From Membranipora membranacea (taxonomy: Eukaryota; Bryozoa; Gymnolaemata; Cheilostomatida; Membraniporidae): 64,000 bases of DNA. Made by a program: the position numbers and the translations under genes. The stretch is from NCBI GenBank assembly GCA_914767715.1, contig OU612075.1, positions 16,428,001-16,492,000 on the forward strand, read 5' to 3'. The notes beneath the pieces were generated by a model. The model was not told where the DNA came from and did no database searches. It saw only the letters and a list, made by a program, of their open reading frames with translations. Of the stretch, positions 1-64,000 are shown piece after piece. Numbering within the stretch: the first letter of the stretch is position 1; the number at the start of each line of letters is the position of its first letter.

Positions 1-792
1 AATGGCTGGTCAACATGATATATAAATTAATTTTATGGCCATAAACCTATTCCCTAGTGGGGTCATCAAGGGCATTGTCTTTTAGTTGTCAAAATCAGTG
101 TACCGATCACAGATATGAAAATTTTCCACTCACACTCACAACACAAACACCCCATGTTTACCAGAATCGACCCGACATGAACTGTCTGGTAAAAATAAGA
201 ACAAACAGAAAACACCCAGCGCAAAGTACAATCTGTGTCATCGGATAAAACCACAACCTTACAAATTTTATATATATATTCTAGTGCGTCTCAAACCCGG
301 TGATTGCTTAAGAGTACATTGATGATTGACATGTTTGTTTTCCACATTACATTCAGGACAATGATACAAATGAGGGTATAGTAAATTAAATTGTTTTTCG
401 TTTCACCTAATTGAGGTTTGTAAAAGTTGTTTGCAATCTGACAGTATCACATTACATAATACTACAGTTTACTATCATTATACAATGTATTATTGTTCTA
501 GTAACAAATAACAGCCAATTCTCAAATAGTAAGTACATTTTTTATGAATTTAAATACCAACTAAACCGATATTATATTAATTTCCAATGGTATTCATCAG
601 TGATTTGTTTCACTATACATTAGGGTGGTTTTAAAATGAGTCGAAGACTGGATAACTTGTTATTAAATTCAATTGAAATTCGCCATTTTTTCTAAAATTG
701 GTCCACTTCCAAGACCTGTGTTGATCTATCAAAGCTGACCAAGGTAGACCCTGACACCTTAACCCTCAGTACTTATCTATGGTTATACTTAC
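1..792. other. PPAT intron or beyond; no gene seen
   Basis: This stretch lies downstream (on the minus strand) of the last PPAT exon visible here, which ends in a good GTAAGT donor at 787-792. I looked for the next PPAT segment on the minus strand and did not find it. The two overlapping open frames around 57-254 resemble no family I know. It is most simply the start of a long PPAT intron. Confidence 0.5.
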
Positions 793-2438
793 AATTAACT
801 AGTCTGTTGAGTCTTCCCAGACAGAGTGGGCGGTTACCAAACGGATCTCTGACAGCGTACAGTTTGTCAGCATGCATGATGACTAGCGAATATGCTAGAG
901 TGGACGTCTCCATAAAGTTCTGTATACGACTCGGCCAATCATCCGGGTCATCAGGTGGACATAGTGATAACATCTGAGTGATTAACTCGGAGTCTGAGAA
1001 CGAAGAGAGGCCAACTCCTCGCTTCAAAACCTGTAGACAACCATACAAGATAAAAGAGCTGTAAGGATGACTTGGGTGTTGCACAAATCTACTACCGTGG
1101 TAGCAACAAAAAATAGGGTTTACCATTGTAAATTAGTGCACATGGCTGCACCTATAAAAATGAGCATACCCCAGAGTTGGCTGTTTGGTTTATTTTTTCA
1201 CAAAACCTGTGAGCTTTGAGTGTTATACTGTTATATGAGTATGGATAACATAAGTAAATTTGTTCATCGTTATTTATTATCCTCGGGGCCAAGTTCTTAG
1301 TACGCTTTGATATGACAAAATCTAGGTCCCCAATATCGAGGCATGGTCACAGTGTATTGATGACTGGTGACATATGATGTAATGGCAAGTTTCAGCCATC
1401 CACCAACTCCTTCATATCTGGGCTATTGCACAATTTATCACTATGTGGCGCTCTGTGAATGAATAACTAACTTCTTTTCTTAGACTGGTAGCGTTGACCA
1501 GTTCACCATTATGTGCAACAGCAAGCAGCCCATGTACCGTATCAACAACAAACGGCTGAACACCAGTCATATCACTGGCACCCTTCACTCCATGTGTAGA
1601 GTACCTCGTGTGGCCAACACCAAGATTACCTCTCAGCTGGCTCAGCTTATGGTCATCAAATATCTGTCAATCAGATAAAACATATAAATACTACCATCAA
1701 ATCTTCATTTCTATGGCTTATCGCTTTAACATGGGAGAGATCAAATAGCTCTGTAGGTACAGTGTTCCTTGCACTCCAAGTTTAGTAACTATCTTAGGAT
1801 CATATAATCAGTATTACAACAATAGTCTGAGAGATTACTGCCTGAGTTTTCATAGATGTATACAAATGTTCATCGTCTATCACAACAATATCACTACTAC
1901 CACATAATAAAATGGTCCTTTGCTCACCTGACTGACCAAACCATGCCCTCGATGAGAGAACAAATCTTTAGCATCTACTCCACCGTAGCTAGTGACAATT
2001 CCTGCGCTTTCTTGACCTCTACATATATATACATAATCTGGTTATACAAAGACAACAAGAGGTAAGACAACAATACACATAAACAGCAATCTAAGAGAAG
2101 AACAAAATAAATAAGTAACACTGCCAGTGTCTTCATATCATAGTAGTGGTAAACAACAATTAGAAGTCACTAGTCTGATCTTTTCTCACAGGTCTACTCC
2201 AAAACCTGGGTCTCTGGCAATGTTTGACTCAAGGGGGTCAGTCAAACATCGCCAAAGAGCCAGTACATGTTTATTGGTCTTAATTGATTTTGTCATCTTT
2301 TCTCATGACATTTGTTACCTACCTGTGCTGCAAACCAACCAGAGCTCTACATATCAGTTGAGGCACATCCAGTTCGGAGGGCCACGGCCCAGCCGTGATA
2401 CAGCCAAACACACCACAGTAATGCTCAAGAGACTCCAT
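793..2438 (-). CDS. PPAT: Amidophosphoribosyltransferase (PPAT), N-terminal exons, partial
   Basis: PPAT catalyses the committed step of de novo purine synthesis, transferring glutamine amide nitrogen to PRPP in the cytosol. Four coding exons are visible: 2323-2438, 1928-2018, 1472-1663 and 793-1030. All join in phase and give the first 212 residues. The protein starts [13 protein letters not shown], so after removal of a seven-residue propeptide Cys8 would be the glutaminase nucleophile (the human propeptide is 11 residues). Further class-II glutaminase landmarks follow in order: [40 protein letters not shown] and [16 protein letters not shown]. The exon 1472-1663 uses a slightly weak GTTAGT donor. 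The phosphoribosyltransferase half of the roughly 510-residue family is not in the window and should lie to the left. The gene is head-to-head with TIR-STING. The start codon is the only ATG just before the conserved cysteine. Confidence 0.93.
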
Positions 2439-3246
2439 AGCCTGCTAGGGTATGTCTTCTAATGTGGTGGGAGGACAAAAAACACAACTTTTCAGCTGCA
2501 AGTTTTTGTCTTCAAGAAACATGCACAAAGCATGGCCAGATTTTCTCAAGTGCTTTGCTGGGGATACAATACACCCCCAATCATACTAAAATGAATTCAA
2601 AATAAAACTCAGTCTATACAAATCTGAGGTACATCCGGTTTTCAAACCAATCAAGTATCTCAAATATGCCTCTCAACCAATCATAAGTAATGGGCGGTAC
2701 AAAAAAACACCACTGGGAATTCCCCTAAAAGTCTTATTCCAATCATATTCACCCACCAATTTCTGTCACCTCTACTTTTGATGCTGTCTGTGTAATACGA
2801 AGACTTCTTACTCCAAAGTGCAACGGTAACTGTAAGCAGATATTCACCAACTACTGGTGAGACAGCTTGTTGTGTGGTAACTCGTTCATTTTACAGCAGT
2901 AATAACTCAAATATGATCCAACCAAGGAGTACTCCTTGATTCAACTCATGTGCCTACAGTACAAGAAGCATTGAATTGGATTGAGTTCAGCTTGACCTGT
3001 CAAAGTGAATATATGTTCAATTGTAGTTTTGTCATTGAACAGAGTACTATACACTGCATGCATACATGCCAAGGACTCAATGGCAGTTTTATATTGTTTG
3101 ATTAGCCTGTCTGGACAAAGCTTGTCAAGACAGGCTAATGAAATGATTGAGATGATTTTTGAAAACCTCAGTGGTCTTCATCACCACTCCTCATGAGACT
3201 AGTTCTAGCTATGCTTGTATTTTATAGTACATATCAGTTCATAAAC
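2439..3246. promoter_or_regulatory. Shared upstream region of PPAT and TIR-STING
   Basis: The PPAT start codon (2438, minus) and the TIR-STING start codon (3247, plus) face away from each other across 808 bp. This interval must hold the 5' UTRs and proximal promoters of both genes unless an upstream non-coding exon exists. It contains one 39-nt palindrome at 3101-3139. I see no convincing TATA box. Calling it a bidirectional promoter is inference from gene arrangement only. Confidence 0.45.
3101..3139. repeat. 39-nt palindromic micro-element, copy 1
   Basis: A nearly perfect palindrome: it starts ATTAGCCTGTCTGGACAA and ends in the reverse complement CAAGACAGGCTAAT, centred on AAGCTT. It is the same family as the palindrome at 8891-8926 beyond the other end of TIR-STING. 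No clear target-site duplication is visible around this copy. Confidence 0.7.
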
Positions 3247-6200
3247 ATGGCCCAGCCTATGCCTCCTACCCCTACGACACCTGGCGCTCCTGTAAACTGG
3301 CCTATACCTGTGCTGGACGAAGGACAAGAGTACCACTGCTTCATAGCTTACTCTTTTAAAGAGCAGGAGATAGGTAAGTTCATCACATACTCTTTTCATC
3401 ATGAAGTTTCGTTAATCAAAATGTTGACCTGGAGTTGTAATATTGGTTACACCAAGCAGTTCCTCTTATTACATGGTACACATTACCGCCAAGTTGTCCA
3501 TGGAATCAGTCACCAGTTATTCAGCGGAGTGAACTTGGATAAACATCCTTATACATTCAGAGTCACAGATCCAACTGTGTGTAGATGCTGCATTTCATGA
3601 AACAAGTATTTATTGCAAGCTACCATAAACTCTGCCATGGTTACACATAAACTTTGTCTTGTACAGCTGACAAAATAAAAGACTATCTGGAAGGAGTGGG
3701 ATATCGAGTTTGTATTGCCGCGGATTTTGTGTTGGGCAGAGCATTAATAGATAATATCACTCATGGCATGGAGAAATCTCGCAGAGCTGTCGTGCTTATG
3801 AGCAAAGACTACCTTAACAGGTGAGACTACCTAAACATGTAAGAATACGGTTCTGGATTTGCCTTGTAAACAGCCCTGTCTGATCTCTTCTTGGTAGCTA
3901 TGGTCCCAGGGCTAACTAACCAACAGAGCAAGAAATAAATAGCAAATAAAATGGCCGCGATCTCATTTACAAATGCAGCTAACCACTTGATGTTACAGGT
4001 CAATTACAATCACATGCAATGACAACACCGAAACTTTAATATCAACAAATGCAATCTAAGATACAATACCTGTGTACCAATGCGACTAATCACTTGATGT
4101 TGCAGGACATTTACAATAACATGCAATGACAACCAAGACTTTATCACTTCCTGCAGTTGGTTAAGGGTCTATTCCGTTAATGTATCTCAATTAATAATGA
4201 TATCGACATAACTATGAAACTCTCAAGAACTACAGGCATTACAGCATAGGTCTATCAGAGCTATCGATACGGCTTGGGTTTATGGACCAACTCTACTCGA
4301 ACAGAAAGTTATCTAGGCACTTGGCCTGGCTACCAACTGGTTGCTCTGCGAATGATGCAATAGACATTGAGGCCTGGGATCACTCCTTAGCCAAATCTAA
4401 TATTGTAATAGGCACTAAAGGCCTGGTAATCAAAGATTTACAGGTTTAATATGATGCAGTATAGACATAAATAGTCAGGCTGCACCAGTATCTAACCTGG
4501 AGACACTTGAGTATTATATATATGACACAATATATATATTTATATATATAATATATATATTAATATATAATATGACACAATTGAATAGTCGACTTCAGTA
4601 AACCGACATTTGTTGCATGTTAACAGCTCAGTGTCTAATACCAAGTGAATGATCACAATGGAAAATCACAGTCTTTTATACTAATCATCAACTGTACAAT
4701 TTAGGCGTCTATTTTGTGCAAAACACAAAGTAATTTAGCACAAAAACCATATGCTATAAAAAGACTGGGCAATAATATAGGAAACATTACTTCATTTCAA
4801 CGAGTAAAGTGTAACCATTTTCAATTTAGTCATTGTAACAGTAAAAAGCCTGCAGGGTTTTTGATTGATTGGTTTGTATTTTTACATACGATATCATGGC
4901 GAGGATGATGAAGAAATGTATGTATATGACAGCTCTTGGTGTAACTCAGTGGTACATAAAATTGTTGTTGTAAAAATTCATGAAGTAATTAAAAAAACTG
5001 CACTGGCGTTAAGTGGTACCAATGAACTAAACCTCCAATGCAAATTAATGTGTCTTATCTGCATTTGCATTGGAGGTTTAGTTCATTGGTGGTACGGCTG
5101 CTCTGGGCCTGAATTCATAGGCATTACGTGATGATACTCTTTGATTGGTATTAAAAATGATACGATTGTACAAAGGATGGGACTCGTTTCTTAAAATACT
5201 ACTGAAATGATTAGCACAGATTGAGAACATAAAATCATTGAGGTTGGTAAGCTGCAAAGCTAAGCAGCATTTCTCATAATTAAATTCTGGGAGGATAACT
5301 CTCAATGCTGCCTTTTGTACCCTTTCAAGCCTTAATTTGTTGTGCTCAGACAAAAAAGTATAAAATGCTGGAATGGCATAGCACATGATGGAACGAATGT
5401 TTGTAGTGTACAAAATTTTCAGACCTTCAACATTTAGACCAATTATTTTCAGTTTACGCATTAAAAACAGGCGAGTATTACATTTAGATATCAGGCAATC
5501 AATGTGCTTGTTAAAATTTAGTTTTTGGTCAACAAAAACTCCTAAAAATTTAACTGATGACTGTTGCTGCAAAGATGTACATTCAATCTGAACCTCCTCT
5601 GAAAAGTTATGGCGGGTTGACAGAGAAATATTCATAATAACTGTCTTATTTGCATTTAGAAGCATAGAGTTTTCCTCGGGCCATCTTTGTGTAGCGTCTA
5701 ATGCAGGCAATATTGCGCTTGAGTCATTGGGGTTTGATACAGCAGTGTAAAAAGAAGTGTCATCGGCATACTTGTCATGAGAAAAATTTGGAATACATAA
5801 ATCATTACAATAAATAAGCCATAGTATCGGCCCTAATTTCGTAGCCTGTGGTGTACCAACATTTGATGGGATGAATGAAGATGAGTGGTTGGAGCTGAAT
5901 CTAACAGACTGGAAGCGATCAGATAGGAAGTCAGCAACTAATGTCGTTATATTCTCATTGAAGCAATATCTCCTCATTTTGTTGACTAGTAGGTTTGGTT
6001 GTAGCCTGTCGAAGGCTTTAGAGAAGTCAAAACCTGCCAGCTGGATGAACTTAGTGCTAGCTTTATCTAGGTCCTGGCTGAAGTCTTCCAATAGTTTATC
6101 AGAGCGTCAACAGTGCCGATGTTTGGTTGGTAGGCGTATTGATTTGTATCTACTATCTCTGTCAGCTTACTCTTCATTTTATTTATAATAACTTCTTCTG

Positions 6201-8799
6201 ACAGTTTGCCCAAGTGAAACAGTAGTGAAATAGGGCGGTAATCCTTCATTTGAGGGTAAGTTTAGACATCCACATCAAAACCTCAACTCGTAAGTTGGTG
6301 CACTTTTTTCATCCAGGGGTGATGGTTTTCTATTATTTGGAGCATGGTTGATAATGCAATTCCACTACGAGCAACCCAGGCAATGATCATACACTTAAAC
6401 TCGACAAACATGTGTCTTATGTCTCGTAATGACCTTGGTAAGCCGGTGACACCACAATTTCCCAGGTGGTGAGCCTTAGATAAATGGCTACTTCAATGGG
6501 AACAACAATGACCGCTAGCCTCTAAACATTAGCGCTAGCTTCTAATGCAGTATATCCGGGATGATAGATCAATACAAAATAACTATCTATTTTCTCTATG
6601 TCCAGCGACTGGTTTGACCACGAAACTCTACTTATGATACATAATAACCAAACCCATCAGAGACAGATGATTATTCCTGTGAATATCAATCTACCCGAGG
6701 ATGAGCTGAAGTCTACCCGTCTCGGCGTATACTCATATCAATATCTCAACTATAAGGGCAGTGAATACGATCTTTACAGAATCGGTCAAGCTTTGGCAGG
6801 TAGGCTGTTATTTACTTACCTGCCAATAGTATCAGTTTTTATCATAGAAAACCCCTAGGGCTTGTTAAATCACCCAAGGTTTTATTTTATGTAGGATACA
6901 GTGTTTCAACTTTACTCTTTAAGTTGATAATTATGTCAGATTGTTCCTATTATACTATGTCAAATCCAGGTGTACTGTACCAGTTAACTTGTTCAGCTAC
7001 TAGTCTGATATGACTACTTGATGACTACACGGTGCCATGAATTAAATATCTACTTATTGTTGAACATGCAGTTGTTTGAAAGATAGATCACTGTTTTGTT
7101 TCACTTCAGGTGATGATATTCCTCTGCAGGTTTGTTTACCATGTGGTAATGTAGCCCAGGGATTAGTGTGGACCTACTACTATGGATACTTGAAGCTAAT
7201 ACTCCCAGGTAAAATTTATCAAATGGCTCCAAAGAATTATGAATTCCAAACAACGATGATGGATGTATTTTTGATGTATTTAAAGTTATTAAAAACTAAA
7301 ATAATTAGTATGGTGATGTATGTAATGCAAGACTAGCTAAACCAAGTAGTCTCTACGCTACAAGCCCTTGAATGAACTGTGCGTAGCAAAACATTTAAAT
7401 TCACAGACCAAAGCAATTTTCATACAGGCAGTTATTACTGCTGTATTTATGAAAGATTACAGTAAACAAATTCTTACTCAGTGTTTTAGAAGTAGTGGCT
7501 GAAATTCGTGATTATCTCCTCCTGACTTTGAACTTCTCTTGTGAAAAGTGTATTCTTCTTGGTTAAAATTATAAATAACTTTATGAATTGTCCCCCCCCC
7601 TGTCCAATTAAGTTGAATGTTATTGGTATTTAGTTGACTGTATTATATGAGTCCAATTAACTACAACACCCATATTAATTATATCGTCATAGGCTGAATT
7701 TCTCACACTGACATATTTCTGTTTTCAGATTTAAAAAGTAGATGCGATAATTCTACTCTTGCCAAAGAGAAGAAGATCTCAATTGTCCCCAAAGTATTTA
7801 TACTGGTACCAGATAATGGTTTTTGTCACGACACCATCACAGGCTGTGATCCTAACATTACTGATTTTGGTCTCCTGGACGCCATAACACGTACAAGAGC
7901 TGGGGTTATCGGTAGAGAGTACAGCAACACTATATACAAGGTGAAAGGCTCAGGTGAAAAGGTAAGTTAGTTATTTCAATTTATCTTTATCACCAAAACA
8001 CAATACCACACTTTATCTTATTATGGCAGCATTTGGCGACAGGCTGCAACTCTTAGTCACTGAATTTCAGCTTAGATACCCCTGATGGACCATAAGAAAA
8101 GTAACATCAAAATCAGAATCATGACCAGCTGTTAGTATAATATGCCTATAGTTACAATCTTCATCGAATGATTTATAATAATTTTTACCAGGAGTATTAC
8201 GCGCCTGTAGAATATGCCACCCCTATACTCTCCATGTATGAGATGTGTCTAGAGGGAATATCGGGACTGCCAGACGAAGAGAAGCGACACCAGATAAGAA
8301 ACTTCAAAGACATGCTCAACCAGGTACTCTCCCATAGCAAAGTGGCTACGGAGGGAACACGATTTTCATTTAAAATCATCTACTATCAAGGTTAGCTTTT
8401 TTGGGAAATGTTAAAGGGAACTAGCTAAATAAAATACTATATAGCTGAACAGATAGGCTGGGAAAGTATCCTAATTCTCGATTAGACATAAAGTTGTTCA
8501 TATATGACGAGGACAATTAACACTGCAGGCCGAATACACAACCTTGCGGTATATAGAAAAATGGTTAGTTTTACATAAATTCAAAACTTTCAAGGCCAGT
8601 TCCCTACCTGACATTGTATAATCTAGCATTGTTATGTATGATAAATATATAGATAGACAAATCATTGTTCTCTAATACAGCCGGAGAGGATGGAAAAGCA
8701 GAGGTCGCCTCTAAAATTATAGAGACCATTGAACAGGAAGACGCCACTATGAAAACAACTAGAGAGCAGTTTGAGACTGCCAGCCTGGTCGGGATGTAG
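3247..8799 (+). CDS. TIR-STING fusion protein (TIR domain + STING cyclic-dinucleotide-binding domain)
   Basis: Seven exons, 3247-3373, 3667-3820, 6606-6799, 7110-7208, 7729-7961, 8192-8390 and 8681-8799, all with GT-AG borders and matching phases, encode 374 residues. Residues about 28-158 are a TIR domain: box 1 YHCFIAYS (29-36), a GYRVCIAADF..G..LIDNI segment and SDWFDHE (94-100), whose Glu100 sits where the NADase glutamate lies in SARM1-type TIRs. Residues about 159-355 are a STING ligand-binding domain opening NVAQGLVWTYYYGYLKLILP (172-191). With a constant offset of 16 the human pocket residues R232, R238, Y240, E260 and T263 align with R248, R254, Y256, E276 and T279; human Y163 and Y167 align with Y181 and Y185. 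There are no membrane helices and no PLPLRTD-type TBK1 site or pLxIS motif; the protein ends after a short charged tail. ATG 3247 has a strong Kozak context; an in-frame ATG at 3193 would add a hydrophobic 18-residue leader. Role inferred: cyclic-dinucleotide sensor with a possible NAD+-cleaving effector. Confidence 0.93.
3971..4143. repeat. Two diverged tandem copies in TIR-STING intron 2
   Basis: A segment with CACTTGATGTTACAGG followed by a CACATGCAATGACAAC block recurs about 106 bp later with CACTTGATGTTGCAGG and AACATGCAATGACAAC. The two copies occupy about 3971-4040 and 4077-4143. No coding potential is seen. Confidence 0.55.
5017..5095. repeat. Hairpin with ~30-bp stem at the 3' end of a LINE fragment
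   Basis: The left arm, with CAATGAACTAAACCTCCAAT, is repeated as its reverse complement in the right arm, leaving a loop of under 20 nt. The right arm overlaps the last codons and stop of the antisense reverse-transcriptase frame, so this could be a structured retrotransposon 3' end or an independent snap-back insertion. Confidence 0.65.
5078..6249 (-). mobile_element. Degraded non-LTR retrotransposon, reverse transcriptase
   Basis: A minus-strand frame (5078-6091) holds a reverse-transcriptase core: motif A FDFSKAFDRL, a motif B variant GTPQATKLGP (normally GxPQGSxLGP), motif C KYADD, then the usual LINE connection region (VKFLGVFVDQKLNFNKHI). The part before motif A, including DYRPISLL, is in a different frame at 6067-6249, so a frameshift separates the two halves. 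No endonuclease domain is visible. It lies antisense in intron 2 of TIR-STING and is a dead 5'-truncated copy of a Jockey/CR1-like element; the clade assignment is tentative. Confidence 0.85.
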
Positions 8800-8833
8800 T
8801 CTGAGCCCCCCCCCCCCCCCAGACGGGATGTAG
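8790..8833. repeat. Poly-C insertion flanked by 10-bp direct repeats at the TIR-STING stop codon
   Basis: CGGGATGTAG occurs at 8790-8799, where its TAG is the TIR-STING stop, and again at 8824-8833. The 24 nt between them are TCTGAG, a run of 15 or so C, then AGA. Removing one repeat plus the insert leaves the same stop codon. It could be a small duplication with homopolymer slippage, and the C-run length may be a sequencing uncertainty. Confidence 0.6.
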
Positions 8834-8882
8834 CGGCAAGGAATGTGCTGCCTAGCGCTGTCTCTGACATTCCTGCCTGTAC

Positions 8883-8888
8883 AATAAA
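8883..8888 (+). terminator. Candidate poly(A) signal of TIR-STING
   Basis: AATAAA lies 84 bp after the TIR-STING stop codon. A second AATAAA at 8927-8932 is part of the 8-bp duplication around the palindrome described next, so the insertion appears to have duplicated the signal. Confidence 0.55.
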
Positions 8889-8934
8889 GGTTAGCCTGTC
8901 TTAACAAGCTTTGTTAAGACAGGTTAAATAAAGG
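8883..8934. mobile_element. 36-nt palindromic micro-element with 8-bp target-site duplication
   Basis: A 36-nt near-perfect palindrome (8891-8926, beginning TTAGCCTGTCTTAACAAG) is flanked on both sides by AATAAAGG (8883-8890 and 8927-8934). An eight-base duplication is typical of hAT-type insertion. There is no internal sequence: the element is terminal repeats only. It belongs to the same family as 3101-3139. Confidence 0.7.
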
Positions 8935-10527
8935 TATGCTGTACAGTAACTAATTCGTATTTCTTGTAAGACACCCTTTTAAGTTAAACAATATAATTAT
9001 ATTCATTTTAAAACTTTTAGGACTTTTTTACCTATATAGTGTTGTCTTTCGACTGGTTTGACTAGTCTGAGGTAACTTATTGTTAGTCAGTTGAAATTAT
9101 GAGTGAATTTTAGCCATAACTTAAAATGGTGAAGTTTCCCATCTGTGAATACTTTCCTTCACAAAGAAAAGATGAGCTGTGTGATTGTATTTTATGATGC
9201 ATTTTGATGTATTTTTTGATGCAACATTCTAAGGAGGGTTAAAAATTCAACTCCTTGTTCTGCTTCTATTTTTTAAGAATCCTGCTTGTTAGCAGTGGGT
9301 GTTTTTTAACTTATGGTCATTTTTTTACCCAAAATACTCTCATCAACCACCATCATTATGGTGAAACTATACAGAATTCCTAAATAATAATAGTAAAGTT
9401 TTCTTTTCTTCAACTTTGCCGTAACCTTCTAGTCTGCAGAATCATTTCCACAGCAACTTTACTTTTATTCATTTATACCCATTCTCATAAAAAACCATCG
9501 ATACCTGGATAAGCTAGTTCTAGGAAAATACCTTCTATTAAAGGGAGATTTCACTGATGCACTTGCTCATCAGAATTTTATCCTGTGAGTAGCAAACAAG
9601 ACAGTGATAACAATATGAAAAAAGAAACCGCTAGCATATGCTCAGTGGTATTCGAATTGTGTTAGACATGGTTCACCTGGTAAGACCAAGAATTCAATCA
9701 ACTTCACTGTTAGCTTGAGTGAGAAGCTGCGTGTCACGTATGCAATAAACTTTAGATCTGTTGGAAATAATATCTTTTTTTAAGTGACATCAATATTATT
9801 GTTAATACTAAAAATATGGAGATCCTAGCAAAATGCTGTGTAAAGTGATGATTGGATGTTTCCTTTTCCACCTACACATGGACTTTATTTTTGTTTCGAA
9901 AAATTAGTCCAAGCTATTAATGTAATATATATATATATATATATACATTACTACCGTCAACCACCATACCTCCCTTTTCGCAACACATTGATGCCTCGGA
10001 CATCAATACAATTTATTTTATGTCTTGTGGATCACATTATAGAACTTCTGGAATAATAAGTAGTTGTCGTTGTTTTGATGGATTTCTGACACACAAAAAA
10101 ACTGTTGATTCATCTGTTTGTCCATACAGCAGTGGGCCTAAATTGATAAACCTGGTATCTGTTCCTGTGGACCGCCAACCGACACTATCTTTTATTTGGG
10201 CTCCAAGGGTAAACTATTTCTACCTTACTTTTTCTTTGCCACAACATTTTGGTATTTGAATACAGGGCAGAGCCACTACCGCAATGGTGCAATTATATTC
10301 TGTGGTCTTATCCTAGCGTTCAGCAAATTCCCCTTTAATAATTTTGTTCTTCAAATACAGTTATCAACGTAGTGATAATGATTGCGTCAAAACTAAGATA
10401 AGCTTTGGGAACTTTGAGTAGTTTTGATTCCCTAAGGGGGAACTTCCTTCTAGCTATAGGCTGTATTACCACAGAATAATATGAATTTTCGCCCTAAGCA
10501 CAAATCAAAATACTAAAAATCAAAACT

Positions 10528-10683
10528 ATAGCTCACTTGGTCTTCAATTACACAAATTCGTTCCCAGATTGCTCACTCAAAACATATATAGTTCCATCAA
10601 TGACTGAGCGATTTGTGAGCGAGAGCCTAGCATGTCTGAGTGAGTGATCAGACTGATCAGATGTTTTTAATTGAAAGACCCCC
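10528..10683 (+). mobile_element. GCTCACTC-rich MITE, copy 1 (5'-truncated)
   Basis: It shares an ordered series of blocks with the copies at 14975-15166 and 46190-46441: ACTTGGTCTT, GCTCACTCA, ATATAGTTCCATCAA, GACTGAGCGA, then TTAATTGAAAGACCCCC at the end. About 60 bp of the left end of the full copy is missing. Confidence 0.65.
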
Positions 10684-10854
10684 ATGCCGATCTCAGAGAG
10701 ATGTTAAATAATTATTGTGCAAATAAGTTTAGTCACAGTTATATGAAATGCAGATTTATTCCTGAGACAGTATCTGAGACCATATCACCAAACTTACACA
10801 GCAGCATCAAACCCTTCTGTCCAGATCCTGACTTACCAACATAGTAAGAAATGT

Positions 10855-10860
10855 TTTATT
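10855..10860 (-). terminator. Candidate poly(A) signal for the 11095 stop
   Basis: TTTATT on the plus strand reads AATAAA on the minus strand, about 235 bp beyond the TGA at 11095-11097. Another AATAAA lies at 10754-10759. Assignment is by position only. Confidence 0.3.
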
Positions 10861-11094
10861 CTCCTTGTATATAATAATATCATGGATGTATGCATCAGAA
10901 TCAGATCACAGCAAGTATCCTTGCCAACATTACAATGATTGTTATCATTAACATATTTGTTTACCGTTGATACCAACTTTCAAAAATATTGAAGGTATTG
11001 AAGGTCATCTCATATACAGGGTCACTCATAAATCTATGACTGCTCCGCAACAAAGGGACACACTCGTGTTCAAGGCTGGTCCACGAGATAATAG

Positions 11095-12714
11095 TCATTT
11101 CGCAATGATTGGGAAAGCTGGTTTCTTTTTCTTAATTTGACCTTTAAGGTCACTGATTGTCAGCATCCTATACTCCTTTTTAGCGGTGGATATCATCCTC
11201 CCTGACAGAGTGTTGGCGTATCTCTGAGACATTCCCAGATACTGTAGTAGAGTCGCTGACCAGTTATGTAGAGCTTGGCTGAAAAAATAAATAATAATCT
11301 AGACATATGGAACTTTGTTATGACGAAGTTACATAGAATTTTGCCTGGTGGTTCTTGACTTATAGAAGGCCAAAAAGTGTTGCAATAATAATGATAATAA
11401 ACTCAACTAAAACAAAAGTAATACAACTTTGTTGTATTCCTAATGATATAAAAAAGTTCCTATTCTATATTGTCAAACAGAATCATACAATTGAAAAATG
11501 AAGATTCCAAGATCAACATTTTGGTTTACAAATCATTAGAAATGAGAATTGTAATAAATCAATGTTATGAAAGAACATCATACCGCACTTATTCACTTGG
11601 TCTAGTTACGGGCAGGGCTCTGGTTGAATCTTATTTGAAACCAGATTAGATAACAGCTAGCCTTTTGATGAACTAGTATTTTTATGTTCTCACATAACTT
11701 AATTGGCAATAACTAAGGAGGAGTAAAGTATTCGAGAGTTTGCCATTTCTCACACGGTTCAAATAGCTAGCTTAACACTAGCAAACATTTGCTCACTCTC
11801 TTTATGTTGTATAGACCCCAACTGCAGCTAGCCAAAATAGAGCCCTAGCTAACATTTGCTCACTCTCTTTATGTTGTATAGACCCCAACCGCAGCTAGCC
11901 AAAATAAAGCCCTAGCTAACATGAAGACATCCCCTTAACCTAAACGCGCTGACATTAAGTCCTCTATGGTGACCCTGAATATTATACGAAAGTTGAACAC
12001 TGTAATAACAAGTTGCTTACTTTACTCGATTAGTCAGCGCTGCACGCTGCTCATTGTAGTGATGCATCAGAGGATCATCATCAAACCAGTTACGTGAGTC
12101 TATCAGTGTCCGCCTCGTTTGGCTCAGATCAAAGAGCGTCTGAGCATTTCTCTTCTGTCTAAAACAGTAAGTATATATAATAAATCATAATATAAACAGT
12201 AATGAAATAATATAAAATAATAAATACTCTTCGAAATCATTCAACAGGCTATATAATATAGTAAAAAATAATGCTTGACTATCCTGATCGCAATTTTTTT
12301 TTATGCAAGGTCTTTGATTAAAGTACTAAGCAATAGGATATATTAATTTCATTAATTAATTGAGCAAATTTATATGTACAAATTTGAACTGAATGAACAA
12401 GTTCAATTTGACAGTCATATGCTTCGTCAAGGTAAGGCACTTCTTTATGGATAATGGGTAAGCCTTAGTCTTGATATTACTCACATTAGTTTGCTGTCAG
12501 GGATTGGTGTTCTCCCAGCGTGTGATACTGAGTTACGAGGTGTGCTCATTCCTCCGACATCGACTGACACTAATGCTGCCGGCGGTGGAGAGGTCACCAG
12601 TGTCGTTGTGATAGAAGGATGTGATGTTCGAGGCCTTTGAGTCAGGTAAGAGCAGGTAGACTTATTTCTTCTCATGTCCATTTGAGATGGCAAGATGTCA
12701 TCTTCAGTAGATGT
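11095..12714 (-). CDS. Three C-terminal exons, probably the 3' part of the FAM194-domain gene
   Basis: Exons 12485-12714, 12021-12158 and 11095-11278 join in phase and encode 183 residues ending ...KKKKPAFPIIAK and TGA. The first is Ser/Thr/Pro-rich (TSTEDDILPSQMDMRR...); the other two are helical and charged (TLIDSRNWFDDDPLMHHYNE; NWSATLLQYLGMSQRYANTL). There is no good start codon, and the first exon starts in phase 0. That fits exactly onto either the exon ending at 14221 (phase 0) or an internal GTGAGC donor in the exon 13156-13458. The simplest reading is that these are the true C-terminus of the gene to the right, with 13156-13458 an alternative last exon. A separate small gene is the alternative. 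I do not recognise a domain. Confidence 0.7.
11784..11917. repeat. 67-bp direct tandem duplication
   Basis: Two nearly identical 67-bp units (11784-11850 and 11851-11917) run from AACATTTGCTCACTCTC to GCCCTAGCT and differ at about two positions. They lie in the intron between the last two exons of the C-terminal block. Confidence 0.8.
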
Positions 12715-13155
12715 CTGTAATAATGTGGAACACAGTCTAAAACATGATCTCAGTGGAAAGTATTATAAAGAAAGCGAAGCAATGTTTGAGAGAATACAGC
12801 TCCAAAGCAAATATTTCGATTATATCGTCACTTTAAATAGGCAATGATGCTTGAATTAGTTTCAGCCAAAACACAGCAGAATATCTGGAAACTGTACCTA
12901 TAATACTAAGTATTGGTGTAGTAACTTGTAGTAGAAGTAACATAATGTTATTAGGACATTAGAATGAGATGGTAAATTATATTCTGAATCGAACTAAAAC
13001 TTTACATCAAGAGAACAAAAACCTCTATCGTAAATAGCAACAATGACTCGATATGAAAAGATGGGAAAACCAGGGAATACTAATTAACTATGATAAATCA
13101 TATACGGTTAGTTCTGTTATCAACAGATCCGAATATGTTTCGACTGAAATTATAT

Positions 13156-26863
<13,708 letters not shown>

Positions 26864-29500
26864 ACTCGCTAACTTACAATGTAAGTCCAATGAATGGTTG
26901 TCATATACTCATCAACTTACAATAATAGTCTTAGAATGAATGGTTGTCGTAGTAAAATTGACCAACTCTAGATTTGTTGCATTATCTAAAAGTGAGTGTA
27001 TTCACATTGAGTGGGGTTCCACTGTTTGCGGAAAGGTACAGAGATGTACATGCAGCGCCACTCTCTACAATATCTGCAGTATAACTGTTCATCAAGCTAT
27101 GCTGAGCTGTTCGGCCATTGTTAGAGTTGTCTTACACCACAAGTTTCTCATATGTCTATGATTGAAGAAGGGTAGGGTATCCTTGTAATTCAGCCACAAA
27201 AATTACTGGCCTTGTGATAAGGGTAACAGAATAGTAGATCAAAGTAAGGCGGTGGCGGGTATCGGTTGTTCTAGGTGTGTCCCGTACGAACAATATAGTA
27301 ATCTGTATACGATAAAGCATTGAAGATTCTGTTTAAGTAAGAAGTCTTCCACATCATGCAGCGAAACAATCCAAACAAAAATTTTCACATTGCGATGCTG
27401 TGATAATAAATAAATTGACTTTTATGCAACAAATTGTGAGGAGATTGTTTTGGTATTACTCAAATTGTTTTGCTGCCGCACCTGAATGAAAATATACCAA
27501 TCAATATCAGCTTCAGTTGATCATTTATATGCCTGATTCACAAGAAAAACAATGAAATGTTTCAAATTGTCGTAAACAAATTGATTTTTTATGTAACAAA
27601 TTGTTTTGCTGTCACACCGGAATTAAGGCCAGGCGAGCATGAAGTGAATACAAATCAACATTCATGTGTTTAAAGTTGTCTATTGAAAATAAATGATGTC
27701 ATTTCAGTCTATGTCAGGGATTGTTGTTCCGATTTTTCTCATTATTATTATACACTTTTTATTCGACAGACAATATCATCATGGTCGGATGTTTAACATG
27801 AAGTACCAGAAGAAATGACGGCAAAATCTGGGGGGGGGGAGGCGTGAAAAGGAGAGAAAATGATAATGTATCTTATATTGCAGGATTGCAAAGTTTTGTG
27901 ATAGAAAACAAGATGTGATTTTCACACTACATTTTGCCGTGTCTTCAGTGACACTTGACCGGGGTCATATTGATCATAACAAACTTCAATTATTGATCAT
28001 CATAAACAGATAGTTCCCGATATCCAGGAACTTCTCAGTAGATTTAACTCATTTTTATTCCCCCCCCCCCAGAAGGGCAATTGGTAACTTGGTTAATTGT
28101 TGATAAGAGTCTTGTCCGAGAATAGAAGGACGGATGGACAAGGCTGAAATCTGATAACTGAAAAAAATGTTCAAGGTTCATCCGGTAAGCTGACCAATTT
28201 TAGAAATCCCTGTTCAATAACCAATTATTAATTCAGCGCACCAACAGAGTAATTTTGTTTTCCACCTCACAAGTTAAGTTATTAAGTTAAGTTAAGTTAA
28301 GTTGAGTGAAACATGGGTTTCTTTGATGTTGTATGTTGGTCTATTCAATGATAAAGTAGTAGCTCCCATATCAATGCTAATAGGGCTGTCAAGGCCAAGA
28401 GGTCAATGACGGTATGAACGCCATTCAGATCATGAAGTAGGTCACTTTTATTTTTATACCTCGTTGATCGCCGTAATATGTTATTCTGAAAAAAATACTT
28501 GTATAATAATGGACTATCAGGTCGCCTGTGGGAGCAGAGACTCAAATGTTGATGACTTTAGCCTTGTATGAGAATCGATTTTTTCTAAGTCCAGTTAGAC
28601 TTTTACGGACTAATTACAAGAGACCACTGATAATCACAAGAGTGCACTTTCACAACTCAGAGAAAGCTAAAAGGACATTATAACAAGGCAATTTTATTAG
28701 ATTTTGTGGATTTATGTGGTCTAAATGCAATCAGACATTGTTAGTCCGGCCCCAAGAGATACATTCATCAAAGTAATTTACCCCTCAACAACCAAAGATA
28801 GGTCATAATGTATGCCGAAAATGTGTGTTTTGCTGTAACTCTCTTAATATAACAAAACTGTCAAAACGGTGGTCTTGTGGTGGTGCTCGTGTGTTTGCAA
28901 TTCATTATTGAGGCCAGCAACAAAATTGATCAGCAATTGAATCAGTTTGCCTTTTGGGGCCCCAGATGTATGCAAAGGATTTAATTTGATATCAAGATAA
29001 AAGCTACTGCTGCAAAAAGGGATCCCAATAACATGACTTCATAATAAATTATTTACAGCTCTCAAATGAAATTGATCCTTTCACATTTATTGCGTACTAT
29101 GGATTACTCCTGAATAAATAATCCCGTTCAGACTGTATCCTTTTCACCAGATACAAAGGACACGAAAGTGTTTCTGCTGTCATTAAATTTTGAAACCCTA
29201 ACAAAAACAATCACTGCAAAACAGCTCTGAACTTTTGATCAACACTGTCTTGGTGTCCCACTGGTCAAGATACACGAACGGGGAGTTTATGGCCAGCACA
29301 ACAACAATATAGCAGGCGAACAGATTATTATATAAAGCAGGAGTATTATGATGTCTATTGAGAAGCAGTAAATATCTCTATGGCTCGTATCAATGTATTG
29401 AAAAAAACAAAACTAATTTACACTTATTACACACTTGCCGACAATCAATTTGCTGCCGAGTTATCTAATACGCGGCAGCATTCTTTCATCATTGGGGAGG
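26864..29500. promoter_or_regulatory. Divergent intergenic region between the FAM194 gene and the K+ channel
   Basis: The two genes point away from each other across 2.6 kb. A TATA-like TATAAA at 29331-29336 lies 165 bp before the channel ATG. Other visible items are a G run at 27831-27839, a C run near 28062-28071 and a short (TTAAG)n tract near 28270-28300. ORFs at 26940-27161 and 28345-28545 carry no recognisable domain. Confidence 0.4.
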
Positions 29501-32500
29501 ATGACAGGGACAGAAAAAGAAGCCAGCTTTGGTCGTTATATGGAGCAGATGGTGAAACAAGATGGAGACATCAGTAATGCTGACGCCGCGAGTCAGCAGG
29601 CTACAGAAGCTGACTCGGGAATGTTTAACGATGCGCTGAGCCTCACCGACTCAGAAAAGGAAAACAGAGCGGTGAAAAGGAAATTAGACCGCGGGAACAG
29701 GAAAACAGTGAAACTGAATATCGGAGGCTTACATTTTGAGGTAAGGATTTATACTTTTTAACCAAAGTTAGGACCAGCAGAATTTGAATCGTTTTATACT
29801 GGTTAGCATTAAGATTTTAAACTACAGAGACATTCCAACACCATCATTGTGATAAATGTCATTGACTATATTACCGAATAAAATTAAATGGATGAATGAA
29901 TATTATGAACTTTATTTTATACGAATGAATGCAGGAAGCAAATAAGACCATGTGTTTGAAAAAAAAGCAAACAAGATGGCAGGTATTGATGTGATAACTC
30001 GGACTAAGTGCTACCAATGACGAACAAACAGATATTCATGCACTAGCAGATTTCACTACTTAAGGTCTTGCTTGATAAAGAAACTCATTCTGGTATATAT
30101 AAGCTGAAGGGCATTATGGGATAAGAATTGTGGAACCAAGGTGGAAGGAAGCAATGTAATGCGGTACAAAACAAAGCCAGTGCAATGGCTTGCTGACATG
30201 CTGTGTATCATAGTGATAAGTGATGCATAAAGAAACTTTTAGAAATGGAGCTAGACTTAGTATTGTATATAAAAGTCGGAATATTCCCTTGGGTTTCAAA
30301 AAATTGTGATTAAATTTACAAGAATTATTTTGGTTACGCTGGATGATATTTATTGTATAGTTGTATAGAACAAGTTTGATCAAGTCCGGTCACGTTGCAG
30401 GCTTTTTGCCTGCGGCGTGACCAGTGGATTGGGTGCAACTCCGAATGCAGGCAAATGGACCAAACTTGCTCTTGATAAACTGTTCAAGACTTTCAGTTTT
30501 ATACTGTTGTAAGATTATTCTCCCCACTATCCAGGTTTACATTAATACTTTGAGGAGGTACCCAGACACAAGGTTAGCACGTTTAGCGTCAGATCTGGAG
30601 AGAGATGAGAGTTACAGGGAAGAGTGTGATGACTTTTACTTTGACAGAAATGCGGCAGCGTTCTCAGATATACTGCAGTATTATCGGTGTGGAGAGCTTC
30701 ATCTCGACCAAACTACCTGTGGTGCTATATTCAAAACTGTAAGCGGAGCGTAAAGATTAGTCTAGCCATTCAATTTGAAATAATCATTTATGGTTTTGCT
30801 ACTGTTTTGAAAGCCAAATTCAGATTATTGAACCTCTCAACAGCTTCAATAAAAATTTTGTTGGCCTGTTTTTTTTTTTTTTATGTATTACATCAGTCTT
30901 ATGTATAATTATAATCATAATTATATGTTATTATGTATAAATGAGGCTCAAAAAAGAATAAATGATTAAATTGACTGTGATTACAGTTTTTCTGAGTATC
31001 AAGGGTGAGTTTCTTGAGTGAAACTCTTTTGATCCAGAGGTAGAGTCACGGCACTTGATACTATTTTAAGGCTCATCCAACTCAATTATATGGTCAAGTG
31101 GATAATTTAATGACAAGAAAATTTAACTTTCACGCAGCTGATCCATTCAAGCGGCAAACTTTTCACTCTCACTTCAGGACACATTAATGCATCGTTAACC
31201 TAGATTAAGCTCCTTGCTGCTTTGCGTTAATTCAGTTAAGGGCTGGAATGACTGCAAAGGCAGACATGTGTATAGTCGTAGAATGCCACAAAATCTTCCG
31301 TGCGGTGTAATCTGAACACTAGTTGCTAGAGAAATAAAATTTGACACAATTTTCAAAGAAGATCATCGTAATAATCATAACAATCATGAGGATTTGCTCT
31401 ATAAAAGTTGTTTAGTTTTGTGTTAGTTGTGTAAATTGATGTAGTAGTAGTAGTAGTAGTAGTAGTAGAAGTAGTAGAAAGTATGACATCCATAGCTAGA
31501 TTGAAGACAAATAAACCCCTCAACCCCCACATCAGCACAGGCCCCAACTCCACTTATGTTTCCAAGCCCTGGTCAGTATATGAGGAGGTAGTTTGAGTCT
31601 GTCTTAAACTCCCTTATGTGAGCATCCAAGCTTTGCCAAATATGAAGAGTTTAAACCACCAATGGATTGGACACTGCAAGGAGTTGCCTGTCTATAATTT
31701 TTTCATTGATATGAGCAACATTTTGTGAACATTTATTTGCAGGAGTTGAATTTCTGGGAGATTTGCGAAGAAGACATCAACAGGTGTTGCTTTGGTAAAT
31801 ATGACTCTCACCGTGCAACCAATGCCATATATGAAGAGCTTGATAAGCTGTTTGAAGGACCCAAGAAAATACAGAAGCCAAGAAGCTCAACAATAAAAGA
31901 TAAGCTTCAGTTTTATCTGTTTCACACTATCGAAGATCCATCATTCTCAGTGGCAGCAAAGGTAAGCAGACTGCCGTTAATCTTTCCGCGGAGACTAACA
32001 CCTAATTGAAAAATGTATTGTATTTGCATGATTTTTGAATGTGCGCTGGAAGAGAAGCTGATGCTGATTGAGTAACACAATTGAATGCTTTTGAAATTGT
32101 TCTTCAACTCAACTGCCCAATCGCTATTTGCAGTGCAGTATTCAATCTATAGAATGACATCCAGTCATTAATTGTCTGCTCATGAAAAATGAGTGCATAA
32201 CTCCGATATCTATATCTGTCCTTAACTCTCATATATATGTATATATCTATAAATTGATCAAAAGGCATGACAAACCTCCGATCAGTTTCCATATAACTCT
32301 ATATTGTTTTCATGTATTCCATTCATTGCAGATATTTGTACTACTTGCAACGCTCATCACTATGACGAGTGTGTTTGTATTCGTTGCCGAGTCCCATTGG
32401 TGGTTCCAGGAGACCCACCTTCAGAATGGGACTGTTATACCAGCGGCAGACCCATCGCTAGCAGCAGTTATAGAGCCAGTGGTCACGTGCTGCTGTAGTG

Positions 32501-33580
32501 AATCAGATCATGAGGGAGAAGGCAATCACCCTGATAATGAAACTGATGTAGCAGTTGAGTTGGAACACCATGATGAACATCATGGCCACGGTAAGGCCCT
32601 GGAAATTCACCAAGACTATGGAATTCACATATATATATATACATCCTTCAATTAATTAGCAAAGGATATGATGGGCGGATAAGTTCAGAATATTTGAGCA
32701 TAATACTGATCTGCCAGACTCATCAACATTTTCAATGTTATGTCAGGAAATTTATAGCTTCTCAATTTATTTTCCAACAGGAGAACATCTAGATCCTGAT
32801 TCGCTGATGGTGTTCCACTACCTGGATAGAATAGCGTATGCTTATTTCATATGCGAGCTCCTTCTACGCTTCATAGTATCCTATGAGAAGAAATCCTTCT
32901 GTCAGAACACTTACAATCTGCTTGAGATGGCCTGCATTATAGCCCACAGTATCTCACTTATAGAACACGCCATCAACACTGACGCTGCAAAGAGGGACCC
33001 TCACCTGAGGTCGAAGCAAACCAGCTTTATTCTCAAGGCTTTGAGAGCGATGAAGGTCTTCAGATTATTGCGACTATATCGGTACATGGAAGGCTTTAAA
33101 ATACTAATCTACACTATGGCGGTATCTGCATACGAGTTGATGCTGGTGTTTGGCTTTTTGTTTGCGGCAGTATTGATTTTTGCTTCGCTTATTTACTTTG
33201 CTGAGGAGAGCACCTTTTATAACATACCCTATGCCACATGGTGGGCATTGGTTACTATGACAACAGTCGGTTATGGTGATGTGGTACCTAAAACGCCTAT
33301 TGGATATATAATTGGATCACTTTGCGTCGCATGTGGGGCCCTTGTAGTTGCCTTTACGGTGCCTATAGTGGTTAGTAACTTTACTGCGTACTACACTATA
33401 TCTCAGAGTAGAAAAGAAATGGAGAAACTGGGTAAAAGGAGGCATATGGCAAGAGACGTTATCAGCAAGTGGAAAGTGTTTAACATAAGAAAAAGTGGAA
33501 GCAATGTGCAGCCCCTAGGCGAGAATCAGAAATTTGGAAAAACCTCCCACCAATCACTCAAAATATCATCAATATTATGA
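29501..33580 (+). CDS. Voltage-gated potassium channel, Kv (Shab/Shaw/Shal-type T1)
   Basis: Five exons, 29501-29740, 30535-30738, 31743-31961, 32332-32590 and 32781-33580, join in phase and encode 573 residues. A cytoplasmic T1 tetramerisation domain starts at about residue 69 (VKLNIGGLHFEVYINTL). It contains the exact HX5CX20CC zinc pattern found in Kv2, Kv3 and Kv4 but not Shaker channels. S1 (IFVLLATLITMTSVFVFVA) is followed by a His/acid-rich extracellular loop (HHDEHHGHGEH). S4 at 393-408 has six basic residues at every third position. The P loop carries TVGYGD (469-474), the K+ filter. S6 ends FTVPIVVSNF, with Thr in place of the first proline of the usual PVP hinge. The ATG at 29501 has A at -3; an in-frame ATG at 29435 is possible. 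It should form a tetrameric plasma-membrane K+ channel; subfamily beyond the zinc class is not certain. Confidence 0.94.
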
Positions 33581-33720
33581 GGATGCATATTCTTTTCTGG
33601 GTACACATGATCCAGATCCAAGGTTTACACTACGCAGCGATAGGTGTTGTTAAGTCAGACAACTAGATTTTGTCACCTTGATCCTAATTTCCTGAGGGTT
33701 TTCCCATAGAGTTATTATAT

Positions 33721-33726
33721 AATAAA
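33721..33726 (+). terminator. Candidate poly(A) signal of the Kv gene
   Basis: AATAAA lies 141 bp after the Kv stop codon, immediately before the large palindrome. Confidence 0.45.
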
Positions 33727-33830
33727 TTACATTATATATATTAACTCTATGGGTTTCCCACACTTAGGATAATTATAATATAATTATCCTAAGTGTGGGG
33801 AACCCATGGAGTTAATATATATATTATATA
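33726..33830. repeat. ~105-bp AT-rich palindrome
   Basis: Two arms of about 50 bp (TTAACTCTATGGGTTTCCCA and CACACTTAGGATAATTATA in the left arm) are inverted repeats with almost no loop. The outer part is TATA-rich. It resembles a terminal-repeat-only MITE. Confidence 0.8.
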
Positions 33831-33887
33831 TTTTGTGTCTGCATATGGGTTGATGTAGATGAAGTTTGATCCATTCTGCCAGCGTTG

Positions 33888-33970
33888 GAGTTGCCCTCCA
33901 CCCTCTACTGACACGCTCAAGGCAAAAGTGTCTTTTTGTCTTCGGCATGTCAGTAGAGGGGGAACAACTC
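33888..33970. repeat. 83-bp inverted repeat
   Basis: GAGTTGCCCTCCACCCTCTA followed by CTGACA is matched by TGTCAGTAGAGGG and GGAACAACTC about 30 bp later. It is a likely small snap-back element; no open frame is implied. Confidence 0.7.
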
Positions 33971-35337
33971 AAGCGCAGACACAATGGACCTTACTAAGAT
34001 CAAAGGTTGATGCTGGAAATGTATTGCCTTTAGGAAACATAGCCCCAAAACTCGAATGACTGTATTTAATTATAATCCTATTATGCCGAGACCTAGAAGC
34101 AATATCGACCGTATAACTTTTGCATGCAAAGTATCCATGGCCTTTTCAGGACATGACAACTGATTTTTGTTGGCTGGTGTGGTCAAAACAACAGATAAAA
34201 TTTGGGCAGGCAACATTATCGTCTATCATCTTTAGTTTTCAGTATCAAGATGAGCACAAAAAATAAAATTTATGATGCTGCCCAGATAAATAACTTGATA
34301 TTTCATTAGATTTGTTCTATAACTTGCCAATGATTTATAGCAGTTTCTGGCAGACCGTCATCCCACCTCCGTTACTGTTTAATATCACATACCACAACAG
34401 ATTGCTGATTTTAACATTTGATGATGCAAATGTGAATTGTAGCATTTTTTACCTGTAGCGCAACCAACAGTTTCCTGTTCATTAGCATTTTTTCTCTTGT
34501 TATGGCTCTTAATTTTCCAACTTTTCTCGCTGCACATAATTTTTCTTATCTTATTTTCCATATGGAGCCCACAATAAACTAGAAAAATTCATCGTAGTAT
34601 GTATTCAGGGTAAGGAGCTTTTTATCTTACACAAGTAATGTTAAATACAGTTAGCTGCTAGTGTGCAAGGTGTACCCATCATGGAGGCTTAATCCATATT
34701 CAATATCTTTATGGCATGTTATTCTGTAGGAAATTCTGAACCCCAAAACTGACCATGTCCGCGCCCCACTTCCCCTGTAGTATCTTCAGGTAAATAAATG
34801 ATTGACAATAGACACTGTAAATGTTTCATATGTTCTGTCTAAATTCATACTGTCACCTTTACTTTTAAATTTAGGAATTTCGAAAGGTTGACGTGCCAAA
34901 AAGTCTTCATTGAGCGCTAAATATACAAATTACAAAATCCTATTTTAAATGTTGATCAGCAGTTTATTGGACAATTTGCAAATAATTTAAACAGTAAACT
35001 TTTCACATTATATATATGCTCATAAAATACAATTGTTTTAAGAGAAATTGAAGTGAAAAGTATCAGAAAGCTACATTTGGCAAGTTATATATATTGAAGT
35101 TGTATTAAGTTTAGGATTTGCTTTACCAAATATTTTTGTAACAGAGCCACAACTTTCTCCACATTAAAACTAATATATCATTATTATGATATTTTTTATG
35201 TGCATACTGCATACTGTATAATGCATAGTAGCTATTTGAATCAAAAAATAAATTATAGTAAAATATAAATGCTGCAACTTATATAGCAAAATATATCATT
35301 CGATTTCTTATGAGATTTTTTGAAACAAACATGAGAA

Positions 35338-36798
35338 CTATTTGCTTGGCGTAGCAGTTTGTGGCGCACTAGTAGTGGTCGGTTGATTGATTACAGGGGC
35401 AGCAGTAGTAGTAGAAGTTGTCATACTATTTCTCAGTTCATCTACGAGACTTCTAAGCTGAACGAGAATTCTTCTCTGATGCATTTGATTGAGTAGGACC
35501 TGGTTCATATCTGCCTCCAGCTTCTCAATTCTTTGACTGTCAGTCCTCGTATCTGGTCTAACTTGATTACACTCCTCCACATAGTACCCTAAATAACAAC
35601 AGATATTCATCATACATCTTGAGAGTAAAATTTATCTAAACAGGGAAAGGAAAGGAGTGTTCTGAATAAGGGGGTATCTGAAGCAGGGGTAACTTCCGAT
35701 ATCAAAGATATTTCCAAATTTGATCCTCCTCTCTACTTTCAGAAAGCTATCAATTATTGTGTTGATCTAGTGAATAATTCAAGGCAGTTTGTTTGTACAA
35801 GTGGCAATTAAAGAGGATTTGTTTGCACATTGACTTGTCATTCCACCCCCCCTCCCCAATTTGTTTGTATTGATCATGAGATGATCACTCTCGGTATGCC
35901 AAAAAAAGGAAGTTGACACTCATTGTGATAAATCATCAATTCAGCAAAGGGCCTCCCACATGATACACCCACAGATAAAACTTGAATAAGGTAAACCTAC
36001 AAGGAGGACGATAGCTAGCACAATGTATTGCATCACCCAGAAAAATGCTGTTTAAAATTTTTTCACAAATTTAACAAAATATATATGTATTATATTAATA
36101 TTATATGTGGATAAGTCAACTTAGATATTATATTTGTCAAAAAAATGTTTCAATTAATGTATATATACTTACATGGACAATAATCGCGACATTTCATCCT
36201 CTGAGATGTAGATACTGCGATGTTATCAGAACGACAAAGATCGGAGCATGATTTCCATTCCATGTCCCATGCGTCCAAGTAACATGACTGGTTCCGAAGC
36301 TCACCTTGAACTGCAGAAAAACGTGATTAATGACCCCATTTAACTGGAAAAAAGTTCACTGTCTTCGAATAGAATTGAGAAACTTTTGCTGTCATATAAT
36401 TTTGCGTGCCATGTTTTATATTAAGTGCTTCATAGCATTGTATGTAATTCCTTACACTCTGATAAAAAAAAATTCAAATGCTAATTTTGAGACTATTTTA
36501 CCTTTGGAATTTAGAGCTCCACGGTAAGTCAATTGCGGTTATCTATTTGAACCTTGTCAAGTAAGATTTCTATCTTATCATGTAAAATCAAATATCCAAT
36601 AATATTGATGGAATCAAAATCAGCACAAGTACTCTGATAAATAAACTAGAAATGGGTCTCACCTGCATTGACACATTCCGACGCTGACAGCTGTGCTTGT
36701 CTGCAGGCGAATTCATTTTTAAACTGCTTCAGAGGATTTGCTGCCACAGTTATTATGATAGCAATGAATACAAGAGTGTTCATTCCATAGTTATTCAT
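35338..36798 (-). CDS. Small secreted cysteine-rich protein with coiled coil, unknown function
   Basis: Three exons (36663-36798, 36173-36310, 35338-35588) join in phase to give 174 residues. The N-terminus has a signal peptide (hydrophobic core TLVFIAIIITVAA) after two possible Met starts (residues 1 and 6). The mature part has eight cysteines, including C-x3-C pairs in CSDLC and CRDYC, then an amphipathic helix with heptad-like Leu/Ile/Met (IEKLEADMNQVLL to LVDELRNSM). A Thr-rich tail, TTSTTTAAPV..TTTSAP, may be O-glycosylated. No transmembrane segment follows. I do not recognise the family. A strong GTAAGT donor at 37683-37688 further upstream might mark a 5' UTR exon. Confidence 0.75.
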
Positions 36799-39142
36799 TC
36801 TCCCTGGCTATCTTTGTATAGAACTCCCCCTTGTCCGAGTTAACGTAATATCTGATAATGAGCTGGAATACAAAATACTATTTTGAAAGAATCCTCTTAT
36901 ATATACACAGGGTTAACCGGCCAAGTCGACACTCTGCTGACACATCATAAAGACACTGCAATGATTGGTGGCTTGTCAGCGTAAGTTTACAGTTTTCCAA
37001 GCTAAGATAATGATTACAAATAGACAAGAATCTACAAGTCTGAACAAGGAAATCTTTAATAGCCTGACTCACATCATAAAAAAGAGGGAGTAGGGTCCTG
37101 ATGGGGAAAAACCCCTACCGTCACTGAAAATAATCCCGAGCAGGTGAAAAACAACTTACCCCGCTGAAGTCTACGAGTCAAGTAACACATTTTATCATGT
37201 ATGACTAATTGACATGACATTTGGGAAAATCCAGTTTCCAAATTTACATGACATTTGGGAAATTCCAGTTTCTGATGATTCACAAAATTCCAAGTAAAGT
37301 CCGCCTATTGGCTTTGATTTAATTCATAGGAGAAAACATTTCATTTATGCTTAACATGTTGTTGAGTGCAGTACAAATAAATGAAATATTAAATATGCTC
37401 ACGATCACACATTGAGTTCTCACTTGGCTATAAGAATCACTCTAAGTACCATCACTGGTGATGAAAAATTACCTATATGGGGTACTGACACTACGGAAGC
37501 AATAGGAAGGCGAAATTAACTGCTAAAAAACGGATATGATTTTATCTATAGCACGCAACCTCAGAGATAAAGGCAGCAACATAAATAAACATTGGTGCAT
37601 GGCTGTGAGTAATGTTTATACAGTTTTATTTCATCATATCATTGATTGAGCTGCAAACATGGATATGTTAACATTGACAGACTACTTACCGTGCACAAGA
37701 CCCCAATATAGAGAATGAGAGAGGACAAAGGTTCCAGCATACATACTCAAAACATACAGGTACGGCATTCATATTTCTATTTCCTTTTTTTCTATTCAAT
37801 GGCTGCTGACCAGTTATTTGGTTTCTTAGAAAGCAGCTTGCGTGGTTACTAGATTTGGGGTTTTACAGATGATGCAATCAATATGTAAAACAGTAACTGT
37901 GTTGTATCAAACAGTGCCAAAATATTCCATTAGCCTGTCATCAGAATAAGGAATTGGGGAATTCCAGATAAACATATACCAACTTTAAATATCATTTGTT
38001 TATTGTTCCAATTGGATTGGTTTCGAGGTGCTTGTAGTCTACCAAATGCACTTTCATGGTAAAGGATCTAGTACGGTTCCCAGATACCACACATAAACAT
38101 TGCTACAGGGCTCCTTATTGACCAAAGTAGACTGAGAACCTCTCTGGTGAAGGGAGAGCATGGTTGTCATAACACTGAATCTAATCAGTATTTTTGAGGT
38201 AACCCATCTTAAAATATTTCATGTTGATATGTCAATAATTGTACTGATTCGCACTAATCTACACAATCTTTGCCTGTATGGAGGTCTTAAGGAAAAATAT
38301 GCATCCTTGGTTGATGGCATTGTTACAATGAGAGGAAGTTCATAGGCTGAATGCAAGCCATTTCACAATACTCAGGTATTGGTACCAACAGGCACAAAAC
38401 ATCTCAGAGAGATCATTACCACATTATAAAAAATTGATAAAGGAAGCTATTATATAATAATATAGCGCAAGTCGAGACTTTGCCAAACTGTAACCCCATC
38501 AGTACCATGCGTTGCCAACATGATGGGATTTTTGATTACGTGTTGGAAAGCAAACATTTATATGATATAATCTATAAATAACTGCATGGATAAGGGGAAT
38601 TCCCCGGACTTGGTAAGAGATAGAACATGGAAGGATGATGCGCTAAATATAGAATCAAATGTTACGCCATTTATGGGTATGGAAGTAGTTGTTGAATTGG
38701 CAGGATGAAATTGTCCTGACCATCCGAACCAAATAGTACATGTTGTGTAACAGTAATAAGAAAGAATCAGAAAGAGACATGCAATATCATGGAAAAAACT
38801 TTCTTGTGCGATGCTATATGTATTGGGAAGCTGGTCCCTAGTAATGGGAGTAAGAAAAATATATAGGCTCCACGCATTTGGAATACTTTTTAAAAACTAT
38901 AACCGCTATTTTTGAATAATAACACATCTAGAAACATCTTTTTAAGAATAGCAATAAAAATTTGCTGACCCACAATATGTGAAAAGGCAATGTTGTACTG
39001 ATTGGTTTGCTAGATTGAAAACCTATCCCAACTATCATGATATATTGTAACAAGAGAGAGCGGTCAAACTGTGGTGCAACTGAGATGTGCAAGAAAACAG
39101 GTGCAGAACTGGTGCGATAGTGCCTCGCGACGACCGACATAC
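36799..39142. other. Region between the small secreted-protein gene and the EGF-receptor tail exons
   Basis: The last exon or exons of the EGF-repeat gene should lie here but I could not fix them. A phase-compatible short terminal exon ending at 38671 exists but is weakly supported. A 30-bp imperfect direct repeat with CATGACATTTGGGAAA occurs near 37213-37275. No other gene is seen. Confidence 0.4.
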
Positions 39143-42100
39143 CTCCATAACTGTTTCAAGGAAGCTTTGAGATGCTGTAAGACAATAGTATCTTCATTCC
39201 GCATTACCTAACAACCGCTGTTTGTCTTCTGAAGGTTTGTTCATCTGTTTATAGAAGTAAAATGGGTTCCTCGCCTATAAAGAATACACGAGTTGATGAA
39301 AAACTTCCAGGTATGATAAAATGATAAGAGATGCAATGAGAAGTGGGTGTACATGTAGACTAATAGCAAGTAGCACTTTTATGGTGTGGTTTTGACACAA
39401 GATGCTTGAAAAACAGGGTCAAAAATTTCCCCAAGCAGTCATTCGTCGATCATCAAAAAGGAAAACCTCTTTATCTATTCTATTTTTATATTTGACACTT
39501 TCTGAGTATTTATTGATTTTGAATATTGAAGCATCTCAAAAATTGAAGGGGGGGGGGGCTCTGACTCATTTTAGATATAGATATTATATCAAATATTTCG
39601 GATCTACACTGACCACATTGTGAGAAGTTACGTCCCGAGAACAAAATTTTGCGGTACCCTAGCAATATCTAGAGGGCTCTAGGTGACCTCACATTCTATT
39701 AAAGTGTACAACATATGGTGCTATAGGGAATAACAGATTGAAACAAATTGAACTTGGTTCTTGCCTTTTTAAAGGAGAACTTTGGGGAGCGGAGTTTGAT
39801 CCCATTTTCAGGTAGTATTTTTGTAATTTATGAAAGTTTTCATTTGCTTGGTACACAATGAATGTATATATATATATCAAATTAAGACATTATTTAGAGG
39901 CTGGCACTAATGACATGATATTATATACAGAATGGTGACTAAGCTTATAAAGCAACACTGATAAAATTCATCGGCATAAATCTTGAAATGTTCAGCCATA
40001 TCATTAATTTGTGTAACCCAATGAATTGTACCTTTGGCTTGTATTCCTGGAAATTTCTCTCGCAAGGTTGGTCTCGATTCCATGCATGCTTTCGCCTCCT
40101 GAAATGAAAAAAAGAATTCCATTGAAGTCTTTGATCTTAGTACACATTAAACATTGGGCAACATGCAGAAAGGTTAGTGTATTGCGTCAATAGATTATCT
40201 TGATGTATGCAGCTTGGTGTGGAAAAATTGATTATAGATTATTACAAAACTAAAGTGGAGATAATATAACATATAATGATATAGAATAACTTTACGTCAT
40301 TCGAGCGTGCCAAGAATGTAAAGAATTTATTAACTTTATAATCTGTTGATGACTCTGGAATGCTAATTGAATAAGGTCTTAGTCAGCAAACTATTAGAGG
40401 AAACTTGGACTTCCTGTCGGTAAATCAAAAATCCCACATTTTGGGTCAAAGTTTTATCAGGTTTCCGTCACATGAGAACCCTGACAGCTGACACATTAAT
40501 ATCCAACAGCTGTCTTACAGAGTACTTCCACGACGACAGAAAACTGTTTTACGAGTCATACTCCAAATTTTATTCAAAGCATATCCATGTTCATGGTGTT
40601 CTTCGAATGACAATTCATAAGACCAATGATGTCTATGTTACCCACCACAAATTGGACCGATACTGTAACGGAAATGTCTGACCTGTCTAGGATGACTGCT
40701 ATGATGATACCGATCATAAGTAAAAGCACAGCTACCGCTCCGGCTATGGCAGCTATTACCGACCCAGGAAGCCTGTGATGATGAGATATATCTGTAAAAG
40801 ATGAATGAATTTCAAGCACCTTGAAAAACCAACTACAAAAAAGGGTTACCAAACTGAACTAGATTTCTCCATCATAAGTTCAGTGTTCATATTACAGTTC
40901 AATATTAGCAACCAAGTGGGTATACCTGGTCAGGTATTAATTTTTATACATGTTAGGCATAAAACTAAAATTTTACCTCAGGAGCTAGGCTTTGACTAAC
41001 ACAAACCTGGATTTGTATCGAGATGTTCACAGTTAGGCCCTGAGGCGTACTCGGGACATTTACACTCATAGTGTGCTATTTTATCTATACAAGCTCCCCC
41101 GTTGTAACAGGGATGATTGGCGCACTCATCTAAATCCAGCTCACAGAGTACCCCCTTATAACCTTTCTCACATACACAGTGAAAGTCCTCTCCTTCATCG
41201 ACACACCTGTCAAAGGGAAAAAGTTTAATTGTTCGCAGCATTGGCAACCTGTGGTTGAAGTAATAGCTATACATAAGATACACACTATGTTCTGGTCAAT
41301 AAAGAACTAGATGCAAGGACTACACTACAAAGATTTTTTTATTGTGATTGACTTGTAGGGCGTCACTGGATCAACCTAGTCAGAACATGTACCCCTGTCA
41401 TGTACCCCTGTCATGTACCCCTGTCATGTACCCCTGTCATGTACCCCTGTCATGTACCCCTGTCATGTACCCCTGTCATGTACCCCTGTCATGTACCCCT
41501 GTCATGTACCCCTGTCATGTACCCCTGTCATGTACCCCTGTCATGTACCCCTGTCATGTACCCCTGTCATGTACCCCTGTCATGTACCCCTGTCATGTAC
41601 CCCTGTCATGTACCCCTGTCATGTACCCCTGTCATGTACCCCTGTCATGTACCCCTGTCATGTACCCCTGTCATGTACCCCTGTCATGTACCCCTGTCAT
41701 GTACCCCTGTCATGTACCCCTGTCATGTACCCCTGTCATGTACCCCTGTCATGTACCCCTGTCATGCAGCCAAGGCTGAGAACATGTACCCCTGTCATGC
41801 AGCCAAGTTTGTGTGCGTTGAAAGAAGGGGTGTGTGACAAGGCTGAGAACATTAATATTTTCAAAGGCTATCATCATTTTTTGTAAGCTCTAACAAGAAA
41901 TAGGTATATATTTAAAGATACACTCAATTACAGGTGACAATGTGTCATCATTGTTCACATACACATACCTCTTTTTGAATTTTTACCTAGTCATTTAAAA
42001 AAAGGGAGGCATGGCCAATCATAACATTGCATGTAGAACTTAATCATTCATCAGCCCAAACACATACAACAACGTAGGCAACAACATTGACAACACGCCC

Positions 42101-45100
42101 ATGTCTCATACATTTACATAACCATTGTGGTCCTTTATTTCTCGAATTTTAATGAGGTGGGGGGGGGGTGCTGTTAACACCCTTACCTAAAGATGTAAAT
42201 CATGAGTACTTACTTTCCGTGCATACAGGGCGAGCTTTTACAGGACTTGATAAGTTTCTGACAGAAAACACCATAGTGTCTTTCTGTACATTCGCAGGTA
42301 AACTTGTTAACATGGTTGATACATATACCATCATTCTGACAAGGGTGACTCGAGCATTCGTCAACATCATTCTCACACAGGTCTCCCTGGTAACCTGTAA
42401 ACAACAAAATAATTACAATTTAATATAATTATACATCATTAAATATAATACAAGCAAGATGCAGTAGGGACACGAACAAACCAAGCCGTCTCCTTCCTTA
42501 CTAGTCAGAGTCAGCTAGACTTGCGAATATGGTTGGGAAAACATCAATATAAGAGGTAGACACCAACTTCTCAAAACATACTCAGAACCAGACATTGTTT
42601 TAACAATCAACTATTTGTCTGATGTATTGTTTTGACAAAGTTGACCATATATGGGAGGCTGATGTAAAATGTTGACATTTGGCTGCACATGCTGGCTCAT
42701 GGAGACGCATGATGATTGTTATTTGTTTTAGTAAAAATAAAAAAATCCATGTCCTGGTGAACACACCTGCATCTGTTACAGCTGATGCCTATCTAGTATT
42801 ATATAAATATGAGCTATAGTGCAGATACGGCCTCAGAGTCGAGAGGGGGAGAACAGATCATTACCATCATGATAGTTATAAGTTATAAGTGTTGGCCGAA
42901 ATCAATTACGTCCTATTATGACAATAATAAAACAGAATTTATCACTCAGCTTAAAATTATATTCAAAGAAATGCCAATATCTGATGGGATGTATGGAAGT
43001 ATATGTGGCCTCATTCAAATGTCTTAGAACTCTTATTTTAATATTTAGACCAAACTGTGTACCTTCTGAGCAGACACATTCGAAGCTGCCGATCCCCACA
43101 TCCACACACTCGGCCCCGTTAAGGCAGGGGGAACTCTTACAGGAGTGTACCTCATCCTGACAGAGCCTCCCTCGGAAGTGTCGAGGACACTCGCATTCGT
43201 ACGTCTCCTCAAGGTGCTTACATATACCTACAGGTAGATTAGAAAGTGGTGTAAAAACTGATAAGGCAGGAATCACTGACATACAAAGATGGATAGAAAG
43301 AAGGCAGTTGCTGCTGCTTTCCAGCAAGTTAAACATTGAAAATTGAAATTTGGGAAAAGTTGCCTCACTAAATGTCATAATAAATCACAAGAGGGTTATG
43401 GGACTATAGGAATGAACATATTTAGTAATGATGATATTTTAAATTATTTGTCTGTGGATATGGTTCATATATTTTGCCCCACAGATTATGACAAAGCGGG
43501 AGGAAAAGTGGGAGGAAAAGTGAGATCTTGGTCATCTCTTGGCATTAAAGTGGTGAGAATCCCTTTTTTCCAAGATCCCAGTAGTAAAAACTGGGAGATA
43601 CATCGTCATGTCAGGAATAAATAGCTAGGATTACTGGGATCACTGAGAAGCGATGGCAATATTATAGAGAAAGTTTTGGCAAAAAAGTTCATGATAGCAA
43701 AAAACAAAGTGTACAGGATTGTTTGAGGGCAAGTCACCAGCAAAGAGTGCTAATGGAAAAATCAAAGCTCTGATGTCATCTCTTGCAATCTTTGGCCAGT
43801 TTTAGATTCCATTTCATTTAAAAATAATAGTGAATTGTTAGTGAACAACACTCTGGTCTCAATTAATTCAAGTTTAACATTTCAACACTTTCAATTAGTT
43901 CATGCGAGCTAACATTTAAGCTGCCTTGCCAAAAAGGCATAAATTATACTGGGTGTGACGAAACGACAGTGACGATTTAAAGCAGATTGCATACACAAAA
44001 TAATGAGGGTGATGACGGCGCATCTGAGCTAATTTGAATTGATGTCAGAAAACATAATGACACAATCACAACTAAGATCAATATCATCCTACAACACCCA
44101 AAGAATGACTAATTTATATAGGGTTTGATGGTACCAGTGATTCAAATAAATGCAATACTAACCACACCCAAACATAGCAATGGTGATAGCCATAATCACT
44201 GTAGTTTTTTTTTTTATAAAAGCCTCAATTTATGCAAAGGAAATATTTTTAGTGACAAAAACCTGGCTTTGCTTGCCTTTTTTTGCAGTTTTTACGATCA
44301 AGTTTCAACTCGGAATAACTCACAAACAAGACAATCTATGAAAAGCTCTCACCTCCATTTTGGCATGGGTTCTCTACACACATTATATTATTTTGGCAGT
44401 GGTGTCCTTCCCAGCCCGCAATACACTGACATCGGTAAGCGTTCACTAAGTCTATGCACTTAGATCCATGGAGACAGGGATCACTCTCGCATTCATCTAC
44501 ATCCACTCCACAGTGATGTCCAACAAATCCTGCAAGTATATGGAAAAAAGTCTCACTGTATATGAGGAAATTGTATGCCAAAAAATTGACTGGATTCACA
44601 GAATTGATAATATGAAAATTTTTGTATTTCAATGAACTTTTCCAGCCATTTATTTAATTTGTATTGAGTATTCAGTTGTTTGCAGCAGTTTGAAACTGAA
44701 ATAGAGCAGGCGACTTCAATAAGATAATAACATCGCCGGGCAAAATACCATGTTGTATACCTTTACAACCTGCAAAGCTCAACAAAGGTTATTTGAGGCA
44801 TGTTGAAGGTATGTGACAGGGAACGTACCCAGCAGTTCAAGGTAATTGTTATGAAGGGTGTCACTGTTTTAGCGTGTAGTTTATATACTGTTTACATTGT
44901 TTAACCTTCTATCATAATACCATGATTATATTTCGATGATTCAGATACCAGAAGTTAAATACCACTTACCAGGCGGACATCTGCAGATGTACCCGTTGAT
45001 CTTATCATGACACACCCCTCCGTTAGCGCAAGGTCCACTGGAGCATTCGTTAATATTAATCTCACAGAATACACCCTCAAATCCAGGTAAACACTGACAC

Positions 45101-48100
45101 TCATGGGCGTTAATCTGAAATAAACAAGTCACGATTAGAGCAACCAAGCCGAACTCAGTCTATAACAATGGGACATCATAGAGTCACTCGAGAGGGACAA
45201 GGTCAATGATAAATCAGAAAAACATGCCCTGATACCCCTGAGAGCTGATCCATGACCCAAGGTCACATGGAGGGAACAAAGTTAACTTTTATTTCCCCAA
45301 GTCAAAGCCTGACGGAAGAGAGCGAGATAAATGAAAGCAATAGTGATTAACAAAGGCTCCTAGCAACAGACTGTCTTTGTCTTGATGTGTCATTATATAA
45401 ATAAAGAGGAATTTCTCAATTTTATAATTAATGAGTAATTTCTTTTATATGTTACTAGAAATAATTTGAACTGTGGACTAGAGAGCACAATGAAACGATC
45501 TCTGGACTGCAGTCAAAGTCTAAGTATTACACATAAAGGCACAATGGTTAACGGTACAATAGCAATACCAGACAAGACCGGAATTTGTTTTTGAAAAGAG
45601 TCATTATGGAAATTTAAAAAAATTACATCTATTTCTCAACTTGGAAGGAGTTTAAATATATTCATGATAGGTATAGGTTTAAATACTTAGGCAAACCATA
45701 AGCATTACGTTTATGCAGTGTATTTTTTACATTTTTTACATTTTTTACATTTTTTACATTTTTTACAGTTGTTTACAGTTGTTTACAGTTTCCTAGATTT
45801 CAAAAGGGGGTTTACAGTGAGCGGACACATCTATTGTGCTATACTGCTGGTTCATTTCTATACATTAGGTACTTTACTACATAGAAATGCTTATGTTTGT
45901 GGGTTCTACTTGCTGGGGGGGGCCGTGGGCAAGGGGCAAAAGTCTGAGGGGCTCAGACTAGGGTTCTACATAGATTACCTTATCCACACAGACAGCACCG
46001 TTGAGACACGGGTCACTGTCACACTCGTTAATCTCTATCTCACAGTGTAGTCCTATATATCCATCCAGACACTCACAACTATACTCATTTACATGGTCTA
46101 AACAGGTGCCCTGTCAAATACACAGAAGTGGAGACAACTACATATATTGAACATCCGTTTCTTACTCCAGAAGCAACAAAATTTAAAAATTACCCTGTGG
46201 GGTCTTTCAATTAGAAAGAGTGATCCTTTACAAAAGCAAGTTATCATTATCTCATCGCTCAAAATTGTCACTCACTTGGTCTTTTAATTAGACAAAATCG
46301 CTCCCAAATCGCTCACTCAGAATGTATATAGTTCCATCAAGTGACTGAGCGAGCAGAGCCTAGCAGGTATCGCTCACTCAGTGAATGAGCGATCAGATTG
46401 CGATTTTGGCTGTTTCTAATTGAAAGACCCCCCCTAGGGTAAAGTTTTTAGGAGTGATAGATTGGTAAGTCAAGTATCATTCTAATCAGTCAAGCTTAGA
46501 TGAAACCTCCTTTTGGAAAATTTTTGCATCAATTGGCAAAGAACAAGACTGTACTACCTTGGACCATGGCACCACAAACCTTATTTAAGCATGGTTCACT
46601 TTTACATTCGTCGATGTTTTCGTGACATGTCTTCCCTTCAAAGCCTGGTGCGCACTCGCAGTTGAAACCATTGATCAGATCAGTACATATACCGTGATTC
46701 TCACAAGGCAGCGAGTAACATTCATTTATATTAATCTGACAGCGGGAGCCTTCAAATCCTGCATCACACTGACACTCGTATGAGTCAACCTGTAAAATAA
46801 ATGTTTATTTTTTTAAATCAGTTCATGTTTTTAACTATGAATCAAATTGGCCTTATTTTTGAGTGGGAGTTTGTGGAGGAGGGAAAGTGAACAGCCTACA
46901 TATTTTGCCAAAAGGGTTGAACAAAGGGTTAAGTATTTTGTTGCCCTTAATCGGTATTTGGACTGGGTCAAAGATGTATCTGCTGTTGTACCTATGGATT
47001 TTTTTGCAATTGAATCAGAAATGAGATCTAAATGCCACATGGTTAAAACTAAACTTTCCTAAATAAAGTTTTGAAAATTCCTTCATCTTTCAGCGTCGTT
47101 CTGTTCCAAGAATATCAGGATGAAATTGATGTCATTGGAATTACCCTATTAAATGTTGCCGAGCCTATATAAACTACATTCCAGTGGCTGCTACTTGTTT
47201 TTTCATCTGGATAAAGTCACTTTTGAGTAGCCTAACATTACTTATCAGCACTTATCGTTACATTACTATGTGATATATTGCATGCACGCAATGCAATTGG
47301 AATTTTAGGCTGCTCGATCTTACAAGTGTTATAGGTTATCAAATATTACATTGTTGATATGAGCTTCTCAAATAAACTCTCCAGTTTCAAGAGAGAAAAT
47401 ATGCAGAACTCATATTGTTCCTGAGGTTTAGCCAGAGCAGTAGACATTTTTGTATAATTAAGGTACAGCCTCAAGCTCAGGTATTCATGATTCATTAAAT
47501 TAAAATTTGAAATAATGCAAGCCGTCATTGCATCAGAAAATCTCCTATTTCATCATTTTTAAGTAAAATAGATTCCTGTACAAAGCCGGTAAATTTTATT
47601 CGGAGATTCCATGAAACATAGCCAAGAGGATGTAACTGTATAATAAATTCAATACACTTCCTGGAGGCTGCTTGAAATTTCAAAACCTTCTAACTATGAA
47701 TGGGACTCAAATACAAAGAAAAACAGAGGCAACAGGAAATTGAAAAGGATTTTTACTGATGTGCAGAGATGCTGTTTTGGTTTAGAAATATTGCAACAAT
47801 ATAATTTATATGGTTATAATTGAATCGCAAGAGATGCTGTAATTGCAACCAACTATTGGCAGGATGTTATTTATAGTGATCAACATGTAAGTGATTTGGT
47901 CAGCCAATCAAAAAGATATAAAACAACAGAAGGAACTAGCATCTCTGTGCCACCCGGTGCCTGCCAGCCAGTCAATTTTGCTGGTTAAAAGTGCCAATTT
48001 ATTTAAATTAAAATACAATGTCATACTATTTCAAGCATTATGACAAGGACATACATTATTGAAATTTCCATAGCGAAGTTTTATTCAGCAGGAAACCCTG

Positions 48101-51100
48101 TTATTATAGTAGCTGAGTTACACTCTGCCATGCTTCTAACTGCTTTTATTACTTATGCTTGGTTCACATTGTCCCAGATGACACTAGGATGCCATCCCAG
48201 ATGCTTATCCCTGTCACATTATAACATTCATCCAAGATAGCCATCCCAGATAGTCATCCAAGATAGCCATCCCAGATAGCCATCCCAGATAGCCATCCCA
48301 GTCAATGTGAACCAGAAAATGACACGTCGAACTTTCCCGATGCTATCCCAGACGGACCCAGACAGTCTGGGATTGTGTCATTTTCTGGTTCACATTGACT
48401 GGGATGGCTATCTGGGATGGCTATCTGGGATGAATGTTATAATGTGACAGGGATAAGCATCTGGGATGGCACCCTAGTGTCATCTGGGACAATGTGAACC
48501 AAGCATAACTGACGTCAGCAAGTTTTAATTTCATAAAAAGGTACCACACAAGAGCGTGTCCTCCTTCAAGCTTGGTTCTAGTCATAGTCTCCCAGCCATC
48601 ATATAAAACTTCTGACTAGCGTGTAATACTTCATGTTTACCATATCGACACAAGAGTGACATATTTAATACTAACCATATCGACACATTTAGAGTTGTGT
48701 TCACACGGTAGACTGGAGCACTCGTTGATATTAATCTCACAGTTGACACCCTCGTACCCGTCAGCACATTCACATATATAAGCCTCCACAGAGTCTATAC
48801 AGTGAGCGTTATGTACACAGGGCTCGCTGCCGCATTCATCAATATCCTCCTCACATAGCCGACCCTGAGGAGACAAGAGAGAATACCAGATTAGATTCCG
48901 ACTTGACACAAGATGATTGGCTCATATTTAATTATGAATATGGAATGGTTGATGCTGTGTATTATGCCTCAACAGCCTGTTGTGAATATTGTTTTGAGTG
49001 TTTTCAGCTATTTAAAATTTTCTTTCCGTCCAAAAATGGTGAAGTTGAGTGTACATTTGATGTTGGTAAAGTCAGACAAGCAGACCCCAAAAATATATAG
49101 CAAAGGTATAAAGTCAGAAGAGAAGTATTCAATCGCAAATGTAGATAATAATGTTGAGCTGTTTATTACCTCTCAGATCAATTTCACTTTCTTTTAACTT
49201 TCACTAAAAATGTTAACTGTAACACCTCACGTGCCCAAAAGATTAGTCATTACACTTTTGTATGTATATAGCAAGTCAAAATTTTAGTTTTTGGCAGCAA
49301 TTTGGTGCTGACCTCACAAGTCAGTCACTTGATTTAGGGTCATAATGTTAATGAGTGAGTGATGACAAGAGCTCACAAGGATACATAACTTGTATGTGAA
49401 TAAATCATTACGAAAGAAATAGCAATATATACAGCAGGCCTTACAAGATTGAGAAAGTTTGTTGATTCACTGAAACTTTATCTGTTCACATGTGAATAAT
49501 TCATAAATATTAGTCTTCTTTATAATGTGAAATTCAAATTTTCAGGAAAATTTTACTATACTTTTTAACTGGAAAGTTTACGGTCTAAATTGCTGCCAAA
49601 TATTCAAAGTTTCCTTGATATCATTTTGATTTGCTTATCATCAACGTCAACGGGTCAAAAGAGTAGCCAAACCGAGTATTATTCCTATAGACATACTTAT
49701 GCAGTTTGGACACACATTTATCACATCCATATACCCAGAAGTGCAAACCAGTGCTAACCCTAGCCTTGTTTATGAAAATGAAAGCCAGGCCAAGCCGAGT
49801 CAAGATCCTGTATGAGTTAAAAATGAAATAAATACATACAGTTCCTGGTAAATCTCTATCATCAGCATGCAAGTGGTATTACTCACTAGATACCAAAACA
49901 CAAGACCATATAAGTGACTAGAGAAGTGTTCCCCTTTACACTACTAACTAAAGGAGCAATCTTTGTACAGTGCTCCTCGGTACATTGCTAAATACTGACT
50001 CTCAAGTTGAATATGCTGAAATTCTGTTCTAATTCTAATCTAACATGGCTAAGATTTAGTAAGCCTCCTCAGTTGATGTGGAGTGATATTAAAAAACACC
50101 TGTGTGTCAAGGTGCCGCATATTTAGTCTTGACTGAGTAAGATAAAATGGTTACCTCAAAGCCCGGGTTACATTCACATGTGAAGTGATTGACTCCATCC
50201 AGACAGAGAGCTTTATTCAGACACGGATTACTGGCACATTCATCTCGGTTTATCTCACAATGTGTGCCTACAACAAAATTATGACAAAGTACTGTTAGTC
50301 GTCTTTCCTCTGTTATATATGTAATTTTATATAAAACAGAGAGGTTCACCTACTTTCTAGAAAAACAAATTGTGTTAGAATGTGACATGTTTTTTAGGAG
50401 AAATTAGTAATTCGTAAAAAAAAGTGAATGGAATCTACTCACTCTCGGTCCTCAAAATGCCGAAAATAACCATAACATGTTAGAACTAACAAGCGGGGTG
50501 ACTATTTGAATGACAGTGATCTAGGTCTGGGCTTCTAACACCTCAAGTTGCAAATTCAGCGGTCAGAAACTGACCATCCATCCAGCATAGTTTGGTGATT
50601 TACCAGCTAAAACAGTATGTTATTTGTGACCAAAAACACACTCATAAACTTACCTATAAAGCCTGGTACACATTTACAGGTATAGCCGTTAATTTCATCG
50701 ATGCATTCTCCCTGGTTATGACATGGAGAGCTCTCACATTCATCGACATCGATCTCACAGTTATAACCTTCATACCCCGGCATACACTGACAGGCGTATG
50801 AGTCTATACCGTCCAGACACAAGGCCTTATTCTCACACGGCCAGCTGGAGCACTCATCTATATTCATCTCACAGTGGTCACCTGGTAATGAAATATGTAA
50901 AAATAAAGAATTGAGAGACAAGGAGCACTCTGAAAAGTACAATATAATTTTGTTACACAAAGTGTGGTCTGAATATTGATTCCACAGACCAGCTTTGGAG
51001 TCTGGTAGTCCTATGATTTATCATTGTAAATGTTCCTGAAATTACACAAAATAAAATGGCAACATGCATAGTCAAAATCATTTCGACCATAGTATATATC

Positions 51101-54100
51101 CTATAGCAGGGTTGGGAAAAAATAAACAGCGATGCAGAATTTAGTATGGATAAGGGTATAAAAGCCTTGTCATATGGCCCATCACAAAAGGTTGGTGACA
51201 AGGCTGGGAGCATTTGACAACACTTACTTCACACCATGTTCTCAATACCGTTTGAAAACCAGTAACCCTTAAAACAAAGAAAATGAATAAATTATCTAAC
51301 TAAAGAAAACGCACATTGATACCAACCTTCAAAGCCAGAGTGGCAGATACAGTGCCATTCATTGATGAGATCTTTACAGGTAGCCCCGTTATGACATGGA
51401 TGGCTCAGACACTCGTCTATGTCGTGCTCACAATGTATCCCCTCATATCCAGGCTCACAGTGGCACACGTACCCGTCTATCTATGCATATATCACAAACA
51501 ACATAATATTATTATGGGAACTTGCCTCCCAAAAAAACATGGTAGTACTGCAGTCTAGACTTGAAAAAACCCATAAAGATTTTCAATTTAGTTTGACTTT
51601 GAGGGTTTATGGTTTACAAGCGCCAGACAGATGACAAATTAGGCATTTTGTAAATTTGCTACACAACTGAAAGCAACTTACAACCTTAATTCCATAGGAT
51701 TCTAGTATCTGAAGGGGACAACTCCAAAAGAACAAATACATGATTACTCATAGAGGTTGTGAATGTCCAATCAATGGGGAATAGATTTACTGCTGAAAGT
51801 GAAATCTTGCTTAAAAAAACAAGTAAGGACAGATATAATTTTTTCAAAATGGAAGAATTGTCAAAAATTTGGCAATCACAATGCACAAAATTATAATTTG
51901 GTTGGTAAACAATGTGATGAATAAGCAAAATTTACTAAAAACCTGCTAGCAAACACCCTGATATCTCATCACAAATATTTATCCTCCGATTTCATGCAAT
52001 CAGGAAATGAATTTGAAGATGACGAAATATGACCAGATAAATTAATTCACTTATGCTGTGTAATGCCACCTGATCACCATCAACCAATCCAGTATCTGCT
52101 CTTTGTGAAAAAGAACATGGTCTATTCTGTAGATCTAATTTGATAGTTGGCAAGCCCAAGATTAAATAATAGAATGAGATCTTCTGACTCAGTCTTACAG
52201 GCGTTTGTAGGCGGTTATTGCTGATAAGCTGACACACCAAGGACAATATGAGTGGCCAATCCAGAACTGATTAAGCTGTCATTATGATCTAACTCTACCC
52301 GATAAAATGATTAAATCTACCTAAGATTCCGCCCGAAATGCGCACAAGTATGAATGATCAAGATCATGTCATCACTAAGAATCAATGACATAATTTTGCA
52401 GACATCGAATAGTGTTGATTGGTGTTACTAATTGTTAAGAGTCAGAGGGGGAAAAGAAGGGGGGGGGGGGGGTGAGAAGGAGAGGAGGGAAAGGGAGAGA
52501 GGAGAGATTTGAGGGGGAGAGGAGTGGGAAGTCAGATAGATTGTCTAACCTTATCTTCACAGTCAGCACCATTGTGACACGGTCCACTCTGACATTCATC
52601 TACATTCACCTGGCAAGAGAAAGAGAACAAAATTTATCAGGATATGAAAATCTTAGTTAATTTTATACTGAAGAATAGTGTTGCCAACTAGTGAGGAAAG
52701 TATTATAAATTAAAATGTTGACTACACAATGATATTGCTTTAATTTTCAAAATTTGCAAGTCAGATATTCCTGGGATTAATTTGTAATCTGCAAGTCAAA
52801 CATGAGTCACTAAAGGCATAGATTAGCTTTATGCTCGGTTCACATTGTCCCAGATGACACTTTGCCATCCCAGATGCTTATCCCAGTCACATTATAACAT
52901 TCATCCCAGATAGCCATCCCAGATAGCCATCCCAGTCAATGTGAACCAGAAAATGACACAATCTGTCTGGGTGCGTCTGGAATAGCATCGGGAAAGTTTG
53001 TAAGCGTCAAACTTTGCCGATGCTATCCCAGACGGACCCAGACAGTCTGGGATTGTGTCATTTTCTGGTTCACATTGACTGGGATGGCTATCTGGGATGG
53101 CTATCTGGGATGAATGTTATAATGTGACTGGGATAAGCATCTGGGATGGCATCCTAGTGTCATCTGGGACAATGTGAACCGAGCATAAGTCAAATGGTAA
53201 TTGATCAAACTTTCTTGCTGCTTTACAATGCTTTTCTAAGAAAGATTTCTTTTAAATTTTTTTTAAGTGCCTATCAAGTGATGTAGGTGGAGTCAAGTTG
53301 CCCTACACAGAGAGTGTGCTGGGGACATTACAGTTTAATAGACTGCCTTTGTGTATTGGCAGTATGATTTGAAATTGTAAGTAAAAAGCCAAGTCAGAAT
53401 TTTTGTGACTCAAAACCACTTTGCGCCCAGTGAATAAGCCTACATTCACTTTTTGAAATGACTGTTTGTGAGAAAAATAAAGTATTGTAAAGCAGTGAGA
53501 TGCCTTGAATCACATGCTGTCGATTTCGCTCTCCACTACTGTAGAGCCAACAACCAAGACACAAGCTTTTTATATTTTTTTGCCAGTGGCTTGTCAGTAC
53601 AGGGGAGCAACTCCAAGCACAGGCGAATCGGATAAATCTAGACGTAGTTTGTATCAAACTTACCTCACAGTTGGTACCCTGGAAGCCATGTAGACATCTA
53701 CACTTGTACCCATTGACACCGTCTACACACAGACCATCATTTTGACATGGTGTCGAGGAGCACTCGTCTACATTTATATCACATAGCTGTCCTTTAAACC
53801 CAGCCAGACATTCACAGTGGTACTCGTTTTCCTAAAATTTATTTATGAAGCTTTCACACTACAGTAAAATAACCATCATACATTAACTAGTGGTGGACCG
53901 TTCAGCTTGTTACTTTTGACTGTTTAAACAACCAATACCGGCTATTATAATTATGCACACGTTTGGGCACTTTAGGTTTTTATGATTTATCTCAATGCTT
54001 AATTTTCTAGCTTTTAATAAATCGGACAACTCCAAATTTGGCTATTACTTACCTTGCACAATACATGGATGAAGTTCTGCTAAGAATTTTACAAATTTTG

Positions 54101-57100
54101 AATGGAAAGGAGCCATATTTATGTGGACAGTCACATGGTGAGGGCGAGAGTTTTGGGGCTCAAACTAGTGTTTTGATAGCAAGGGTAATAACCATGGTTT
54201 TAACCATACAGGTAAAAATCATGACACTGGTGCAGGTGACACATACCAATGTGATTCTCAAAAAGATATTTGCTTTCTATGCTCACCCCATCAACACATG
54301 TGCCATTATGACAATTGATGTCTTCACATTCATCGATGTTACTCTCACACACTACACCATACCACCCGGGTCTGCATTCACATCTATAACATACAATGAA
54401 GGCATCATGGTGTCAACAATTGGTAGCATTCATATTAGTTACACAAATTTAAAACAAGCCCTGTACTGTATGAGTAATGCACAGATTGATAAGATACATG
54501 AACAGAATTTTCCATATGAGTCTGTTCTAAAGCATACACGGCAATGTCTGCCGATAAGGTCAGTGGTAATAACAACAGTTTGAGTTTTTAATGACACATC
54601 AATAAATAGAAGGAACTGGACACACCCTGATAATGAGTAGGGCACAAAACAGCCTTTAACATGATACAGCCAATCAGGAATTCCGTACGAAGCCAGGGTA
54701 GGGTTGTGCGTCGTTTGATGAGGATGCATTCTATTTTTACATCACTTTACATTTGATATAGAATATTATAGATGCTCATGATAGGCATCTTGAACTGGAA
54801 TCAAATGGTTTTCCCCATCTTTCCCCACCTATGTGAAACTATATAAGATGTTTACTGTAATATAATTAGCGTAAGTGGGTTTATCATTCAGATAACTCTA
54901 CTTCCTACTTCTTTGTTTGACTAACCCCCGCATTAGCTGGTGATTAGGAAAAACACTTTTTCAAATGCCTGACTTGGCACAAACGAAGGTCTAACATTTC
55001 TGTAAAAGGAATGGAACTATCCAGACCTTAGGGAACATTCTCGTTGACGGTCAACAGCGTATAGAAGTGGTGATAAAGGTACTGGACTTCTCTGATGAAC
55101 TAGTCGCTCACTGTCAAAATATGTCTGTCACTTACACCAACGAAATGGAGTTCCTTGCTTACACGCTGGGGTATATTGTTGGGTTAACTATTAGCTAGTC
55201 GCCCAATTGGTTGACCAACTAAAAAAATTCTTTTCTCTTGATGTTTGCTAAGAAACAGAAGATTGGGCCGCCCCTAAAGAGGGACGCAAGGTGCCCTAAT
55301 CCTCATACTGAGAATGTGGTACATCCTAGAAAACTAGAATGCATTCTAGAGGTGAGGCCATAGAGGACCTCCTAATCATAAGTGTGCAGCGAGCTGCCAA
55401 AACTGAACTGGCACTAATCGGCCATTGGCAGTGACACTTTGATCTTAGCCAATTCACAAGTTTGAAAATCAACAGGCAACCACTGATGGTATCATGATAT
55501 TATGATATTCTTGAATATATTTTATTTGCAGATGACACAAACATTTTTTCAACAGATTCCCATTTAGTGCAAGAAAATCTGCACAAAGTAGAAACTTGGT
55601 GTATTGCAAACAAGCTCATTTTGAATTACTCTAAAACTTTCCAGGTCATTTTTAAAGCTCCAAATAAACTGATTAAAACTCCGGAAAACTACATTTTAAA
55701 TATGGGTGGAAACCAGCTTGATAATAAATTAAATACAAAATTCTTAGGGATTGAGCTTGACAGTAACATAACTTTTAAACCTCATATTGTACAAATTTGT
55801 AAAAAGCTCAATTTTATACTGTTGCTCATGCGTTCCATAAGACCATATTTAGATATTCCAATGATGATAAATTTATACTACACATTTTTTTACCCACACT
55901 TAATTTACGGCATCGAGTTCTGGGGCCATGCAGCTGAATGCGAGATAAACCAAATTTTACTTTTACAAAAATCAGCACTCCGTGTCATTTTAAAAATTCA
56001 TCCACGAGGCCATGTAACTTCATTCTTTGAGCACCTTAAAATTATGCCGGTGCAAATGCTATTTAAATATCGCTTTTTAATATTATATTCAAAAACAATT
56101 GCAAATTGTGAGATCTGTGTGAGCTCACCAAATGTTAGTTTCACAAGAAGTAAACTTGGAGTTGTCCCTCAAAGAGCCAACAACTGCAGGGGGGCAAGGT
56201 CCCTGTTGACGACAGGTGTAAACCTGCTCAACAGGTACCTTCCTGGTGAACGGGTTTGTGAGCCCCTTGGTCTGCGTGGTCGGCTGACCAGGGCCCTGTG
56301 GGGGTGTGGTGCATAGTCAGCAGGCGCGGCGGGCGGGGTTCCTTGGGCTGTCTTCGGCCACATAGTTCTTGGTCATACTGTTAATCGGGCGGTCGCCATT
56401 CTAGTCTCTGACTACCTGATCGCTCCGCTGTCATCATTTTTTTTTTAGAAGAACCTTTTATTACAAATAAACACAAACAGAAACCGGAAAAAAAAAAAAA
56501 TTATCCGTCAGCTTATAATAGTGTTGCTTGAGTAAAAGTTAAAGTGTGTGTCAATGTGCCAATGCTTCAATGTACCATCATTAAGTGCCTCACTTTATCA
56601 TGAAAAATATAAATTCAAGGGAAGCAAGTACTAGTATTGTCGGCAGCTTTCTAACATAGGCTGTCATGAATATGTGATTAATTAATTTAGCATCATTGCT
56701 GCCTGGCCTTGGGTGATTGTTCAGCTCATAGACAACAGTTCAGCTTCAATATTAAACCTATATTGATTTATCTTCATAAGGAAAGTACATCTATGTTTGT
56801 GGAGACTCAATTAAAAGACACTCAAGCTGTCTAATCAACTCCAGGTTGTTAATTTTAGTTATCAGCATAGTACTATACTTAATATTAATTATATAATAAA
56901 ACAATAAACTGACACATAAACTGTCCCAGAAATGTCACACATCGGTTTCAGTCCACAATGAATCAGCTATCAGGCTGATCCATACAACTTATTTTTAAAT
57001 CACAAAATCTTTTTGTATCGAATAAACAGTGAGTTTGCAACAAAAGAATAAGTCTATTGAGTTCCCAACATAAAACTCGCCAGGATTTTAACTTCTAACT

Positions 57101-60100
57101 GATAATTAAAATCATTCAAATATGTTTCACAGTCAAATTCATGAAAACAAAAAGTGGCTATCTTCGCTGTCATTAATGTTAGCTGACGTAAAGATGGACA
57201 AATATAGTAGATCTATGTTTGATGTCTTGGTTTTTTTAATGATGATCATTTTATGTCAAAACATCCTGGCCTGCATATGGAGTGCAACCCTCTTGTAGTC
57301 AGCTGGCAGTCTTTCATTGCAGAAGTTGCATTTTTGCAATAAAAAAACCCAGTTTGCAATGTTCAACTAGTTTCTAGGGTACCAATGTCTTTAAGACTAC
57401 GTTTCTTAGCTTGCATGAGGTTATACTCAAAACCCAGCCTGCCTTAAAGACTTAGTTTGAGGCTGCTCTTTTGTATCACATCTTATTCTCCATATTTTAT
57501 TCTATCATGTGAGCGATTTTCAGCTTTAGAATCCAAATATTGAGGAAGTTATGGCCTCTCAAACTTCCAGGGTGATTGCCTTCAATCGGCATTGGGAATA
57601 AGCGGATGTTTCCCCTGGGGTATGTCACAACCATAGACATGTGACATAGACATTATGAGTTAGTAGTTAATACACTAATAATCACAATAATTGATGATCA
57701 AAATTCAGACCTGGGTGGGAATCGAACCCGGGTCCCTATATCTACAAGCAACGACTCTACCATCACGCCACTTGGACCAACTAGGTTAGCTGGCTGTGAC
57801 GTACCCTAGGGATTGCCGGCTGATTTTTACTGCCGATAAATTGCCGTCACCTTGGAAGTTTGAGAGGCCATAACTTCCTCAATATTTGGATTCTAAAGCT
57901 GAAAATCGCTCACATGATAGAATAAAATATGGAGAATAAGATGTGATACAAAAGAGCAGCCTAAAACAAAGTCTTTAAATCATATAAAATGGTGGTTGTC
58001 GTGGTTGAAAGAGCTTGAATTTGTGATTTTACAAAATATAAATTCAGTAGAGAAACCTACTGAAAACCTGCATGGAATAGTATCCTTACATATTTGGTCA
58101 ACTCTTGCATTCAATCCACCAAGAAATGTCATATCTGCTGAACACATGATAAATGTCTTTTCCCAACAGGATGAACACGTCATGCTTTGTTCTCGCCTCC
58201 CCACCCCACCAATGTACAGAGCTTGTCAAAACAGGCCGACATTTAACACTGAAGATAATACTAACCTGAAGCCGTTGATCTCGTCCACACACACAGCTCC
58301 GTTATGACATGGATGACTGTGACACTCATTAAAGTTTATCTGACACTGTTTGCCGACCCATCCCTCTCTGCATTCGCAGATCCAACCTCGGATTTCATCG
58401 ACGCATACACCTGTGACAAAATTAATGAATTAATAAATAAATAAGACCCATATCTGTCCAGCTGCTTATTTTGACAAGTGATAAACATAAACACTATTTA
58501 TTATTTATACATTTACCTACATGTAACAAGCCTAGTAGTTCATTAGTTCAGAGAACTTCACACCCAAAACATTTGGAGCTGTTAGTTCACAGATGATGAC
58601 AGGACAACTTCTTATTTGTAACAAGTTATTTGCACAAGACAAAAATCATAAACTGTGAACTATAGAACACTTTCATGAATATCTAAGTCATTTACTGAAC
58701 AAACCTTCTATAACACAATAACCAATCGAGTGCTAGAGACTTTTTCAACATGATGCTCATAGTTTTAAACACACATATTTTGTGATTAAATACTGCGCTC
58801 AAACTATGACAGCTGGTACTGGTACTGGACAGATGGTAGTGGTACTGGTACTAAACAGCTGGTACTGGTACTGGACAGCTGGTACTGGTACTGGACAGCT
58901 GGTACTGGTACTGGACAGCTGGTACTGGCATTCCATTACCAGCCACTTGATAATCAGCTATACTGGCACAGTTTGAACGCTTACACTAGATCACTTACCG
59001 TCATTTAGACAAGGATTACTTATACATTCGTCTATATTCAGCTCACAGTTGAGACCCTCGAATCCTTCCTCACATCTACAGGTGAACTCATTTATACCAT
59101 CCACACATTTACCGTTAACACACGGTCCGCTATCACACTCGTCTACGTTAGTCTCACATGTCAACCCAACAAAACCTGCCAGGCAGTCACACTCAAACGC
59201 GTCTACCATGTCTCTAAAATATACAATGTCATAGTATAATCCTCATTATAGGCATTAACATCGGCATTAGAAAGTCTGGATACTCCAATGATATTCCAAA
59301 ATATTGTGTTGATCTCGATGACAAATGAGTACAAGCATATAGGGTCAGGTTTGGCCTAGTTTTGATGCTGATTAGTTGAAGAAACAACTTATATGATTTC
59401 AATCTTAATTTCATTGATGCTTTGAGAATAGATGCAGGGAGAGAACCAGAGTTGATGGTAGGTTTCGATAATATCTGAACCATATGCAAAGTATTCTTTA
59501 TGACTTTATAGATGAGTGGGCGTTACTACAAACCTGCAGTGAGCCCCATTTTTACACGGGTTGGGTTTGCAATCATTGACATTTTCTTCACAGCGTACTC
59601 CGATGAAGCCGTCCAAGCATTCACAGAAGAAAGCATTGACAGCGTCCTCACAAGTGCCCCCATTCAGACATGGCCCCTCTGCGCAGTCATCTATGTTAAT
59701 CTCACAAATATCACCTGTGTATCCTTAAACATACATTATAAATTATTTAATTAGGTTATGTTGATTACGATGCAGTGATTTTTTGCAATGCGAAGGATTA
59801 TGAGGGAGGCAGATGCTATAGTTTGCATGGTTGTTTACCTGTCCACATTCATGAATAACAAGCCAAATAGTTAAATAACCTGGATATTGCGTCTGTCGCC
59901 ATCCCGGACAAAATAGATCACAAATTGACCTGCACAAATGTTTTGTAAAGGTTCAGTCAATCTGGTTACAATGCATACAAACCTGGGTTGCATTGGCATT
60001 TGAATTCATTAATCATATCCACACAAAGTCCACCGTTATCACAGGGTTCTGATTCACACTCGTTGATGTTCTGTTCACAGATCACTCCATCATATCCAGG

Positions 60101-63100
60101 AAGGCACTGGCAGACAAATTCACCGACACCGCTAACGCACAGTCCGTGTATACAAGGCTGCGAGTCACAAAAGTCCTGCTTCTGTTCACACTGTTTGCCT
60201 TTGAACCCGTTTTTACATTCACAGGAGAATCCATTTAATTTGTCGGTGCATTTACCTCCATTAAGGCAAGGTGTGCTCTCGCATTCGTCTATGTTGTATT
60301 GGCAGCGGTCACCAGTAAAACCAGGTGGACATTCACAGGTGTATCCATCTGTCTGGTCCACACATCGCCCATTGTTCTTACATGGGGAGCTGTCACATTC
60401 ATCGACTTGTACGCTGCATCTGATTCCTATCCAACCTTTTTTACAGTGACATTCCCACCCGTTTGGTAAATCGACACACTCGGCGCCATTTTCGCAAGGC
60501 TGACTCTCACATTCATTGACGTCTCGATCACAGAATGCGCCAGACCAACCAACATCACATCGGCACATGAAACTATTGATAGCGTCGACACAGGTAGCTC
60601 CGTTCTTGCAAGGGCTCGACCCACACTCATCTATATTCTGTTCACAGATTTGTCCTCCGAATCCTTTGGGACATTTACATTTGAACGAGTTTTTGCCATC
60701 AATACATGAGCCATTGTTTCGACAAGGCTGACTTATACATTCATCACTGTTTGTATTACAATACTCTCCTTCCCAACCTGATGTACATATGCACTCAAAG
60801 GCAGCAATTTTATCAATGCAGATGGCGCCATTTTGACAGCGATTGTCTCCGTCTAGTGCTTCACAGTCATCAATATTGATTTCACAGTAAGTTCCAGTAT
60901 AACCTGAAACGCAGGCACATGTGAAAAAGTCATCACCATCAATACAACGACCACCGTGCATACAAGGGTCGCTTAAACATTCATTCAAGTTTATCTCACA
61001 AAGTAAACCAGCAAAGCCAGGCAAACATGCACAGCGGTAATTGCCTATACCATCAATACACTGGGCTCCATTGGTGCATGGATTTGAATCGCAGTCATCA
61101 ATATTAGTTTCGCAGTGCTTGCCTGTAAAGCCTACCAAACATAGGCATTTAGAACCATTGAAAAGATCTCTACATTTGCCACCGTTTGAGCAAGGGTTGC
61201 TTTCACAGTCATCTATATTCTGCTCACAGTGATCTCCAGTCCAGCCCGCTGTACACTCACAGAGGTAGTCATTCTGTAGATCAGTGCAGTCTCCCCCATT
61301 CATACAAGGTGTCGAAGCGCACTCAGGGAAGTCTATCTCACAGTGAGCACCCATAGTTCCTTTGAGGCATTCACACGTGTAGCCATTAGCTCCATCTCTG
61401 CAGGTTCCTCCCAAAGCACATGGTGAGCTCTCACACTCATTAAGGTTTATTTCGCAGCTATCGCCGGTGAACCCTGGGTGACAGTGGCAGAGGAAATCAT
61501 TGATTTTTTCAACACACCTCCCATCATTTTCGCAAGGTTCGCTCTCACAGTATTTCAGCCTTTTTGCACATCTAGGACCTTCAAATCCAAGAGCACACAG
61601 GCATTTGAAAGCATCACCAGGTAAATTGGTACAAGTTCCATCATTTTGACAAGGATATGATTCACAGCTGTTGCTGTTGATTGTGCAATTTGTTCCCTCC
61701 CAACCACTGTTGCAATGGCACATGCCATCAACACAGCTACCATGCTGGCATATGTTCACCTCACATGGGTCTGTCCTTGTGTCGCATGTCAATCCATAGT
61801 AGTGGTCAGGACAGACACAGACTGGTACGTTCCCTTCATTAATATGGCATCTACCATTATGCTGACAGTGAAGGTATCCGTGGACAGGGTTGTATTGGTC
61901 ACATGGTTCAATAGCAATTTGACAGTTTGTGCCAGCATAACCTCTTGAACAATCACATTCATAGCGACTGATTCTATGATGGCATTTTCCGCCATGTTGA
62001 CACGGATCACTCAAGCATTCATCTTCGTGTATCTCGCAGCGCTCTCCTAGAAACCCCTGAAGGCATATACATCGAAATCCAATAAGCAGATCACGGCAAC
62101 TTCCCCCATTCAAACACGGGGAACCTACACAGGCATCAATACCATACTGGCAGTGAGGCCCTGACCAATTTTCAGTACATACACACTCGTATCCCTCGAG
62201 TAAAGGCTTGCACAAGCCTGAGTTGAAGCAAGGGTCAGACTCACAATAGTCAATCCTATGGTCGCAAAGCTCACCAGTCCATCCAAATTCACAGTGACAG
62301 TGGAATGTTTCTCCTTCATTGATGCATTCACCATTGTCTGAACATGGAGCTTCAGCACAAGCATCCTGCTCAATATCACATCTTAGGCCTAGCATACCTG
62401 CCGGACAGAAACATTGAAATCTGTTCAACATGTCAACACAAGTAGCACCTTGTTCGCAAGGAGCTGAGAGGCATTCATTCAGTTGTATATTGCATGTTTC
62501 TCCAGTCCAGCCAGGCTTGCAGAGGCAAGCAAATGCGGTTTGCAAGTCAACACAACCAGCATTATTCATGCATGGTTTGTTCTCGCAGGCGTTAGTCTCG
62601 CCCTCACATTGGTGGCCTTCATACCCAGATTCACAATGGCAGCGATAGCCATTGTCCATATCCTCACAACGTCCTGTTGGAGAGCAAGGGGAGCTGTCAC
62701 ACTCGTTGATATCAACAGAGCAATCGTGTCCAACAAAACCACTTCTGCAGTAACACTTATAGTGTTGCCCTAGATCCTGACAAGTACCATCATGCTCACA
62801 TGGTGATGCTTCACATAAATCGATGTCAATAGAGCAGTCTACACCTGTAAATCCGTCCAAACATTCACAAATGTATGCAGAGTTTCGCTTCACAATTGTT
62901 TGGACTCCTCTTTTGACAAGTAAATGATCAGTATCAAGACGCTTACCATACTTCACTGGGGCGGCTTCACGGTATGGTATGCTCAATTCATCGGACGTAC
63001 TGATGAGAGCAGGGATGTGCGTTATACTATAATATGACCTGTTTCTGATGTTAGTAGAATTATCACCCTTACGCTTATCAAAAGAAGTGAGCTGGTCATA

Positions 63101-64000
63101 ATGATAAAGGAGCCTTCTCTTATCGTGGTCTTCGACTATGTCAAGAACCTCGTCACTGAGGTGTGGAGATATGACAGATTCATCATGGACAGAATTTGAA
63201 AAACACACACCTTTATTCATACATACAGCTTGGTGAATGTCACCACATTCTCTACCACTACAATGCCTGCCAACAAAACCAGGCATGCAGAGGCAGTGGT
63301 ATGAGCCAGGAGTATTTTCACATAAAGCACCATTTTGGCAGGGATTTCTCTCCCCACACTCGTTTAAATCAGCTTCACAATGCATCCCAATGAAACCAGG
63401 TTCACAAATACAACTATAGCCAGCCACATTGTCACGACATAGCGCACCATTTAAGCAGGGATGACTGAGACATTCGTTTACTTCAATACTACATCGATGA
63501 CCAGCAAACCCTTCTTCACAGCTACATTCAAATCCGTTCACCAAGTCCGAGCAGGTTCCTTCATGTTCACACGGAGCATCAACACAGTCATCTATGTTAG
63601 ACGTGCAAAGTCGACCACTGAACCCTTTACTACAGACACAGTAAAATGAGTTAATCCTTTCAATGCAAGACCCATTGTTAAGGCAGGGGTGACTGTCACA
63701 CTCTTGTACTTCCACCTCACAGTATTCACCAAGCCATCCCGGGGGGCACTTGCAGCTGAAAGCAGCAACACCGTCAATACAAGTAGCTCCATGCTGACAT
63801 CTTTCATGGTTACAATCATCAATATCATGCTGACATAGACGACCTGCATAGCCATCAGTGCATTGACAATGGTAGCTATTTATCCCATCAACACACATAC
63901 CATCATGTGCACATTGATGTCCAGAGCAGTCATTGATGTTCTCGTTACAAAATTGGCCAGTAAATCCATCTTGACAGTCACAGGTCAGCTTGTTACTGTC
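39143..64000 (-). CDS. Giant EGF-repeat type I transmembrane protein, 5' end outside window, 3' end unresolved
   Basis: Exons: 59983-64000 (runs off the right edge), 59534-59723, 58999-59213, 58266-58410, 54287-54383, 53664-53831, 52550-52609, 51327-51480, 50654-50881, 50155-50267, 48676-48864, 46580-46789, 45979-46110, 44970-45114, 44353-44529, 43063-43227, 42214-42394, 41007-41206, 40683-40791, 40032-40098, then probably 39208-39274 and 39143-39174. Every junction is phase-consistent. The product has about 56 EGF domains in the window, most of calcium-binding type (D-I-D/N-E-C). After the last EGF comes a transmembrane helix ([20 protein letters not shown]), then RRRKHAW as stop-transfer and a short tail. 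If the 40032 donor is not used, a stop follows at 39945. No LNR, ankyrin, DSL or laminin-G domain is present, so it is neither a canonical Notch, Delta nor Crumbs. Likely a cell-surface adhesion or signalling receptor (inference). Confidence 0.9.
40683..40791 (-). CDS. Transmembrane exon of the EGF-repeat receptor
   Basis: This 109-bp exon alone carries the membrane span. It starts [11 protein letters not shown], continues with about 24 hydrophobic residues and ends ILDR. The codon completed by the next exon adds Arg, giving ILDRRRK, a classic positive-inside stop-transfer. The phase is 1 on entry and 2 on exit, matching both neighbours, which links the EGF array to the tail with good certainty. 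Confidence 0.88.
41389..41766. repeat. 13-bp minisatellite, about 29 copies
   Basis: ATGTACCCCTGTC is repeated head-to-tail with almost no variation, then degenerates into two ATGCAGCCAAG-type units up to about 41815. It lies in an intron of the EGF gene. A 13-bp unit shifts frame each copy, so all three plus frames read the same 13-residue peptide; this is a repeat property, not evidence of a gene. Confidence 0.97.
45721..45790. repeat. TTTTTTACAT tandem array
   Basis: Five or so 10-bp units of TTTTTTACAT pass into three GTTTACAGTT units. Low-complexity intronic sequence of the EGF gene. Confidence 0.85.
46190..46441 (+). mobile_element. GCTCACTC-rich MITE, copy 3 (full length)
   Basis: The element begins TTACCCTGTGGGGTCTTTCA with ATTAGAAA next, and ends with the reverse complement TTTCTAATTGAAAGACCCC then AGGGTA. 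Its interior contains several GCTCACTCA/TGAGTGAGC motifs. It is about 252 bp, non-coding, in an intron of the EGF gene. It defines the family together with 10528-10683 and 14975-15166. Confidence 0.8.
48153..48508. mobile_element. 356-bp foldback element, copy 1
   Basis: The left arm starts TTATGCTTGGTTCACATTGT and the right arm ends with its reverse complement. The arms of about 160 bp are made partly of a 13-bp unit, GATAGCCATCCCA, in several copies. There is no coding sequence. TA at each end could be the duplicated target of a Tc1/mariner-like insertion. It is closely similar to 52829-53188. Confidence 0.85.
52440..52530. repeat. Purine-rich tract with G run
   Basis: A G run of about 14 at 52459-52472 is followed by GGA/GAG-rich sequence, just outside the short exon at 52550-52609. 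The run length is probably uncertain in the assembly. Confidence 0.8.
52829..53188. mobile_element. 360-bp foldback element, copy 2
   Basis: Same family as 48153-48508: ends TTATGCTCGGTTCACATTG and its reverse complement, the same GATAGCCATCCCA units and the same central block with CCCAGACGGACCCAGACAG. It differs by a longer unpaired centre and fewer 13-bp units in the left arm. Intronic in the EGF gene. Confidence 0.85.
55501..56316 (+). mobile_element. 5'-truncated non-LTR retrotransposon, C-terminal reverse transcriptase
   Basis: The frame begins at the RT catalytic box ([10 protein letters not shown]) and continues through the thumb region ([40 protein letters not shown]) to a stop at 56316. 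Motifs A and B are absent, so only the 3' part was inserted or survives. A T run (56438-56447) and an A run (56489-56500) lie downstream. It sits antisense in an EGF-gene intron and differs from the 5078-6249 fragment, so at least two LINE families are present. Confidence 0.85.
57444..57977. mobile_element. Large foldback element, ~135-bp arms
   Basis: The left arm (57444-57582) contains GGAAGTTATGGCCTCTCAAA; its reverse complement is in the right arm (57840-57977), with high identity across the whole arm. The 257-bp interior includes a tRNA-like sequence described separately. Located in the EGF-gene intron between 58266 and 54383. Confidence 0.85.
57712..57775 (-). other. tRNA-like sequence with A and B boxes (SINE-type), not a clear functional tRNA
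   Basis: On the minus strand TGGCGTGATGGTAGAG fits the Pol III A box and, about 30 nt later, GGTTCGATTCC fits the B box exactly. I could not pair a convincing acceptor or anticodon stem, so a tRNA-derived SINE fragment or a tRNA pseudogene is more likely than a working tRNA gene. Confidence 0.55.
58806..58935. repeat. 20-bp minisatellite (ACAGCTGGTACTGGTACTGG)
   Basis: About six units, some slightly diverged, lie in an intron of the EGF gene just 3' (minus strand) of the exon 58999-59213. The apparent TGTG peptide on the plus strand is a repeat artefact. Confidence 0.9.
62881..63200 (-). other. ~105-residue insertion inside one EGF repeat
   Basis: Between the [10 protein letters not shown] half and the [14 protein letters not shown] half of one EGF domain, the reading frame stays open through a non-EGF segment without cysteines. 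It includes several dibasic sites (DKRR, DKRK, YGKR, VKRG, VKRN) and one N-x-S/T site (NRS). It is in the same exon and frame, so it is part of the protein unless it is an unspliced intron; no good donor/acceptor pair was noticed. Confidence 0.7.

Follow-up and report, generated by a model that had tools for sequence, protein, structure and literature searches.

A predicted TIR-STING gene in the bryozoan Membranipora membranacea joins a TLR-like TIR domain to an animal-type STING domain

On its chromosome 11, the bryozoan Membranipora membranacea carries one intact-looking gene that is confirmed, as a prediction from sequence, to encode a TIR domain joined to a STING domain. The gene lies in the 64,000-nucleotide stretch of DNA analyzed here (the window). 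TIR-STING proteins have been reported in the oyster and in the annelid Capitella (PMC6723221; PMC8218723), and the Membranipora gene adds Bryozoa to this known animal architecture. Among the literature matches listed, which cover the literature in part, no title or abstract mentions a bryozoan TIR-STING. Most work on animal TIR-STING has been done in the oyster, and a published account calls what the TIR domain does there unclear (PMC10732462). On balance, and with a modest leaning, we read the locus as one functional gene whose product would be a cytosolic cyclic-dinucleotide receptor signaling by TIR assembly.

Gene model and splicing

The splice model was rebuilt from the window DNA and comprises seven exons on the forward strand, separated by six introns that are all GT-AG and have consistent phases; the joined exons amount to 1125 nt, encoding 374 residues and a stop codon. 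The initial annotation had described a complete, intron-containing animal gene of this make-up, and the reconstruction bears this out. Exon 1 (3247..3373, residues 1-42) provides the start codon, a Pro-rich N-terminus and the first TIR strand; its donor reads GTAAGT, and its ATG has A at -3 and G at +4. The position of the start codon is uncertain, because an in-frame ATG is also present at 3193. This alternative upstream start (3193..3246, +) would add 18 residues (MRLVLAMLVFYSTYQFIN), an extension with a hydropathy of at most 1.19. Exon 2 (3667..3820, residues 43-93/94) contains the TIR core with Cys58 and the BB loop DFVLGR, and was also recovered in the TIR_2 search of the genome (as locus L031). 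It is followed by the 2,785-bp intron 2 (3821..6605, +), which splits the TIR domain and contains, on the opposite strand, a reverse transcriptase fragment (5081-6106; RVT_1, 2.2e-13). Exon 3 (6606..6799, residues 94-158) completes the TIR domain with W96-F-D-H-E100 and starts the linker, which continues in exon 4 (7110..7208, residues 159-191), where the first STING helix is also encoded (PF15009 positions 1-27). The STING ligand-binding domain occupies exon 5 (7729..7961, residues 192-269, with R248, R254 and Y256; PF15009 positions 21-99) and exon 6 (8192..8390, residues 270-335, with E276, T279 and P280; PF15009 positions 84-159), and ends in exon 7 (8681..8799, residues 336-374), which also encodes a short tail and the stop codon. 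Two AATAAA signals, at 8883 and 8927 (8883..8932, +), lie 3′ of the stop.

Scored with a simple splice-site matrix of our own, the six donors fall within the top 0.3-4.5% of the gene's 309 GTs, and five of the six acceptors within the top 0.9-3.8% of its 343 AGs. The exon-6 acceptor is weak, as 23% of these AGs score equally well on the same simple matrix. A bacterial contaminant, already discounted in the initial annotation, is ruled out by the introns, the chromosome-level animal contig and the TLR-like TIR domain.

The junction of exons 3 and 4 (6799/7110) is where the locus would divide if it comprised two separate genes, one for the TIR that stops short of 7110 and one for the STING that starts only after 6799. 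Exon 3, if left unspliced, would reach a stop at 6858, and a single ATTAAA is present at 7041 in intron 3, so a TIR-only product is possible. A separate STING protein is harder to accommodate: the predicted 374-residue protein has no Met between positions 115 and 284, leaving exons 4-5 without an ATG start for it. Moreover, intron 3 lacks AATAAA, whereas two such signals follow the stop at 8799; the reading phase is preserved over the junction; and the oyster protein, which has the same domain order, aligns across it. We therefore regard two separate genes as highly improbable.

Domains of the predicted protein

TIR and STING profiles had been expected to match one protein, and they do so in Pfam: STING_LBD (PF15009) at 4.2e-41 over residues 172-355, TIR_2 (PF13676) at 8.8e-18 over residues 32-144 and TIR (PF01582) at 2.5e-14 over residues 29-129. 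The Pfam models CAP12-PCTIR_TIR and ThsB_TIR score under their cut-offs, and PF15009 is the only STING family that the scan found. The best PDB sequence match is the 'Metazoan TIR-STING fusion' of Crassostrea gigas (6wt6/6wt7), with an E value of 8.1e-37 over residues 11-334; this match extends over both domains and is far beyond chance. The oyster architecture proposed for the protein thus holds, with the oyster protein as its closest solved relative.

The initial annotation had also described a two-domain TIR-STING in which the membrane bundle is missing. This agrees with a hydropathy scan, in which the best 19-residue Kyte-Doolittle window reaches 1.31 and no transmembrane span is predicted. 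Animal membrane STINGs (human 6nt5, Nematostella 5cfl) have the ligand-binding domain and pocket in common with the Membranipora protein, which, unlike them, lacks the four-helix membrane bundle and shows no C-terminal tail motif by eye. Specifically, no TBK1/IRF3 motif was seen when the tail was read by eye.

An animal-type STING half

The STING domain is 29.7% identical to human STING, 35.2% to the oyster domain, 36.7% to that of Nematostella and 35.0% to chain 8ydn; the human reference sequence is identical to PDB chain 9ijn. In the alignment of the ligand pocket, 13 of the 20 compared human positions are identical. Ten of the positions are counted here as ligand contacts. Nine of these ten are identical to human (Y181, G184, Y185, R248, R254, Y256, E276, T279 and P280), and the tenth is T180 in place of human S162. 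The nine align with human Y163, G166 and Y167, R232, R238 and Y240 (the three from exon 5), and E260, T263 and P264 (the three from exon 6). Where the oyster TIR-STING has Gly-Val in its pocket, human and Membranipora both have Thr-Pro. Judged from PF15009 and this pocket, the STING half is animal-type, and the aligned residues are those of the pocket of a cyclic-dinucleotide-binding STING dimer.

STING and cGAS-like genes in the genome

The genome searched comprises 339,339,785 bases in 18 contigs, with the window on chromosome 11 (contig C11, 23,367,560 bp). The published assembly is described as 339.4 Mb in 21 scaffolds, with 11 chromosomes (chromosome 11 measuring 23.37 Mb), a 14.7-kb mitochondrion and a BUSCO score of 82.3% (PMC10290214). 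Two genome searches with STING_LBD, at E up to 0.001 and up to 10, returned three candidates, all three of which are exons (4, 5 and 6) of the TIR-STING gene, and none of 14 control genomes was matched. No STING exon was found outside this gene at E up to 10, in a search that a strongly diverged STING could escape. On this basis the fusion would seem to be the animal's sole STING, and since no STING exon was found elsewhere, membrane STING may have been lost in Membranipora.

This bears on a different role for the protein, namely that of a non-signaling sink or brake for cyclic dinucleotides. The tail in which no TBK1 motif was seen by eye would fit such a role, but no other STING was detected with which a sink could compete, and a sink would not need an intact TIR domain. 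We consider this quite unlikely.

Candidate partners are found among the cGAS-like genes. A genome search with Mab-21 gave 18 matches from 37 candidates, and scanning all 18 loci for motifs revealed GS together with an acidic pair in the open frames of four (L010, L014, L015 and L016); 13 of the 18 were translated. L015 (C2:19324009-19324584) has Ank and Mab-21 domains in Pfam, and its enzyme part matches the PDB entries 4jlx (7.5e-7, 'Uncharacterized protein') and 9elx (2.1e-6, cyclic GMP-AMP synthase). L016 (C10:3994095-3994679) combines a Mab-21 match and a GS...PDEFD motif with ankyrin repeats recognized by eye. The cGAS-like motifs of the pair read GS...NEFD or GS...DEFD, and by sequence we put forward both as ankyrin-cGAS-like genes and candidate partners of TIR-STING. 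The sole Mab-21 match listed on the TIR-STING chromosome lies about 4.3 Mb from the gene. Six of the Mab-21 matches (L018 and L020-L024, C10:11064951-11443677) are short, resemble one another in score and extent, lie within 0.38 Mb and have the look of a tandem family.

A TLR-like TIR half

The best PDB matches of the TIR half are TIR domains of TLRs, with TLR6 (42.2 bits) and TLR1 (41.1 bits) at the top. The list continues, after other TLR chains, with a plant TIR (29.5 bits) and the oyster TIR-STING (29.2 bits), and further weak matches are a bacterial TIR (25.4 bits), MyD88 (25.1 bits) and the NAD hydrolase AbTIR (24.7 bits). SARM1 is not among the 42 PDB matches at E up to 1. Pairwise scores, for which TLR1 was picked because it was a top PDB match, are 122 for TLR1 (90 residues), 104 for the TIR of the oyster protein and 50 for human SARM1, each above every shuffle. 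By these sequence comparisons the domain is nearer to human TLR1 than to SARM1 and looks to be of TLR stock. TLRs join their TIR to leucine-rich repeats, whereas the Membranipora protein joins it to STING.

TIR assembly is favored over a TIR NADase, and several features of the domain count against this preference. Both W96 and E100 of the catalytic-type W-x-x-x-E are kept, and E100 aligns with the Glu of SARM1 and TLR1. The plant TIR scores about as well as the oyster TIR-STING, and AbTIR about as well as MyD88. In a 12-row TIR tree, for which six rows were drawn from the 18 further TIR loci of Membranipora, branches are long and the neighbors of this TIR are not separated among oyster TIR-STING, SARM1 and TLRs. 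Finally, the BB loop has Leu65 where human TLR1 and TLR6, 7ylf and the oyster protein carry Pro. This last difference carries little weight, because the Pro is absent from all four aligned Membranipora TLR-type TIRs (L027, L028, L032 and L034, classed as TLR-type by eye). These same four have all lost the Trp of W-x-x-x-E, and two of them the Glu.

The main rival is therefore the same receptor with an enzymatic TIR, in which a cyclic dinucleotide would induce an oligomer that cleaves NAD+, so that the infected cell is stopped or killed as with bacterial TIR-STING. NAD+ cleavage takes this place because the catalytic-type Glu is retained, and other observations are in line with it: TIR_2 scores above TIR in Pfam, TIR models of PADLOC give matches (PDC-S66 being the best, at 4.4e-12), a retron-TIR model scores far under its cut-off (29.5 of 600 bits), and AbTIR is among the weaker PDB matches. 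The domain order is likewise that of bacterial TIR-STING, the filament of which is reported to activate the TIR NADase (PMC9402430). Set against this are the much closer similarity to human TLR1 than to SARM1 and the absence of SARM1 from the PDB matches. Furthermore, the same Glu is kept in TLR1 and TLR6, neither of which is known to be an NADase. The strand position of Cys58 is Phe in SARM1 and Trp in L026, while human TLRs and the oyster protein also have Cys; it is not a clean marker, because among the aligned TLR-type TIRs of Membranipora, which carry Tyr, Phe, Val and Val at this position, two of four have Phe or Tyr. We rate an enzymatic TIR as less likely than TIR assembly.

NAD+ cleavage could also be part of a broader scenario, in which membrane STING was lost and ankyrin-cGAS-like enzymes act with a sole cytosolic TIR-STING as NADase, resulting in cell-suicide immunity that converged on the bacterial plan. 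We find this combination rather doubtful.

The TIR_2 search of the genome gave 19 matches from 59 candidates, one of which is exon 2 of the TIR-STING gene; 4 of 14 control genomes were matched. The genome's best match (L026, C1:15194805-15195107) has a Trp-containing strand (CWQD) and a GAGDS loop. Five TIR exons with near-identical translations (L037-L039, L041 and L042, C6:26030566-26471731) extend over 0.44 Mb. For comparison, a transcriptome survey lists six TLRs for Membranipora membranacea (PMC8609888).

A proposed route to TIR assembly

In the reading that we favor, the gene would be expressed as a soluble receptor whose STING dimer binds a cyclic dinucleotide. The ligand would probably be a cGAMP-type product of the animal's own cGAS-like enzymes, or else a bacterial 3′3′ dinucleotide. 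Upon binding, the dimer would close and stack, as in other STINGs, thereby bringing the N-terminal TIR domains together. TIR-TIR assembly would then serve as a scaffold for downstream partners and signal, as in TLR-type TIRs, towards an immune response. As this is the sole STING detected, STING output might come from the cytosol instead of the membrane. For the oyster, it has been reported that neither STING nor TBK1 acts downstream of cGAS, and that poly(I:C) and DNA are bound by the STING domain (PMC8218723); the order from cGAS to STING should therefore not be taken for granted in Membranipora.

According to a review, the oyster has STINGs of several kinds, among them one with three transmembrane helices and others that lack such helices (PMC5869526), whereas in Membranipora only the TIR-STING was found. 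Because it appears to be the sole STING, a single gene could be tested here for TIR assembly against NAD+ loss, and could decide between the two with no other STINGs masking the outcome.

Relation to other TIR-STING proteins

As a bryozoan, Membranipora is a lophotrochozoan, and TIR-STING has already been reported in that superphylum, where Capitella teleta likewise has a STING fused to TIR (PMC6723221). The oyster protein has an N-terminal TIR and a C-terminal animal STING, as here, with 29% identity over 322 columns. Both proteins share domain order and spacing, and they also agree in a few residues of the N-terminus and of the linker; this likeness is weak, being equaled by 95 of 5,000 shuffles for the N-terminus and by 294 of 5,000 for the linker. 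From these comparisons, a single lophotrochozoan fusion behind both genes is plausible, and the presence of the architecture in Bryozoa would help to establish when, within Lophotrochozoa, the fusion arose and membrane STING may have been lost.

The bacterial CBASS TIR-STING of Sphingobacterium faecium also joins TIR to STING and has a catalytic-type Glu, as here, but it is encoded in an operon, responds best to c-di-GMP and cleaves NAD+ (PMC9402430). The Membranipora protein differs in having a seven-exon gene, an animal STING and a TLR-like TIR, and its locus, with introns and on an animal chromosome, shows no bacterial operon with a CD-NTase. The initial annotation had suggested that the gene might link NAD-depleting bacterial STING to animal STING. 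This part is not supported: the STING is animal-type, the TIR is nearer to TLR1 than to SARM1, and published work favors convergence. Culberson and Levin conclude that the oyster STING and TIR domains are both animal in origin and that their bacterial likeness is convergent (PMC10732462), and the Membranipora results agree with this reading of animal and bacterial TIR-STING.

Direct descent from bacterial TIR-STING, with the gene as an evolutionary link from bacterial to animal STINGs, would account for the shared domain order. The animal pocket argues against it, as do the 30-37% STING-domain identity to human, oyster, sea anemone and chain 8ydn, the TLR-like TIR and the published trees favoring convergence (PMC10732462). 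Two peptide patterns run against a prokaryote collection of 84,980 species gave 35 pattern matches, of which none was confirmed. Direct descent is, in our estimate, very improbable. PADLOC and NCBIfam scans of the protein returned only TIR-type or unnamed matches, and six peptide patterns found no relative in the viral collection.

Genomic surroundings

Among the contigs, C18 (14,741 bp) has long frames that read by eye as mitochondrial proteins in the invertebrate code, and the small C17 (L006, C17:1-10000) has two long, similar frames with the look of a Copia-type retroelement, again by eye. An Rfam scan of the window at gathering score gave no families. Upstream of the TIR-STING gene lies a divergent neighbor (776-2444, -), of which one of three scanned exons matches GATase_6; by its sequence motifs it looks like an amidophosphoribosyltransferase gene. 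Downstream are minisatellite-like repeats, open in more than one frame (21063-21452 and 41348-41883), exons of a voltage-gated potassium channel (30421-33577, +; BTB_2 and Ion_trans), and a second reverse-transcriptase fragment (55498-56313, +) that scores under the Pfam cut-off. Exons of a multi-EGF protein lie at 40999-64000 (-); one is part of an uninterrupted frame of 1,344 codons (59969-64000, -) with 27 EGF stretches, and the others were judged by eye.
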